From positions 496,001-560,000 of the forward strand of contig NZ_VFIY01000004.1 of the NCBI RefSeq assembly GCF_006385175.1: a DNA stretch of 64,000 nt, in the 5' to 3' direction. This document shows positions 1 through 64,000 of the stretch, in pieces. Position 1 is the stretch's first letter. Each line of letters begins with the position of its first letter. The position numbers and the translations under genes are program-made. The stretch comes from Emcibacter nanhaiensis (lineage in GTDB: Bacteria; Pseudomonadota; Alphaproteobacteria; Sphingomonadales; Emcibacteraceae). Under the pieces are notes generated by a model that was given only the letters and a program-made list of their open reading frames with translations, searched no databases and was not told the origin of the DNA.

Positions 1-207
1 GATTTTCGGAATTGGCGCCACGCCGGCAAAGGCGGCATCCAGGGTGTCGGCACTGATCCCCTTGGCTATGGCTTCGCTTTTCAGATCCTGAAGCCAAGCC
101 TGGAACGGCTGCGGGTTGTCAGGGATGACTTTTTCTTCAGCCTGGAGGGAAGAGAGGGAGATAATAAAGGTTAGGAAAAAGCCGAAAATTATTCCTGTTT
201 TCTTCAC
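1..207 (-). CDS. Lytic murein transglycosylase, MltB-like (N-terminal part, cut by window edge)
   Basis: The reverse strand encodes 69 residues from a GTG start before running off the window. A hydrophobic signal peptide (about residues 4-23, ending LQA-EE) is followed by F-x-x-WL-x-x-L-x-x-EA and GIS-x-x-TLD-x-AF-x-G. That is the usual beginning of periplasmic lytic transglycosylases of the SLT_2/MltB family, which cleave the glycan strands of peptidoglycan. The signal peptide has no clear lipobox, so the product may be soluble in the periplasm. An AGAGG lies about 11 bases before the GTG. The catalytic domain is outside the window, so the family call rests on the N-terminal signature alone. 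Confidence 0.6.
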   Translation of the reverse strand, partial: MKKTGIIFGFFLTFIISLSSLQAEEKVIPDNPQPFQAWLQDLKSEAIAKGISADTLDAAFAGVAPIPKI

Positions 208-397
208 GCTGCACGGACCTCTGTAGCTGATTCATTTGCAATTACCGGTGCTTAAGCCCGATCATGGTTAATAATCGTGACCAGATCAAGGCATAAAAGA
301 CCATTTACAGTATATTTTCAACCTATTAATAGGAGATTACCCGCCAGCAATCGAAACCATGAAAAATGGGATAGGAATGTTTGGATTGATTTCGGTC

Positions 398-426
398 TTG
401 ACCTGATGAAATCAATGGGATACATC
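398..426 (+). promoter_or_regulatory. Probable promoter of tRNA-Ser
   Basis: TTGACC (398-403) is separated by 17 bases from TACATC (421-426). The -35 element is good and the -10 is weak. It would start transcription about 30 bases before the tRNA at 464. The preceding stretch from 208 shows no gene. Confidence 0.4.
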
Positions 427-463
427 CTTCCCACTGCATTTCAATTCAGGCCCGCATTTTTAC

Positions 464-553
464 GGAGAGGTGGCAGAGCGGTTGAATGCACCGGTCTTGA
501 AAACCGGCAAGGGTGCAAGCCCTTCGTGGGTTCGAATCCCACCCTCTCCGCCA
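464..553 (+). tRNA. tRNA-Ser (anticodon UGA)
   Basis: A 90-base class II tRNA. The acceptor stem GGAGAGG (464-470) pairs with CCTCTCC (543-549), followed by discriminator G and an encoded CCA. The anticodon loop CTTGAAA gives UGA, decoding UCA-type serine codons. It has the long variable arm of tRNA-Ser and the T-loop GTTCGAATC. Its 3' end is the integration site of the island that follows; the duplicated 20-base end reappears at 13647-13666. Confidence 0.96.
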
Positions 554-556
554 CTT
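537..556 (+). repeat. attL: left copy of the 20-base island end repeat, inside tRNA-Ser
   Basis: The last 17 bases of the tRNA plus CTT are identical to 13647-13666. Reconstitution of the complete tRNA 3' end by the element is the standard outcome of tyrosine-integrase insertion into a tRNA gene. Confidence 0.85.
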
Positions 557-615
557 GATTTTAAGTTATTGTAAAATCATAAGTTTCTGAAAAATATAAC
601 CTTTTTCTTCCCAAC

Positions 616-637
616 TGCTACACCAACGTGCTACACC
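616..637 (+). promoter_or_regulatory. Candidate integrase arm-type sites (left pair)
   Basis: TGCTACACC occurs at 616-624 and again at 629-637, a period of 13 bases, just before the integrase start and about 60 bases inside attL. The same pair with the same 13-base period lies about 63 bases inside the right end (13563-13584). Paired short direct repeats at both ends are typical of integrase or excisionase arm sites; this role is inferred. Confidence 0.5.
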
Positions 638-643
638 GCAGGG

Positions 644-2323
644 ATGAAAGAGGACATGGCAAAATACCCAGGATTAAGCAAACGAGGCTCCCGTTATCAG
701 ATCAGACGGAAGGTCCCGGTTGACCTCATTGATGTCTACGCTCCGAAAAAAGAGATCACCTACAGCCTCAAGACATCCGACTGGACTGAAGCCCTCAAGC
801 GCCTGAATGTCGAGAACGTTAAAATCGATGCCGAGTTCGATAAAAAGCGTATGGAGCTCGAAGCCGCAAACAAGCCAGCACGTTCTGAGCTAACAGAAAC
901 TGAAATCAGAACTATCGGTAGGCTATACTTTGCCTGGCTGCTTTCAGAAGACGATGAACAACGCTTGAAAGGGATCACAGACGAGTATCTGACTGGCATT
1001 GAGGTCATGGAGGATACGGCCAAGCAGGCCTATGCTCTTGGTGGCAAGAATGCACTTTTTGATGATCTGGTAGATGAGGTCCTGGCGTGGGAGGGGGTAA
1101 ATGTCCGCCTCGAAGCGGATTCGCCTTCCCGTTTAATGTTATCGAGGGAACTTCAGGCCCAGACGATCAGTGCGGTTAAAAAGATCGACCTTCGCGACAG
1201 TGGCCAGGTTGTTGAGACGCCGAAACCTACGGCACTTGCTCGTGCTCTTGAGGAGCCAGTCCCAGCAGCCAAAAAAGTAACTATCAAAGACCTCTTCCAC
1301 AAATGGAAGGCAGCGGCAAAACCTCAAGACAAAACTGCCTACGAGTTCGAAAAGTCAATCGACCGCTTCGTGCGTTACAACGGAGACCTGGACTACAAAC
1401 GAATTACAAAATCACACATCAGAGACTACAAGGATATGCTTTTACAGTATCCATCCATACTGACAAAGCAGCAGCGGGAAATGGACATCTCAGAGCTGAT
1501 AGAGTCCCTGGATGGCAAGGAAGATATAAAACGCCTGTCCCCGAGCACGGTCAATGAAAAGCATCTGGCTGCATTGAATACCATTCTGAATTGGGCGGTA
1601 AGTGATGGCTATCTCGATGCAAACCCGGCTCTGGGAATCAAAGCGATACCGTCCAAGGAAGACACCGGCAGGTTGCCCTACGACATCGATGATCTGCAAC
1701 TGATTTTCAGTCTGCCTGCGATCACAGGAGAGAAGACGCCAAGAGCAGCAGGTGGAGCGGCAGCAAAGTGGTTACCCCTCCTCTGCCTGTACACGGGTGC
1801 CAGGGAAGAAGAAATAGCTCAGGCCTTGTTAAACGATGTTAAAGAAGAAGACGGCATAACCTACATTGATCTTGTGGCAGACGAAACAACGGACAAACGC
1901 CTCAAAACGAAAAGCAGCCGGAGGCGGCTCCCTGTGCCCAAGACGTTACTCGACCTTGGCTTCATGAAATATGTTCATAACCTACGTGAAGACAAAGAGA
2001 CCCGGCTATTCCCCGAGCTGACTAAAGACCAATTTGGGAACTTCTCGGGAAGCTGGTCGAAATGGTACAGTCGATATGTACGGAGCAAAGGGCTTAATGA
2101 TAGGCGGAAGGTGTTCCATTCCTTCCGGCACACGTTCAAGGACGCTTGTCGACAGGCTGGTATAGACGAAGCAGTTCACGATGCCTTGACAGGTCACGCG
2201 GGAGCCACTGTAGGAAGGCGCTACGGGTCGGGCAGCATGGCCTACTCCGTCAAACAGCTCAAGGAGGCCATAGACAAGGTTTCGTATCCCGGCCTGGACT
2301 TGTCACATTTGAAGAACACATAG
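644..2323 (+). CDS. Tyrosine-type site-specific integrase
   Basis: A 559-residue recombinase expected to catalyse insertion and excision of the island at tRNA-Ser. The N-terminus (GLSKRGSRYQIRRKVPVDL) matches the short arm-binding beginning of alphaproteobacterial island integrases. A SAM-like core-binding domain spans about 210-330. The catalytic set is complete: R387 (TGAREEE), a lysine near 421-423, H492-x-x-R495 (HSFR), H518 (LTGH) and nucleophile Y527. An in-frame ATG at 656, preceded by AAAGAGGA, is an equally possible start and would give MAKYPG. The gene points away from the tRNA and converges on the ParB-like gene. The intact active site suggests the island may still be mobile. Confidence 0.93.
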   Translation: MKEDMAKYPGLSKRGSRYQIRRKVPVDLIDVYAPKKEITYSLKTSDWTEALKRLNVENVKIDAEFDKKRMELEAANKPARSELTETEIRTIGRLYFAWLLSEDDEQRLKGITDEYLTGIEVMEDTAKQAYALGGKNALFDDLVDEVLAWEGVNVRLEADSPSRLMLSRELQAQTISAVKKIDLRDSGQVVETPKPTALARALEEPVPAAKKVTIKDLFHKWKAAAKPQDKTAYEFEKSIDRFVRYNGDLDYKRITKSHIRDYKDMLLQYPSILTKQQREMDISELIESLDGKEDIKRLSPSTVNEKHLAALNTILNWAVSDGYLDANPALGIKAIPSKEDTGRLPYDIDDLQLIFSLPAITGEKTPRAAGGAAAKWLPLLCLYTGAREEEIAQALLNDVKEEDGITYIDLVADETTDKRLKTKSSRRRLPVPKTLLDLGFMKYVHNLREDKETRLFPELTKDQFGNFSGSWSKWYSRYVRSKGLNDRRKVFHSFRHTFKDACRQAGIDEAVHDALTGHAGATVGRRYGSGSMAYSVKQLKEAIDKVSYPGLDLSHLKNT

Positions 2324-2349
2324 CCCAAAAGGTGCACAGAACACCATTA

Positions 2350-2363
2350 GACAGTTCACTGTC
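2350..2363. other. Small perfect hairpin between convergent genes
   Basis: GACAGT (2350-2355) and ACTGTC (2358-2363) form a 6-base inverted repeat between the integrase stop (2323) and the ParB-like gene stop (2367). There is no run of T on either side, so a terminator role is doubtful. Confidence 0.25.
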
Positions 2364-2366
2364 GGA

Positions 2367-3323
2367 CTAAAAGTCTACCTCTTCAACTTCTTGAAGTGTC
2401 TCCAGTGTTGTCTCTTTCAGGTCGGGGTCGCTTTCGAGCTTACGGCCAAGCTCCCCAACAAGAATGTCTGTGGGAAGGTGTGCTGATTCAAAATCTCCCT
2501 TCAATTCCTCGAGCATACTCTTGTACAGATCAAGAGAGTAAAGCTCCAGCGCCCGCAAGGTAACATCTGGATGCCGAGCCAATCGCTTACCAAAGAGTTT
2601 CCCGAGGCGTTGGGCAAGCTTTTGGGCCTGCTGTTCTCTCCAGTCATCGGAAGACTCGATGATCTCTTCCCCGTTAGCTTTCCAGCGAGCTCTCTCCCAC
2701 GTCAAAGATGCCGGGTCTTCTCCTTGCTCCCTCAAGGTCTTTACGACACTTCGCATTTGCTTCGCGTGCCTATCCCCTATCTTGGTTGCGTCTACGATCT
2801 GCTTCACAGTTTTGGTCGACTGTCGTGGAGCATCAGGGTTATATGTCGCTACTGTCAATGCCCAGGCACGCTGCGATTTTTCCTTTGAAGACATTTGAAG
2901 GTGGTCGCAAGTATTGAGATTTGTTGCTTCAAAAGTCGCATCCAGGACAGTGCCTTTGAAGACTGACACCCCAACAGGTCTACTAATGCCGTTTCTTTTG
3001 TATGCTTCGTAGCGGTGGTGACCATCAACCAGGAACCATGCTCCGTTAATCGACATCACAAAAAGCTTTCCCAAGTCCGTCTCAGTGCCGACACTTCGTT
3101 GTGCTCGGGCGAGTTCTTTTACATGCTGATAGTCGGCACCTGACTCTTCATGCCGGAGACGAGGCTGGAATACAGACGGCGCGAGTTTGATTTCGGAAAG
3201 CTCAACTCGTTCCGGGTCTTCTCTATTCGTATCAGCATCCGTCTGGAAGCCCTGGAGGTACTTAATACCGTCCTCGAGATCCAGTCTGGCCAAATGTTTT
3301 AGATCGAGTTCAACAGACGTCAT
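2367..3323 (-). CDS. ParB-like N-terminal domain protein
   Basis: A 318-residue cytoplasmic protein. Residues about 40-125 form a ParB/sulfiredoxin-like fold: LSEIKLAPSVFQPR followed by VDGHHRYEAYKRNG (99-112), the equivalent of the ParB nucleotide-binding box. Residues about 150-210 look like a helical DNA-binding section (STKTVKQIVDATKIGDRHAKQMRSV). The C-terminal third is charged and helical, with an acidic tail. There is no ParA partner nearby, and canonical GERRFRA is replaced by GHHRYEA, so plasmid-type partition is unlikely. Stand-alone ParB-like proteins on islands are often regulators or DNA-binding accessory proteins; which applies is unknown. GGGGGAG lies 5 bases before the ATG. 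Confidence 0.7.
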   Translation of the reverse strand: MTSVELDLKHLARLDLEDGIKYLQGFQTDADTNREDPERVELSEIKLAPSVFQPRLRHEESGADYQHVKELARAQRSVGTETDLGKLFVMSINGAWFLVDGHHRYEAYKRNGISRPVGVSVFKGTVLDATFEATNLNTCDHLQMSSKEKSQRAWALTVATYNPDAPRQSTKTVKQIVDATKIGDRHAKQMRSVVKTLREQGEDPASLTWERARWKANGEEIIESSDDWREQQAQKLAQRLGKLFGKRLARHPDVTLRALELYSLDLYKSMLEELKGDFESAHLPTDILVGELGRKLESDPDLKETTLETLQEVEEVDF

Positions 3324-3690
3324 GACAACTCCCCCTTACGCAAAAAATACAGATACAAAGACACACGAGCCACGGAGATAACTAGAGCATCACACATCGA
3401 TGTCAAGGATGAAAAAGGCTTTACGGCAATAGCTTAACGATAAAATAGTTATAACATAACATTTCTTCTAAGGTGCAACCTTCCGACGGTTAGCATCCCC
3501 AGTAAAGTGTACCGAAAACCCTCTTGGAAAACCGCAAGTTCACCCCTGGGTTTCTGCGGGTCTCGGAAGGTCAATAAAGTGTACCGTTTATATTTGACTT
3601 CTGTACGCCAAAGAATCAGAATCTAAGCATTCAATGATTGGTTGGTGAGACTGACAAGCCTCGCCTCAAAGCGCATGTTGGGGGAATAGG
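3324..3690. other. Intergenic region between the ParB-like gene and the membrane protein gene
   Basis: A stretch of 367 bases with no supportable gene. It must contain the promoters of both divergent genes. The half nearer the ParB-like gene is A+T-rich (for example TAAAATAGTTATAAC around 3440). The other half contains two direct repeats described separately. Confidence 0.6.
3503..3586 (+). repeat. Direct repeats resembling an IS21-family terminal region (remnant?)
   Basis: TAAAGTGTACCG is present at 3503-3514 and again at 3575-3586, 72 bases apart in the same orientation. Multiple same-direction terminal repeats containing AAAGTGTACC are a feature of IS21-like insertion sequence ends. No istA or istB coding sequence is present, so this would be a scar only. 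A binding site for the nearby serine recombinase is an alternative. Confidence 0.35.
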
Positions 3691-4221
3691 ATGCAGCTGG
3701 AATTCGAAAATCAGGAACAAGTATTTTCCTGGAGGGTTGCACGACGAAATGCCCGGTTCGGGGCTATAGTCAGCGCAATAGTAATAACCCTTTTCTTGTT
3801 GGTCGAAGCGTTCTTTAATTTCCTTGGTGGCAGTGTTGAATGGTGGATGGCTTCTCTTCCTCTTTCCCTTGCAGCATTGTCCTATGGTGCAGTGCTTATC
3901 GAACAGCCTTGCTCATGGTGGTGGAAATACAGGTGGTCCACAGACCGCAGGCGTAAGTGGTTTACCTTCATAATGATTCTGCTTGTTGTCTATGCGCCGC
4001 TATTGTCCCCTTCCCTGAGAGATCACTTGTTTGAGCCATACTATGAAAAGCCGTTCATACTGACAGTAGTGTTTCTTTCGTACAGCTGGATAGTTGGTTT
4101 CCTGGCAATGCCCATAGGAGCATTCCTATCGTGGTTTCTTTTATCTCTGCTCGCCATGATGAAAAAACACGTGCGCCTCGCCCACCGCATTCACTCTTAT
4201 TTCTGGAGAGACAAACCATGA
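3691..4221 (+). CDS. Small integral membrane protein of unknown function
   Basis: A 176-residue protein that I do not recognise. It has four or five hydrophobic segments (about 25-48, 52-73, 90-107 and a long one at 121-157) with short, basic, Trp-rich loops and no obvious catalytic motif. It starts at an ATG preceded by GGGGGAATAGG. Its stop overlaps the start of the serine recombinase gene in an ATGA, so the two are translationally coupled. That pairing is unusual and suggests the recombinase is expressed from this gene's promoter. The base composition is more A+T-rich than the recombinase gene. It could be an accessory membrane protein of a defence module, but no sequence feature proves that. 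Confidence 0.55.
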   Translation: MQLEFENQEQVFSWRVARRNARFGAIVSAIVITLFLLVEAFFNFLGGSVEWWMASLPLSLAALSYGAVLIEQPCSWWWKYRWSTDRRRKWFTFIMILLVVYAPLLSPSLRDHLFEPYYEKPFILTVVFLSYSWIVGFLAMPIGAFLSWFLLSLLAMMKKHVRLAHRIHSYFWRDKP

Positions 4222-4808
4222 CTAAACGCGTCGCTTTGTACCTCAGGGTATCCACCGCAGAACAGACCACAGAGAACCAGCGGCTGGAACTTGAAGCCAT
4301 CTGTAAGCGCCAGGGCTGGGTGATCGTGGAAGTCTATGAAGACGCCGGGATCAGTGGAGCGAAAGGTCGGGACAAACGCCCCGCCTACGACGCCATGCTA
4401 AAGGATGCCAGCCGCCGCAAGTTCGACATGATCATGGCCTGGAGCATTGACCGCCTTGGGCGCTCCCTACAGCAGCTTGTGGTCTTCCTAGAGGAGCTCA
4501 AGAGCCTCGACATTGATCTCTACCTGGACCGCCAAGGAATCGACACCAGGACGCCGACAGGCAAGGCCATGTTCCAGATGTGTGGCGTTTTTGCCGAGTT
4601 CGAACGGTCCATGATCCAGGAGCGTGTGAAGGCCGGGCTGGATAGAGCCAAGGCCAACGGGACAACACTGGGTCGCCCAAGGATCAACCAGGAAAAGGAA
4701 GCCAGGATCATCCAGCTCAGGGAACAGGGAGCCAGCTTCAGGAAGATCGCTGGCGAGATCGGCTGTGGTATCAGTGCCGTCCAGAGGGTACTCCAGAAGG
4801 CTTCATAA
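4218..4808 (+). CDS. Serine recombinase, resolvase/invertase family
   Basis: A 196-residue site-specific recombinase of the small (Tn3 resolvase/Hin/Pin) type. The catalytic N-terminal domain has the nucleophile serine in YLRVSTAEQ (S12) and the active-site arginines in SIDRLGRS. A long E helix (GVFAEFERSMIQERVKAGL) follows. The C-terminal helix-turn-helix (about 160-195, REQGASFRKIAGEIGCGISAVQRVL) binds DNA. The open frame extends upstream, but the ATG at 4218 with GGAGAG before it restores the family's usual N-terminus. It may resolve or invert DNA inside the island; no transposase accompanies it. The palindromic TTGTGTCGATACAA at 4831-4844 lies just downstream and could be its site. Confidence 0.9.
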   Translation: MTKRVALYLRVSTAEQTTENQRLELEAICKRQGWVIVEVYEDAGISGAKGRDKRPAYDAMLKDASRRKFDMIMAWSIDRLGRSLQQLVVFLEELKSLDIDLYLDRQGIDTRTPTGKAMFQMCGVFAEFERSMIQERVKAGLDRAKANGTTLGRPRINQEKEARIIQLREQGASFRKIAGEIGCGISAVQRVLQKAS

Positions 4809-4902
4809 GTCCTCCCAGGTTATCAAAGCCTTGTGTCGATACAACCCGCCCCCACGGGGGGAACTTCGTTTCCCGCAACTGTTGATAGGGGTCACAGATT
4901 TT

Positions 4903-4930
4903 TTGCTATTTTTTATAAACGGGATATAAT
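4903..4930 (+). promoter_or_regulatory. Promoter of the GIY-YIG/hsdRMS operon
   Basis: TTGCTA (4903-4908), a 16-base spacer and a perfect TATAAT (4925-4930) lie 31 bases before the ATG at 4962. This is the only strong promoter seen before the six-gene operon, whose internal gaps are overlaps or 3 bases. Confidence 0.6.
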
Positions 4931-4961
4931 CGCGAAAACGCAACGCGCATGGGGGGTTAGT

Positions 4962-5900
4962 ATGAACCTTAAAGGCCGATCAATCAGATTGTTCCTGGTA
5001 GATGGATCGCCGACCGGCCTGAGAACGGCTGAGATCATGAACTGGACGGGTCATGTCTTGTTCACACCCCAGATGCAGCTGGCAACCGCCCTCACCCGCA
5101 AAGAAACCAAACGAACCGGCATTTACTTGCTTGTTGGCCCTGATCCAGAAGGGTCAGACCGGCCCATGCTTTACATCGGTGAAAGTGACAATGTTGGAAA
5201 CCGGATCGCACAGCACAACAAAGACGAGAGAAAAGACTGGTGGGACCAGGCCGTCCTGGTGACCTCCAAGGACCAAAACCTGACTAAAGCCCATGTGAGA
5301 TACCTTGAGGCCCGCCTTATTCAAATGGCCAACGAAGCTAGGCAGGCCATCGTGGAGAATGGCACTTCACCGAGCTCAGATGAATACCTCCCGGAATCTG
5401 ATGTCGCCGATATGGAATTCTTTCTGACTCAGCTTGAGCTCATTCTGCCTGTTCTGGGACTGAACGTTCTGAAGGGAAAGACAAGAAAGGAAAAGGCGCA
5501 AGCTCCTTCGGAGGAAGGCAGTCCTACAAAGGAAACAGAGACATTCACATTGTCCAGTTCAAAGCACGGCCTGAACGCTACAGCACTTCAGGAAGGGGAT
5601 GAGTTTATTGTCTTGAAAGGGTCAAAAGCCCGGCCTTCCTGGGTAGGTACAGTTCGCCATAATCGTGGCTATTCAAACCTCCACACGCGCCTTGTGGAAG
5701 ATAATATCCTGGTCCAAAATCCCGGTGATGATCTCATGACCTTTAGCGAGGATACTGCCTTCAACAGTCCCAGCGCCGCCGCTGCAGTAATTTATGGCCG
5801 GGCTGCAAATGGCCGGACATCCTGGAAGGTCAAAGGCACCAACAAGACCTATGCTGATTGGCAGGAAGCCCAGCTTGGCGATGTAGAAGCGGATGAGTAA
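4962..5900 (+). CDS. GIY-YIG nuclease family protein with C-terminal DUF4357
   Basis: A 312-residue protein heading the restriction operon. The GIY-YIG signature is complete: GIY at 53-55, YIG at 71-73, R81 (NRIAQH) and the metal-binding E116 in RYLEARL. The C-terminus (about 265-305, SPSAAAAVIYGRAANGRTSWK) matches DUF4357, often attached to GIY-YIG domains or found beside type I restriction genes. I chose the ATG at 4962 because GGGGGG lies 5 bases upstream and the open frame before it looks non-coding. Its stop overlaps hsdR (ATGAGTAA). With all catalytic residues present it could cut DNA alongside, or as a safeguard to, the type I enzyme; the actual role is unknown. Confidence 0.85.
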   Translation: MNLKGRSIRLFLVDGSPTGLRTAEIMNWTGHVLFTPQMQLATALTRKETKRTGIYLLVGPDPEGSDRPMLYIGESDNVGNRIAQHNKDERKDWWDQAVLVTSKDQNLTKAHVRYLEARLIQMANEARQAIVENGTSPSSDEYLPESDVADMEFFLTQLELILPVLGLNVLKGKTRKEKAQAPSEEGSPTKETETFTLSSSKHGLNATALQEGDEFIVLKGSKARPSWVGTVRHNRGYSNLHTRLVEDNILVQNPGDDLMTFSEDTAFNSPSAAAAVIYGRAANGRTSWKVKGTNKTYADWQEAQLGDVEADE

Positions 5901-8900
5901 CTACAAGTCCCATAACTTTGAGTTCCTCTCTGGGAAAGCCCCGGAGCTGCATAAGCTTGCCTGCTTCGCTGAGCATTATTCTCTGTCAGACCCTGAGGGC
6001 GCCCTGGTGAAACTCCGCGCTTTCTCGGAGCAGATGACCAAGTCCATCTATTTCCTGCTTCGACTTCCCAAGGGTACGGATAACACCTTTGTTGGTCTCC
6101 TATGTACCGAGGAATTCAAAACGGCAATCCCTGAGGTGGTACAGACCAAGCTCCACGCTATTCGCAAGGAAGGCAACAAAGCAGCCCACGGGTCAAAGAC
6201 ATCGACCAAAACAGCAACCTGGCTATTGAAGGAAACCCATCAGCTGGCCGGTTGGTTCGCTGTAGCGTTCCTCAAAGTGGACAAGAGTGATCTACCTGGC
6301 TTCAAGGAGATCACCGAGGTCGCGCCTGAAGATGGCGAAAAGTCGGACTTGGAAAAGGAGCTGGAGCGGATCACTGCGGAGCTCAACAAGACCCAGGAGA
6401 AATATACCGCCGCCGTCCAGGCTCTGGATGAACTGCAGAAGGAACAGGAGCACGGCCAGGAAGTCGCTGATGCCCTGGCCCTCAGTGAGGCCGAAACCCG
6501 GAAACGCCTGATTGACATTGCCCTGGCAGAAGTCGGCTGGGATGTGGGAGAGAATGGCCGGGGAACCGCTGAGGTCACCCAGGAAGAGAAACTCAGCAAT
6601 CAGCCCACGCCTACAGGTGTCGGTTATGCGGACTATGTGCTTTGGGATGACAATGGTAAGCCGTTGGCAGTAATCGAAGCCAAGAAGGCCAACAAGTCTG
6701 CAGAGCATGGTAGAAAACAAGCCAAGCTTTATGCCGACGACCTTGAGAAAACCCACGGTCAGCGCCCGGTCATCTTTTACACCAACGGCTATGACATCCA
6801 CATGTGGGATGATGTGCAGGGATACCCTCCCCGCCAGTTGTTCGGTTTCTATTCCAAGGAAAGCCTGCAGTATCTGGTGAACTTCCAGCGAAAGGAAAAG
6901 CTCCCTCTGAACAGCTTGTCTCCCAACCCAGAAATAGCAGGGCGAATTTATCAAATAACCAGCATTAGAGACGTCACTGAGAAATTCACAGACAAGTTCC
7001 GCAAGGGGTTGATTGTCCAGGCAACCGGGACCGGGAAAACGCGTGTGGCTGTCGCTCTGTCTGACCTCCTCCTCCGCGCCAAGTGGGCCAAGCGGGTGCT
7101 GTTCCTGTGCGACCGGCGGGAACTCCGCAAGCAGGCCAAGAACGCCTTCAGCGATTTCCTGTCTGATCCTGTGGCCTTGGTTGGCACCGGCAGTAAAGAC
7201 GAGGAAAGCGCCCGTATCCTGATCGGCACCTACCCCGGCATGATGTCCCGCTTCCTGAACTATGACCCCGGCTATTTTGATCTGATCATTGCCGATGAAA
7301 GTCACCGCAGCATCTACAACATCTATCGGGACCTGTTTAAATATTTCGATGGCTTCCAGATCGGCCTCACAGCCACGCCTGTGGGCTTTATCAACCGCAA
7401 CACGTTCCGTATGTTCGAATGTGAACCGGACAATCCTACGGCCTACTATACCCTGGAAACAGCCATAGATCAGGGCTACCTGGTTCCTTATGAGGTCTAC
7501 ACTCATACAACCCAATTCTTGCGCGAAGGGATCAAATATTCCGAACTGACAGAGGAACAGAAGCAAGAGCTTGAGGAAAGCGATGAGCTACCCGAGGAGT
7601 TCAACTTTGACGCCAGCCAGGTGGATCAACAGGTCCTGAACAAGGACACCAACCGGCACATCATCCGTAACCTGATGGAAAACGGTCTCAAGGATGCCAC
7701 AGGCCAGGCCGTAGGCAAGTCTATCATCTTCGCCCGCAGTCATGATCATGCGGTCCTGCTGTCCAAGGTATTTGATGAGATGTATCCCCAGTATGGCGGA
7801 ACCTTCTGCCAGGTCATCGACAGCCATGATTCCAGGGCCGAGCAGTTGATCGACGACTTCAAGGGCGAAGGCGACAATGATGATCTGACCATTGCCGTCT
7901 CTGTGGATATGCTGGACACCGGCATTGATGTCCCTGAGGTGGTCAACCTGGTGTTTGCCAAGCCGGTAAAATCCAAGGTGAAGTTCTGGCAGATGATCGG
8001 ACGCGGCACCCGTCTTTGTCCCGATCTCTATGGTCCCGGCCAGGACAAGAGCAAGTTCCGGATCTTCGACCATTGGGATAACTTCGACTATTTCGCCCAG
8101 GAGAAACGGGAAGCGGAACCCTCGGAGTCAAAGAGCATCCGGCAGCGGCTGTTTGAGACCCGCATGGCCCTCGCAGAGCTGTGCCTGGAGAAAACACGCA
8201 AGGACGACTTCAAGCTCTATGCGGACCTCCTGAAGGCCGATGTGAAAGCCCTGCCCCGTGAAAGCATCTCCGTACGGGAACGATGGAAGGCGGTGGAAAG
8301 CGTGCAGCAAGACGGCGTGATCGAGGACTTTGCGCCGGTAACTGTGACCACTCTGTCCACTGACATTGCACCGCTGATGCGCTGGGTCAATGTGCGCGGC
8401 CACAGCATCGCTTACAGCTTCGATCTTCTGGCCTCCCTGGCGGAGCTGGCCCTGTTGAAAGGCACCGCCGACTTCGATGACCACAAGGACAACATCATCG
8501 CCCTCACCGCCAACCTGCAGACCAACCTGCCCCAGGTCCGTCACCATATGGAAATGATCAACCGGGTGAAGTCCGCCGAGTTCTGGGAAGAGGTCACTGT
8601 GGAAGATCTGGAGGAGATGCGTAAGGCGCTCCGGGGCATCATCAAGCTCCAGCATGAGAAAACCGGCACCGCCCGCAAGGCCAAGGTCATCGACATCACC
8701 GAGGAGCGCTCTGAGATCCATTTTAGCGGACGATCCAGCAACATCCGCAGCATCGACATGCAGGTCTATCGCCTGCTGGTGGAGGAAGCCCTGCAGCGCC
8801 TGTTTGAAGAAGACCCCACCCTGCAAAAGATCCGCCGGGGCGAACCGGTCACCGAACATGAACTTGAACAGCTCTGCTCCCTGGTCCTCACCCGTAATCC

Positions 8901-9258
8901 CGGTGTCCGCCTGGAGATCCTGGAGGACTTCTATCCGAACCTGGCCGGTCATCTCGATTGGGTGATCCGCAGCATCGTCGGTATGGACCAGGAGGCCGTC
9001 CGGGAACGCTTCACCGCCTTTGTCCAGACTCATCACAGCATGACAGCCCAGCAGATTCGCTTCCTGGATATGCTGCAGAACCATATCGCTACCAACGGCC
9101 ACATCAAGCTGGAACAACTGCTTGGCGGCGAACCGTTTACAAGCCTGCACCCGGATGGCATAGATGGCATATTCGATGAAGATGACTCTGACCAGATCAT
9201 CGAAATCAGCAGACAGTTTGAGTTCCCCGAGAAGGGTGAAGAGGAAGAAAGACAATAA
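5893..9258 (+). CDS. hsdR: Type I restriction endonuclease, R (motor/nuclease) subunit
   Basis: A 1121-residue HsdR. Residues about 1-130 resemble DUF4145, a domain common at the start of HsdR proteins, followed by a charged coiled coil (about 150-205). The PD-(D/E)xK nuclease centre is D247 and E262-A-K264. The superfamily 2 motor has Walker A ATGTGKT (377-383), DESH (468-471) and TATP (493-496), and later the VSVDMLDTGIDVPEVVNLV and QMIGRGTR motifs. The long C-terminal helical region binds the methylase core. All motifs are intact, so cleavage of unmodified DNA after translocation is expected. It overlaps the GIY-YIG gene by 8 bases and is followed 3 bases later by hsdM. Confidence 0.95.
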   Translation: MSNYKSHNFEFLSGKAPELHKLACFAEHYSLSDPEGALVKLRAFSEQMTKSIYFLLRLPKGTDNTFVGLLCTEEFKTAIPEVVQTKLHAIRKEGNKAAHGSKTSTKTATWLLKETHQLAGWFAVAFLKVDKSDLPGFKEITEVAPEDGEKSDLEKELERITAELNKTQEKYTAAVQALDELQKEQEHGQEVADALALSEAETRKRLIDIALAEVGWDVGENGRGTAEVTQEEKLSNQPTPTGVGYADYVLWDDNGKPLAVIEAKKANKSAEHGRKQAKLYADDLEKTHGQRPVIFYTNGYDIHMWDDVQGYPPRQLFGFYSKESLQYLVNFQRKEKLPLNSLSPNPEIAGRIYQITSIRDVTEKFTDKFRKGLIVQATGTGKTRVAVALSDLLLRAKWAKRVLFLCDRRELRKQAKNAFSDFLSDPVALVGTGSKDEESARILIGTYPGMMSRFLNYDPGYFDLIIADESHRSIYNIYRDLFKYFDGFQIGLTATPVGFINRNTFRMFECEPDNPTAYYTLETAIDQGYLVPYEVYTHTTQFLREGIKYSELTEEQKQELEESDELPEEFNFDASQVDQQVLNKDTNRHIIRNLMENGLKDATGQAVGKSIIFARSHDHAVLLSKVFDEMYPQYGGTFCQVIDSHDSRAEQLIDDFKGEGDNDDLTIAVSVDMLDTGIDVPEVVNLVFAKPVKSKVKFWQMIGRGTRLCPDLYGPGQDKSKFRIFDHWDNFDYFAQEKREAEPSESKSIRQRLFETRMALAELCLEKTRKDDFKLYADLLKADVKALPRESISVRERWKAVESVQQDGVIEDFAPVTVTTLSTDIAPLMRWVNVRGHSIAYSFDLLASLAELALLKGTADFDDHKDNIIALTANLQTNLPQVRHHMEMINRVKSAEFWEEVTVEDLEEMRKALRGIIKLQHEKTGTARKAKVIDITEERSEIHFSGRSSNIRSIDMQVYRLLVEEALQRLFEEDPTLQKIRRGEPVTEHELEQLCSLVLTRNPGVRLEILEDFYPNLAGHLDWVIRSIVGMDQEAVRERFTAFVQTHHSMTAQQIRFLDMLQNHIATNGHIKLEQLLGGEPFTSLHPDGIDGIFDEDDSDQIIEISRQFEFPEKGEEEERQ

Positions 9259-9261
9259 GCA

Positions 9262-10773
9262 ATGACCTCACAGGAATTAAAATCCCGCATTGATCGGCTA
9301 TGGGAGGAATTTTGGACCGGAGGGATCACCAATCCCCTGACCGTGATCGAGCAGATTACCTTTCTGATGTTCGCCCGGCTCCTGGACATCCGGGAAAGCC
9401 GTAATGAACGCACGGCCAAGCGTCTGAACCGGTCTTTCAAGCCGCTCTTTAAGGAGGACCAGCAGAATCTCCGTTGGTCTCATCTGATGGGTCTACCGGC
9501 TCAGGAAATCATTCCGCATGTCCGGGACAAGGTCTTTCCCGCCTTCAAGGGACTTGCTTATGAAGAGGCCACCTTTGGCGAATACATGAAGAACGCCCAG
9601 TTGATGATCCAGAAGCCGTCCCTCCTGGTCAAGGCGATGGAAATGATCAATGACCTGCCTCTAGAGCAAAGCGACATCAAAGGCGACCTCTATGAATACC
9701 TGCTGTCCAAGCTGACTACAGCCGGGATCAATGGCCAATTCCGCACCCCGCGCCACATCATCAAGTTCATGTGTGAAGTGATTGATCCTAAACCCAGCGA
9801 AACCCTTTGTGATCCGGCTTGCGGCACAGCGGGCTTCCTGGTCGGCGCGTTGATGCACATTATGGAAAACTATTCCGATGACGATGGTAGAATTCCCGAT
9901 GAGGGCGGCGTGATCCATTACACCGGCAACCTGCTGAAGGACAACCAGCGGGAGTTCCTGCAGAAAGAAATGTTCAATGGCTTTGACTTCGACGACACCA
10001 TGCTCCGGGTTGCTTCCATGAACATGTTGTTGCACGGGATCGAGGCCCCGCAAATCCATTACCAGGACACCCTGGCCACCAACTTCGAGGACAAGTTCCC
10101 GAAATCAGCCACCAACGGCTTTGACATCATCCTGGCCAACCCGCCCTTTAAGGGTAGCCTAGATTACGAAGACACCCAACCCCGTTTGCTGGCCAAGGCC
10201 AAAACCAAGAAGACCGAACTCCTGTTCATCACCCTGATCCTGGAGATGCTCAAGTCCGGCGGACGTGCCGGGGTCATTGTCCCCGATGGGGTACTGTTCG
10301 GTTCGTCCAAGGCCCACCAAGCGGTCCGTCAACACCTGGTCGAGGAAAATGGTCTTGATGCGGTCATTAGTCTGCCCAGCGGCGTCTTCAAGCCCTATGC
10401 CGGGGTTTCCACAGCCATCCTGATCTTCACCAAGGGATCGGAAACCAAAGACGTCTTTTTCTATGACATTCAGGCCGATGGTTTCAGCCTGGATGACAAA
10501 CGCTCCCCTATCGACCAGAACGACCTCCCGGCGGCCCTGGAGGCCTGGCAGAGCCGCAAAGAGAAAGACCTCAGCGACCGCACCAAATCAGCCTTTACCG
10601 TGCCCAGGGCGGAGCTGGCGGACAATAAATATGATCTCTCCCTCAGCCGCTACAAGGAAGTAGTTTATGAGGAGGAAGAATTTGACCCCCCCAAGGAAAT
10701 CCTTGGCCGTCTGAAAGATTTACAGGCGGCAATCGACAGCGACCTCAAAGAGCTTGAGGAGATGCTGGGGTGA
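9262..10773 (+). CDS. hsdM: Type I restriction-modification DNA methyltransferase, M subunit
   Basis: A 503-residue N6-adenine methyltransferase. The N-terminal helical HsdM domain (about 1-130) is followed by the catalytic domain with the S-adenosylmethionine motif DPACGTAGF (184-192) and catalytic motif NPPF (293-296). Length and motifs are those of a complete HsdM, which forms M2S with HsdS and protects host DNA. It begins 3 bases after the hsdR stop; its stop overlaps the GTG start of hsdS. The G+C-rich codon use resembles hsdR and differs from the recognition domains of hsdS. Confidence 0.96.
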   Translation: MTSQELKSRIDRLWEEFWTGGITNPLTVIEQITFLMFARLLDIRESRNERTAKRLNRSFKPLFKEDQQNLRWSHLMGLPAQEIIPHVRDKVFPAFKGLAYEEATFGEYMKNAQLMIQKPSLLVKAMEMINDLPLEQSDIKGDLYEYLLSKLTTAGINGQFRTPRHIIKFMCEVIDPKPSETLCDPACGTAGFLVGALMHIMENYSDDDGRIPDEGGVIHYTGNLLKDNQREFLQKEMFNGFDFDDTMLRVASMNMLLHGIEAPQIHYQDTLATNFEDKFPKSATNGFDIILANPPFKGSLDYEDTQPRLLAKAKTKKTELLFITLILEMLKSGGRAGVIVPDGVLFGSSKAHQAVRQHLVEENGLDAVISLPSGVFKPYAGVSTAILIFTKGSETKDVFFYDIQADGFSLDDKRSPIDQNDLPAALEAWQSRKEKDLSDRTKSAFTVPRAELADNKYDLSLSRYKEVVYEEEEFDPPKEILGRLKDLQAAIDSDLKELEEMLG

Positions 10774-11933
10774 GTTGGAAATCCGTCGATCTAGGAGACC
10801 ATGTCGATATCCTATCTGGGTTTGCCTTTAAGTCTTCCCTGTTTAAGGGCGACGGCGACATTCCTATAATTCGCATTCGGGATGTTGATGCTGGAGTTAG
10901 CAGTACCTACTACAAGGGTGAATATGACCCTAGGTATATCGTTGATAACGGTGATCTGCTGATCTCAATGGATGGAGAGTTTCGTGTACGCAGATGGGCG
11001 GGAGGTAAAGCTCTTCTCAACCAACGAGTTTGTAAGATAAAAAGCAATGACGACACTCGACTTGACGAAAACTATTTGAACCACTTTCTGCCTGCGCAGT
11101 TGAAGTTAATTGAAGATCAAACCCCCTTTGTTACGGTCAAACATTTGTCAGCTAAGACAATCAGGGAAATTAAACTTCCTCTCCCTCCCCTTGAAGAACA
11201 AAAGCGCATAGCCGCCATCCTGGACAAGGCCGATACCGTTCGTAAGAAACGCCAGCAGGCCCTCAACATGCTCGACGAGTTCCTCCGCGCCACCTTCCTC
11301 GCATTTATGGAGGAGCAAAAGGAAGAACTGTTTGAATACAAATTTGAGGAGCTTGCTCTACCCGATAAGAATTCCTTTGTTAATGGGCCTTTTGGCAGCA
11401 ATCTGTTGACGAGTGAACTGACCAATGAGGGTGTACCAGTTGTCTACATAAGAGATATAAAACATGGTCGGTATGAAAGGTTGAGTACAAATTGTGTAAC
11501 CGAAAATAAAGCTCAGGAACTCGCATCTTGTAATGTAAAAGGTGGTGATGTTCTCATAGCCAAGGTAGGTGATCCACCGGGTACCGCCGCGGTCTACCCT
11601 TTTACGGAGCCCGAGGCAATTGTTACTCAAGATGTCATCCGAATGCGTTTAGATCCAAGTGTAGCAAATCGAAATTTTCTTGTTCAGTATTTGAATTCAG
11701 GCGTTGGGAAGCATTCATTAAAGTCCATAACCGTTGAAGCGACAAGGTCTCGCATAGGACTGACCGCACTCAAAAAGAGTCCCATCAAGATACCTCAAAT
11801 CAGTGTGCAGGACAGATATTGTGAAATTGCACGCCAAGTGTTTCACACCCGGGAGAATGCTTTAACAAGTCAAGTAGACTTTGAGAACCTCTTTTCCTCT
11901 CTCTCCCAACGTGCCTTTCTGGGAGAGCTGTGA
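10770..11933 (+). CDS. hsdS: Type I restriction-modification specificity subunit
   Basis: A 387-residue protein with a GTG start overlapping the hsdM stop. It has two target-recognition domains (about 1-135 and 186-335), each followed by a conserved helical spacer. The first spacer, PLPPLEEQKRIAAILDKADTVRKKR (about 137-161), is the diagnostic HsdS repeat; the second (about 338-387) is more diverged. Each recognition domain reads half of a bipartite DNA target, which cannot be predicted here. Both recognition domains are A+T-rich, while the central conserved segment (about 11180-11320) is G+C-rich like hsdM. This mosaic suggests domain exchange. The stop overlaps the next gene in TGATG. Confidence 0.93.
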   Translation: MSWKSVDLGDHVDILSGFAFKSSLFKGDGDIPIIRIRDVDAGVSSTYYKGEYDPRYIVDNGDLLISMDGEFRVRRWAGGKALLNQRVCKIKSNDDTRLDENYLNHFLPAQLKLIEDQTPFVTVKHLSAKTIREIKLPLPPLEEQKRIAAILDKADTVRKKRQQALNMLDEFLRATFLAFMEEQKEELFEYKFEELALPDKNSFVNGPFGSNLLTSELTNEGVPVVYIRDIKHGRYERLSTNCVTENKAQELASCNVKGGDVLIAKVGDPPGTAAVYPFTEPEAIVTQDVIRMRLDPSVANRNFLVQYLNSGVGKHSLKSITVEATRSRIGLTALKKSPIKIPQISVQDRYCEIARQVFHTRENALTSQVDFENLFSSLSQRAFLGEL

Positions 11934-12766
11934 TGTTTATCTGGCTACCCAAAGCAAAGTGGTTCTGGACAGCCGTCAATGTTGTCGCCTGGGTTGGAGG
12001 CCTTACTTACATTGGGTGCATGTTAGTATGGCCCTGGATTGAGAAGGGTGGTGATTGGGGTTACGTTCAAAGCGTCTGGACTCATTGGCAGGGATTAAAT
12101 GTCGGTGTCCTAGCATTTATGGCCAGTGTCGCAGCGCTAAAGAATGTCCAAACAAGGGCGGAAACTGAACGCGATATTGAGATGGAACGATTGGAGACTG
12201 AGCGAAAGCGCAAGCTCGCAAATGCCTTTTCTTTCTTGCTTCAAGAACTAAGTATTTTGACGAAATATTTCCGTTTTTCCATGGGCTATCTAAACAGAGT
12301 TTGGTCCAAAATGGAACTATCTCCAGAGGGATACACAACAGTACCTGTTGGCGAAACTCCACCGACGGTCCCAACGTCTCACCGAGCAGTGTTTAGTGAA
12401 TGCATGGAATACGCTGACGAGGAATTGTATGAGCTTCTCTCTGGTTTCTTAAAGAAGCTTCAAATTCATGATGCCAGGATAAGTGATATGAACAAGTCTT
12501 TTGAACTAGACCAGGGGATGATCGTCACACGAGCAAATGTGCTAGGATATATCTACAGGGCTGCCGAATTACAAGCGATCGTAAATAGACTATTCAATAT
12601 TTCACGCGGTAGGCCATCCCCTATAAATGAACATTTTACCCTTGAAGAAATTAAAACAGCTCTCTCGGAAGGTAACATTGATTTGGACGATATGGATGGC
12701 CTTGAGGAGTTAGTTAAGGGTGCACTTAACAAACAGGAGCAAACTGTAGGAGGAAAGATTGATTAA
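11933..12766 (+). CDS. Membrane protein A of a homologous pair at the end of the hsd operon
   Basis: A 277-residue protein of no family I recognise. Two N-terminal transmembrane segments (about 13-36 and 53-70) precede a highly charged helix (about 73-95, rich in E and R) and a helical cytoplasmic domain. It shares with the next protein the landmarks YV-x(3)-W-x(2)-WQ-x(2)-N before the second membrane helix, ER-x-R/K after it, F-x-x/D-C-x-x-YA-x-x-E in the middle, and LQ-x(4)-R. I chose the ATG at 11933 (TGATG overlap with hsdS, GGGAGAG upstream) over an in-frame GTG at 11930. Co-transcription with the restriction genes implies a linked role, perhaps membrane-based abortive defence; this is inference. 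Confidence 0.6.
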   Translation: MFIWLPKAKWFWTAVNVVAWVGGLTYIGCMLVWPWIEKGGDWGYVQSVWTHWQGLNVGVLAFMASVAALKNVQTRAETERDIEMERLETERKRKLANAFSFLLQELSILTKYFRFSMGYLNRVWSKMELSPEGYTTVPVGETPPTVPTSHRAVFSECMEYADEELYELLSGFLKKLQIHDARISDMNKSFELDQGMIVTRANVLGYIYRAAELQAIVNRLFNISRGRPSPINEHFTLEEIKTALSEGNIDLDDMDGLEELVKGALNKQEQTVGGKID

Positions 12767-13559
12767 AAAGTTTCCACTATATTCAATCATTACAGTCCTA
12801 GCCCTTCTCTACCTATACTCAATGGTCCTTCAGCCCTTCTGTGTTTCAGGTGGCACCTTTTGGGAACGGTGGAAATATGTCAAGGAAACGTGGGAGACCT
12901 GGCAGACGTTCAATGCCGCGATGATTGCGCTTGCTGCCAGTGCAGGAGCACTCATAGCAAGTTATAAATTCCATAAGTCTCAACTTGACGCAGCAGAAGA
13001 TGAGCGCATCAGGAACCTGCATGTTTGTCTCGCTAATGTTACACATGAACTAGGGAACTTAATCAGATACTTAGAAGGTACAGCTAGTGTGTTAAATGAA
13101 TTATGGGATCGACTGAGAACACGTAGTGCTGAACCACTCACAGTCCCTCTAGCATCATATTCAACTTCAGGACGAAACATTTTCTTAGATTGTATTCCCT
13201 ATGCTGAACCTGAAGCGGCCATAGTTTTCCGCACAATGACAAACAATCTTCAGTTGATCAATGACCGTGTAGAAAACCTGAGATCTCGTCATCCTGATCG
13301 CCTTCGTCCTTCGGCAATGTGGTCCATTATCGATAGTATTAGAATGATCGGTATGATGAGAGCGTATGTTGACAAACTCTATGAATATGCACGCGGAGAA
13401 ACTGTTTTTGATAGCGCACCCTTAACCTCGGAGAATGTTCTCCAAGCGATTGAGCATCTTGGCTTAAATCCAAACCATTACAGTATTCAAGCAGAGCAAG
13501 GACTGGTCAGTTTCATCAATAACACCTTGCCATCCGAAGCAGATCCGTATGAGCCTTGA
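12759..13559 (+). CDS. Membrane protein B of a homologous pair at the end of the hsd operon
   Basis: A 266-residue protein starting at TTG, supported by an ideal AGGAGG (12748-12753) five bases upstream and an 8-base overlap with the preceding gene. It has the same plan as its neighbour: two membrane helices (about 6-27 and 46-66), then a charged helix and a cytoplasmic helical domain with F-L-D-C-I-P-Y-A-E-x-E and LQ-x(4)-R at equivalent places. Overall identity is low, so the duplication is old, and the two probably form a heteromer. It is the last gene before the right island end. No enzymatic motif is visible. The region is A+T-rich compared with hsdR and hsdM. Confidence 0.6.
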   Translation: MIKKFPLYSIITVLALLYLYSMVLQPFCVSGGTFWERWKYVKETWETWQTFNAAMIALAASAGALIASYKFHKSQLDAAEDERIRNLHVCLANVTHELGNLIRYLEGTASVLNELWDRLRTRSAEPLTVPLASYSTSGRNIFLDCIPYAEPEAAIVFRTMTNNLQLINDRVENLRSRHPDRLRPSAMWSIIDSIRMIGMMRAYVDKLYEYARGETVFDSAPLTSENVLQAIEHLGLNPNHYSIQAEQGLVSFINNTLPSEADPYEP

Positions 13560-13562
13560 AAC

Positions 13563-13584
13563 TGCTACACCAGACTGCTACACT
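13563..13584 (+). promoter_or_regulatory. Candidate integrase arm-type sites (right pair)
   Basis: TGCTACACC (13563-13571) and TGCTACACT (13576-13584) repeat with the same 13-base period as the left pair at 616-637. They begin 3 bases after the last gene's stop and end 62 bases before attR. Their presence only at the two island ends supports a recombination role. Confidence 0.5.
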
Positions 13585-13646
13585 GCGACGAAATTGGGAA
13601 TGAAATAGTTATTATTTTTCAATTGGATAGGGTTTTACAATGAGTT

Positions 13647-13666
13647 TCCCACCCTCTCCGCCACTT
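13647..13666 (+). repeat. attR: right copy of the 20-base island end repeat
   Basis: Identical to 537-556, a fragment of the tRNA-Ser 3' end without the rest of the tRNA. The chromosome resumes here. The original downstream flank of the tRNA is therefore the sequence from 13667. Confidence 0.85.
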
Positions 13667-13693
13667 ACCTCTACATCCTATGGCCCCTACATC

Positions 13694-14584
13694 CTAAGGC
13701 AGTTGTGATCTGAGCGGCAGGTCGCCGGTATTCAGACGGCGAGCAAGCTCCCGCGCAATTCGTTCTTCCAGGCGATAGCGCGCTTCCCTGCGTTGGGCGC
13801 GGCCATCGAATTTGCGCCTGGTGCTGTCATCGGGAAAGACTGTGGTCGGTTTGAGCCCACAGGGGGTTTCCGCCTTCAGATCCGTCCCCATTTCAAAGCC
13901 CTGCGAGAGGCTATCGCGAAGCTGGTCATCACTGACCAGACTGCCCAGAATCGACAGTGACTGACGGTAGGCATAGCGCGCTTCGAGTTTTTTACGCTCG
14001 AGCGTATAATGGGCCTGCAGCAGACGGTTACATTCCTTTCGTTTTTCATCCCGGTACTTTCCCGGGTATTTCCGGGTCTTCTGTCTGAGATCACGGTCCA
14101 CCACATCAATGTCCTGATAGAGCCGGGTATAGGTGACCAGAATATCGGATTGATAAGAGCCGTCAGTAAGCACCACATGGGGTGGCACCCGGTCCAAGAG
14201 CTCTCCCCTTATGGCGGCGGCCAGCTTGGGATCCTGTGGCACATGAACAAAAAGGGTCACCGCATTTTGGTTCAGGAAATCCCTGTAATAGTCGGGATAC
14301 ATCTGCTCTACCGCCCGGCGGGAGACCCGGCCACCATACCAGTCGATGGAAGGCAGCCGATCAGCAAAGGCCTGGCGTTCTGCCGGGGTTGCCGGTCCGG
14401 CCAGAAAATTGAAAAATCCCCGGTCCATCAGGCTCGGCTGAAGATGCAGCAGGCCCATGCGTGTTTCATACTCCTGCGCCGTAATGGGCGGCACAGGCTC
14501 CGGCTGAAACATGGCGCAGCCGCCCAGGCTGAAGCCGAAGATGAAGATGAAAATTTTCTGCACGATATAACTTTTGCTGATCAT
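13694..14584 (-). CDS. Putative lipoprotein of unknown function
   Basis: A 296-residue protein from the ATG at 14584. The open frame runs 15 codons further upstream, but the shorter start gives a proper lipoprotein signal peptide: basic start, hydrophobic IFIFIFGFSLGG and a cysteine in the lipobox LGGC. The mature part is rich in Arg, Tyr and Gln, with a basic helical region (about 175-215) and an Arg-rich C-terminus. No known domain is recognised. It would be anchored to the outer or inner membrane facing the periplasm. It is the first chromosomal gene after the island's right end and is transcribed toward it, so its own downstream region was separated from the tRNA by the insertion. Confidence 0.7.
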   Translation of the reverse strand: MISKSYIVQKIFIFIFGFSLGGCAMFQPEPVPPITAQEYETRMGLLHLQPSLMDRGFFNFLAGPATPAERQAFADRLPSIDWYGGRVSRRAVEQMYPDYYRDFLNQNAVTLFVHVPQDPKLAAAIRGELLDRVPPHVVLTDGSYQSDILVTYTRLYQDIDVVDRDLRQKTRKYPGKYRDEKRKECNRLLQAHYTLERKKLEARYAYRQSLSILGSLVSDDQLRDSLSQGFEMGTDLKAETPCGLKPTTVFPDDSTRRKFDGRAQRREARYRLEERIARELARRLNTGDLPLRSQLP

Positions 14585-14710
14585 TCTGTTTCCCGGATTA
14601 TTAATTTTATTGGCAACAGAATAGCGCATGACAGATGTACTGAATTTTAACAGCTGGATACAATTTGAAGTTTTAAGGCCTGCCGAACCTTGCCTGCGGA
14701 TGCTCGGGCC

Positions 14711-16051
14711 TCAATGGATGAAATGCCGCAGCCAGCCCTTGAGTTTATGTTCCAGTTCCGGCGCTTCCACACGCAGGCTGACCACCTTGCCGGCCGCGCG
14801 CAGCAGCAGTTCAACGCCGAAGGAGGCGATGACAAAGGCGGCAATCAGGGTCACGATATGCGGCGAGCGTTCACTCTCATAGCGCACAACAAGGATGATG
14901 GTCACCAGGTTCACCAGCACCGCCCCCACGACCAGGGGTGCTGAAGCCCCGGTTTTGCGGATCAGCCGCACATGGCCCACATGAGTGATCATGTGCAGGA
15001 TCAGGATGGAGACGGAGCCGAGTACCGCGATCTCGCCGAGATCCAGGAACACGGCAACCAGGATGATCAACAGTCCGCTGATCACCAGCCCTTCCCGGCT
15101 TTTTCTGATCGGTTTGCCGAACGCCTGCGGCAGTTCCCCGTTTTTGGCCAACTGATAGGTGACATTGGTCACGGCATAGAGGCTGGCGTTAATGGACGAG
15201 GCCGTGGCGATCAGGGCCGTAACCGCGACGATCCTGAAACCCAGGGGGCCGAATACCGGCTCGGCCGCCCGGGCCAGAGCAAAGTCTTTCGCCGCGATCA
15301 CATCCGCCGGTGCGAGCTGGCCGAACACCACCAGGGCAATGGCAATATACAGCACCATGACAATGAGGATCGACGTGATGATGGCGCGCGGCAAAGTCTT
15401 TTGCGGATTCGGCATGTCCTCGGCGGCATTGGTAATAATGCGAAACCCCTCATAGGCGAAAAAAGTGATCGCCAGGCTGTAAAACAGATGGCTCGCCGGC
15501 GGATAGGTGGCAGCCGACAGGCGGGCCGGATCAATGAAGGACAGGCCGGCAAGTGCAAAGGCGGACAGAACCAGCATTTTCAGCAGTACAATAAGCTTCT
15601 CCAGCCTGGCCATGTTCCTGGCGCCCTGCAGGTTCACCGCGACAAAGGCCAGGACAATCCCGACAGTACAAAGATATCGCCAGATTATGGCGCTGCCCGC
15701 GGGCATCATGCTATAGGCATAGGCCCCGAAAGCCTTGGCGACCAGCGAGACCGAAACGATGGCGGCGATATACATCATCACGCTCATGGCGCCGGAGAAG
15801 ATCCCGATGCCATAGGCCTGGCCAAGATATTCGACAACCCCGCCGGCAGAGGGAAAGGTCGCCCCGAGTTTGCCAAAGGAATATCCGCTCAGCAGCGCGA
15901 TCAGTCCACCGAGGAAGAAGGAGATATAGGTGGCGCTTGAGGCAATCACCGCCGCCTCCCCCATCAGGGCAAAGATCCCGGCCCCGACCATCGACCCGAT
16001 GCCAATGGAAACGGCCGACCAGAAAGTAATGGGTGTGCCTGACTTGTGCAT
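14711..16051 (-). CDS. APC-superfamily amino acid permease
   Basis: A 446-residue inner membrane transporter with about 12 hydrophobic segments. The N-terminal motif IGIGSMVGAGIFALMGEAA (about 16-34) is the substrate and ion-binding first helix of amino acid/polyamine/organocation (LeuT-fold) permeases. FFAYEGFRIITNAAEDMPNP in the middle is the conserved helix 6 to loop signature. The substrate cannot be read from the sequence; neutral amino acids are common for this branch. It stands alone, divergent from the TonB-dependent receptor gene, with about 200 bases between them. Confidence 0.88.
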   Translation of the reverse strand: MHKSGTPITFWSAVSIGIGSMVGAGIFALMGEAAVIASSATYISFFLGGLIALLSGYSFGKLGATFPSAGGVVEYLGQAYGIGIFSGAMSVMMYIAAIVSVSLVAKAFGAYAYSMMPAGSAIIWRYLCTVGIVLAFVAVNLQGARNMARLEKLIVLLKMLVLSAFALAGLSFIDPARLSAATYPPASHLFYSLAITFFAYEGFRIITNAAEDMPNPQKTLPRAIITSILIVMVLYIAIALVVFGQLAPADVIAAKDFALARAAEPVFGPLGFRIVAVTALIATASSINASLYAVTNVTYQLAKNGELPQAFGKPIRKSREGLVISGLLIILVAVFLDLGEIAVLGSVSILILHMITHVGHVRLIRKTGASAPLVVGAVLVNLVTIILVVRYESERSPHIVTLIAAFVIASFGVELLLRAAGKVVSLRVEAPELEHKLKGWLRHFIH

Positions 16052-16167
16052 GATGGTGGCGTCCGCCTTTTCTTCCCGAGCTAAACGCCATCTTAAGAGG
16101 TCACAAGCAGTTCTGTCAGCCCCTATTTCAAATAATCAAAATACTCGCCACATTTTGTTTGCAATTA

Positions 16168-16218
16168 ATTATCAATAATATTATCAATCCTGCTATTAGG
16201 AATTATTCTTAATATAAT
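16168..16218 (+). promoter_or_regulatory. Promoter region of the TonB-dependent receptor with A+T-rich direct repeats (possible iron-regulator site)
   Basis: ATTATCAAT occurs at 16168-16176 and 16180-16188 (period 12), upstream of a TATAAT at 16213-16218. ATTATC-type repeats overlapping promoters resemble Fur-family operators. The downstream gene is a typical iron-responsive receptor, but the match to a Fur box is imperfect. Confidence 0.35.
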
Positions 16219-16250
16219 GTAGTCACCAATAATATAAAGGTTGGGAGAAA

Positions 16251-18371
16251 ATGTCCTTAAGCAAATATCTTTCCTCCGGCGTTGCGCTGTCAGCACTGAT
16301 GGGCCAGCCCCTGTTTCCGGCTCACGCCGAAACTTTCATTTCGCAGGAGGGCCTGGAAGAAGTGGTCGTCTATGGCGCCGGATATCGCACCACAGGCACC
16401 AAATCAGAACTTAGTCCACTGGAAGCCCCGCTCAGCTATGAAGTCTATGATGCCGAGGTTCTCGAGCTGCGCCAGGTGGACAGCGTCAACGAAGCCATGC
16501 GCTATGTCCCGGGCATCACCCCGGAAAGCCGTGGTGCCGTGACCATCTTCGATCAGTACACCATTCGCGGTTTCGTCAGTTATAACAACTATTATGACGG
16601 CCTGCCGCTGCAGTATAACCGGCTGTGGAACCTGTTGCCCCAGGTCGATGCCTTTGCCACCCAGAGCGTCGAAGTCCTCAAGGGTCCGATTTCCGTCCTC
16701 TACGGCTCCGCCCCTCCGGGCGGCATGATCAATCAGGTCGGCAAACAGCCCCTGTCCGAGGAACATAATCGCTTCCGCGGCCGGGTTGGCACCGATAACC
16801 TGGTTGAAGTCGCCCTGGACAGCACTGGTCCCGTGAGCGACAGCGTCGATTACCGGATTGTGATGCTCTATCGGGACAAGGACGGCCAGCAGGTCACCAC
16901 CAAAGAAGAGCGGCTGACCATTGCCCCTTCCCTTACCTGGCAAGTTTCCGACCGCACCAGCCTGAACCTCAACCTTTACTTCCAGAATGATCCGGAGATG
17001 GTGCCGTCAACGCCCCTGCCGGCACTGGGCACCCTCTATGACGCCGACTATGGCCGCCTCGATTCTGATGCCTATGCGGGCGACCAGAACTGGGCCGGTT
17101 TTGACCGCGAGGTCCTGATGGTCGGCTACAAACTGAACCATGAGTTCAACGAGAATGTTTCCTTCCTGCAGAACTTCCGCTACACCAATGCGGACGGGTT
17201 CCAGAAGAACACCTATAACTACGGCCTTGCCGGGGATGCCCGGACCCTGATCCGCAGCGCCTATTTCACCGACGAGGACAATGAAGGCGTGGCCATTGAC
17301 AACCAGCTGGCCTGGCGCCTGGACGTGGGGCAGACTTCTCACCGCCTGCTTCTCGGCATGGAATATCAGAAGCTGAAATCAGATATCGCCTATGGCGATA
17401 CGTTGGCCATAAACACGCCGACCATTGATCTCGGCAATCCTGACCATGACCAGTTTGATCCGGACAGCCTGCCGCTGGACAGCTACGGTGAGCAGCATGA
17501 CATCGACCAGGAACAGTTTGGGATTTACCTGCAGGACGAGATTACCTGGGGCAACCTGACTGTTCTCGGCGGCCTGCGCTGGGACACTTACGAAAGCAGC
17601 GATATGGTCGAGAATGTCTATCTCGGCTTTGAATATGGCAGCACCACGGAAATCGACCAGGATAAATTCAGCGCCCGCGTTGGCGCCATCTATACCTTCG
17701 ACAACGGACTGGCGCCCTATGTCAGCTATGCCGAATCCTTCGAGCCCACCTCCGGCGTGGACAGCCTGACCGGAGAAGCCTTCAAACCGACAACGGCAAA
17801 ACAGTTTGAAATCGGAATCAAATTCAGGAGTGCGGACGGCAATATTACCGCCACAGCCGCCTACTTTGACCTGCGCAAACAGAATGTGGTGGTCAATACC
17901 CCGGACTTTCTGCAGTACACCCAGACCGGTGAAGTCAAATCCCAGGGACTGGAACTGTCCGTCGTTGCCGCAGTGACAGCCAGCTTTGACATCACCGCCA
18001 ACTTCACCGAACTTGATGTGGTGGTGTCGAAAAACGAACTGAACCAGGCGCTGGTGGGCCTTCATCCCGTGTGGGTTGCTGATCGTCAGGCGTCGCTCTG
18101 GGCCACCTGGCGGCCGCGGGAAGATATCTCCGTCAATGCCGGGGTGCGCCATGTGGGCGAAAGCCAGCTTGACGCCCTGAATACCGATGTGGTGCCGGCC
18201 TATACCGTATTTGACGCGGCCCTCTCCTGGCAGGTCGACGACAGCTTCCGCCTGGGGCTCAACGCCACCAACCTGACCGATAAAAGCTTTATCGGTTCCT
18301 GTTATGACGCCAACAACTGCTGGTTCGGAGCTGAACGCAGTATTGAATTCACGCTCTATGCTGACTTCTAA
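16251..18371 (+). CDS. TonB-dependent siderophore receptor
   Basis: A 706-residue outer membrane receptor that takes up a metal chelate, probably a ferric siderophore. The signal peptide (1-26, ending AHA) is followed by a TonB-box-like EEVVVYG (36-42). The plug domain (about 60-170) contains the family signatures DSVNEAMRYVPGI, YTIRGF and VEVLKGPISVLYGSAPPGGMINQV. A 22-strand barrel follows and ends in the expected terminal phenylalanine (FTLYADF). The start has GGGAGA just upstream. A hairpin lies between it and the PepSY membrane protein gene, with which it probably forms a metal-uptake unit. The actual ligand is unknown. Confidence 0.94.
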   Translation: MSLSKYLSSGVALSALMGQPLFPAHAETFISQEGLEEVVVYGAGYRTTGTKSELSPLEAPLSYEVYDAEVLELRQVDSVNEAMRYVPGITPESRGAVTIFDQYTIRGFVSYNNYYDGLPLQYNRLWNLLPQVDAFATQSVEVLKGPISVLYGSAPPGGMINQVGKQPLSEEHNRFRGRVGTDNLVEVALDSTGPVSDSVDYRIVMLYRDKDGQQVTTKEERLTIAPSLTWQVSDRTSLNLNLYFQNDPEMVPSTPLPALGTLYDADYGRLDSDAYAGDQNWAGFDREVLMVGYKLNHEFNENVSFLQNFRYTNADGFQKNTYNYGLAGDARTLIRSAYFTDEDNEGVAIDNQLAWRLDVGQTSHRLLLGMEYQKLKSDIAYGDTLAINTPTIDLGNPDHDQFDPDSLPLDSYGEQHDIDQEQFGIYLQDEITWGNLTVLGGLRWDTYESSDMVENVYLGFEYGSTTEIDQDKFSARVGAIYTFDNGLAPYVSYAESFEPTSGVDSLTGEAFKPTTAKQFEIGIKFRSADGNITATAAYFDLRKQNVVVNTPDFLQYTQTGEVKSQGLELSVVAAVTASFDITANFTELDVVVSKNELNQALVGLHPVWVADRQASLWATWRPREDISVNAGVRHVGESQLDALNTDVVPAYTVFDAALSWQVDDSFRLGLNATNLTDKSFIGSCYDANNCWFGAERSIEFTLYADF

Positions 18372-18385
18372 GGCGTAAGCTTTTC

Positions 18386-18417
18386 GCCGCATCCGGGATA
18401 ACCGGGTGCGGCCTTTT
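18386..18417 (+). terminator. Hairpin terminator or attenuator between the receptor and PepSY genes
   Basis: GCCGCATCCGG (18386-18396) pairs with CCGGGTGCGGC (18402-18412), with one wobble and a 5-base loop, and is followed by CTTTTG. It lies only 12 bases before the next start codon, so partial read-through would give lower expression of the second gene. Confidence 0.6.
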
Positions 18418-18429
18418 GATGGGGTGGGT

Positions 18430-19569
18430 ATGCGAAAAAGAATCTTCAAGCTGCACAGTTACATGGCGCTGGCCGCCATGCTGCCGCTGCTGCTCATTAC
18501 CCTGACCGGCGCCCTGCTGGTCTTCAAATTCGAGATCGACGCCCTGTTGATGCCCGACAGTGTCACCCTGGATCATCCCGATCGCATGCGGCAAGACATG
18601 AACACGCTCCTCTCTACCATCAATTCTGCCTTCCCCGACTATGAACTGGGCAGCTGGGAACTGTTCCATGACGGTTATGAAGCGGACCGTATTTATCTGA
18701 TCAGGAAAGGAACCGACGAATGGTTCAAGGTCTATTTCGATCCCTTCAACGGTCAAGTCCTGAGCCAGCCGGTCGGACTGTATAGTGACTTCACAGACTG
18801 GCTGCTGCAACTCCATTACACGCTGCTGCTCAATGACCTGTTGGAAAACCACCCCCTGGCCGGCTTGTTGATCGTTCTGGGGGCGGCCCTGTTCATGATT
18901 TTCCTCGGCATTACCGGCCTGATCATCTATCGCAAATTCTGGCGCAAATTTTTTACATTCGACTGGGGACCACGCACCTCGAACAATATGCGGCAACTGC
19001 ATCGTCTGATCGGGATCTGGGCCTCACCTGTCCTTCTGATCCTCGGCATCACCGGTGGGTATTTCAACCTGATGGAATATCTGGAAGAGGCCGGAGAACA
19101 GGGAGCCGCCCCCTCTCTGATGACGGACCGGCTCTATAACGATAAACTGGATTTGCAAACCATTCTGGAGGACAGCAAAAAGCAGATTGAAGGTTTTCAT
19201 CCGACATATCTTCTGATGCCCTACGAGCCGGGGCTGGGTATTACTTTTTACGGTGAGGTGCCCTCTTCCAATCCCTTTGCCAGCGGCTACGGCTCGACCG
19301 TGACCTATGACAGCCAGTCCGGAGAGCTCCTGCACACCTATGACATTCGCGACGCCGGTTTCTGCTGGAATCTGGTGGACAGTTTCCGGGCGTTGCATTT
19401 CGGTGATTTCGGCGGCCTCGTCAGCAAGCTGGTCTGGTGCCTGGTCGGCATCGGGCTTGCCGGCATGACGCTGACGGGATTTTATATGTGGGTGAGCCGG
19501 AAAACCGGCAAAAGTCGCTCCAGGAAAACCCGCGCCGTCACTCCGCCTGTTTCTCCACCGAGCGGTTGA
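18430..19569 (+). CDS. PepSY-associated transmembrane protein
   Basis: A 379-residue inner membrane protein of the PepSY_TM family, found beside TonB-dependent siderophore receptors and thought to reduce or release chelated iron in the periplasm. Four membrane segments are visible (about 8-33, 145-170, 195-215 and 340-362) with two periplasmic PepSY-like regions between them. Conserved histidines such as HSY near residue 9, LHY and LHRLIG suit haem binding. The ATG at 18430 follows GGGGTGGGT. The 3' end overlaps the convergent antiporter gene by 32 bases. Confidence 0.85.
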   Translation: MRKRIFKLHSYMALAAMLPLLLITLTGALLVFKFEIDALLMPDSVTLDHPDRMRQDMNTLLSTINSAFPDYELGSWELFHDGYEADRIYLIRKGTDEWFKVYFDPFNGQVLSQPVGLYSDFTDWLLQLHYTLLLNDLLENHPLAGLLIVLGAALFMIFLGITGLIIYRKFWRKFFTFDWGPRTSNNMRQLHRLIGIWASPVLLILGITGGYFNLMEYLEEAGEQGAAPSLMTDRLYNDKLDLQTILEDSKKQIEGFHPTYLLMPYEPGLGITFYGEVPSSNPFASGYGSTVTYDSQSGELLHTYDIRDAGFCWNLVDSFRALHFGDFGGLVSKLVWCLVGIGLAGMTLTGFYMWVSRKTGKSRSRKTRAVTPPVSPPSG

Positions 19570-20797
19570 AATGGGGCTTCCACAGCACAATCCCGACCGG
19601 CACGGCGATATTCAGGACCAGCGCCGTGCCCATCAGGGTATAGAAGGCCTCGTCGTTGAGGATTTTATATTGCACATAAGCGATATCCATCACCACAAAG
19701 GCCAGTTCCGCCCGCCCCAGCATGCCGATGCCAACCATCATGCTCTGGGCATTGTCAAACCCGGCGGTATAACGTGCGGCCAGCCCCGCCGAGGCAATCT
19801 GCGCCACCAGCAGGGCGAAAGCCATAACCAGGGTCTGGGGGATCACCGCCAGAAGAATATCCCAGTCAAACACGATATGAGCGCCGAGGTTGACAAAAAA
19901 TACCGGCCCGATCCACGAGAAGGCCACATTGTCCAGGATTTGCTTTGTATTTTTGTAATGGTTGACATTCGGCGTAGCGGTAATCTGGAAATATTCCTCT
20001 TTTAGGATCAGTCCGGCCATATAGGCGCCGACCGCCGGATGAAAGCCGAACAGATGGGACAGCAGGCCAGCCAGAACGGCAACCGTCAGCACGGTCAGGG
20101 TGGTGTTCTCGCCCTTGCCGATCGACAGAACATGCCGGACGCCGTGACGCCCAAAGCCCGGAATACGCGACAACAGCCCATTGGGACGTTCCGGCAGCAC
20201 CCACATGCCGACGGCGGCAATGATCAGGAAAAACAGCAGCGCCTTGAGCACGATCAGGCCGATGGCCGGCAGGCTGACCATGGTCGAGCCGGTGGCGATC
20301 GGCACCAGGATGGCGACAAAGACCAGCGAGCCCACGTCATCCAGGATGGCAGAGGTCATGATGCCCTTGGCCGCCTGTGACCGGTGCAGCCCTTCACTTT
20401 TGAGGGAAACCATGGTCAGGGAGACAGCGGTCGCCGTCATGGCCAGGCCGCACATGATGGCGACATTCCGGTCGGCCCAGAAATAGTCCGCCACCACATA
20501 GGCGGTAAAGAAAGGTGCCAGTGCCCCGAACAGGGCGATGCCCCAGCTGCGCTTGATGCTTTTCATGAAGTCGCTGGTGTTTTCCTCGAAGCCGAGGGCA
20601 AACATGATGACGATAATGCCAAGCTCGGCAAAGACCCGGATAAAATCACCGGTTTGCTCGGGCAGGATGCCCGTATTGACCAGCAACGCCCCCATGAACA
20701 GGAAAAACAGTACCGGCGTCAGCCTGGTTTTTTCGGCGAGAATATTGGCGATGAAAACTGACGCCCAGATGATGGCAAGGTAAACAAGCGGCTCCAC
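19538..20797 (-). CDS. Monovalent cation:proton antiporter, CPA2 (Kef-type) family
   Basis: A 419-residue inner membrane protein with about 12-13 membrane segments. The motifs GLAMTATAVSLTMVSL and ILDDVGSLVFVAI (with the paired acidic residues of the transport site) identify the Na+/H+ exchanger domain of the CPA2 family. No C-terminal TrkA-N or RCK regulatory domain is present, unlike KefB and KefC, so glutathione gating is not expected. The start is GTG with AGGGA upstream. It probably exchanges K+ or Na+ for protons in pH or salt balance. Confidence 0.9.
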   Translation of the reverse strand: MEPLVYLAIIWASVFIANILAEKTRLTPVLFFLFMGALLVNTGILPEQTGDFIRVFAELGIIVIMFALGFEENTSDFMKSIKRSWGIALFGALAPFFTAYVVADYFWADRNVAIMCGLAMTATAVSLTMVSLKSEGLHRSQAAKGIMTSAILDDVGSLVFVAILVPIATGSTMVSLPAIGLIVLKALLFFLIIAAVGMWVLPERPNGLLSRIPGFGRHGVRHVLSIGKGENTTLTVLTVAVLAGLLSHLFGFHPAVGAYMAGLILKEEYFQITATPNVNHYKNTKQILDNVAFSWIGPVFFVNLGAHIVFDWDILLAVIPQTLVMAFALLVAQIASAGLAARYTAGFDNAQSMMVGIGMLGRAELAFVVMDIAYVQYKILNDEAFYTLMGTALVLNIAVPVGIVLWKPHFNRSVEKQAE

Positions 20798-20958
20798 GGA
20801 ATATCCCTAATTGCTATATTTTTCCGAGAATTATTAAGCACCAGCACTCCGGGCTTTTCCAGAAAAAATTTATGCGACCGATAGAACTGCAGTTTATTTA
20901 CTTTAGCCTGTCCGGTGGATTGAGTATAACCGGACCAGAGTAAAAAACGGAGCGCAGC

Positions 20959-21549
20959 ATGCAGACACTTGAAACAGAACGACTTCTCCTGAGGCCCTTT
21001 CGTCCCGAGGATATCGATTTCCTGGACCGGCTGCACGGCGACATGGAAGTGATGCGCTATACGCTTGGCCGGCTGCGCAGCCACGAGGAAAATGTCGCCT
21101 GGCTCAAGCTGGTCCTGGGCCTGCATGAAAGGGACGGCACCGGCCCCTATCTGATCGTACGCAAGGAGGACGACGCCCCACTCGGCCGCTGCGGATTCAG
21201 CCACTTTTACGGCTATGAAAAAGACGGTGTCGACTATTTCTACTGGGAAAAAGTCTATAACGGGCCGGAGGATGAGCGCAAAAAAGCCAAACTGGAAATC
21301 GGCTACAGCTTTGTTCCTGAGGCCTGGGGACACGGTTACGCGACAGAAGCGGCCAGGGCGATTGTCGATTTTGGATTTCGCGAAAGAAATTACGCTTATC
21401 TCTGCGCCCTGATTATCGCTGCGAATACGGCCTCCATAAATGTGGCCGAGCGACTTGGGTTTACCCGGCGCGGGGACCTCTATGTCCACAACCAGCCGGC
21501 CCTGGAATATGGCTGCAGCCGCAAAGAATGGCTGAACCGAAACAATTGA
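20959..21549 (+). CDS. GNAT-family N-acetyltransferase (RimJ/RimL-like)
   Basis: A 196-residue protein. It opens with LETERLLLRPFRPEDIDFL, the usual beginning of the RimJ/RimL type of acetyltransferase. The acetyl-CoA binding region is LEIGYSFVPEAWGHGYATEAARAIVDFGF (motif A, Q/R-x-x-G-x-G/A variant WGHGYA). The ending NTASINVAERLGFTRRGDLYV is typical of motif B. It uses acetyl-CoA to modify an amino group; the substrate, whether a protein N-terminus or a small molecule, is not evident. CGGAG precedes the ATG. mazG starts 35 bases after its stop on the same strand. Confidence 0.88.
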   Translation: MQTLETERLLLRPFRPEDIDFLDRLHGDMEVMRYTLGRLRSHEENVAWLKLVLGLHERDGTGPYLIVRKEDDAPLGRCGFSHFYGYEKDGVDYFYWEKVYNGPEDERKKAKLEIGYSFVPEAWGHGYATEAARAIVDFGFRERNYAYLCALIIAANTASINVAERLGFTRRGDLYVHNQPALEYGCSRKEWLNRNN

Positions 21550-21584
21550 CTGGCTGGCACAGAGGAAAATATGGCAGGAAAAAC

Positions 21585-22415
21585 ATGCCCTCAAATACGA
21601 TAAATGACCTGTTGGCAATCATGGCCCGTCTCAGAAATCCGGATCAGGGGTGCGACTGGGACAAGGTGCAGACCTACAAGACCATCGCCCCCTACACCAT
21701 CGAGGAAGCCTATGAGGTGGCCGAGGCGATCGAACATGGCGATATGGATGCGCTAAAGGATGAGCTGGGCGACCTGCTGTTCCAGGTGGTGTTTCATTCG
21801 CGTATGGCTGAGGAAGAGGGCCACTTCAACTTTGCTGATGTGGTCGAGGCAATCAGCGATAAAATGATCCGCCGCCATCCTCACGTGTTTGCCGATCACA
21901 AGTATGACTCGGTCGAGGAACAGGGCAAGGCCTGGGAGGAAATGAAGGCCGAGGAACGGGCCCGCAAGAATGAGGGGAAACTGGAAAGTGCGCTCGATGG
22001 TGTGACCTGGGGTCTGCCGGCCCTCACCCGTGCCGTCAAATTGCAGAAACGGGCCGCCCGGGTCGGGTTCGACTGGCCGCAAACCGCCCAGGTACTGGAC
22101 AAGCTGAATGAGGAAATGGCCGAACTGTCCGCCGAACTGGTGAAAAGCCGGGAGACACAGGATCCCGAACTCATTGCCGAGGAGTTTGGTGACATGATGT
22201 TTGTCTATGCCAATCTGGCCCGGCATCTGAAAATCGATCCGGAAACCGCCCTTCGTTCGGCCAACGCCAAGTTTGAACGCCGGTTCCGCAAGATCGAGGA
22301 ACTGCTGGCTGCAGAGGGCCGCAAAGCCGACGACTGCGACCTGGAGGAACTGGACCGCTACTGGGACAAGACCAAAGCGCTGGAAAAAGAAAAATCAGAA
22401 ACGTCCGGGAAATAG
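21585..22415 (+). CDS. mazG: Nucleoside triphosphate pyrophosphohydrolase
   Basis: A 276-residue MazG with two tandem MazG domains (about 10-120 and 150-265). The first contains the metal-binding EE-x-x-E pattern (IEEAYEVAEAIE) and DELGDLLFQVVFHSRMAEE; the second has EMAELSAEL and EEFGDMMFVYANLARHL. It hydrolyses NTPs and dNTPs to monophosphates and pyrophosphate, clearing non-canonical nucleotides and affecting the ppGpp response. The start chosen is the ATG at 21585 (MPSNTINDL); the frame is open further up but overlaps the acetyltransferase gene. The 3' end overlaps the convergent inositol monophosphatase family gene by 21 bases. Proximity to hfq-hflX is typical of alphaproteobacteria. Confidence 0.94.
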   Translation: MPSNTINDLLAIMARLRNPDQGCDWDKVQTYKTIAPYTIEEAYEVAEAIEHGDMDALKDELGDLLFQVVFHSRMAEEEGHFNFADVVEAISDKMIRRHPHVFADHKYDSVEEQGKAWEEMKAEERARKNEGKLESALDGVTWGLPALTRAVKLQKRAARVGFDWPQTAQVLDKLNEEMAELSAELVKSRETQDPELIAEEFGDMMFVYANLARHLKIDPETALRSANAKFERRFRKIEELLAAEGRKADDCDLEELDRYWDKTKALEKEKSETSGK

Positions 22416-23204
22416 AGCGTCCCGCACCTGATACCATTGCGGTTCAGTCAGGGTGCTGAGCAGCCCCTTTCCCCGCTCATGAATGGTATATTCCTCTTCA
22501 TTGAGGCGCCGACTGCAGCCGCCGGCCTCGCGGATCATGAAGCTGCCGGGCAGATGATCCCAGGGGAGCGTGCGGAAATAGACGGAAAAATGCTTCCACC
22601 CCCTGAGCAGGCTGACATAGTCATAACCGGCGCAAAATGCCGGGCTGTTTTTCAGGAATTTCTTCAGGTTCTCCCGCGCCATTTCCTTCAGGTCATCGGG
22701 CATACGCTTAATGTGGGCCGCCGCAATCTGCTTGGAGATGTCGGCCGGCGGTCGCGGCAACTTAACTTTCTCGTCATTCAGCAGGGTGCCGCTCCCGCGT
22801 TCAGCAACCGCCATCACATCGTCCCTGGGCAGATAGATCCAGGCCGCAACCGTCGCGCCCTTTTTCAGGGCGACCACCATCATGGCAAAGCGATGGTTAC
22901 CGCGGATGAAATTATTGGTGCCGTCCACCGGGTCAATCAGGAAGGACAGATCGGCCTCCAGGACATCATGGATCCGTTCCGGATGCTCGGCGATACTTTC
23001 CTCGCCGGCGACGACTGCGCCGGGACAGAGGTCGGTCAATAGCCGCGTTAACTGTCGTTCCGCCTCGATATCGGCGCTTGTGACCATCTCCCCGGCCGCC
23101 TTGTCCTGGATTTCATGGGCTTCCAGCTTCTCGAACCGGCTCAGGATTTCGTCATGGGATATTTCGCGGACATAGTCCGCGATGCGGACGGGATCAAGGC
23201 TCAT
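22395..23204 (-). CDS. Inositol monophosphatase family protein
   Basis: A 269-residue metal-dependent phosphatase of the IMPase/CysQ/FBPase superfamily. The signature motifs are GEES (metal ligand), DPVDGTNNFIRG (catalytic loop) and the C-terminal WDHLPGSFMIREAGG, a variant of WD-x-A. The likely substrate is a small phosphate monoester such as inositol phosphate, histidinol phosphate or adenosine bisphosphate; the sequence does not decide. The start overlaps the end of hflX by 4 bases (ATGA type), so it is co-translated with hfq-hflX. Confidence 0.9.
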   Translation of the reverse strand: MSLDPVRIADYVREISHDEILSRFEKLEAHEIQDKAAGEMVTSADIEAERQLTRLLTDLCPGAVVAGEESIAEHPERIHDVLEADLSFLIDPVDGTNNFIRGNHRFAMMVVALKKGATVAAWIYLPRDDVMAVAERGSGTLLNDEKVKLPRPPADISKQIAAAHIKRMPDDLKEMARENLKKFLKNSPAFCAGYDYVSLLRGWKHFSVYFRTLPWDHLPGSFMIREAGGCSRRLNEEEYTIHERGKGLLSTLTEPQWYQVRDALFPGRF

Positions 23205-24604
23205 GCCCCGGCTCCCACAGGGACTATCTCCTGTTTTTCCAGCAGCCCGATCGCCTTGCCGCTCAGGCGCGCGGTGATCAACGTGCCGTTTTCGCCATCT
23301 TCCCGGAACAGCACTTCGCCGTTCTGGTAAATCTGGGCCACTTCTGCCCCCTGGTCGGGGCGGAAACTGAAATGATAGACCTGTTCGTCCCGGGACAGAT
23401 GATCGGAGATCACCTGCAGGAACCGGTCACAGCCTTCACCGGTTACGGCCGAGAGCAGCACAACATTATCGGTGCGGGCGGCACGGTTTTCCAGCGTCTC
23501 CCGCTCCTCGGCAGACACCAGGTCGATCTTGTTCCACAGTTCGATAATGGTCCGCTCTTCCCCCTCCTCGACACCCAGGGACTTGAGGACATCAAGCACA
23601 TCCTTGCGCTGGTCTTCTGTCTCGGGATGCGAAATATCGCGGACATGAATGATGATATCCGCTTCGACCACTTCCTCCAGCGTGGCGCGGAACGCCGCCA
23701 CCAGGTGAGTCGGCAGGTCGGAAATAAAGCCCACCGTGTCGGAAAAGATCGCTTTCTTGTTGTTGGGCAGGTCCAGCTGCCGCATGGTCGGGTCCAGCGT
23801 GGCGAACAACAGGTCTTCGGCCATGACATTGGCACTGGTCAGCCGGTTAAACAAAGTTGACTTGCCGGCGTTGGTATAGCCCACCAGGGCGATGACCGGA
23901 AACGGCACTTTCTTGCGGCTTTTGCGATGCAGCTCGCGGGTTTTGGTCACCGTCGACAGCTGGCGCCGGATCTTGCCGATCCGCTCGTCAATCATGCGCC
24001 GGTCGGCCTCGATCTGGGTTTCCCCGGGGCCGCCCATGAAACCGAAACCGCCCCGTTGCCGCTCCAGGTGGGTCCAAGACCGCACAAGACGGCTTTTCTG
24101 GTAGGACAGATGGGCCAGCTCTACCTGCAGGGCCCCTTCCCGGGTCTGGGCGCGTTCGCCAAAGATTTCCAGGATCAACCCGGTGCGGTCGATGACCTTG
24201 CAGCTCAGTTCCTTCTCCAGGTTGCGCTGCTGGCCGGGGGAAAGTTCGCAGTCGGCAACCACCAGCTCAATTTCATTTGCGTCAATATAGTCGGCAAGTT
24301 CCGCGACTTTACCGCGGCCCAGATAGGTCGCCGGACGGATCGTGGTAATGCCGATAGTGATGGCTTTTTCCACATCCAGGTCAAGGGCGGCCGACAGGGA
24401 AATCGCCTCCTCCAGGCGAGCCCGGGGAGTGCGAGACCAGGAGAGATTCTCCTGCTTGTTGCGGAGGTAGGGATGAAAAATAAAAGTTCGCGCTCCCGCC
24501 GTATGGTCCGGAAGCGCGATATCTTCACTGTAGGGATCATCCCAGACAGAACTGAAGCTCTTTTTCCTGAAGGTCAGTTCGTCCGTTTTAATCCTGGCTG
24601 TCAT
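23201..24604 (-). CDS. hflX: Ribosome-associated GTPase HflX
   Basis: A 467-residue GTPase that splits and rescues stalled ribosomes. The N-terminal HflX domain contains TYLGRGKVAEL and VVADCELSPGQQRNLEKEL, then the linker with GERAQTREGALQVELAHLSYQKSRL and FGFMGGPGETQIEADRR. The G domain has G1 GYTNAGKSTLFN, G3 DTVGFISDLP and G4 NKID. Length is normal. It lies 11 bases downstream of hfq, the classical hfq-hflX arrangement, and overlaps the phosphatase gene that follows. Confidence 0.97.
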   Translation of the reverse strand: MTARIKTDELTFRKKSFSSVWDDPYSEDIALPDHTAGARTFIFHPYLRNKQENLSWSRTPRARLEEAISLSAALDLDVEKAITIGITTIRPATYLGRGKVAELADYIDANEIELVVADCELSPGQQRNLEKELSCKVIDRTGLILEIFGERAQTREGALQVELAHLSYQKSRLVRSWTHLERQRGGFGFMGGPGETQIEADRRMIDERIGKIRRQLSTVTKTRELHRKSRKKVPFPVIALVGYTNAGKSTLFNRLTSANVMAEDLLFATLDPTMRQLDLPNNKKAIFSDTVGFISDLPTHLVAAFRATLEEVVEADIIIHVRDISHPETEDQRKDVLDVLKSLGVEEGEERTIIELWNKIDLVSAEERETLENRAARTDNVVLLSAVTGEGCDRFLQVISDHLSRDEQVYHFSFRPDQGAEVAQIYQNGEVLFREDGENGTLITARLSGKAIGLLEKQEIVPVGAGA

Positions 24605-24615
24605 TTAAGGCCGTT

Positions 24616-24861
24616 TTACTCCTGATTGTCAGCTTCCGGGTCGAAAAGCTGGATCGGTGCCCCGGGCATAACTGTAGAGATCGCATGTTTGTAAACAAGC
24701 TGTACGTTGGAATCCCTGCGCAGAAGGATACAGAAATTATCGAACCAGGTGATAATTCCCTGCAATTTCACACCGTTTACGAGGAAGACGGTGATCGGTG
24801 TCTTGTTTTTGCGAATGTGGTTGAGAAAAGCATCTTGAAGGTTATGGTTTTTATCTGACAT
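24616..24861 (-). CDS. hfq: RNA chaperone Hfq
   Basis: An 81-residue Sm-like protein. Sm1 is present as [23 protein letters not shown] and Sm2 as [12 protein letters not shown]; the N-terminus ([20 protein letters not shown]) has the proximal-face Q and the conserved KxxxVxxFLxNG region. It forms a hexameric ring that pairs small RNAs with mRNAs. The C-terminal tail is short and acidic, as in other alphaproteobacteria. It is first of hfq-hflX-phosphatase, with an A+T-rich leader of about 150 bases. Confidence 0.98.
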
Positions 24862-24995
24862 CTTTTATTTCCATTTATTGTTTTTGGTTCAAGGTTTACT
24901 GAATAACTTTGAACAACTACTGGACCTGTGATTTTATCCAACTCGACGGTCTGAACGATCATAACACAGGCTACTTTGGCATGTAACCGGCTAAT

Positions 24996-25016
24996 GGACT
25001 GTCCAGTCCTTTTTTT
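24996..25016 (+). terminator. Plus-strand hairpin with T tract overlapping the trkH stop
   Basis: GGACT (24996-25000) pairs with AGTCC (25005-25009), followed by seven T residues on the plus strand. No plus-strand gene precedes it, so it would stop antisense transcription into trkH; on the minus strand it has no T tract. The stem is short. Confidence 0.3.
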
Positions 25017-26475
25017 AGTTTCTCCAGAATGACGGCATGAAAATGATCAAAAAGGCAACGATCTCCAGCCGTCCTATTATCATTATCATAGAGGTCAACC
25101 ACTTCCCGATGATCGGAAGGCTCGAATAACCGACAAAATCCGGAGCCACCAGGCCGGTCAGGCCCCCTGCGCTAAACAGGTTTACAAGGGTAAGTCCCAG
25201 ACTTGTCTGCAGATCCAGCCCCAGGGCCCCGTAAAATACGGCGGCGAATGCAGCAGCAGACGTAAAGATAAATAACAATATCCACACTGCATATAGCGTG
25301 GAAACCGAAACATTCAAGTCATTAATTCGAAGGGGCACAATACTGTGGGGATGGGCCAGGCGGCTGATCTCCCGGTCTGCATGTCGCAGAAGGATTTTAA
25401 AGCGCAAAACCTTGAACCCGCCCGCGGTGGATCCCGTGGTTCCGCCGATAAACAACAGAATCCCGGCAATGACGATAACCGACACCGGCATGGATGCCGC
25501 TTCATCCGGTAAAAAACCGGTTGTCGTCAGAATGGAGACCACGGAAAAAATCGCCAGCCAGAATTTTCGGAACACGCCCGCTTCCATATTGGAATTGGCC
25601 AGCACCAGGGCAATAAAAAACAGAACAACGGCCGCGGCGAGAATCATAAAAAAGCCGCGGATTTCCGAATCTCCGCGATAAATACGCAGATTATTGCCGG
25701 AAAAAAAGGACCAGTGATAAGTATAATTGGTCGCCGCCAGCAGCATGAAAGGCAACAGGATAAGTTCCACGGTCCCGTTAAACATATTCCGCACGCCACT
25801 GTCATGGGGAACGAATCCACCACTCGACAGGGTGGTCATCGCCACATTCAGGGAATTGAAGGTCCCGAAACCGGTCAGCAGCAGCATTATCGTGCACAGG
25901 GCCGTCAGGAAGGCATAGATTTTGACCAGGGGTAAAAAAGCACAGCGCATGCGCGCCAGAAGCCCCTCACCCTCCCCGTGCGGCAGGGCGCTCCTGAACA
26001 GTTGAATGCCGCCAATTCTTGTCAGCGGCAGGATGGCGACCGCAATACAGAGAATCAGCAATCCCCCCTGCCACTGCAGCAGGGAACGCCAGAAGATGAC
26101 TGTCCGGGGCACCAGGTCGATATTGGACAGTACCGTGGCACCGCTTGTCGTCAGGGCCGATGCCGCCTCGAAATAACTGTCGGATAATTTCGTCAGCACC
26201 CCGGTTGTCATAAAAGGAATCGCCCCGAACAGCGGCAGTCCGACCCAGACACAAAACATGAAGAGGATAATTTCATGCCTGCTGGCCTGCTCTTTCAGGT
26301 CCTGGAAGGCAAAATAGATTGCCGTGCCGATAAAGACCGTCGCCAGCGCACTGATCAGAAAGGGCAGGATCAGCTCGAATTCCCTGTAGTAGGTTGCGGC
26401 CAGAATGGGAAGGAGTTCCGTCGCTCCGAGAATCATCAGCAAATAGCCGACAATATTTCCGATCCTGGCGAACAT
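25015..26475 (-). CDS. trkH: Potassium uptake protein TrkH
   Basis: A 486-residue inner membrane channel subunit of the Trk potassium uptake system. Four pore-loop repeats are visible: ALTTSGATVL, TLSSGGF, LTTTGFLPDEA and the last around FSAGGLTG. GGTTGSTAGGFKVLR is the conserved segment of the long helix and pore region. It works with the cytoplasmic gating protein TrkA, whose gene ends 3 bases before its start. Order trkA-trkH directly downstream of ntrX is a common alphaproteobacterial arrangement. Regulation is likely by the shared ntr-trk transcript, since no separate terminator is visible. Confidence 0.95.
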   Translation of the reverse strand: MFARIGNIVGYLLMILGATELLPILAATYYREFELILPFLISALATVFIGTAIYFAFQDLKEQASRHEIILFMFCVWVGLPLFGAIPFMTTGVLTKLSDSYFEAASALTTSGATVLSNIDLVPRTVIFWRSLLQWQGGLLILCIAVAILPLTRIGGIQLFRSALPHGEGEGLLARMRCAFLPLVKIYAFLTALCTIMLLLTGFGTFNSLNVAMTTLSSGGFVPHDSGVRNMFNGTVELILLPFMLLAATNYTYHWSFFSGNNLRIYRGDSEIRGFFMILAAAVVLFFIALVLANSNMEAGVFRKFWLAIFSVVSILTTTGFLPDEAASMPVSVIVIAGILLFIGGTTGSTAGGFKVLRFKILLRHADREISRLAHPHSIVPLRINDLNVSVSTLYAVWILLFIFTSAAAFAAVFYGALGLDLQTSLGLTLVNLFSAGGLTGLVAPDFVGYSSLPIIGKWLTSMIMIIGRLEIVAFLIIFMPSFWRN

Positions 26476-26478
26476 TAG

Positions 26479-27855
26479 CTAGAAATATTCCAGCTTTACA
26501 GTGAACAGCTCTTCTACCTTGCGCACCATATCGGCCCTGGTGAAAACAATAACAATATCGTTTGTCTTGATGATACTTCCGCCGCGCGGCACAACAACCT
26601 CGCCTTCATGTATGATCGCCCCGATAATGATTCCCTGCGGCAATTTGACATCCCTCAGCGGCTTGCCGACCAGGGGAGAGGTTTCCAGGGCGACAGCTTC
26701 GAGAACCTCGGCGGCGCCGCCGGCCAGGGTCTGCAGGGAACGGATCCGTCCGCGCCGCATATGCTGTAGGATACTGGACACGGTGGTCTGGCGCGGATCG
26801 ACAAAGGCGTCGATACCGACAGAATAGGTCAAGGGCCCGAAATCATGGTTATTGATGAGGGCGATAGCACGTTCACAGCCACCATGCTTGGCCAGCGCTG
26901 ATGCCAGGATATTGACCTTGTCGTCGTTGGTCACAGAAATGATGGTTTCGGTCCCCGCCACATTGGCTTCCTTGTGCAGCTCAAGGTCCAGCGCATCACC
27001 GTTGAGAACGATGGCCTTGGGCAGTTTCTCCGCCACAAAAGTCGCCCGTTCCTGTTTCAGTTCGATAATTTTAATCTGGATCTTGGAATCTTCCGCCAGC
27101 AACTGTTCGGCAATAAACAGGCCGACGTTCCCGCCGCCGACAATGATAATGCGCCGGGCCTCCTCTTCCTCATGGCCAAAAACATTCAGCGCCCGCTGCA
27201 CATGGCTTTTTTCCGAAATAAAATAGATATCGTCCCCCACCAGCAGCTGGTCGGCGCTGGTCGGGACAATCATCTTGCCGTTGCGCATGATGCCGGACAC
27301 CACAATATTCAGATCGGGGAACAGCTCCGTCAGCTGGCGCAGGGGCGTGTCCACAACCGGGCAGTCTTCCTCCAGCTTGACCCCCACCACCTGCACCTTG
27401 TCGTCGGCAAAGGGAATCATGTCAAAGGCGCCCGGCACCTCCAGGCGCCGGATTGCCGCCCGCGCCACCTCGATTTCCGGCGAGATGATCACATCGATTG
27501 GCATATGATCACGGCTGAACAGGTCCTGCCACATGGATTTCAGGTAGCTCTGGTCCCTCACCCTTGCGATTTTGGTTGGTACGTCAAACAGTGAGTGAGC
27601 GACCTGACAGGCCATCATATTGACTTCGTCAAACAGGGTGACGGCAATGATCATATCCGCATCCCGCGCCCCTGCCCGTTCCAGCAGGTCCGGGTGCGAG
27701 GCATAGCCGACGATGGCCTGTACATCCAGCGAGTTCTGAATTTTGGCAATCAGTTTCGGGGAGCGGTCGATAACGGTAACGTCATTATGTTCATTTGCCA
27801 GATGACGGGCGATATTGAACCCGACCTGGCCGGCTCCGCATACGATGACCTTCAT
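26479..27855 (-). CDS. trkA: Trk system potassium transporter TrkA
   Basis: A 458-residue peripheral regulator of TrkH. It contains two NAD-binding RCK halves, each with a glycine motif (VCGAGQVGFNIARHL near 4-18 and IVGGGNVGLFIAEQLL near 238-252) and each followed by a TrkA-C domain (about 140-220 and 370-455). Binding of NADH/NAD and ATP/ADP gates potassium flow. It sits 23 bases downstream of ntrX and 3 bases before trkH, indicating one transcript. Confidence 0.96.
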   Translation of the reverse strand: MKVIVCGAGQVGFNIARHLANEHNDVTVIDRSPKLIAKIQNSLDVQAIVGYASHPDLLERAGARDADMIIAVTLFDEVNMMACQVAHSLFDVPTKIARVRDQSYLKSMWQDLFSRDHMPIDVIISPEIEVARAAIRRLEVPGAFDMIPFADDKVQVVGVKLEEDCPVVDTPLRQLTELFPDLNIVVSGIMRNGKMIVPTSADQLLVGDDIYFISEKSHVQRALNVFGHEEEEARRIIIVGGGNVGLFIAEQLLAEDSKIQIKIIELKQERATFVAEKLPKAIVLNGDALDLELHKEANVAGTETIISVTNDDKVNILASALAKHGGCERAIALINNHDFGPLTYSVGIDAFVDPRQTTVSSILQHMRRGRIRSLQTLAGGAAEVLEAVALETSPLVGKPLRDVKLPQGIIIGAIIHEGEVVVPRGGSIIKTNDIVIVFTRADMVRKVEELFTVKLEYF

Positions 27856-27878
27856 GTCCGTTTACCTTTGCATTTGTT

Positions 27879-29249
27879 TTATTTTTTTTCCTGTCCGGAC
27901 AGACCGAGGTTTTTCAGCTTCCGGTGCAGTGCCGATCTTTCCATACCAACAAATTCAGCGGTTTTCGAGATATTTCCGTCAAACCTGTTGATTTGGACTT
28001 TAAGATATTCGGTTTCGAATTTTTCACGGGCATCCCTCAGTGTCAACGACATGATTTCATTGTTGCGGCCCGGACTGACTACATCCATGTCCGCCACGAT
28101 TTCCGCGGGCAGCATTTCAACCCCGATTTCCTCCCCGTCGGACGACAGGATCAGCAGGCGTTCGATGATATTCTTCAGCTGGCGCACATTTCCCGGCCAG
28201 TCGAAAGCCTGCAGTGCCGCCATGGCTTCCGGGCTGACCTGACGCGGTACCCGGCCGGTCACCGTCGAAAGCTGCGACATGATCTGGTAGGTCAGCTGCG
28301 GGATATCATCGCGCCGCTGGGTCAGCGGCGGGACAACAACCGGCACCACATTGAGCCGATGGTACAGGTCCTCGCGGAACCGCTGTTCCTCTATTTCTTC
28401 CCTCAGATTGCGGCTGGTGGCGCTGATCACCCGTACATTCACATGTACCCGGGTGTTGCCGCCGACACGCTCAAAGCTCTGGTCGGTCAGCACCCGCAGG
28501 ATTTTGGCCTGGGTGGTTTGCGGCATGTCGGCCACTTCATCGATAAACAGGGTGCCGCCGTGCGCCTGTTCGAACACCCCGGTTTTCTGCACCACGCTGT
28601 TTTCTTCAATACCGAACAGCTCACTTTCCATATTTTCAGGCGACATGCTGGCGGCGTTCACGACAACAAAGGTGCCGTTGGCCCGTTTGGACTGCTCGTG
28701 AATCAGGCGCGCCACCACTTCCTTGCCTGATCCCGGCGGGCCGGAAATCAGCACCCGGCTGCCGCTCGGCGCCACTTTCTCGATGGTATTGCGCACCATG
28801 TTGATGGCGGACGAGTTACCGGTCAGCCCGAGGTCATAGCCGACTTTTTCCTTCAGCTCGGTATTTTCCCGCCGCAGGCGGCCGACTTCCGTGGCCCGCT
28901 CCACCAGAATAAGCAGTTTGTCGGTCTCGAACGGCTTGGAAATGAAATCGTAGGCGCCGCGTTTGATGGCGGTCACCGCTGTCTCGATATTGCCATGACC
29001 GCTGATGATGATCACTGGCAGGTCCGGATGCTGTTTCTTGACTTCTTCCAGCACCTCGAGCCCGTCCAGGCGACTGCCCTGCAGCCAGATATCAAGGATC
29101 AGGAGCGACGGACGCCGCGCCTCGATCTCGGCCAGGGCGGAGTCGCTGTCACCCGCCACCCGGGTTTCAAATCCCTCGTCTTCCAGAATGCCGGCGATCA
29201 GATCCCGGATGTCCTGTTCGTCATCTACGATCAATATATCAAGAGCCAT
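27879..29249 (-). CDS. ntrX: Nitrogen-related response regulator NtrX
   Basis: A 456-residue response regulator: a receiver domain (phospho-acceptor D in LLILDIWLQG), an AAA+ domain with Walker A GPPGSGKEVVARL, and a C-terminal Fis-type helix-turn-helix (GNISKTAEFVGMERSALHRKL). The sigma-54 contact loop GAFTGA is missing: the place after ESELFG reads IEENSVVQKTG. It should therefore not open sigma-54 promoters and probably acts on other promoters, as proposed for other alphaproteobacterial NtrX proteins. The start overlaps the ntrY end by 11 bases, so kinase and regulator are made together. Confidence 0.95.
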   Translation of the reverse strand: MALDILIVDDEQDIRDLIAGILEDEGFETRVAGDSDSALAEIEARRPSLLILDIWLQGSRLDGLEVLEEVKKQHPDLPVIIISGHGNIETAVTAIKRGAYDFISKPFETDKLLILVERATEVGRLRRENTELKEKVGYDLGLTGNSSAINMVRNTIEKVAPSGSRVLISGPPGSGKEVVARLIHEQSKRANGTFVVVNAASMSPENMESELFGIEENSVVQKTGVFEQAHGGTLFIDEVADMPQTTQAKILRVLTDQSFERVGGNTRVHVNVRVISATSRNLREEIEEQRFREDLYHRLNVVPVVVPPLTQRRDDIPQLTYQIMSQLSTVTGRVPRQVSPEAMAALQAFDWPGNVRQLKNIIERLLILSSDGEEIGVEMLPAEIVADMDVVSPGRNNEIMSLTLRDAREKFETEYLKVQINRFDGNISKTAEFVGMERSALHRKLKNLGLSGQEKK

Positions 29250-31494
29250 GTACTATCCTCAGGTCTTCTTCATACTCAAGCGACTCTCTAACGCTTTCAT
29301 CGGTGGTGAATATCATGCAGGCCCGGGCGCCGCCATGTTCCCGGTTCTCCAGAACAAGGTCACCGCCATGATCCCTCATGATTTTCTTTACGATTGCCAG
29401 CCCAAGCCCGGTGCCTTTGGCCCGGGTTGTCACATAGGGTTCCGTCAGCCGGTGCAGCATGTCTTCGGGAAGTCCCACGCCGTTGTCGCTGATCTGGACT
29501 ATAATCCTGTCGCTCTCAGCCCATTCAACATCAATACCGATATGACCCTTGATGTCCGGGAGAGCCTCCCGCTGCGATGCAATTGCCTCCGTGGCATTTT
29601 TGATCAGGTTGGTCAGGGCCTGTCCGATCAGTCTCGCGTCACACATCACCGGCAGGTCGCCATCCGGCAGGTTGACGGAGAAACTGATATCGCTGTTGGC
29701 AACTTCCATAAGAAAAACCGACTGCCTGATAATCTCGGACAGGTCTTCGGGCTTCATAATGGGCGCCGGCATCCGCGCAAAGGAGGAAAATTCATCAACC
29801 ATCTGCCGCAGGTCGCCCACCTGGCGGATGATGGTTTCGGTACATTGATCGAATACAGCCGGATCGGAATGGATTTCCTTGCCGTACTTGCGTTTGAGCC
29901 GTTCTGCCGACAGCTGGATCGGCGTCAGCGGGTTCTTGATTTCATGGGCAATGCGCTGCGCCACGTCAGCCCAGGCTGCGGTCCGCTGGGCGGCGACCTG
30001 ATCGGTAATGTCATCAAAGCTGATAACAAAACCTTCCACTTCGCCCCCCTTCATCTCGGCGGTGATGCGGACCAGAAGGTTGAGCTTGTTTTCCCCGCGG
30101 ATAATGGCGATCTGCTGCTGCAGTGACTTGCTGCCGCCCCCCTTGAGTTTTTCGAACAATTCTTCTGCTTCCGGCAGCACATCGGTCAGCGAACGACCTT
30201 TCAAATGGTTAAAATCCTGATCCAGCAACTGGGCAGCGGACCTGTTGGGCAGGGTGATGGTGCCGTCAGGCGCCAGTCCCATAATGCCGGCACTAACCCC
30301 GGACAGAACCGTCTCGGTGAACCGGCGGCGTTCATCCAGCTGCATGTTGGCTGTCAGCAGGTCCTTCTGCTGGTTTTCCAGCTGCCAGGTCATATTGTTA
30401 AACGCCTTGGTCAGGCCGCCGAGGTCGTCATAGGTATTTTCGATCGGCGCCCGGGCGGAAAAATCACCTTTACCGACCTTGGCCGACGCATTGATCAGGT
30501 TGCCGATCGGTTCCATCAATTTGGTCACCAGGCCGAGCCCCATCCATACCGCGGCAAACAAAATAAGCAGAGCGATAACAATGAAGGTCAGGTTAAACCA
30601 CAGGCGATATTCGGACAGATTGGCCAGGACATCTTCATATTCCTTCTGGGCTGATGATGTCTCCTTGACCAGCGCCAGGGCCCGGGCATCGACAAAGCGA
30701 CTGATGTAGAGATAGCGGTCGAGGAAACCGTCAAGCTGGATCAGGACCCTGATCCTGTCGTCATCCTCACTGCTGAGAAACACCACCTTGCCCTCGGCGG
30801 CGGCATTGATGGCCTGCAGCGGGAATGGTTCGGTAATCAGCGACAGACTGCCGCGCGCCCGGGCAATGACTTCGGTGGAACTCAGGATTATCGCTTCCGA
30901 CAGCCCCAGAATCTGCGACATTCCGGTCAGGGCCTGTTCCAGGAACTCCCGGTTATTGGACATGGCGATACCCTGGGCATTCAGGTCCTTCGCCATCCCC
31001 AGAATATCGGCTTTGATGACTTTTTTATGTTCGTCGATATAAGCCTCGGCCACACTCTGCGAACTTGTCAGCACGGTCTGGACCTTGTCGTTGAACCAGG
31101 CCTGCAGGCCGAATTCAAAAAACAGCGCCGAGAAAATCGCGACGATAATGGTCGGGGTAATGGCGACAATACTGAACAGGGTGATGATCCGGCTCTGCAG
31201 CCGCGACCCGGCCATGCCCGCATTCCGGGCCGACATCAGCCGGATGAATTGCCGCGACACCAATGCCCCCAGCACCAGCAGCAAAATCAAATTGAACAGC
31301 AGCAGGCCATAAAGGGTTTTCGGCGTCGGCTCGAACGGTCCGACATTGGAAAATGTGGCATAGGTAAAGACACCCGACAGAAGGGCGCCGGCAGCCAGTA
31401 AAAAAGCGACCTTGTTTGTGAGCTTTACCTTTTTAGCCCACAAAACAAAGCGGAAATAACGCCTTGGCGTTCTTTTCTCGATTACCTGACTCAT
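29239..31494 (-). CDS. ntrY: Nitrogen-related sensor histidine kinase NtrY
   Basis: A 751-residue membrane sensor kinase. Membrane segments lie near 29-48, 62-82, 105-135 and 300-325, with a large periplasmic loop before the last. HAMP (about 325-380), PAS (about 385-490), HisKA with phospho-acceptor H in [24 protein letters not shown], and HATPase with DNGVGLPEDM and GTGLGLAI follow. It phosphorylates NtrX in response to nitrogen or redox state. It sits 63 bases downstream of ntrC; that gap is A+T-rich and may hold a secondary promoter. Confidence 0.95.
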   Translation of the reverse strand: MSQVIEKRTPRRYFRFVLWAKKVKLTNKVAFLLAAGALLSGVFTYATFSNVGPFEPTPKTLYGLLLFNLILLLVLGALVSRQFIRLMSARNAGMAGSRLQSRIITLFSIVAITPTIIVAIFSALFFEFGLQAWFNDKVQTVLTSSQSVAEAYIDEHKKVIKADILGMAKDLNAQGIAMSNNREFLEQALTGMSQILGLSEAIILSSTEVIARARGSLSLITEPFPLQAINAAAEGKVVFLSSEDDDRIRVLIQLDGFLDRYLYISRFVDARALALVKETSSAQKEYEDVLANLSEYRLWFNLTFIVIALLILFAAVWMGLGLVTKLMEPIGNLINASAKVGKGDFSARAPIENTYDDLGGLTKAFNNMTWQLENQQKDLLTANMQLDERRRFTETVLSGVSAGIMGLAPDGTITLPNRSAAQLLDQDFNHLKGRSLTDVLPEAEELFEKLKGGGSKSLQQQIAIIRGENKLNLLVRITAEMKGGEVEGFVISFDDITDQVAAQRTAAWADVAQRIAHEIKNPLTPIQLSAERLKRKYGKEIHSDPAVFDQCTETIIRQVGDLRQMVDEFSSFARMPAPIMKPEDLSEIIRQSVFLMEVANSDISFSVNLPDGDLPVMCDARLIGQALTNLIKNATEAIASQREALPDIKGHIGIDVEWAESDRIIVQISDNGVGLPEDMLHRLTEPYVTTRAKGTGLGLAIVKKIMRDHGGDLVLENREHGGARACMIFTTDESVRESLEYEEDLRIVHGS

Positions 31495-31557
31495 AATACC
31501 TCTGACAATTCAGAGGGAGAATATCATATTGTTGCATAATTGCAACATGTCATGACG

Positions 31558-33009
31558 TCAGCCGCCGCGCACCACGTTGATATCCAGTTCGCGGATTTTT
31601 TTCCGCAGGGTATTGCGGTTCAGGCCCAACAGGTCCGCGGCCTTGATCTGGTTGCCGCGGGTGGCGTTCAGGCTCAGTTCGATCAGGGGAATCTCCAGCT
31701 CTTTGAGCACCCGGGCGTAAAGACCGCTGGGCGGAAGTTCATGGGGGGCATGGGCATCAAAATATTTCTTGAGATGCCGATAGATGGCGTCCCGCATCGT
31801 CTCGTCCTCAGAAGCGGCAACGGCTTCCGCGACTTCGGGTCCCGGGCCGGCAGTCAGTTCGGAGCGTACGATTTCGAGATTAATGACGTCTTCCACATAG
31901 AGGGCGGCCAGACGATTGGCCAGGTTCTCCAGCTCCCTGACGTTGCCCGGCCAGTTATGCTGCTTCAGGTAATTCAGCGCGTCACTGTCGATCAGCTTGG
32001 GCGGCAGGTTATTTTCATAAGCGTAGTCCGACAGAAAATGGCGCACCAGGTCGGGAATGTCGTCCTTGCGTTCCCGGAGCGCCGGAATACGTAACGGCAC
32101 AACATTCAGGCGGTAGTAAAGGTCTTCCCGGAACAGGCCCTGATTGATGAGCTGCTTCAGGTCGCGGTGGGTGGCGGCGATAATACGGACATCCGCCTTG
32201 ATCGCCTTATGGCCGCCGACGGTGGTATATTCACCTTCCTGCAGCACGCGAAGCAGCCTGGTCTGGGCATCCATCGGCATGTCGCCGATCTCGTCGAGGA
32301 ACAACGTGCCACCCTGGGCCTGTTCAAAGCGGCCGATATTCTTGCTGTCTGCGCCGGTAAAGGCCCCTTTTTCGTGACCGAACAGCTCGCTTTCAATCAG
32401 TTCGCGGGGAATGGCCGCCATGTTCAGCGCCACAAACGGGGCGTTTTTGCGCTTGCCGAAATCATGAAGGGCATGGGCCACCAGTTCCTTGCCGGTGCCG
32501 GATTCACCGGTAATGGTCACGGTCAGGTCCGTATTCATCAGGCGCGCCATAATCCGGTAAACTTCCTGCATGGCCGGAGAGCGACCGATCAGGGGCAGAT
32601 CCTCCGCATCTTCGTCCGCCTGAACGGGCTTTTCCACCTTCGATTTGGCAGCAAGTCCCTTCTGGACCACAGCCTTGACTTCGTTCAGATCAAACGGTTT
32701 GGGCAGATACTCATAAGCGCCGCGTTCCGTGGCTTTGACAGCGGTCAGCAAAGTATTCTGGGCGCTCATCACGACGACCGGCAGCTCGGGGCGGATCTTC
32801 TTGATCCGCGGCAACAGGTCGAGGCCGTTTTCATCCGGCATCACCACGTCGGTGATCACCATATCTCCTTCCCCGTTGGAGACCCAGCGCCACAGCGTGG
32901 AGGCATTGCTCGTGACCTGGACATCGTAGCCTTCCCGACCCAGGGCCTGGGACAGGACGGTCCTGATGGCACGGTCGTCATCGGCGATTAATATGGTTTT
33001 TCCAGTCAT
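31558..33009 (-). CDS. ntrC: Nitrogen regulation response regulator NtrC (NR(I))
   Basis: A 483-residue sigma-54 activator. The receiver domain has the phospho-acceptor in [14 protein letters not shown]. The AAA+ domain has Walker [15 protein letters not shown], an intact GAFTGA loop ([10 protein letters not shown]) and Walker [12 protein letters not shown]. The C-terminal Fis-like helix-turn-helix is [21 protein letters not shown]. It activates glutamine synthetase and other nitrogen genes through RpoN. It lies 19 bases after ntrB. Confidence 0.97.
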
Positions 33010-33028
33010 ACTGTCTCTGATCCTGAAC

Positions 33029-34129
33029 TTAGCTGTTTGCCACTGGCAGCATTACCCTGAAAATGGTTTTCCCGGGTTCCGAGTTACATTCGATAATCCC
33101 GCCGTGTTCCCCGACGATTTTCGCCACCAGCGCCAGTCCAAGCCCGGTTCCGTTGGTTTTCGTGGTGACGAAGGGATCGAACAGATGCGGTTTGAGGTCC
33201 TCCGGAACACCCGGGCCATTGTCAATCACACACACTTCCAACGGCAGGTGAATTCTTTCATGGCCGCCGGGGATTATCACGCGCACGCCATGACGATAGG
33301 CCGTCGTCAATGTGACTTCACCGCTTACTTTCGGCGCCGCCTCCACAGCATTTTTCACCAGATTGAGGAACACCTGGATCAACTGTCCCTTGTCACCGAC
33401 TGTTGGCGGAATGGACGGGTCATATTTCTCAAAGAACTTCACATGCTTGCCGAAACCATTTTCCGCCAGTTTGCGGACATGCTCCAGGACGCTGTGGATA
33501 TTGACCGGTTCCGGGTCGATCGGTTTGCGGTCCGAAAATACTTCCATCCGGTCCACCAGGGCACAGATCCGATCCGCTTCCTCACAGATCAGGCGGGTCA
33601 GGGCCTTTTCATCATCATTGGCGTCCAGCTCCAAAAGCTGGGCCGACCCCCGGATCCCGGACAGCGGGTTCTTGATTTCGTGGGCCAGAACCGCCGCCAT
33701 GCCGGAAACTGACCTCGCGGCGCCGCGATGGCTGAGCTGCTGGTTGATTTTGTGAGCGATACCGCGGTCCTGGAGCTGCACCAGCAGGCTGCCCTCTTCG
33801 TCCAATATCGGCGAGACGTGAATGTCGACGCGCTGGTCGAGATGCCGCATATTCGACAGCGGCACGTCATATTCGGAAACGATCAGCTTCTTCTGTCGCA
33901 CCTGGGCGATCAGGGACATGAGGGGACTATCAAACGGCACCAGCGTAGCCACATCTTTTTTTAGCAGGGTTTTGGCGCTCTGTGAAAACAGGCTCTGGCA
34001 GGCCATGTTGACAAAGCGGATACGATTATCCTTGTCCACCACCAGAATACTGTCGGGCAGGCTGTTGAGGATGACATCCATGCTAATGCCCGACGACGCT
34101 GATTTTATTTTATCCAGTACCCTACCCAT
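33029..34129 (-). CDS. ntrB: Nitrogen regulation sensor kinase NtrB (NR(II))
   Basis: A 366-residue cytoplasmic histidine kinase: an N-terminal PAS domain (about 15-125, [22 protein letters not shown]), HisKA with phospho-acceptor histidine in [20 protein letters not shown], and HATPase with [12 protein letters not shown] and GTGLGLALV. No membrane segment, as expected. It controls NtrC phosphorylation according to PII protein state. It overlaps dusB by one base, reproducing the nifR3-ntrB-ntrC operon of this class. Confidence 0.97.
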
Positions 34130-35109
34130 CAGGCAGCAATTTCCTCAATTAGCGGATCATAGAAACGGTCAATTTCTTCCCGGACCAGGTTTACATCCGC
34201 CAGGTGATTGACTTTCTGGCGGAAGGCCGCGGATTCCCGCAGTCCCTTGGTATACCAGGAGATATGTTTGCGGGCGATTTTCTTGCCGGTATGCTCGCCG
34301 TAATGCTCAAGGATCGCCTCATAATGCTCCGTCAGGATATCCTTCTGCGCTTCAAGAGACGGATCCGGCAGCTGCTCGCCTGTCTTCAGGTAATGAATAA
34401 CCTGGGACAGGAACCAGGGTTTTCCATAACTGCCACGCCCGATCATGACGCCGTCGGCACCGGATTGGCGCAGCGCCTCGGCGGCATCTTCCAGCGTGTT
34501 GATGTCGCCGTTCACAATCACCGGAATATTAACCACCTCCTTGACCTGGCGCACAAAGGACCAGTCGGAAGAGCCGCGGTACATCTGGCAGCGGGTCCGG
34601 CCGTGCACGGTCAGCATCTGTATTCCCACATCCTCAGCGATGCGGGCCAGTTCCGGGGCATTGCGATTGCTGTCATCCCAGCCGGTGCGCATTTTCAGGG
34701 TCACCGGCACCTTGACCGCCTTGACCGTCTGCTCGAGAATTTCACGGGCCAGTCCGGGTTCTTTCATCAGCGCCGAGCCGGCATAGCCGTTGACCACTTT
34801 CTTGGCCGGACAGCCCATATTGATGTCGATGATCGGCGCACCGCGGTCCTCGTTGATTTTCGCAGCTTCGGCGACAACACTTGGTTCGCAGCCGGCGAGC
34901 TGCACAGACATCATATATTCATCGCTTTCCGGCGCTGACATTTTGAGGGTGCGGTCATGGGCCCGGATCATTGCCTCGCTGGCAATCATTTCCGAGGTCA
35001 CCAGGCCGGCGCCGAAGCGCTTAACCAGACGCCTGTAGGGTCGATCCGTCACACCGGCCATGGGGCACAGCAATACGGGATCTTCAATCTCAATCGAACC
35101 AATCTTCAT
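34129..35109 (-). CDS. dusB: tRNA-dihydrouridine synthase DusB (NifR3)
   Basis: A 326-residue FMN-dependent enzyme reducing uridine to dihydrouridine in the D-loop of tRNA. A TIM barrel begins [28 protein letters not shown]; the catalytic cysteine is in [29 protein letters not shown] and NGDI provide substrate and FMN contacts. A C-terminal helical RNA-binding domain follows (about 245-320). It is the first gene of the dusB-ntrBCYX-trkAH cluster and diverges from ispDF across about 190 bases holding both promoters. Confidence 0.96.
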
Positions 35110-35298
35110 GATTAAAATCTATGCACTCAAAACAGGAAGTTCAATAATTGATTAAATATTAATCAAACCAGCGGCGGACTATATAGGAAAAGATCAGGCA
35201 GGTCAAAGCATGAAATATGAAAAAAAAGCAGACTTTCCGGGGCCTCGGTGCTAGTTTCCTGTGAAAAGATGCCAGGGGATGGCAAAGGAACCGGATCT

Positions 35299-36453
35299 AT
35301 GAAAGTTGCTGCAGTTATTGTCGCCGCCGGACGCGGCCAGAGAGTAGGCGGAGAAACCCCGAAGCAATATCTGACACTGGGCGATAAAACCGTTTTGTAT
35401 CATACGGTTAAAAAGTTCCTGAACCACCCGCAAATTGACCGGATCGTGGTCGCCATCCATCCCGACGACGTCATGCTGTACAATAAGGCCATCGGTATCC
35501 TGAAACTGATGCCGCCGGTCTATGGCGGCGAAACCCGGCAACAATCTGTCCTCTGCGGCCTGGAAGCCCTGGTGTCGGAAGCCCCGGATATCGTCCTGAT
35601 CCATGATGCCGCCCGCCCGCTGCTGAGCGAAGAACTGATCAGCCGGACCATCGAGACAGCGAAAACGAAAGGCAGCGCCCTGCCCGCGCTGCCAGTTGCC
35701 GACACCCTGAAGCGGGTGGAAAATGATTTAGTCAGCGGGACAGTCGACCGGACAAACCTGTGGCGCGCCCAGACCCCGCAGGCGTTCAACTTCACCGAAA
35801 TTCTCGAAGGCCATCGCACGGCCCGGGGCATGAACCTGACCGATGATGTGGCCGTGGCCGAGTTCGTCGGCCTGCCGGTGGCGATCACCGACGGGGAAGA
35901 ACGCAATTTCAAAATCACCAGCAAGGAAGACCTGGAAAAGGCGGAACTCATGATCGGAACAGGACAATTTCGGATACGGACCGGACAGGGATTTGATGTC
36001 CATGCCTTTGAGGAGGGCGATGCCGTGATCCTCGGCGGGGTCAAAATTCCCCATAGCCGCAAGCTCAAGGGGCATTCCGACGCCGACGTGGCGCTGCATG
36101 CCCTGACCGACGCCCTGCTCGGCGCCATTGCTGCCGGTGACATTGGCGATCATTTCCCGCCCAGTGACGATAAATGGAAAGGCGCCCCCTCAGACACTTT
36201 TCTCAAGGAAGCCGTGCGCCTGGTGGAGAAGAAAGGCGGAGAGATCAGTTCGCTTGACCTTACCATCATCTGCGAGGCCCCGAAAATCGGGCCGCACCGT
36301 GAGGCCATGCGACGGACCATCGCCGAAATCTGCGGCCTGGACGCCGATCTGGTGAGCGTCAAGGCAACAACCACGGAAAAACTGGGCTTTACCGGCCGCG
36401 GCGAAGGGATTGCCGCCCAGGCCATCGCCACCGTCATGGTATCGGGAAAATAG
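35299..36453 (+). CDS. ispDF: Bifunctional IspD/IspF (MEP isoprenoid pathway)
   Basis: A 384-residue fusion. Residues 1-225 are 2-C-methyl-D-erythritol 4-phosphate cytidylyltransferase (VIVAAGRGQRVGGETPKQYL; VLIHDAARPLLSEELI; LTDDVAVAE). Residues about 228-384 are 2-C-methyl-D-erythritol 2,4-cyclodiphosphate synthase (GQGFDVHAF with zinc-binding D and H; GHSDADVALHALTDALLGA; ATTTEKLGFTGRGEGIAA). The two steps flank IspE in the pathway. The ATG at 35299 with AAAGGA upstream is preferred to an open upstream extension. The fusion is common in alphaproteobacteria. pgpA begins right after the stop. Confidence 0.97.
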   Translation: MKVAAVIVAAGRGQRVGGETPKQYLTLGDKTVLYHTVKKFLNHPQIDRIVVAIHPDDVMLYNKAIGILKLMPPVYGGETRQQSVLCGLEALVSEAPDIVLIHDAARPLLSEELISRTIETAKTKGSALPALPVADTLKRVENDLVSGTVDRTNLWRAQTPQAFNFTEILEGHRTARGMNLTDDVAVAEFVGLPVAITDGEERNFKITSKEDLEKAELMIGTGQFRIRTGQGFDVHAFEEGDAVILGGVKIPHSRKLKGHSDADVALHALTDALLGAIAAGDIGDHFPPSDDKWKGAPSDTFLKEAVRLVEKKGGEISSLDLTIICEAPKIGPHREAMRRTIAEICGLDADLVSVKATTTEKLGFTGRGEGIAAQAIATVMVSGK

Positions 36454-36455
36454 AG

Positions 36456-36953
36456 ATGGCCAGCTGGACAAAAAACTGGCCCGCCTCCCCCCTGCATCCG
36501 GCCTTCGTCATCTCCACCTGGTTCTACAGCGGCCTGATGCCGAAAGCCCCGGGCACCTGGGGATCGCTGGCCGCCCTGCCCTTCGCCTGGTTGTTGATCG
36601 ACCAAGGAGGCATAGCCGGTCTCGGTATTGGCATCCTCCTGTCCTTTATCGTCGGCCTCTGGGCCAGCATGGTCTATATGGTGGTGTCCGGCCGTGCCGA
36701 TCCGGGCGAAGTCGTGATCGACGAAGTCTGCGGGGTCTGGATTACCTGCCTGCCGCTGGCCCTGCTCCCCGGCCCGGTGGAGACAGAAGACTGGGGCATG
36801 GCCTTTGCCCTGTTCCGGCTGTTTGATATCCTGAAACCCTGGCCAATCCGGATTTTCGACCGGAAACATTCTGCCTTTGGTGTTATGATGGATGATGTGG
36901 TCGCCGGCATCATGGCGGCTTTGCTACTGTGGGGATACAAACTCTATGTTTGA
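36456..36953 (+). CDS. pgpA: Phosphatidylglycerophosphatase A
   Basis: A 165-residue inner membrane enzyme removing phosphate from phosphatidylglycerophosphate to make phosphatidylglycerol. Family motifs are GTWGSLAALPFAWLL near residue 30 and the acidic VIDEVCGVWIT near 88-98, with DDVVAGIMAALLLW near the end. Four hydrophobic segments are visible. It starts 3 bases after ispDF and overlaps cinA by 8 bases. Confidence 0.95.
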   Translation: MASWTKNWPASPLHPAFVISTWFYSGLMPKAPGTWGSLAALPFAWLLIDQGGIAGLGIGILLSFIVGLWASMVYMVVSGRADPGEVVIDEVCGVWITCLPLALLPGPVETEDWGMAFALFRLFDILKPWPIRIFDRKHSAFGVMMDDVVAGIMAALLLWGYKLYV

Positions 36954-37443
36954 TGATGAGCTCGTTTCACTGGCCACTGAAGTTCTGGACCGGGCGCGCG
37001 CCAAGGGCATCCATCTCGCCTCCGCGGAATCCTGCACCGGCGGCCTGATCATGGGCTGCCTCACCGAAATCGCCGGCTCCTCAGACGTGGTCGACCGCGG
37101 CTTTATCACCTATACCAACCGGGCGAAAATGGAGGTGCTGGGGGTGCCGGCCGATATCATCCGCGACCACGGCGCCGTCAGTGAAGCCTGCGCCCGGGCC
37201 ATGGCCAACGGCGCCCTTGCCGCCTCCTCCGCCACCATCGCCGTTGCCGTTACCGGTGTCGCCGGTCCCGGGGGCGGATCGGTGGAGAAACCGGTGGGAC
37301 TGGTCCATTTCGCCGCCAGCCTGCGCGGCGGAGAAACCCGCCCGCTCGAAAAGCGTTTCGGCGATATCGGACGGAGCAACGTACGCCGGGAAACCGTGCA
37401 CAGCGCGCTAAATCTCTATCTGGAATTAATTGAGCTCGTTTAG
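36946..37443 (+). CDS. CinA C-terminal family protein (nicotinamide-nucleotide amidohydrolase)
   Basis: A 165-residue protein consisting only of the CinA C-terminal (PncC) domain, which deamidates NMN to NaMN for NAD recycling. Motifs: SAESCTGGLIMGCLTEIAGSSDVVDRGFITYTN, HGAVSE and AVTGVAGPGGGSVEKPVGLV. The N-terminal MoaB-like domain of full CinA is absent, as in PncC. The ATG at 36946 overlaps the end of pgpA by 8 bases. The 3' end overlaps the convergent phosphatidyltransferase gene by 18 bases. Confidence 0.93.
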   Translation: MFDDELVSLATEVLDRARAKGIHLASAESCTGGLIMGCLTEIAGSSDVVDRGFITYTNRAKMEVLGVPADIIRDHGAVSEACARAMANGALAASSATIAVAVTGVAGPGGGSVEKPVGLVHFAASLRGGETRPLEKRFGDIGRSNVRRETVHSALNLYLELIELV

Positions 37444-38571
37444 ATCCGGCTCGGCCGGGACAATCTTTTCCGGTTTCTGGTCAAGGATTTGCCGGGCATT
37501 GACCAGGATTGCCAGGTTCCAGACAACCAGGCCGAAAATAAGGCTGGCCGGAATCAGGCGTTCCAGTCCCAACAAGCCCACAACGGCAAAAATAAACGCG
37601 AAGCAATCCCGCTTGAAAAAATAGTTGAGGTTATTGAAGGTGGAAAGCCAGAACGGGCTGTGCGCCAGTCGGGTGCGGATGGTCTGGGCCAGGATATCAA
37701 AACTCCCGCCTCCCGGGCCAAAATACAGCAGCAATGTCATCATCAGGATACCGGTCAACACCAAGGCAATGATATACCCACTGTAATAGAGGAACTCCAC
37801 CCCATAGAAATTCCACAACGCATATTGCAACCCGACCATGAACAGGACATTTGCCGTCATATCCAGGCCCGTATCCAGTTTCGCACCGAAAGCTGTCTTT
37901 TTATAGGTGGAGCGGGCTATTTCCCCATCCACACCGTCCAGCACGGAAACCAAGTGAAACAACAGGCAGCCGCCGACGATGGCAAAATGGTGATCCGAGG
38001 TCAGGACCCAGACCATGACCAGTGACAATAGCCCCGTCAGCCAGGTAAACAACATGGGGGAAAAATCCGCTTTCGCCAGCTGGCGACTGATCAGCCCCGA
38101 AACCGGTCGGTTCAGGGTTCTGGACACCAGGCCGTCGGTCTCCTTGGACAGGGAGGCAAAGATGATTTTTTCCAGTTCCGCGCGGCTGTATTGCGCTGCC
38201 GGATAGCCACCTTCTGTCGACAATTCGCAGCTTTCGGTGACACCCGCCAGTTTTTCCCTGAGAACGCAATCAGTGAAAACCACGCCATCCTGCAACGTCA
38301 CGCAGGGGATATGTGGGGCCAGATTATCTTCCAAATCCTTCAAGGTTCGATAGATATGGATTGTTGAGTTGTTTTCGTTGGCCATCGCCGTCAACTGCCA
38401 ACCGGTTCCACCAAGCTGGAAGATGTCTTCGAAACCAAGATCGCAAAGTTGTTTAAAAAGACGACGCCTCAGCGTCATATTGAGGATCGGCAATTCTCCC
38501 TCCGGTGAGGAAATGATGCAGACTTGCAGCTGCTGTCCCAGAGACTGAATTTCCGACCCGGTCCTGATCAT
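37426..38571 (-). CDS. CDP-alcohol phosphatidyltransferase with degenerate N-terminal nucleotidyltransferase-like domain
   Basis: A 381-residue protein. The C-terminal membrane domain (about 145-370) has the complete CDP-alcohol motif with D212, D215-G216, A219-R220, G229, D233 and D237, and several membrane helices. KETDGLVSRTLNRPVSGLISRQLA just before it resembles the junction of IPCT-DIPPS enzymes, which make di-myo-inositol phosphate type products. The first 140 residues look like a nucleotidyltransferase (LPILNMTLRRRLFKQL, LGFEDIFQLGG) but lack the glycine-rich NTP-binding loop at the start, so that half is probably inactive. It overlaps the flippase gene by 4 bases. Product unknown: an unusual phospholipid or lipid-linked headgroup is likely. 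Confidence 0.8.
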   Translation of the reverse strand: MIRTGSEIQSLGQQLQVCIISSPEGELPILNMTLRRRLFKQLCDLGFEDIFQLGGTGWQLTAMANENNSTIHIYRTLKDLEDNLAPHIPCVTLQDGVVFTDCVLREKLAGVTESCELSTEGGYPAAQYSRAELEKIIFASLSKETDGLVSRTLNRPVSGLISRQLAKADFSPMLFTWLTGLLSLVMVWVLTSDHHFAIVGGCLLFHLVSVLDGVDGEIARSTYKKTAFGAKLDTGLDMTANVLFMVGLQYALWNFYGVEFLYYSGYIIALVLTGILMMTLLLYFGPGGGSFDILAQTIRTRLAHSPFWLSTFNNLNYFFKRDCFAFIFAVVGLLGLERLIPASLIFGLVVWNLAILVNARQILDQKPEKIVPAEPDLNELN

Positions 38572-40076
38572 TGCCTGCTCCCTCCTGCCGGCAACAGGGA
38601 CCTGATCCTGGATCTTTCGCTTGAAGAGGATAATAGATAGATTATGGAAAAATAGGCGGGAAGCACAATGAACAGGCCTGCAAGCACGCCTCCGATGGTG
38701 TTTAGTGCAAAACTCTTCTCACCCATACTCAAGATCAAAATCGCAACTCCGCCAGCACATAGTGGTCGTAGCAGTCTAGCATCCAACGGGAATATTTCAA
38801 ACAGTCTCCTGACGATGGCGATCCGCAGGATATTCATCACCACATAGGTGATGAAAATACTGAGGGCCGCTCCCTCGCCTCCGTACCGGCTGGTCAAAAG
38901 ATAACACAGCCCAAGATGCAGCGGCAGGATGACAAAAATGATCACCGGATTAACGGCCGGTTTCTTGTACAGCAGCAGCAACTCGGAAATTCCGAGCGAG
39001 CCATTTACCGCATCCCCCAGGATAATCAGCGACAGCATAATGCCGGCGGCAGAAAATTCAGAGCCGAACAGGGACATCAGGGCAGAGCCGTAGAAAAACA
39101 GCATTACGACAATAATCACCTGGATCGACGCCATCCAGTAGCTGACCTGCGCCATTTCGCTGACGGTCTTTTTCAAATCGTCGGTTTCCGCGGACTGGGA
39201 CAGAACCGGCTCGAGGATCGGATCGAAACTCTGGCGGATTTTCTTGACTGTGGTCGCCACCTGCAGCGCCATGCCGTAAATCCCGACGGTGGTGCTGCCG
39301 GTCAGCCAGGACAGCATAAAGACGTCCACCCGCTGCAGGAAAAAATTCCCCAGATCGTAGATGGCGGTCGGGCCGGAAAAAGCCAACATGGAGCGGATCA
39401 GCGGAAAATCAGGCGCAAAGCCCCTGAAATGGGCAAAGGAAAACAGCCGGAAAAACCCGTACAGCGCCGAACTGAAAGACAGGGTAATCATGAACAGATA
39501 GGCCACCAGCAGCCCCTGTTCCCTGAGGCCGGAAAAATACAGCACTGTGCCTAGCCCCAACAGGCTATAGGGTTCCATGACGCTTTTGGTGAAAATCTCG
39601 TAGCGCATCAGCCGGAACGCCCGGGTCGAGGCCAGCAGGATTTCGGTCAGGGAATAAAGCAGGATCGCCGGCGCCAGGATCAGGGCCGCGCCGGCCATTT
39701 CCACCCCAAACAGCCGGTATAACAAGGGACTGCCAAGATAGGTGGCGAGCACGATCAATGCGGCAAAACCGAGTACAATCATCAGGCAGTTGAGCACTGC
39801 CTTGGCCGCTTCCGGCATGTTACGTTCGCGGATATGACCGTTGAGGAATTTGAAAATGGAGCGTTTGAACCCAAACACGGCCAGAACCGACAGGGTTTCC
39901 ACATAGGTCACGGCAAAGACATATTGGCCGAAGATCCCGGCGCCATACAGATGTCCGGCCAGCAGCAGGAACGGCACCCGGGCACCAAGGCGAATGAGGA
40001 AGCCGCCGAAGTTGGCCCCTGCTCCCTTGGCGATATCTTTTTTGTTATCCTGGGTGACTTCTGCAGCGCTGTTCAA
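38568..40076 (-). CDS. Polysaccharide biosynthesis flippase (Wzx-like, MOP superfamily)
   Basis: A 502-residue inner membrane protein with about 12-14 hydrophobic segments. The N-terminus (GAGANFGGFLIRLGARVPFLLLAGHLYGAGIFGQYVFAVTYVETLSVLAVFGFKRSIFKFL) follows the pattern of oligosaccharide or O-antigen flippases. It would move a lipid-linked sugar or similar lipid across the membrane. The 4-base overlap with the CDP-alcohol phosphatidyltransferase gene suggests that enzyme makes, or modifies, the flipped substrate. No glycosyltransferase or polymerase gene is adjacent. Confidence 0.85.
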   Translation of the reverse strand: MNSAAEVTQDNKKDIAKGAGANFGGFLIRLGARVPFLLLAGHLYGAGIFGQYVFAVTYVETLSVLAVFGFKRSIFKFLNGHIRERNMPEAAKAVLNCLMIVLGFAALIVLATYLGSPLLYRLFGVEMAGAALILAPAILLYSLTEILLASTRAFRLMRYEIFTKSVMEPYSLLGLGTVLYFSGLREQGLLVAYLFMITLSFSSALYGFFRLFSFAHFRGFAPDFPLIRSMLAFSGPTAIYDLGNFFLQRVDVFMLSWLTGSTTVGIYGMALQVATTVKKIRQSFDPILEPVLSQSAETDDLKKTVSEMAQVSYWMASIQVIIVVMLFFYGSALMSLFGSEFSAAGIMLSLIILGDAVNGSLGISELLLLYKKPAVNPVIIFVILPLHLGLCYLLTSRYGGEGAALSIFITYVVMNILRIAIVRRLFEIFPLDARLLRPLCAGGVAILILSMGEKSFALNTIGGVLAGLFIVLPAYFSIIYLLSSSSERSRIRSLLPAGGSRQ

Positions 40077-40212
40077 ACGGAAACTTTCGTAGGTATTTGT
40101 TGTGGCTGCTTATTTGTTGCATGAAAATTACAGGAAATAAAGAGAGGTTTTAAATTCGCAATCGCCTCTGTCCTTTGGCGCTAGCCCCCGATCTATAGCC
40201 GTCAGTGAGCGT

Positions 40213-40265
40213 AAAACTGTAAAACCATTCCTCAAAACTGTCGGAATATTTTACAGTTCACAGTT
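40213..40265 (+). promoter_or_regulatory. Candidate activator-binding repeats upstream of the sigma-54 promoter
   Basis: AAAACTGT at 40213-40220 and 40234-40241 (21 bases apart, two helical turns) and the inverted half ACAGTT at 40253-40258 and 40260-40265 cluster 45-100 bases before the -24 element. Such spaced repeats fit an enhancer site for a sigma-54 activator such as PrsR. Confidence 0.45.
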
Positions 40266-40308
40266 CCCCAGAAATACTTTTATTCCACAAATACAAGCAC
40301 TTAAATCA

Positions 40309-40326
40309 TTGGCATAATATTTGCTT
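40309..40326 (+). promoter_or_regulatory. Sigma-54 (RpoN) promoter of the PEP-CTERM gene
   Basis: TTGGCATAATATTTGCTT carries GG at 40311-40312 and GC at 40323-40324, exactly 12 bases apart. It matches TGGCACR-N4-TTGCW at every fixed position except one (T for C). Transcription would start near 40336, leaving a short leader with GAGAGAGGG before the ATG at 40362. Confidence 0.75.
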
Positions 40327-40361
40327 TACATAATATAGTTAAATTTAGTGGAGAGAGGGTA

Positions 40362-40991
40362 ATGAGCAATATCATAAGAAAAATCGCCGTAGCCGTCGCA
40401 ATTGCCGGCAGCATGTTCCTTGGAGCACAGGGCGCCTCTGCGACAGCGCTTGATGTCGGCACAACGAGCGGTGGTGGTTGTTGCAGTTTCGGCACACGCG
40501 GTTTCTGGTTCGAGGCGCCGACAGATTTCACCATTACGGGACTTTCCCTGCCGCTGGAAAGCGTACAGGACAGTACACTCGAAGTCGTACTTTTTAATTC
40601 CACACCGCCGACTTACACCAATACGACAAATGACTTTACCTCCCTCGGCTACTGGGAGGACGTCCTGTCCGTCGAAACCAATCTCTATTTCGAGACTGGC
40701 GATATCATCGGTATCCTGGGCTGGGCTGACGGTCGCACCCCGTACAACAATACTGGCGGAGACTATGCCTCCTCCCTTGGCGGTTTTAGCATTACCCTCA
40801 GCCGCCTTGGTTTCCAGGATCTAGGCATGGCCTACGACCTGTGGACTGAAGATGGAACGATCGGTGTGATCAATGTGGAATATGAACTCGGCCAGGTCGG
40901 CGACGTCGATGTTTCCGAACCGGCACAGCTGGCCCTGCTTGGCTTTGCTCTTGTCGGCTTTGGCCTGATGCGTCGTCGCAAAACCGCCTGA
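40362..40991 (+). CDS. PEP-CTERM sorting domain protein
   Basis: A 209-residue exported protein. The signal peptide is about 1-27 (ending GASA). The mature part is rich in Thr, Gly and aromatic residues with predicted beta structure, and contains an unusual GGGCCSFGTRGFWF motif. The C-terminus has the sorting signal: S185-E186-P187-A188, a hydrophobic segment (189-201) and the basic cluster MRRRK. Exosortase (EpsH/XrtA) recognises this tail and releases the protein to the surface in exopolysaccharide-producing bacteria; no exosortase gene is in the window. Expression appears to be RpoN-dependent. A strong terminator follows. Confidence 0.85.
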   Translation: MSNIIRKIAVAVAIAGSMFLGAQGASATALDVGTTSGGGCCSFGTRGFWFEAPTDFTITGLSLPLESVQDSTLEVVLFNSTPPTYTNTTNDFTSLGYWEDVLSVETNLYFETGDIIGILGWADGRTPYNNTGGDYASSLGGFSITLSRLGFQDLGMAYDLWTEDGTIGVINVEYELGQVGDVDVSEPAQLALLGFALVGFGLMRRRKTA

Positions 40992-41011
40992 TCTGACACC
41001 CGGAAAATTTC

Positions 41012-41045
41012 AAAAACACCTCCTCCTTCGAGGGGGTGTTTTTTT
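41012..41045. terminator. Bidirectional rho-independent terminator
   Basis: AAAACACCTCC pairs with GGGGGTGTTTT (one wobble) around the loop TCCTTCGA, with A and T runs on either side. It can end the PEP-CTERM gene on the plus strand and the lpd-lipA-ratA transcript on the minus strand. Confidence 0.8.
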
Positions 41046-41478
41046 ATACGCTGCCGTAAAGTTCGTGGGCCCGTTTCTCGAAGGCCTGGATCATGTGACT
41101 GACGGCTTCGGAAAAAAGGGCGCCAACCATTTTCTCGAACAGCCGGTTCTTGAATTCAAAATCCACCAGGAAATCAATATGGCAGCCGCCGTCGTCCCGC
41201 GCGGTAAACTCCCAGCGGTTGACCAGATATTTGAGCGGTCCCTTGATATATTTCACCTCGATCGAGTCATCCTCGAGATGAACCTGGGAGGTAAAGCGTT
41301 CCCGAAACATCTTGAAGCCGATGATCAGGTCCGCATAGAAATCCTTGTCATTGCGGTTATAGACCCGGACTCCCTGGCACCAGGGCAGGAAGTCCTGATA
41401 GGACCCCACATCGGCCACCAGATCATACATCTGCTCTGCCCGGTACGGCAGATCGCGCCTGTCTTCAAACCTGGGCAT
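41044..41478 (-). CDS. RatA/Coq10-like START-domain protein
   Basis: A 144-residue SRPBCC (START) domain protein. YRAEQMYDLVADVGSYQDFLPWCQGVRV is the typical opening of the RatA/COQ10 family, and GPLKYLVNRWEFTARDDGGCHIDFLVDFEFKNRLFEKMVGALF the typical second half. In alphaproteobacteria and mitochondria this family binds ubiquinone and supports respiration; the annotation as RatA toxin comes from E. coli, where it blocks ribosome subunit joining. Location next to lipA is the usual one. Its start overlaps the lipA stop by one base. The ubiquinone role is the more likely here. Confidence 0.9.
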   Translation of the reverse strand: MPRFEDRRDLPYRAEQMYDLVADVGSYQDFLPWCQGVRVYNRNDKDFYADLIIGFKMFRERFTSQVHLEDDSIEVKYIKGPLKYLVNRWEFTARDDGGCHIDFLVDFEFKNRLFEKMVGALFSEAVSHMIQAFEKRAHELYGSV

Positions 41479-42500
41479 CAGTCTTCTGAGGTGTCTGTCT
41501 GGTTGGGATTAAGCCGGGCCATTTCCTCGATATCCACCGGCGCATCCCCGGAGCGGAGCGCCCGGGCGCCTTCCTTGGCAAGTTTTTCCTCACGGGCAGC
41601 TTTGAGCTTTTCAAAGTCGGAACCGGCGTGGTGCGAAGACCGGGTCAGCGGCGAAGCTGACACCATAAGGAAGCCCTTGGCCCGGGCCACCTTGGCATAT
41701 TTGTCGAAATTGTCCGGCTTGACAAACTCTTCCACCGTGGCATGGCGCGGGGTCGGCTGCAGATACTGACCGATGGTGATGAAATCCACATTGGCGGAGC
41801 GCATATCGTCCATGACCTGATGGACTTCCTGCCTGGTTTCACCCAGGCCCACCATGATGCCGGATTTGGTGAAAATGGTCGGGTCCACTTCCTTGACCCG
41901 GTCCAGCAGGCGCAGGGAATGATAATAGCGGGCGCCCGGACGGATGCGGGTATAGTTGCGCGGCACCGTCTCCAGGTTATGGTTGAACACGTCGGGACGG
42001 GCCTCGATCACCTTTTCCAGCGCCCCCGGCTTGTTACGGAAGTCCGGGGTCAGGATTTCGATGGTGGTGCCCGGTGCTTCCTCGCGCAGCCGCCTGATCA
42101 CTTTGACAAACTGGTCGGCGCCGCCGTCCTCCAGGTCGTCGCGGTCAACAGAAGTGATGACGATATGGTTGAGTCCCATCTTGCCGGCGGCAATGGCTAC
42201 ATTGTCGGGCTCGAACGGATCAACCGGATTGCCCTTGCCGGTCTTGATGTTGCAGAAGGCGCAGGCCCGGGTGCAGGTATCGCCGAGGATCATCACCGTG
42301 GCATGCTTCTTGTCCCAGCATTCGCCGATGTTGGGACAGGCTGCTTCCTGGCACACCGTATGCAGGTTCAGGTCCTGCATCATCTTGCGGGTTTCATGAT
42401 AACCTTTGGACACCGGGGCTTTCACCCGGATCCATTCCGGCTTGCGGACACGGCTTTCATTATCCCGGATCGGGGTTACTTTATCGCCTTCACTGCTCAC
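41478..42500 (-). CDS. lipA: Lipoyl synthase
   Basis: A 340-residue radical SAM enzyme that inserts two sulfur atoms into octanoyl groups on lipoyl domains. Both clusters are visible: the auxiliary cluster cysteines C50, C55 and C61 ([12 protein letters not shown]) and the radical SAM cysteines C76, C80 and C83 (CTRACAFC). The C-terminal RSSHHAG motif supplies the serine ligand of the auxiliary cluster. Its neighbours, the pyruvate dehydrogenase subunits, are its substrates. It lies 34 bases downstream of lpd. Confidence 0.98.
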
Positions 42501-42534
42501 AACGATGTTTCCTGTTCAGTTTGACTGGTCGGCC

Positions 42535-43956
<1,422 letters not shown>

Positions 43957-43967
43957 TAAACTTCCTC

Positions 43968-45212
43968 CTACAGCAGCATGGTGGACGGTGTTTCAAGGAA
44001 CATTTTCAGGGCTTCGAGGAACTTTGCCCCGACCGCGCCGTCAATGGCCCGATGGTCACAGGCCAGGTTCACGGACATGACTGTCGCCGGCACCATTTGT
44101 CCGTTCTTGACCACAACCCGTTGTTCGCCGCTGCCCACAGCCAGGATCGCTGCCTGCGGCGGGTTGATCACAGCCTGGAAGGTCTTGATCCCGAACATGC
44201 CGAGGTTGGAGATGGAGAAAGTTCCGCCCTGGTAATCTTCCGGCATCAGTTTGCCGTCACGGGCTTTCTTGGCCAGTTCCTTGGTCTCGTCGGAAATCTG
44301 GCGCAACCCTTTATGTTCAGCGCCGCGGATGACCGGGGTCACCAGGCCGCCGTCAATGGCGACCGCCACGGAGACATCGGCGCGCTCAAACTGGCGCATC
44401 ACATCACCCATAAACTGGACGTTGGCTTCCGGGACTTTCTTCAGCGCCAGGGCGCAGGCCCGGATGATGAAATCGTTGACCGACAGCTTATACTCGTCGT
44501 TGCTGATCGCGTTGAGCTGTTTGCGGGCTTCCAGCAGGTTATCCAGTTCGATATCCACGCCGAGATAGAAGTGCGGCACGTTCTGCTTGGATTCCGTCAG
44601 GCGCTTGGCGATGGTCTTGCGCATACTGGACAGCTTGATTTCGTGATAGGGTGCTTCGCCGCCCATCTCAACCGCCCCAAATGCAGCAGCAGCCGGTTTG
44701 GCACTGGGCACAAAGGCTTCCACGTCACGCTTGATGATACGTCCGCGCGGACCACTGCCGGTGATGGCGGAAATATCATAACCCTGCTGGGCGGCAATGC
44801 GGCGGGCCAGTGGTGAGGCAAATACCCGGTTGCCGGAGGCTGCCGGAGTAGCTGCAGCCGGGGCCGGTGTAGCGACAGGTGCCGGTGCTTCTTCGGCTTT
44901 TTCAGCAGGAGCAGCCGCGGCGGGAGCCGGAGCAGAAGCCTCATAGCCTTCCAGCGCGGAGGCATCTTCGCCTTCTTCCAGCAGCAGGCCGATCAATTCG
45001 CCCACCTTCACCTCTTCGGTTCCTTCCGGCACCAGGATTTTGCCCATAACGCCTTCGTCGATGCTTTCAAATTCCATGGTCGCCTTGTCGGTCTCGATCT
45101 CGGCCAGGATGGTACCGCTTTCCACGGTATCCCCTTCCTTGACGGACCAAGTGGCCAGGGTCCCGCTTTCCATGGTCGGGGACAGGGCCGGCATACGTAA
45201 TTCGATTGGCAT
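43968..45212 (-). CDS. pdhC: Pyruvate dehydrogenase E2, dihydrolipoamide acetyltransferase
   Basis: A 414-residue E2. One lipoyl domain (1-80) with lipoylated K43 in [10 protein letters not shown], an Ala/Pro-rich linker (about 85-130), a peripheral subunit-binding domain ([29 protein letters not shown]) and the catalytic acyltransferase domain ending with [14 protein letters not shown], the active-site H-x(3)-DG. The frame stays open far upstream into pdhB, but the ATG at 45212 with GGGGAGAGAAG before it gives the standard N-terminus. It starts 13 bases after pdhB. Confidence 0.96.
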
Positions 45213-45225
45213 ATCTTCTCTCCCC

Positions 45226-46602
45226 TCAGTCTTTGTAGCAGACGGCTTTGGCGGCCTTGACCACCTTGTCCGCGTTGACAAGAGCAAGTTTTTCGAGGTT
45301 GGCGGCATAAGGCATGGGCACATCCTCGTTGGCGCAGCGGGCGACCGGTGCGTCCAGATAATCGAAGGCCTCTTCCATGATACGGGCCGACAGTTCCGCC
45401 GTAACACCGCAATTGGCCCAGCCTTCCTCAACACAGACAACCCGGTTGGTTTTCTGTACCGAAGCGACGACAGTTTCCATATCCAGCGGCCGGATGGTGC
45501 GCAGGTCTATGACCTCGGCGCTGATCCCCTCTTCCGCCAGCTTATCCGCGGCCGCCATGCATTCGCGAACGCCGATGGAATAGCTGATCAGGGTCACATC
45601 GGTTCCCGCACGGGCCACCTTGGCCTTGCCGATCGGCACGATGTAATCATCCACCTCGGGCACTTCAAAGCTCTGGCCGTACACAATCTCGTTTTCCAGA
45701 AAGATCACCGGGTTCGGGTTACGAATAGCGGACTTCAGCAGACCTTTGCAGTCGGCCGCATCATAGGGCGCGATCACGATCAGGCCCGGCACATGAGCAT
45801 ACCATGAGGCATAGTTCTGGCTATGTTGGGCCGCCACCCGGGCTGCAGCGCCGTTGGGGCCGCGGAACACCATGGGACAGCGGATCTGGCCGCCTGACAT
45901 ATAGTTGGTCTTGCCGGCCGAGTTGATGATCTGGTCGATGGCCTGCATGGCGAAGTTAAAGGTCATGAATTCCACAACCGGCTTCAGTCCCGCCATGGCG
46001 GCGCCAACCCCGAGGCCGGTAAAGCCGTGCTCGGTAATCGGCGTGTCAATCACCCGGCGGGGGCCGAATTCATCCAGCAGCCCCTGGGTCACTTTGTAGG
46101 CGCCCTGGTATTCAGCCACTTCCTCCCCCATGACAAAGACGTCACCGTCCTTGCGCATTTCTTCCGCCATGGCGTCGCGCAATGCCTCACGCACCGTCAT
46201 GGTCTTGAAGGTGGTGCCTTCCGGCAGGTCCATTTCCTCCGGTGCCAGGGAGACCGGCGCAGAGGTTGCGGCTGGTGCAGCGGTTTCATCTTCTGCGGCT
46301 GCGGCGGCAGGCGCGGCTGCCGGTGCGTCAGACAGATCGTCGAGTGCGGAGGCGTCTTCGCCCTCTTCCAGCAAAACTGCAATCCGGGTGCCGACGGCTA
46401 CTTCCTCGGTTCCTTCCGGTACAATGATTTTGCCGACCACGCCTTCTTCGTCAGTTTCCAGTTCCATGGTGGCTTTATCGGTTTCAATTTCGGCCAGTAC
46501 ATCACCGGCAGAGACCTTGTCCCCTTCCTTCACATTCCATTTGGCGACAGTGCCGGACTCCATGGTCGGCGACATGGCGGGAAGTAAAATTTCAATGCTC
46601 AT
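45226..46602 (-). CDS. pdhB: Pyruvate dehydrogenase E1 component, beta subunit (with N-terminal lipoyl domain)
   Basis: A 458-residue protein. Residues 1-80 form a lipoyl domain with K43 in [10 protein letters not shown], followed by an Ala-rich linker. The E1-beta transketolase-like domain runs from about 131 ([28 protein letters not shown]) with the C-terminal domain after 330. An E1-beta carrying its own lipoyl domain is characteristic of alphaproteobacteria. It pairs with PdhA to decarboxylate pyruvate with thiamine diphosphate. Confidence 0.96.
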
Positions 46603-46617
46603 CTTCGGTCTTCCTTC

Positions 46618-47691
46618 TTATTCTGCTGCCAGCACATCTGTGTAAAGTTCGGACGGATCCGGCTCAGGGCTTTCCTGGGCAAAGGTCGCAGCCTCGGCCA
46701 CAATCGCCTTGATTTCCTTGTCGATAGCCTTGAGATCGTCCTCGGTCACCTTCTTGGTGTCGAGAAGGCGCTGCTTGACCTGATCGATGGGGTCATGTTC
46801 GGCCCGCATCTTCTGCACTTCTTCCTTGGAACGGTATTTGGCCGGGTCGGACATGGAGTGGCCGCGGTAACGGTAGGTCTTCATTTCCAGCAGGATCGGC
46901 CCCTTGCCGCTGCGGCACCATTCCACGGCCCGGTCGGCGGCTTCCTTCACGGCCAGCACATTCATGCCGTCCACGGCCTCGCCCGGGATTTTGAAGCTTT
47001 CGCCGCGTTTGTGCAGTTCGATTTCTGAAGAAGCGCGTCTTACCGCGGTGCCCATGGCATACTGGTTATTCTCAATCACGAAAATCACCGGCAGGCCCCA
47101 GAGCTCTGCCATATTGAAGGTCTCGTACACCTGGCCCTGGTTGACAGCGCCGTCGCCGAAGTAGACGACGGAAACATTATCATCCCCGCGATACTGATGG
47201 GCAAAAGCCAGACCGGCGCCGATCGGCACTTGGGCGCCGACGATGCCGTGACCGCCATAGAAGCCGTGATCCACACTGAACATATGCATGGACCCGCCCT
47301 TGCCCTTGGAGATGCCGCCGGCGCGTCCGGTCAGTTCCGCCAGGATAGCTTTGCTGTCGATACCGCTGGCAATCATGTGAGCGTGATCACGATAGCTGGT
47401 GATGATACTGTCGCCTTCCTTGAGGGCGGCCTGAATGCCGGTCACCACGGCCTCCTGGCCGATATACAGGTGGCAGAAACCGCCGATCAGGCCCATGCCG
47501 TACATCTGGCCGGCCTTTTCCTCGAACCTGCGCATCAGCAGCATGGTCCGGTAAAATTCCTGCAGTTCATCAGGACTTGCCGCATATTCCTTCTTTGCGG
47601 ATGCCTTGGTTCGACTGCGGCGCGGTGATTTTGATTGCGATTTGATAGAGGATTTTGCCCTCGCCTTTTGGGGTGAAGCGTCGTTTGCCAT
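46618..47691 (-). CDS. pdhA: Pyruvate dehydrogenase E1 component, alpha subunit
   Basis: A 357-residue thiamine diphosphate enzyme. After a basic Lys/Ser-rich N-terminal tail (about 1-35) come MLLMRRFEEKAGQMYGMGLIGGFCHLYIGQEAV, the phosphorylation-loop region YRDHAHMIASG, GGSMHMF, and the thiamine motif GDG...NN (VYFGDGAVNQG through IENNQYAMGT). It heads the pdhA-pdhB-pdhC-lpd-lipA-ratA operon; spacings of about 11-34 bases suggest one transcript. Confidence 0.96.
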   Translation of the reverse strand: MANDASPQKARAKSSIKSQSKSPRRSRTKASAKKEYAASPDELQEFYRTMLLMRRFEEKAGQMYGMGLIGGFCHLYIGQEAVVTGIQAALKEGDSIITSYRDHAHMIASGIDSKAILAELTGRAGGISKGKGGSMHMFSVDHGFYGGHGIVGAQVPIGAGLAFAHQYRGDDNVSVVYFGDGAVNQGQVYETFNMAELWGLPVIFVIENNQYAMGTAVRRASSEIELHKRGESFKIPGEAVDGMNVLAVKEAADRAVEWCRSGKGPILLEMKTYRYRGHSMSDPAKYRSKEEVQKMRAEHDPIDQVKQRLLDTKKVTEDDLKAIDKEIKAIVAEAATFAQESPEPDPSELYTDVLAAE

Positions 47692-47764
47692 GTTCTCCAG
47701 CCTATATTATCGAAGTTTTGTGACTTACTTTTACAATATTAATTGTTAAAAGGTATTGAAAAAC

Positions 47765-47806
47765 AAGAAAAAAATAGAATTAACAACGAAATGGTTAATT
47801 CTATTT
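47765..47806 (-). terminator. A+T-rich perfect inverted repeat between ftsB and pdhA (terminator or operator)
   Basis: AAATAGAATTAAC (47772-47784) and GTTAATTCTATTT (47794-47806) are perfect 13-base complements around a 9-base loop. On the minus strand the stem is followed by a T-rich run, as in an intrinsic terminator for ftsB. The stem is almost all A-T, so a protein-binding site in the pdhA promoter region is an alternative. Confidence 0.5.
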
Positions 47807-47888
47807 AGATTGTATAAAACCGTATATTATTTTGATTTGATATAAAATACAGAACTATAGATGGTTATTTGTAATAAAATTACGCAAA

Positions 47889-48212
47889 TCAGGAAGATGT
47901 TGAATTTTCCAGAATGATTATTTCATCTTGGTGACTATATCCGAGATAACGCCGGCTTAATTCGTCCAGATAGTCCGGGTCGACATTTTCGCTGTTCAGC
48001 AGACCGATGTGAGATTCGAGCTCGGTGCGCACAGCATGGATGCTGTCATACTCTGCCTGCAAGGCATCGATGTCTTTCTGCAGCTCCACATGGGCCGGCA
48101 GACCGTTTTTGCCGTGAAGGGCGTGAAAGCCGAAATAGGACAGGACAAACAGGCTGGCCAGCGGCACAGCCATTTTCTGAAAGCGGTTGAGTATGTCCTG
48201 TATCTTTTTCAT
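47889..48212 (-). CDS. ftsB: Septum formation initiator, FtsB/DivIC family
   Basis: A 107-residue bitopic membrane protein. A basic N-terminus is followed by a membrane segment (about 14-31, MAVPLASLFVLSYFGFHAL), a periplasmic coiled coil (about 40-78, VELQKDIDALQAEYDSIHAVRTELESHIGLL) and a short tail with VDPDYLDELSRRYLGY, the conserved end of the family. It links FtsQ and FtsL in the divisome. Its place between eno and pdhA is the usual alphaproteobacterial one. Confidence 0.9.
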   Translation of the reverse strand: MKKIQDILNRFQKMAVPLASLFVLSYFGFHALHGKNGLPAHVELQKDIDALQAEYDSIHAVRTELESHIGLLNSENVDPDYLDELSRRYLGYSHQDEIIILENSTSS

Positions 48213-48346
48213 AGCCCCATCGAATCACACCCGATTCGCCGGGTCAAGCAATTTTGCTATTTTTTTTCTTTTAGAGTCAAAGTACTAGCTCAGCACACAA
48301 CATCTGGTAGCAATAAGTGCCCCGGCCACCAGAAGATAATGCACCC

Positions 48347-48377
48347 AAAAGAAAAGCCCCGAAGAAAACTCCGGGGC
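48347..48377 (-). terminator. Rho-independent terminator of eno
   Basis: On the minus strand GCCCCGGAG pairs with CTTCGGGGC (one wobble) around TTTT, followed by TTTTCTTTT. It lies about 30 bases after the enolase stop and separates eno from ftsB. Confidence 0.85.
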
Positions 48378-48405
48378 CACGCAAAATTATTGATCGGCTG
48401 GTTTG

Positions 48406-51340
<2,935 letters not shown>

Positions 51341-51403
51341 GGGTCTTATATATTCCCGAACAAACTGATTTGTGTGTTTGGCTCAATGCCCACGAGGGGG
51401 CAT

Positions 51404-51721
51404 TTACTCTGAAACAGGCACTTCAGGGATCTTGTTTTCTTCCACAGGCTGTTCTGTAGTCTGCTCAACCGGCTGATCCAGGACTGAACCCGTGTCAGTA
51501 TCCTGTTTGGCCATGATGGCAAGAACGAGACTGGTGACGAAAAAGGCAGTCGCCAAAATTGCCGTTGTTCGGGTCAACAGATTAGCTGCCCCGCGGCTTG
51601 AAATCAACCCGGTTGGTCCCCCACCGATACCAAGGGCGCCGCCTTCAGACTGTTGCAGAAGAATGACAACAACCAGAGCAACCGCCAACATCAGATGTAT
51701 AACAAGAATGACTTCTTGCAT
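51404..51721 (-). CDS. secG: Preprotein translocase subunit SecG
   Basis: A 105-residue membrane protein with two helices (about 3-22 and 52-70). The conserved cytoplasmic loop between them reads ILLQQSEGGALGIGGGPTGLISSRGAANLLTRTTAILA, the SecG hallmark. The C-terminal tail is acidic and Pro/Glu-rich (about 75-105). It assists SecYE during export. The position between tpiA and pyrG is typical. Confidence 0.95.
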   Translation of the reverse strand: MQEVILVIHLMLAVALVVVILLQQSEGGALGIGGGPTGLISSRGAANLLTRTTAILATAFFVTSLVLAIMAKQDTDTGSVLDQPVEQTTEQPVEENKIPEVPVSE

Positions 51722-51784
51722 TTTAAAACTCTTTTTCTTTAAAGCTGATCATTAAATACCGTTCGGCTTTTACTCTATAGGATA

Positions 51785-51814
51785 CCGGTTGGCTAGTTTT
51801 TTTTTGCCAACCGG
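51785..51814. other. Perfect 9-base inverted repeat in the secG leader
   Basis: CCGGTTGGC (51785-51793) and GCCAACCGG (51806-51814) surround a 12-base loop containing nine T residues. The T run lies in the loop, not after the stem, so it is not a standard terminator. It sits between the tpiA stop and the secG start (minus strand). Confidence 0.5.
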
Positions 51815-51836
51815 CCCCCTCATTTATTTATTTCAC

Positions 51837-52586
51837 TTAATCGTAGGCCTGAACGATGCCGTAAAAGCTGTCCGCTTTCAGGCTGGCGCCGCCAACCAGG
51901 GCGCCGTTGACATTGGCAACAGACATCAGTTCCCGGGCGTTTTCCGGCTTGACCGAACCGCCATACAGAATGCGGACGGAATTCCCGGCATCCCCGAAGC
52001 GTTCCGTCAGCACGTTCCGGATCGCCGCATGGACTTCCGCCACATCATCGGCGGTGGGGGTGCGGCCGGTGCCGATCGCCCAAACCGGTTCGTAGGCGAT
52101 CACGGTATTGTCGGCCGTGGCGTCGGCCGGGATCGACCCCCTGACCTGTGATGTGACAACCGAAAGAGCATCTCCTGCATCACGTTCAGCTTCGGTCTCT
52201 CCCACACAGATGATTGCCACCAATTCCTCTTTCTGGGCGGCGTCCGCTTTGCTGCTTACCATTTCATCGGTTTCACCATGGTCGGTGCGGCGTTCGGAAT
52301 GACCGACGATCACATAGCTGCAGCCTTGGTCCTTGATCATGGCAGCAGAGACATCGCCTGTGTGAGCCCCGGAAATATTGGCATGGCAATCCTGCCCCCC
52401 GATTTCAACCCGCTCGCCGGCAGCCTGTACAGACTGATGGATCAGGGTGAACGGCGGACAAATCAGCACGTCACAATTGGCACCGCCCCCGGCGATCAGG
52501 TCATTCAGTTTCTCAATTTCTGCAAGATTTGCGGCAACACCGTTCATTTTCCAGTTACCGGCAACCAGGGCCTTCGGCGTGGTCAT
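51837..52586 (-). CDS. tpiA: Triosephosphate isomerase
   Basis: A 249-residue TIM barrel interconverting dihydroxyacetone phosphate and glyceraldehyde 3-phosphate. Substrate-binding GNWKMNG at the start, catalytic histidine in [10 protein letters not shown], catalytic glutamate in [13 protein letters not shown], and phosphate-binding [10 protein letters not shown]. Complete. It diverges from the foldase gene; the intervening 210 bases hold both promoters. Confidence 0.97.
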
Positions 52587-52796
52587 GGATGATCTTCCTT
52601 CCAGTATTATTATGTAAGACCCACGTTCCCTATCAGAAATGTTCGGCTATTTCCACAGACTTTCATGAAAAAGGGCTTTGCGGGCGCTGTTTCCTGTTGC
52701 GAACAGGGGGGTAGCTTATTATCATGCCGAAAATTTCCGGGCCGGGGAACAATCTGCACCGGAACAAAGATCATGCAATCACACAGGTTCAGGTTA

Positions 52797-54710
52797 ATGT
52801 TAAATTTTTTCCGTAGCGGACTTTCTTCTTATTTCACCCTTGCCCTGCTGGGCATTCTGGTTGCCAGTTTCGCGCTCTGGGGGATCGGCCGGGATGTCTT
52901 TCTCAAAGGTGGAAACAATATCGCCGTCATCGGGGAAGATAAAATCACCGCCCAGGATTATGCCCGCCAGTTCCAGGCCTCGCTCTATCGCGAACAGCAG
53001 AACTATAACGGTGAACTGACCCAGGACCTTGCCATTAAAATGGGCCTGGCCAACCAGGTGCTGCAGTCAGAGGTCAACCAGATGGCCTTTTACGAAGCCG
53101 CCCGCCAGGCCGGCATCCGGGTCTCCGACGAACGGCTGCGGAACTACATCACATCCCAGGACGTTTTCCAGAACGACCTCGGCATTTTTGATCGCTTCAA
53201 GTTCGAGCGCATTGCCCAGAACCAGGGCCTGACCTCCCCGGAATTTGAAGAGGTCTTGCGGCAGGACCTGATGCGCCAGGATTTTGTCGTCAGCCTGGTC
53301 ACCAACATCCAGGTCCCGCGGGCCGCCCTGGAAACCATCTATAAATTCGAACGCGAAAGCCGCACTGCCGATGTGGTGACCATCCGCGCCACCGACATTA
53401 CCGATGTCCCGGAAGCCGACGAAGATACTCTGAAAGCCTATTATGAGGCGCATTCCTCCCGCTATATGGCGCCGGAATATCGTACGGTCAATTATATCAC
53501 CGTCACCCCCGACCAGTTTGTCGATGCCATCGACCTGGATGAGGAAGAAGTGCGGAACCTGTACGAAGACCGCCTGGACAATTACACAGTTGCCGAAAAA
53601 CGGACCCTGCAGCAGCTGATCCTGGACAGCAAGGAAGATGCGGACGCCGCCTATGCCGACCTTCAGGCCGGCAAGCCCTTCCTCGATGTGGTTGACAAAT
53701 ACAGCGACCAGGCCATCGAGGATTCCAACATCGGTGCGCAGACCAGGAAGGATATTGAAGAGGTCTATGGTCCCGCCGCCGTCGACACCGTATTCGGGCT
53801 GTCCGGCGAAGGCTATTCCGCCCCGGTGGAGACCGATTTCGGCTGGTACATCTTCAATGTGATCGGCATCGAGGCCGGAAGCTCAAAAAGTTTTGAGGAA
53901 GTCAAACCCGAGCTCGAAAAAGAGCTGAAAAAGCAGCATGCCATGGACCACGTCTATGAAGTGGTCAACAAGCTGGAAGACGAGCTCGCCGGCGGAGCTC
54001 CGCTGACAGAGATTTCCGACACCCTCGGCATCGCGCTCAAAACCAGCGGCCTGACCGACCGCAACGGCTTTGCCCCGGACGGCAACCTTGCCCAGGGCCT
54101 GCCGGGCATCCCTGCCCTGCTGTCCCGCGCCTTTGAAACAGATCCCAGCGACGATCCGGTCCTTGACGAATCCGGCGACGATACCTTCTTCGTCCTGACT
54201 GTGGCTGAAGTCGTTGACGAACGCCTGCGCCCGTTTGACGAAGTCGCCGATGCGGTCAAGACCTCCTGGACCTATGACGAAAAGCTGGCCAAGGCCGAGG
54301 CGCTGGCCAACTCCATCATCGACCAGGCCGGTGACGGCAAACTGCTGGCCGTCCTGGCCAAGGATATCCAGGGCGCCACCATCAACACCGTGACGGTGAC
54401 CCGTGACGACCGGACCGGCCAGGTTTCCCCGCAGGTAATGGAGGCGATCTTCACCGCCAAAACGGGGGAGATCACCTCGAGTCCGGCCGCCGACCAGAAT
54501 GGATTCGTCCTGCTGCAGATCAAATCCAAAAGCATGCCGGAGGAAGTGCCGGAAAGCCTGCCGCAGCTGCAGGCCGCCATGCAGAGGGTTTACCAGAATG
54601 AAGTCCTCAGCGCCTATCGCAATTACCTGACCACGGCCCTGCCGGTTCAGGTCAACGACCGGGTTGTGAAAGCGGTTCTGGATCAGCTGTCCTCCCAGGC
54701 GGAACAGTAA
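52797..54710 (+). CDS. PpiD/SurA-type periplasmic peptidyl-prolyl isomerase
   Basis: A 637-residue protein anchored by one N-terminal helix (about 11-30, LSSYFTLALLGILVASFALWGIG) with the rest in the periplasm. A SurA_N-like chaperone domain (about 35-200) is followed by a parvulin-like rotamase region (about 245-355, with SDQAIEDSNIGAQTRKDI and GYSAPVETDFGWYIFNVIGIE) and a C-terminal extension. It assists folding of outer membrane and secreted proteins near the Sec translocon. An ATG at 52773 is an alternative start; 52797 gives the MLNFFR beginning usual for the family, with AGG upstream. Placement between tpiA and trpE is conserved in alphaproteobacteria. Confidence 0.88.
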   Translation: MLNFFRSGLSSYFTLALLGILVASFALWGIGRDVFLKGGNNIAVIGEDKITAQDYARQFQASLYREQQNYNGELTQDLAIKMGLANQVLQSEVNQMAFYEAARQAGIRVSDERLRNYITSQDVFQNDLGIFDRFKFERIAQNQGLTSPEFEEVLRQDLMRQDFVVSLVTNIQVPRAALETIYKFERESRTADVVTIRATDITDVPEADEDTLKAYYEAHSSRYMAPEYRTVNYITVTPDQFVDAIDLDEEEVRNLYEDRLDNYTVAEKRTLQQLILDSKEDADAAYADLQAGKPFLDVVDKYSDQAIEDSNIGAQTRKDIEEVYGPAAVDTVFGLSGEGYSAPVETDFGWYIFNVIGIEAGSSKSFEEVKPELEKELKKQHAMDHVYEVVNKLEDELAGGAPLTEISDTLGIALKTSGLTDRNGFAPDGNLAQGLPGIPALLSRAFETDPSDDPVLDESGDDTFFVLTVAEVVDERLRPFDEVADAVKTSWTYDEKLAKAEALANSIIDQAGDGKLLAVLAKDIQGATINTVTVTRDDRTGQVSPQVMEAIFTAKTGEITSSPAADQNGFVLLQIKSKSMPEEVPESLPQLQAAMQRVYQNEVLSAYRNYLTTALPVQVNDRVVKAVLDQLSSQAEQ

Positions 54711-54746
54711 CAACACAGGAACCCAGGAATAACACGGGAACATCGC

Positions 54747-56273
54747 ATGTCTGTCTTGCCGGATTTCGAAAGCTTCAAGGCTGCCTATGAGGCCGGAAAG
54801 CCCCAGCTCGTCTGGTCGACCCATGTGGCCGACCTGGAAACGCCGGTTTCCGCCTTCGTCAAGCTGGCGGGCGACGAGCCGTTCGGCAGCCTGCTGGAAT
54901 CCGTGGAAGGCGGCGCCATCCGCGGCCGCTATACCTTCATCGGCCTCAAGCCGGACATCATCTGGCGCTGTACCGGCGATACACCGGAAATCAACCGCCA
55001 GGCCCTGACCCGCTGGGATGACGACACTGCCTTCGCCAAACTGGACAAGGGCTCGCTCGACAGCCTGCGCGACCTGTTTGAAGAATCAAAAATGGAGCTG
55101 CCGGAAGGCATGCCGCCATCCGCCGCCGGCCTGATCGGCTATATGGGCTATGATATGGTGCGGCTGATGGAAAAGCTGCCCGAGCCCAATCCGGACCCGC
55201 TCGGCTTTCCCGACAGCATCTTTGTCCGCCCGACCATCATGGTGGTATTTGATGCGGTCACCGACCTGCTGACCATCGTCACCCCGGTGCGCCCGGAACA
55301 GAGCGTGGACGCCAAGACCGCCTACCTGCGTGCCGAAGAGCGGCTGACTGCCATCGAGGATGCGCTGGAGCGGCCGCTGCAGATTCCCCGCCAGTCGCTG
55401 CAGCAAGACCTTGTGCTGGAGGAACCAACCTCCAACACCGGCAAGGAGCGCTATTTCGAGATGGTGGAAAAGGCCAAGGAATATATCCGCGCCGGCGACA
55501 TTTTCCAGGTGGTGCTGTCGCAACGCTTTTCCTGCCCCTTTGACCTGCCGCCCTTCGCGCTGTACCGGGCGCTGCGGCGCACCAATCCCTCGCCGTTCCT
55601 CTATTACCTCAAGTTCGGCGACTTCAGCGTCATCGGCTCGAGCCCGGAAATCCTTGTTCGCCTGCGCGACGGCGAAGTCACCGTGCGCCCGATCGCCGGC
55701 ACCCGGCCGCGCGGCAAGACCGCGCTCGAGGACAAGAAGAATGCCGAAAGCCTGCTCAACGATCCCAAGGAGCTGGCCGAGCATCTCATGCTGCTGGACC
55801 TGGGCCGCAACGATGTGGGCCGGGTGAGCAAGGTCGGCACCGTCGAGGTCACCCAGCAGATGATCATCGAATATTATTCCCATGTCATGCATATCGTCTC
55901 CGACGTGCGCGGCGAGATCAGCCCGGAATATGACGCCCTCAAGGCGCTGGCCGCCGGCTTCCCGGCCGGCACCGTCAGCGGCGCCCCCAAGGTCCGGGCC
56001 ATGGAAATCATCGACGAGCTGGAAGTGGAAAAACGCGGCATCTATGCCGGCGGCGTCGGTTATTTCTCGGTCGACGGCAGCATGGACACCTGTATCGTGC
56101 TCAGGACCGCCATCGTCCGTGACGGCATGATGTATGTGCAGGCCGGGGCCGGCATTGTCGCCGACAGCGATCCGGCCAGCGAATATGCCGAATGCCAGCA
56201 CAAGGCCCGGGCCCTGTTCCGCGCCGCCGAAGAGGCCATCAACTTCGCCGGCCAGGCCGAGCGCGGCCAGTAA
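54747..56273 (+). CDS. trpE: Anthranilate synthase component I
   Basis: A 508-residue enzyme making anthranilate from chorismate with ammonia from TrpG. The N-terminal domain carries the feedback-site LLESVEGGAIRGRYTFIG. The chorismate-binding domain has DIFQVVLSQRFS, IGSSPEILVRLRDGEVTVRPIAGTRPRG, LLDLGRNDVGRVSKVGTV and FPAGTVSGAPKVRAMEIIDELE. Complete and canonical. The usual downstream partners trpG, trpD and trpC are missing here: the next gene is on the opposite strand. Confidence 0.97.
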   Translation: MSVLPDFESFKAAYEAGKPQLVWSTHVADLETPVSAFVKLAGDEPFGSLLESVEGGAIRGRYTFIGLKPDIIWRCTGDTPEINRQALTRWDDDTAFAKLDKGSLDSLRDLFEESKMELPEGMPPSAAGLIGYMGYDMVRLMEKLPEPNPDPLGFPDSIFVRPTIMVVFDAVTDLLTIVTPVRPEQSVDAKTAYLRAEERLTAIEDALERPLQIPRQSLQQDLVLEEPTSNTGKERYFEMVEKAKEYIRAGDIFQVVLSQRFSCPFDLPPFALYRALRRTNPSPFLYYLKFGDFSVIGSSPEILVRLRDGEVTVRPIAGTRPRGKTALEDKKNAESLLNDPKELAEHLMLLDLGRNDVGRVSKVGTVEVTQQMIIEYYSHVMHIVSDVRGEISPEYDALKALAAGFPAGTVSGAPKVRAMEIIDELEVEKRGIYAGGVGYFSVDGSMDTCIVLRTAIVRDGMMYVQAGAGIVADSDPASEYAECQHKARALFRAAEEAINFAGQAERGQ

Positions 56274-56311
56274 CTTTCAAAAATAGTTTTCAGAAAATAG
56301 ATTTCGGGGAT

Positions 56312-57505
56312 TTACTCCGCCTGATCCATGCCGCCGCGGGCGATCATGGTCTTGCGATATTTGCCTTCGACAATATGGCTCAGCGGCACCAGGTGGATGC
56401 CCTTCTCCCGGAGCTTCGGCAGCCAGAGTTCCAGCGCCTCAATAGTCTCGTCATAGGGATGGCCGATAGCGACGGCGGAGCCGTGGCGGCGGGCATAGCT
56501 TTCCAGCTTGTCAAGCTGGCCGAGAATATAGTCCACATCCTGGGTGTTATCCAGGAACACATCGCGCACCGTATAGGGAATGTCCTCGCTCTGCGCCATG
56601 TCCGCCAGCACTGAATTGTTGGTGGTGCGGCTGTCCAGCACCAGAAGGCCGCGCGCTTCTACTTCCGCCAGCAGGCGGGAAATGCCTTTGCTGTCCTCGG
56701 TAAAGGCGCTGCCCATATGGTTGTTGATGCCCACATAACCGTCAAACCGGTCCAGGTTCCAGACAATCTGATGAATAAGCTCGTCTTCGGATAATCCGCT
56801 GGTCAGGGCATGGGGACCGGGGAAAGCGTCACCGCGCGGCTGCATGGGCAGGTGCAGCATCAGCTCGTGCCCCCGGTCGCGGGCCAGTTCGGTCTGGCGC
56901 GTGAGCTCGGTCGCGTAGGGCAGGAACGACAGGGTCAGGCCCGGCTTCATATTGATCAGACGCAGGGTATTATGCTTCAACAGGCCCAGGTCGTCGATGA
57001 CGATGGAAATCTGCGGCTGGCCCGGCATCAGGCCGCTGACCGCGACCGCATTGGCCTTCCACAGCGGCGGCCGGTCTGGTGTCACTTCCTGCCGGCGCGG
57101 GAAACTGGGCGCCACTTCAAGGTCCTGCGGCAGGTGTACCACCACCTCCGTATTCTGATGTCCTTCCTCGAAGGGAAGCGGCAGCACCTTTTCCACAGCG
57201 GTAACTTTTTCCGGTGCCTGGGGCACCGCCGCCTCTACCGGCCGGTCACCGGCATAGATATAGATCACGCCGAGGGCAAAGCCCATGCACAGCAGGTAGA
57301 CCGTCATCATTGCATATTTGCGATAGTCCCAGAGCTGCAACAGCAAGGCACGCCCGGACGGGGTCGACGCCGTCTTCAGGTCCCCCCGCCGGAGACCGGG
57401 TAATATGCCGGTCAGAAATCTGCTGTAGAAGTGCTTAAGCAAAATTTTCTCTGGTGTAATATTGATTCCGTAAGCGATTATGCCTGCCCCCGAGGCTAAT
57501 TTCAA
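56312..57505 (-). CDS. Divergent polysaccharide deacetylase family protein (YibQ/DUF610)
   Basis: A protein of up to 397 residues with one membrane helix (about 64-86) and a proline-rich linker, then a periplasmic NodB-like domain (about 165-390). Motifs: ISIVIDDLGL (first Asp pair), LPMQP, GINNHMGSAFTED and AVAIGHPYDETIEAL. These are characteristic of the divergent polysaccharide deacetylase family, of uncertain substrate in cell-wall metabolism. The listed start is TTG with poor ribosome-binding support; another TTG near 57442 or the ATG at residue 66 is possible. It is convergent with trpE and diverges from parE. Confidence 0.82.
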   Translation of the reverse strand: MKLASGAGIIAYGINITPEKILLKHFYSRFLTGILPGLRRGDLKTASTPSGRALLLQLWDYRKYAMMTVYLLCMGFALGVIYIYAGDRPVEAAVPQAPEKVTAVEKVLPLPFEEGHQNTEVVVHLPQDLEVAPSFPRRQEVTPDRPPLWKANAVAVSGLMPGQPQISIVIDDLGLLKHNTLRLINMKPGLTLSFLPYATELTRQTELARDRGHELMLHLPMQPRGDAFPGPHALTSGLSEDELIHQIVWNLDRFDGYVGINNHMGSAFTEDSKGISRLLAEVEARGLLVLDSRTTNNSVLADMAQSEDIPYTVRDVFLDNTQDVDYILGQLDKLESYARRHGSAVAIGHPYDETIEALELWLPKLREKGIHLVPLSHIVEGKYRKTMIARGGMDQAE

Positions 57506-57633
57506 TTCCTTAACAATATCTTGTTGTGAAGCTTTTCGATGTTGGCTTATAGTGGGGCCAACACAGCAATCAAGAAACGGCCCCGGCCCCGCGCCGACCG
57601 CTCAAAATACGAAGTTGAGACCATAATCATACC

Positions 57634-59604
57634 ATGAGTGACCTGTTTGAGACGACCCCTGTAGCCGGTGAATATTCCGCCAAGGATATCGAGGTACTGG
57701 AGGGCCTGGAGCCCGTCCGCATGCGCCCCGGCATGTATATCGGCGGCACTGACGAGCGCGCCCTGCACCATCTGGTGGCCGAGGTTCTCGACAACTCCAT
57801 GGACGAAGCGGTCGCCGGACACGCCAGCCGCATCGAAATGTCGCTCAATGCCGACGGCTCGGTGACCATCACCGACAACGGCCGCGGCATTCCGGTTGAT
57901 CCACACCCCAAGTACAAGGACAAATCGGCGCTGGAGGTGATCCTGACCACACTGCATTCCGGCGGCAAGTTCAACAGCAAGGCCTATGAGACCTCCGGCG
58001 GCCTGCATGGCGTCGGCATCTCCGTGGTCAACGCCCTGTCCGACACCATGAGCGTTGAGGTGGCCCGCGACAAGCAGGTGTGGAAGCAGGAATTCTCCCG
58101 CGGTCATGCCCTGACCAGGCTGGAAAACCTCGGCCCGACGCCCAACCGGCGCGGCACCAAGGTCACCTTCCATCCGGACCCGGAAATCTTCGGGGAAAAA
58201 GCCCACCTCAAGCCGGCCCGGCTCTATCAGTCCGCCAAGTCCAAGGCTTACCTGTTCCGCGGCGTGGAAATCCGCTGGTCCTGTGATCCCGACCTGCTGA
58301 GAGACGGCGACGATACGCCGGTAAAGGATACGTTGCATTTCCCCGGCGGGCTCAATGATTATCTCACCACAACCCTGGAAAAACGCTCCAGGGTAACGGC
58401 CGAGAATTTCCACGGTCGCGTCCCGCTGGCCGAAGATATGGGCAATGTGGAATGGGCCATTGCCTGGCCGGAATATGGCGACGGCAGCACCCGCTCCTAC
58501 TGTAACACCGTGCCCACCCCCCAGGGCGGCACCCATGAGGCCGGCATGCGGGCGGCCCTGCTCAAGGGCATCAAGGCCTACGGCGAACTGATCGGCAACA
58601 AGAAAGCGGCCCAGATCACCGGCGAGGATATTTTCGTTGCCGCCTGTTCGCTGATCTCGGTCTTTATCAAGAACCCACAGTTCCAGGGCCAGACCAAGGA
58701 CAAGCTGACCACGCCGGAAGCCGCCCGGCTGGTGGAGATGGCGGTGCGCGACCATTTCGACCACTGGCTGTCCGGCGCCCCGGACATGGCCAACGACCTG
58801 CTGGCCTGGGCTTTGGAGCGGGTTGAGGAACGCCTGCGCCGTCGTCAGGAGAAGGACACCAAGCGCCAAACCGCCACCAACAAACGCAAGCTGCGCCTGC
58901 CCGGCAAACTGGCCGATTGCAGCCATAACAGCGCCGAAGGCACCGAAATCTATATCGTGGAGGGCGATTCCGCCGGCGGCTCCGCCAAGCAGGCCCGCGA
59001 CCGCAAGACCCAGGCGATCCTGCCGATCCGTGGCAAGATCCTCAATGTGGCCAGCGCCACCCGGGACAAGATCCGCGCCAACCAGGAAATTTCCGATATT
59101 ATCCAGGCGCTGGGCTGCGGCGCCGGCGACAAATATGACGAAGACGACCTCCGCTACGAAAAAATCATCATCATGACCGATGCGGACGTGGACGGCGCCC
59201 ATATCGCCACCCTGCTGATGACCTATTTCTACCAGGAAATGCCGGAGCTGGTGAAAAACGGCCACCTGTATCTGGCCCAGCCGCCGCTCTACCGCATCGC
59301 CCAGGGCGGCAAGGTGCTCTATGCCCGCGACGATCCTCACAAGGACGAGCTGATGGCGACCGAATTCACCGGCCGCGGCAAGGTCGAAGTGAGCCGCTTC
59401 AAGGGCCTTGGTGAAATGCCGCCGGCGCAACTGCGCGAGACCACCATGACCCGCGGCAAGCGCACCCTGCTGCGCATCGTCATCCCCGAAGGTGGACGCC
59501 TCGAGACCTCGGAAAAAGTCGAGCATCTGATGGGCAAGAAGCCGGAGCTTCGCTTCCAGTTCATCCAGGAAAATGCCGAACGGGCGAAGGAACTGGATAT
59601 TTAG
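57634..59604 (+). CDS. parE: DNA topoisomerase IV subunit B
   Basis: A 656-residue ATPase subunit of topoisomerase IV, which decatenates replicated chromosomes. GHKL ATPase motifs: EVLDNSMDEAVAG, DNGRGIPVDPHPK and GGLHGVGISVVNALS. The TOPRIM domain has YIVEGDSAGGSAKQARDRKTQAILPIRGKILNV and MTDADVDGAHIATLL. The length and the lack of an insertion in TOPRIM favour ParE over GyrB. The ATG at 57634 has a weak ribosome-binding site. Confidence 0.94.
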   Translation: MSDLFETTPVAGEYSAKDIEVLEGLEPVRMRPGMYIGGTDERALHHLVAEVLDNSMDEAVAGHASRIEMSLNADGSVTITDNGRGIPVDPHPKYKDKSALEVILTTLHSGGKFNSKAYETSGGLHGVGISVVNALSDTMSVEVARDKQVWKQEFSRGHALTRLENLGPTPNRRGTKVTFHPDPEIFGEKAHLKPARLYQSAKSKAYLFRGVEIRWSCDPDLLRDGDDTPVKDTLHFPGGLNDYLTTTLEKRSRVTAENFHGRVPLAEDMGNVEWAIAWPEYGDGSTRSYCNTVPTPQGGTHEAGMRAALLKGIKAYGELIGNKKAAQITGEDIFVAACSLISVFIKNPQFQGQTKDKLTTPEAARLVEMAVRDHFDHWLSGAPDMANDLLAWALERVEERLRRRQEKDTKRQTATNKRKLRLPGKLADCSHNSAEGTEIYIVEGDSAGGSAKQARDRKTQAILPIRGKILNVASATRDKIRANQEISDIIQALGCGAGDKYDEDDLRYEKIIIMTDADVDGAHIATLLMTYFYQEMPELVKNGHLYLAQPPLYRIAQGGKVLYARDDPHKDELMATEFTGRGKVEVSRFKGLGEMPPAQLRETTMTRGKRTLLRIVIPEGGRLETSEKVEHLMGKKPELRFQFIQENAERAKELDI

Positions 59605-59631
59605 ACTGATCCTTTTCGGGGAGGAGCACCC

Positions 59632-60333
59632 ATGACACAGCATATTGGAATTGTGGCCTGCTCTTCGGAAGGCGCGGCGCTCTGTTATCGCACCATCTGT
59701 GCTGAAGGAGCCGACTATCTTGGCCCCCACGGACATCCCGAAATCACCATGCATACCCCGCCGCTGTCCGAGTATATGGAATATATTGACCGGAATGACT
59801 GGCAGGGCGTCGGCGAATTGATGCTCAAATCCGCCGAGATACTGGCCGGCGCCGGGGCGGATTTTCTGATCTGCCCGGACAACACCATCCATCAGGCCCT
59901 GCATTATATCGAAGGCCGCGCCCCCCTGCCCTGGCTGCATATTGCCGAGGTGGTGGTTGAGAAGGCGATGGAAAAGGGATACCGCAAGCTCGGCCTGACC
60001 GGCACCCGCTGGCTTGTGAACAGCGAGGTTTATCCCGACAAAATCACTGCCCGCGGACTGGACTATGTGAGGCCGGAACCGGAAGAACGGGACGAAATCA
60101 GCCGCATCATCATGGCCGAGCTCACCTATGGCAGATGCACACCGGAGGGATTGGCATATTTCCAGGGCGTCATTTCACGCCTGAAGGACCGGGGCTGTGA
60201 TGCCGTCATTCTCGGCTGCACGGAAATTCCGCTCCTGATCAATGACGCAAACTCGCCACTTCCGACACTGGATTCCACGCGATTGCTCGCCCGCGCTGCC
60301 CTCATGAAAGCACTCACGCCGGAAAAAGGCTGA
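59632..60333 (+). CDS. Aspartate/glutamate racemase family protein
   Basis: A 233-residue cytoplasmic protein. The second catalytic cysteine motif is normal (VILGCTEIPLLI, about 195-206), but the first reads FLICPDNTIHQAL (about 82-94): the residue before NT is Asp, with a Cys two places earlier, where canonical enzymes have CNT-x-H. It may use the shifted cysteine, or act as a lyase or isomerase. A strong GGGGAGGAG precedes the ATG, 28 bases after parE, so it is likely co-transcribed with parE. Substrate not predictable. Confidence 0.8.
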   Translation: MTQHIGIVACSSEGAALCYRTICAEGADYLGPHGHPEITMHTPPLSEYMEYIDRNDWQGVGELMLKSAEILAGAGADFLICPDNTIHQALHYIEGRAPLPWLHIAEVVVEKAMEKGYRKLGLTGTRWLVNSEVYPDKITARGLDYVRPEPEERDEISRIIMAELTYGRCTPEGLAYFQGVISRLKDRGCDAVILGCTEIPLLINDANSPLPTLDSTRLLARAALMKALTPEKG

Positions 60334-60425
60334 GGTTCCGCATATTTAAACCGCATCTTCTCTCGGAAATTTGCTTCCCCTTACTTGTTACCTTTTCACA
60401 ACAAGTGCAGGGCATAATTAACTTT

Positions 60426-60461
60426 TTATCGTTACAAAGGCCCGATATAGTAAAACGATAA
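60426..60461. other. Inverted repeat in the leader of the deacetylase-like gene
   Basis: TTATCGTT (60426-60433) and AACGATAA (60454-60461) are 8-base complements 20 bases apart, about 30 bases before the next start codon. It could be an operator; no further evidence. Confidence 0.3.
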
Positions 60462-60491
60462 CGAGCCTGATGGGGAATTCCGGATAGTCCA

Positions 60492-61478
60492 ATGAAAACC
60501 AAAGTTGTCCTGACAGTCGATACCGAACCGTCGATCGCCGGCGCCTTCGACGATCCCGACAAATATTCCCCGCTGATCCACGAGCCGGTCTGGGGCGAAG
60601 CCGACGGCAAAAGCCAGGCCACCGGTTTCATGATCGAGACCCTGAAGGAGCACGGCCAGATCGCCACTTTCTTTGTCGAAACCGCCCATACGGCCTATTT
60701 TTCCGATGCCCCCATGGGCCGTTATGTGGAGCGCCTGACCGCGGCCGGACAGGATATCCAGCTGCACCTCCATCCCTGCTGGGCCTCCTATGAGAACGGA
60801 TCGCTGAACAGCGGCAGTCGGGTGTCCGACAATTGCAGTGAGCTTGCCGAGGACCAGCTGGTCGAGCTCCTGCGCCAGGGCATGGATACCATCGAGCGAT
60901 GGACCGGCAACCGCCCGACCAGCATGCGGACCGGCAATTTCGCCACTTCGCTCTGCGTGTTCCGGGCCATGGAGAAGGCCGGATTGAAATATGCCTCCAA
61001 CATCTGCACCGCCGTGGCGCCGCCGCCGGAACCGGCGCTGCAGGTAGCCAGCGGCAAACATGTCTTTGCCGGCGTCGAGGAACTGCCGGTCACCTGTTTT
61101 GCCGATCCCGGCCCGATCGGCCGCGGGCGGCTCAAACCCATGCAGGTCACGGCCCTGAGCGCGGCGGAACAGATTGCGCTGCTGAACCAGGCGCATAACA
61201 AACGGCTTGAAGCAGTGATCATCGTCACCCACCCGTTTGAATACATCAAGATCAATAATTTCCGCTATGACGGGCTCAGGGCCAATAAACTGGTACAGTC
61301 CAGGCTACAGAAACTCTGCGGGTTTCTGGCCGACAACCCGGACCGCTTCGACATGACCTCCCTGGAGGGTGCAGCCCAAAGCATCACCGGCAACGGCGGC
61401 GCCACCGATCTCACCGGCAGCACAGTAAAGTCCGTGCTCAGGACAGTGGAAAATTTCACCAATGACAGGTTCCTATGA
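60492..61478 (+). CDS. Polysaccharide deacetylase-like protein
   Basis: A 328-residue protein with a NodB-type (CE4) pattern: VLTVDTE at the start (motif 1 variant), FFVETAH, QLHLHPCW (about 92-99; metal histidines and motif 2), and SMRTGNFATS (motif 3). HPFEYI near 240 gives the last histidine. There is no signal peptide, so it acts in the cytoplasm, perhaps on a sugar nucleotide or lipid-linked glycan precursor. Its stop overlaps the start of the ATP-grasp gene in an ATGA, so the two are made together and probably act in one pathway. Confidence 0.82.
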   Translation: MKTKVVLTVDTEPSIAGAFDDPDKYSPLIHEPVWGEADGKSQATGFMIETLKEHGQIATFFVETAHTAYFSDAPMGRYVERLTAAGQDIQLHLHPCWASYENGSLNSGSRVSDNCSELAEDQLVELLRQGMDTIERWTGNRPTSMRTGNFATSLCVFRAMEKAGLKYASNICTAVAPPPEPALQVASGKHVFAGVEELPVTCFADPGPIGRGRLKPMQVTALSAAEQIALLNQAHNKRLEAVIIVTHPFEYIKINNFRYDGLRANKLVQSRLQKLCGFLADNPDRFDMTSLEGAAQSITGNGGATDLTGSTVKSVLRTVENFTNDRFL

Positions 61479-62725
61479 TCAGCTATATGCCGCCGAAATC
61501 ACCTGAGGAGTGCCCGACGGTCCTGCTGCTCGGCACCGATACACCAATCGGCCTTGCCATCGTGCGCGACCTGGGCCGGGCCGGTTACCGGGTGATCGGC
61601 ATCGGCCATACCGAGCGGGCGCTGGCCGGAAAATCGCGATATTGTTCCGCCCACTATGTGCGCGCCGGCAGGAATGAGGCGCTGATTTTACAGATTGAGC
61701 AGCTGGCAGCGGAACATGACGCCCGCTTCCTGATGGCCATCAGTGAAGGCGATCTGCTGACCCTCAACCGCTTCCGCGACCGGCTGGAAGAATCAATCAT
61801 CCCGCTTCTGCCCACGGCAGACATGCTCACCAAGGTCCTCGACAAGAACATCTGCCAGGACTATGCCGAACAGGCTGGCATCCGCACGCCGAAAACACGG
61901 CAGTTCACCTCCCTGGATGAGGTGCAGAGCAATCTCGGCCAGCTCAGCTATCCGCTGGTCCTGAAATGGGGCGATCCCAACGCGGTCGCTCCCCTGCTTG
62001 AGGACGCCGGCCTGGACATGGTCAAAACCGGCTATGCCCGCACCGCGGAGGAGCTGCTCGGCCAGCTCGCGGTCTATGAACCCGTGGGCCACTATCCCAT
62101 GGTGCAGGAATATTGCCCGGGCTTCGGCCTCGGCCAGATGTTCCTGGTGCGCGACGGGCGCATCCTGATGGAGTTCCAGCACGAGCGGCTGCATGAATGG
62201 CCGCCGGAAGGCGGCGTCTCCAGCCTCTGTGCCAGCGTGCCGCTGGATCAGCATGTCGAGATCCGGGAAAAATCCCGCAGTCTGCTGGAGAAGCTCAACT
62301 GGAACGGCGTCGCCATGGTCGAATACCGGTTCCATCCGGCAAGCGGCACCTATTATTTCATGGAGATCAACGGCCGCTTCTGGGGCAGTCTGCCGCTGGC
62401 CACGGCGGCCGGGGTGCCCTTCCCCTCCGCCCTTGTCGCCTGTTGCGGCGAAGGCCGGGAAATTTCCGAGCTTTCCGACTATAAGGCCCTCAAATGCTGT
62501 TTCTTGATACCGGAGACCAAACGGCTGATGCGGCTGCTTGTGCAGAAAAACAGGATCAGGGACCCCTTTTACCGGCCCGACACCCTGCGCTCTCTGCTCG
62601 GCTATATCGCCGCCCCGTTCCGGCCGGATCTATGCTACTATATTTTTCAGTGGCGCGATCCCAAGCCGTTCTTTTCCGACCTCGGCGGCATGCTGCTGAA
62701 ATTCGCCAGGCTGCTGCGCCGTTAA
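61475..62725 (+). CDS. ATP-grasp family carboxylate-amine ligase
   Basis: A 416-residue cytoplasmic protein. The N-terminal Rossmann-like part (VLLLGTDTPIGLAIVRDLGRAGYRVIGIG, about 17-45) is followed by the ATP-grasp fold (YPLVLKWGDPNAVAPLL; MVQEYCPGFGLGQMFLVRDG; metal-binding VEYRFH and FMEINGRFWGSLPLA). Such enzymes join a carboxylate to an amine at the expense of ATP. Together with the coupled deacetylase-like gene it may amidate or acylate an amino sugar: the deacetylase would free the amine that the ligase then uses. That pathway is inferred from adjacency. Confidence 0.82.
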   Translation: MISYMPPKSPEECPTVLLLGTDTPIGLAIVRDLGRAGYRVIGIGHTERALAGKSRYCSAHYVRAGRNEALILQIEQLAAEHDARFLMAISEGDLLTLNRFRDRLEESIIPLLPTADMLTKVLDKNICQDYAEQAGIRTPKTRQFTSLDEVQSNLGQLSYPLVLKWGDPNAVAPLLEDAGLDMVKTGYARTAEELLGQLAVYEPVGHYPMVQEYCPGFGLGQMFLVRDGRILMEFQHERLHEWPPEGGVSSLCASVPLDQHVEIREKSRSLLEKLNWNGVAMVEYRFHPASGTYYFMEINGRFWGSLPLATAAGVPFPSALVACCGEGREISELSDYKALKCCFLIPETKRLMRLLVQKNRIRDPFYRPDTLRSLLGYIAAPFRPDLCYYIFQWRDPKPFFSDLGGMLLKFARLLRR

Positions 62726-62737
62726 AGCCCCATTTCC

Positions 62738-64000
62738 CTAACTGGTGATATCGGACTTTCCGAGTTCCTTCTTCAGGCTGGTCAGCGCCTGCTGGATACG
62801 CATAAAACAGGTGGAAAAATACTCCCGGCTCAGCCGGTGCGGGTCATAGAGCAGCGCCATTCTCGGACTCGCCCAAAGTCCCAGCAGTGCAATCTGCACG
62901 TCCTTGTCCGTGGATTGGAGGTAAGGCTCCAGTTTTTTGATATGCCGGTCTTCCATGACAAGGAAAAGGTCGCCGTCCCGGACCTCAAAATCCTCCAGGT
63001 CCGTCGCCCTGTGGCTTTCCAGGTCCACATCATAGTCCTTTGCGACGTCTATCGCCATGGGATAGGCCTCGAGGCCCGTACTGGTGGACAGGCCGATGGA
63101 AACGACGGGAACGTCCGGTGACAGTTTGACCATAAGATGGTGCGCAAACGGGCTGCGGCAGATATTGCCATGGCAGACAAAAACCAGACGGCGCACATCC
63201 TCCTTCCGCAGGTGACTGTATTTCCGGTACGGCCCGAAACGCCACATCAGGTTAGCGATAAACAGACGCACCCAGCCGCGGATGGTTCCATATTTGCGGT
63301 CGATATATTTTTCCACCTGATCAAACACAGTCTGCACCCAGCGTTTCCAGACATGTTTCTTGTTTTCCGTCACCCGGGCGATGAGATAGGCCGTAACAAC
63401 GGTGAGGCCAAGAATAAATGCATATTTCTGGCCGCTCATCGTCTCCTCATAAAAAGCGGCCCGGTAAAACAGAAGCAGCGGCATATGGGTGAGATAAAGC
63501 GTAAAGGTCGACCCGGCAATATTGCGGATGATCTTTTCCAGCCAGACAGGGAATTTTTCCAGGCTATTGCAGATGCCGCGCATCGCCACAAAATGCATGC
63601 CGATAAATATGCCGAGGAGATAGTCGCTGATAAACTGACGGCTGAAGGCCAGGTTTTTGTGATTTTCTGCCCCCATGAAGGCTTCCAGGGTATCCCACCC
63701 CCAGCTGCCGATACGGAAATGAATATAACTGTATATTCCTGCGCCGGAGACCAACAGAAGAAGTGTTGCGATCGCAAGGCCGATATGGCGAAGGCGGTCA
63801 GACCTGTACAAATAGACGCCAAGCCACCACAGCGGCATCAGCAGAAGAATTTTCGGCCCGACAATCAGACAGACCAGGGCAAACAGATAAAACCGTTTTT
63901 TGCCCGGGACAAAACAAAGCGCCGCAAAGCCAATATAGTACCAGACTTCATAGTTAAGGCTCCAATAGGGAACATTGCTGAACGTCTGGATGGAAAGGCC
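62738..64000 (-). CDS. Acyltransferase (family 3) fused to a low-molecular-weight protein tyrosine phosphatase (cut by window edge)
   Basis: The frame is open to the window edge; 420 residues are visible. The N-terminal part (to about residue 240) has several membrane helices and YWSLNYEVWYYIGFAAL, typical of family 3 membrane acyltransferases that O-acetylate surface polysaccharides; its first part is missing. The C-terminal 150 residues are a complete LMW tyrosine phosphatase: VFVCHGNICRSPFAHHLM supplies C-x(5)-R-S, and LYDPHRLSREYF near the end supplies the catalytic aspartate (DPH in place of DPY). Such phosphatases control exopolysaccharide export kinases. The gene is convergent with the ATP-grasp gene, 12 bases apart. 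Confidence 0.88.
   Translation of the reverse strand, partial: GLSIQTFSNVPYWSLNYEVWYYIGFAALCFVPGKKRFYLFALVCLIVGPKILLLMPLWWLGVYLYRSDRLRHIGLAIATLLLLVSGAGIYSYIHFRIGSWGWDTLEAFMGAENHKNLAFSRQFISDYLLGIFIGMHFVAMRGICNSLEKFPVWLEKIIRNIAGSTFTLYLTHMPLLLFYRAAFYEETMSGQKYAFILGLTVVTAYLIARVTENKKHVWKRWVQTVFDQVEKYIDRKYGTIRGWVRLFIANLMWRFGPYRKYSHLRKEDVRRLVFVCHGNICRSPFAHHLMVKLSPDVPVVSIGLSTSTGLEAYPMAIDVAKDYDVDLESHRATDLEDFEVRDGDLFLVMEDRHIKKLEPYLQSTDKDVQIALLGLWASPRMALLYDPHRLSREYFSTCFMRIQQALTSLKKELGKSDITS

Follow-up and report, generated by a model that had tools for sequence, protein, structure and literature searches.

What kind of unit is a type I restriction-modification operon that begins with a GIY-YIG gene and ends with two membrane-protein genes, and what would those last two genes contribute? 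The question is raised by a 64,000-nucleotide stretch of Emcibacter nanhaiensis DNA (the window; contig NZ_VFIY01000004.1, positions 496,001 to 560,000). The account that we prefer, to which we give about an even chance, is that a 13.1-kb tRNA-Ser element carries one defence operon, in the order GIY-YIG/DUF4357, hsdR, hsdM, hsdS, TM2a, and TM2b, that its last three genes form an exchangeable cassette, and that the TM2 proteins would serve as second-layer membrane effectors.

Organization of the Operon and Its Carrier

The features are listed below with window coordinates, strand, and basis.

464..553, +, tRNA-Ser (TGA), integration target; tRNA gene
537..556, +, left att core, 20-bp direct repeat; repeat comparison
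617..636, +, two GCTACAC copies 13 bp apart, putative integrase arm sites of the left end
644..2323, +, tyrosine integrase; Pfam match
2367..3323, -, ParB-like protein; weak Pfam match (E 0.057) plus visual inspection
3691..4221, +, small membrane protein, no family assigned; TM segments assigned by inspection
4218..4808, +, serine recombinase, resolvase/invertase type; domain match
4903..4930, +, putative sigma-70 promoter, TTGCTA-N16-TATAAT; not above chance alone
4962..5900, +, GIY-YIG/DUF4357 protein, PDC-S14; profile matches and alignment
5893..9258, +, hsdR, EcoEI-like; profile matches and motifs
9262..10773, +, hsdM; profile matches and alignment
10770..11933, +, hsdS, two specificity stretches, putative start of the exchangeable cassette; profile matches and comparisons
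11933..12766 (ATG; or GTG start at 11930), +, TM2a, 2-TM family protein; ORF and paralogy
12759..13559, +, TM2b, 2-TM family protein, TM2a paralogue; ORF and paralogy
13564..13583, +, two GCTACAC copies 13 bp apart, putative integrase arm sites of the right end
13647..13666, +, right att core, 20-bp direct repeat; repeat comparison

The window sequence shows that a 13.1-kb integrative element carries the restriction operon, a setting absent from the first-pass annotation. An integrase gene lies beside the tRNA-Ser gene, the 3′ end of which contains a 20-bp direct repeat (537-556) with a second copy at 13647-13666, the combination of features by which tRNA-targeted integrative elements were recognized. 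The paired GCTACAC repeats lie just inside both element ends, and TM2b stops 87 bases short of the right att core. Relatives of the integrase in the loci listed were 28-43% identical to it.

Within the operon, consecutive genes are separated, in order, by an overlap of 8 bases, a gap of 3, and overlaps of 4, 1, and 8, in agreement with the first-pass annotation; the hsdS/TM2a overlap is 1 base from the ATG at 11933 and 4 from the GTG at 11930. A scan for terminator-like sites on the + strand (4962 to 13700) was negative, both at the gene junctions and past the last gene. The single good promoter claimed previously is indeed present 31 bases 5′ of the ATG and ranked first among seven matches (10/12 positions); however, shuffled sequence gave a mean of 6.9 promoter-like matches, so the match alone is weak.

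In the first protein, G53, Y55, Y71, G73, R81, E116, and N133, which we take to be the GIY-YIG catalytic positions, were identical in 14/14 aligned sequences, as the claim of an intact catalytic site would have it, and the protein is likely an auxiliary nuclease. Residues 1-307 of 312 matched the PADLOC phage-defence candidate PDC-S14 (GIY-YIG plus DUF4357; E 3.8e-126), a full-length match with no difference seen; according to PMC10855318, PDC systems are still to be characterised. The hsd operon setting is also shared, the GIY-YIG/DUF4357 gene lying inside hsd operons in 8 of the 11 plasmid loci opened.

Genes 2-4 encode an EcoEI-like type I restriction-modification system. HsdR, with bit scores below the NCBIfam equivalog cut-offs, combines nuclease, SF2 helicase, and EcoEI_R_C regions (Pfam HSDR_N, ResIII, Helicase_C, and EcoEI_R_C), contains the motifs EAKK, GTGKT, and DESH, and has REase_I as its best PADLOC model (4.8e-287); HsdM is an adenine N6-methylase, and HsdS has two specificity stretches. 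These features and the order R-M-S are those of EcoEI/EcoAI-like operons, but the window adds the GIY-YIG/DUF4357 gene in front and two overlapping membrane genes after hsdS, making the operon larger than type I systems usually are, as first proposed. HsdRMS likely restricts unmodified DNA as type I systems do, and this cutting would form the first layer of defence. Assignment to MADS was rejected on scores of 144 bits against a 720-bit cut-off for HsdM (MAD2) and 52 against 400 for HsdS (MAD5); beyond mad2/mad5 cross-hits, no other MADS genes were found among ten proteins scanned.

The TM2 Proteins and Their Family

TM2a and TM2b are paralogues with 24% identity, a relationship absent from the first-pass annotation. 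A recent tandem duplication is not supported: each protein has closer relatives elsewhere (37% and 29-31%) than its paralogue in the window, and the family tree does not place the two as sisters, albeit with long branches for both and weak support. Neither protein had a Pfam, NCBIfam, or PADLOC match at E 0.1, in keeping with their earlier description as membrane proteins of unknown family, nor a convincing PHROG match. The 38 family members (two from the window) likewise had no convincing match to putAbiC or any other Pfam family, their matches (best E 0.003) being scattered over 14 families. TM2a and TM2b have diverged within a 2-TM family that had not been described before. A genome search for putAbiC was silent, as were its controls.

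The predicted architecture comprises two TM helices, a tryptophan-rich hairpin, and a cytoplasmic helical bundle, with mean K+R counts of 3.3 before TM1, 1.2 in the hairpin, and 4.2 after TM2. Foldseek, run with the TM2a model only, matched nothing in PDB or BFVD at E 0.001, and the best VIA rows in the structure search with that model (Z 10.5) were generic helical bundles; from this the fold can be called neither known nor new.

A genome search with TM2a alone returned nothing, whereas the family alignment as query returned 37 loci. The full set of TM2 loci numbered 57, or 55 after removal of two duplicates (L099 = L010 and L101 = L009). Elsewhere the family occurs sporadically, as a single gene with no partner that is conserved, including in a Vibrio phage, where it adjoins the phage integrase, and on Vibrio plasmids. 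Genes for Hsd proteins, sought with the Hsd sequences of the window as queries (E 1e-4), a search that divergent subunits could escape, adjoined the TM2 gene in 0/55 distinct loci (four loci in this check being <9 kb); at one locus, hsdM/hsdS lay ∼4 kb away. Conversely, the fetched stretches around 15 HsdR-relative loci, searched for Hsd proteins in the same way, and seven further E. coli loci held no TM2 or GIY-YIG homologue (0/15 and 0/7). A specific TM2-hsd coupling is therefore not conserved, and a conserved GIY-hsdRMS-TM2 system was rejected; the refuting condition named in the first-pass annotation, membrane genes lying mostly apart from hsdRMS, speaks on these counts against a conserved joint system. 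PADLOC matches were not clearly commoner among proteins near TM2 genes, where 25 of 57 families were listed, than among those >5 kb away, so the TM2 family is not established as a defence family; the near sample comprised 130 of 139 proteins, the other nine being the four neighbours listed for L093, three from L095, and one each from L004 and L086, and all 130 far proteins were scanned.

This distribution would suit TM2a and TM2b being passengers, genes of separate origin in an element or a phage (e.g., for superinfection or entry exclusion) that came to lie at the operon's end and share the promoter with no link to restriction. The lone occurrences, the absence of adjoining hsd genes, the carriage by phage and plasmids, and the closeness of TM2b to the right att core are all consistent with it, but the reading frames overlap between hsdS and TM2a and between TM2a and TM2b, two diverged members have been retained together, and the comparisons of the hsdS region below also argue against it; we regard it as unlikely. 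A quite improbable alternative is that the two proteins tether the restriction complex to the inner membrane, where it would meet DNA at its entry point. The predicted membrane-anchored cytoplasmic bundles and the coupling of the TM2 genes to hsdS are compatible with a tether, but most members of the family are found apart from hsd genes, and relatives of the window operon manage without TM2 proteins.

The Position After hsdS in Related Operons

All eight R-M-S relatives opened carry one or more same-strand genes starting at most ∼120 bases after hsdS (the annotated hsdS-to-next-gene gap in Pseudomonas luteola is 181). Among seven loci with slot proteins scanned, six had at least one PADLOC match below 1e-20, namely to PDC-S18, to NsnB/PDC-M55A-type ATPases (three loci), to PDC-M09A, and to JukA (3.5e-28) with JukB (1.2e-142). 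In the loci opened, the post-hsdS position of this HsdR clade is an accessory slot that lineages fill differently, several of the genes being known or candidate anti-phage genes. No description of such a slot was found in titles and abstracts of open-licence literature on type I accessory genes.

In E. coli the slot genes are linked to hsdS. Between strains, the main DNA match ended at the end of hsdM in 6/7 comparisons, and hsdS and the downstream slot genes move together. The window broke at the same place against its nearest relative (G474): HsdR and HsdM were 66% and 73% identical, whereas HsdS aligned over only 258 of 387 residues (35%) and the slot proteins had no match. GC3 in the window drops from 0.70 in hsdR and 0.71 in hsdM to 0.45 in hsdS, 0.43 in TM2a, and 0.39 in TM2b; however, hsdS GC3 was low in all ten relatives measured, and outside E. 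coli that of the slot genes mostly rose again (0.78 and 0.61 in G489), so this step is weak evidence. The recurrent filling of the same place and the E. coli linkage both count against TM2a and TM2b being mere passengers.

The JukA-JukB pair on the Pseudomonas luteola plasmid (L145) is a positional parallel. JukA-JukB, a pore-forming anti-jumbo-phage system according to PMC13282480, provides a precedent for a second layer that acts on the membrane and occupies this slot: its two genes immediately follow hsdS in that relative of the window operon. Nevertheless, no sequence relation to TM2a or TM2b was found, and identification of the two as Juk was rejected; no PADLOC Juk match was obtained at E 0.1, hhalign of TM2 against single JukB and JukA sequences gave probabilities of 0.2% and 0.1%, and the TM2 proteins did not resemble an E. 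coli 2-TM slot protein either.

PrrC of EcoprrI, an anticodon nuclease whose gene is embedded in a type IC operon, is the precedent for a guard gene in such an operon (PMC3874165 and PMC12707154) and resembles our case as an accessory gene proposed to be a second layer against phages escaping restriction. By analogy, HsdRMS could hold TM2a and TM2b inactive until inhibition by a phage leads to membrane permeabilisation and cell death before phage release. The coupling of the TM2 genes to hsdS and the slot linkage in E. coli fit a guard, but TM2a and TM2b have no PrrC, nuclease, or other known toxin domain (Pfam, NCBIfam, and PADLOC), which led us to reject a guard by a PrrC protein itself. They also differ from PrrC in lying after hsdS and in being membrane proteins. 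Since the TM2 family is mostly found apart from hsd genes, its members must be able to work, or be harmless, alone; we consider a guard improbable.

Proposed Function and Implications

Under the preferred account of restriction with a second layer at the membrane, TM2a and TM2b would be anchored in the inner membrane with their helical bundles in the cytoplasm and would act jointly, possibly as a hetero-oligomer. We infer an anti-phage role, a trigger, and a membrane action for them, directed against phages that restriction does not handle, e.g., through perturbation of the inner membrane or a block of DNA entry, while the GIY-YIG protein would assist as a nuclease. Against this, hsd genes and TM2 proteins were paired at no other locus examined. 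Because other genes fill the slot in relatives, the earlier suggestion of restriction plus back-up is a reasonable reading of the position, although it does not amount to evidence of a conserved six-gene machine.

Accessory genes in type I operons were known before from PrrC; here the position after hsdS resembles a slot that repeatedly receives different genes, some of defence type, which appear to swap jointly with hsdS. The 2-TM family, carried by phage, plasmids, and scattered genomes, had no entry in the libraries searched, and reading what comes after hsdS behind conserved hsdRM is a suggested way to new defence genes. On a more tentative reading, which we consider unlikely, the exchange unit in this type I clade may be not just hsdS but hsdS with its own accessory defence genes, each specificity having a matched second-layer effector; the window version would be a membrane effector of two proteins from a new family, and it would be coupled to the restriction complex. 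Such matching of specificity and effector becomes testable.

Integrative element and operon organization

The six-gene operon is cargo carried by an integrative element. The 20 bases at the 3′ end of the tRNA-Ser gene (TCCCACCCTCTCCGCCACTT) recur as an exact second copy 87 bases past the last stop codon of the operon, and just within both element ends lie pairs of GCTACAC with a spacing of 13 bases; only three further copies of this heptamer occur in the 64 kb, both strands counted, and the pairs look like integrase arm sites. Besides the operon, the element carries a tyrosine integrase adjoining its left end, a gene with weak similarity to ParB, a small membrane protein, and a serine recombinase.

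464-553: tRNA-Ser
537-556 and 13647-13666: left and right copies of the 20-base repeat
617/630 and 13564/13577: GCTACAC pairs
4903-4930: putative operon promoter
4962-13559, + strand: operon (GIY-YIG/DUF4357 gene, hsdR, hsdM, hsdS, TM2a, TM2b)
11933-12766, + strand: TM2a, start ATG 11933 (alternatively GTG 11930)
12759-13559, + strand: TM2b, start TTG, preceded by AGGAGG (by eye)

The six genes and their junctions (a 3-base gap at one, overlaps of 8, 4, 1, and 8 bases at the others) were as described in the first-pass annotation; the first gene, hsdR, and hsdM start with ATG and hsdS with GTG. The promoter that it had called good ranks first among seven promoter-like matches, and chance alone would give about seven. 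A search of the + strand showed no terminator-like site between the operon genes or beyond them as far as 13700. A G+C stem-loop (CCCCCACGGGGGG, 4849-4861) located after the serine recombinase gene and before the promoter of the operon is a possible terminator for the genes upstream. Elsewhere in the window, a 242-base direct repeat (44950-45191 and 46340-46581, 71% identity) perhaps represents paralogous genes.

Nuclease, helicase, and EcoEI_R_C domains are present in HsdR, an N6-methylase domain in HsdM, and two specificity stretches in HsdS; the motifs are intact.

The position after hsdS in related operons

Fifteen loci with HsdR relatives were opened: nine from the order, in which 10 of 296 genomes, counting that of the window, had a match at E 1e-150, and six of 36 plasmid records. 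Eight had the order hsdR-hsdM-hsdS (R-M-S), and all eight carried same-strand genes directly after hsdS, a place referred to here as the slot; in the other seven, hsdR follows hsdS, and the slot is therefore not comparable.

Slot contents of the eight R-M-S loci
G474, the closest relative found of the window's restriction genes (HsdR 66%), L132 7971-9584: small protein with apparent TM segments and DUF4145-DUF5655 protein (PDC-S18 match, 3.4e-40), zero-base gaps
Genome G489 (hsdS assigned by position and by eye), Methylocella, Vibrio coralliilyticus, and Azotobacter (hsdR and hsdM broken into pieces): AAA ATPase and partner
Vitreoscilla: PDC-M09A match
Pseudomonas luteola plasmid NZ_CP044084.1, L145 12440-17070: JukA (3.5e-28) and JukB (1.2e-142)
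Escherichia coli plasmid: another putative 2-TM protein, unrelated to TM2a/TM2b by profile comparison

Slot proteins matched PADLOC phage-defence models below 1e-20 in six of the seven loci scanned (all except Azotobacter); the AAA-ATPase models are broad, and those for JukAB, PDC-S18, and PDC-M09A are specific. The gene before hsdR also varied, being a sigma-54 type regulator in five R-M-S loci (by eye in G489, by annotation in the other four), a WYL regulator in two (on the opposite strand in E. coli), neither of these in G474, and the GIY-YIG gene in the window. On the P. luteola plasmid, JukA-JukB stand right behind the hsdM-hsdS genes of a type I operon, so that a pore system against jumbo phages accompanies a restriction enzyme.

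Apparent joint exchange of hsdS and downstream genes

The hsdRM genes of the slot-bearing E. coli plasmid were matched in 417 of 5,426 genomes, and eight contexts were opened, namely the plasmid and seven picked for variety among the 40 matches listed. The slot held an ATPase and partner in three and a reversed SIR2 gene in two; single cases were a short ATPase gene with an insertion sequence next to it, the 2-TM protein of the plasmid, and, in the laboratory strain E. coli W (L148 12985-14992), two unknown genes of 582 and 88 aa with an 8-base overlap, which are candidate new defence genes. With strain 097H6 as the reference, the main stretch of matching DNA ended where hsdM meets hsdS in six of the seven comparisons (two of these having a short matching island inside hsdS) and ran on in one. 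The hsdS-ATPase-partner stretch of strain C41 was at least 80% present in 243 genomes, with the first part of hsdS alone missing in 16 of the 25 rows listed; hsdS with the E. coli 2-TM gene was at least 80% present in 14, and the 2-TM part occurred only in five full matches among 25 of 77 records listed.

The window follows the same pattern, its DNA match with G474 ending at 10716, just before the hsdM stop, save for 121 bases within hsdS. GC3 falls from 0.70 (hsdR) and 0.71 (hsdM) to 0.45 (hsdS), 0.43 (TM2a), and 0.39 (TM2b); because hsdS is low in all ten relatives measured and slot genes outside E. coli mostly rise again, this step is only supporting.

The two membrane proteins and their family

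TM2a and TM2b are paralogues (24% identity, E 2e-17) and, as first annotated, of no known family: Pfam, NCBIfam, and PADLOC gave no match at E 0.1, and none of 38 aligned family members (two from the window) had a convincing match in Pfam. The AlphaFold2 models are confident (pLDDT 92.7 and 92.4) and alike in helix order, with TM1 followed by a short segment and a very long helix that begins as TM2 and extends into a helical bundle. Residues M30, P34, W49, W52, Q53, N56, A61, and R225 (TM2a numbering from ATG 11933) are invariant in the 38 sequences, and the hairpin at 38-53 is the most conserved segment. Mean K+R is 3.3 ahead of TM1 and 4.2 behind TM2, against 1.2 in the hairpin; both ends should therefore be cytoplasmic. 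No catalytic site was seen in either protein, fold searches with the TM2a model returned generic bundles only, and neither protein showed homology to the Juk proteins.

Few genomes carry the family (3 of 60 relatives, 7 of 385 class genomes, and 9 of 396 order genomes, in overlapping samples that each include the window's genome). Named genome records, nearly all of Pseudomonadota, gave 37 loci, and the family also occurred on 12 Vibrio plasmids and two viral contigs. Within the relative, class, and order samples, only the window's genome has two copies; Spongiibacter thalassae also has two, on separate contigs, and the window's tandem pair is the only one among the loci seen. In Vibrio phage ValB1MD-2 (Peduoviridae; L006 2097-2885), the family gene adjoins the integrase and is likely a lysogenic-conversion gene; two more unknown genes and then a DNA adenine methylase follow it.

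No conserved partner emerged, the largest common neighbour group being generic ATP-binding proteins (6 of 53 loci), and defence-model matches were not clearly commoner near the 2-TM genes (130 near versus 130 far neighbours). The tight coupling had been read as a joint hsdRMS-membrane system; as a conserved unit this is refuted, because none of 55 distinct 2-TM loci adjoins hsd genes (one has hsdM/hsdS ∼4 kb off).

The GIY-YIG/DUF4357 gene

The first operon gene matches PDC-S14, a PADLOC phage-defence candidate, over its full length (E 3.8e-126); a passage of PMC10855318 states that PDC systems still await characterisation and that PDC-S14 overlaps GAO_29. The first-pass annotation had the catalytic GIY-YIG residues as kept; across 14 of 14 aligned sequences, positions G53, Y55, Y71, G73, R81, E116, and N133 do not vary. 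Of 11 plasmid loci opened, a non-random pick among the 40 best matches listed from 46 records, 8 have the homologue inside an hsd operon (Acinetobacter, three; Rhodococcus, Azospirillum, Ketogulonicigenium, Thioclava, and Prosthecochloris, one each), and the other three have no hsd gene nearby. In the class, 7 of 240 genomes match, the window's own included, and none of the other six has hsd genes directly beside the homologue; one of these loci is limited to 4.8 kb, in one an HsdM-like gene lies ∼7.6 kb away, and in one an MmeI-like frame adjoins (the last two by eye). Given these two sets of loci, the gene is a recurrent but optional companion of type I systems. In another type I operon, hsdS and hsdR flank a short GIY-YIG-like frame (by eye; L138 6883-7404).

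Discussion

Accessory genes in type I operons are already known: PrrC is one, as a passage of PMC3874165 notes, and part of PMC12707154 mentions accessory genes, presumed toxins, to which some type I systems are coupled. Three things seem new here: the 2-TM family, its occurrence as a tandem pair behind hsdS, and the exchange of hsdS jointly with downstream genes. Searches of the open-licence journal literature on accessory genes of type I operons listed no title or abstract that describes them.

Restriction would act as the first line, with TM2a and TM2b, coupled to hsdS, as a probable second layer, acting at the membrane, against phages that get past restriction. The same slot offers a real precedent for this logic in the Juk system: according to passages of a review (PMC13282480), JukA recognizes early phage proteins on the infection vesicle, in which JukB opens pores that presumably leave the DNA exposed to host nucleases. 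TM2a and TM2b may sense phage, or may sense failed restriction, or may simply exclude phage.
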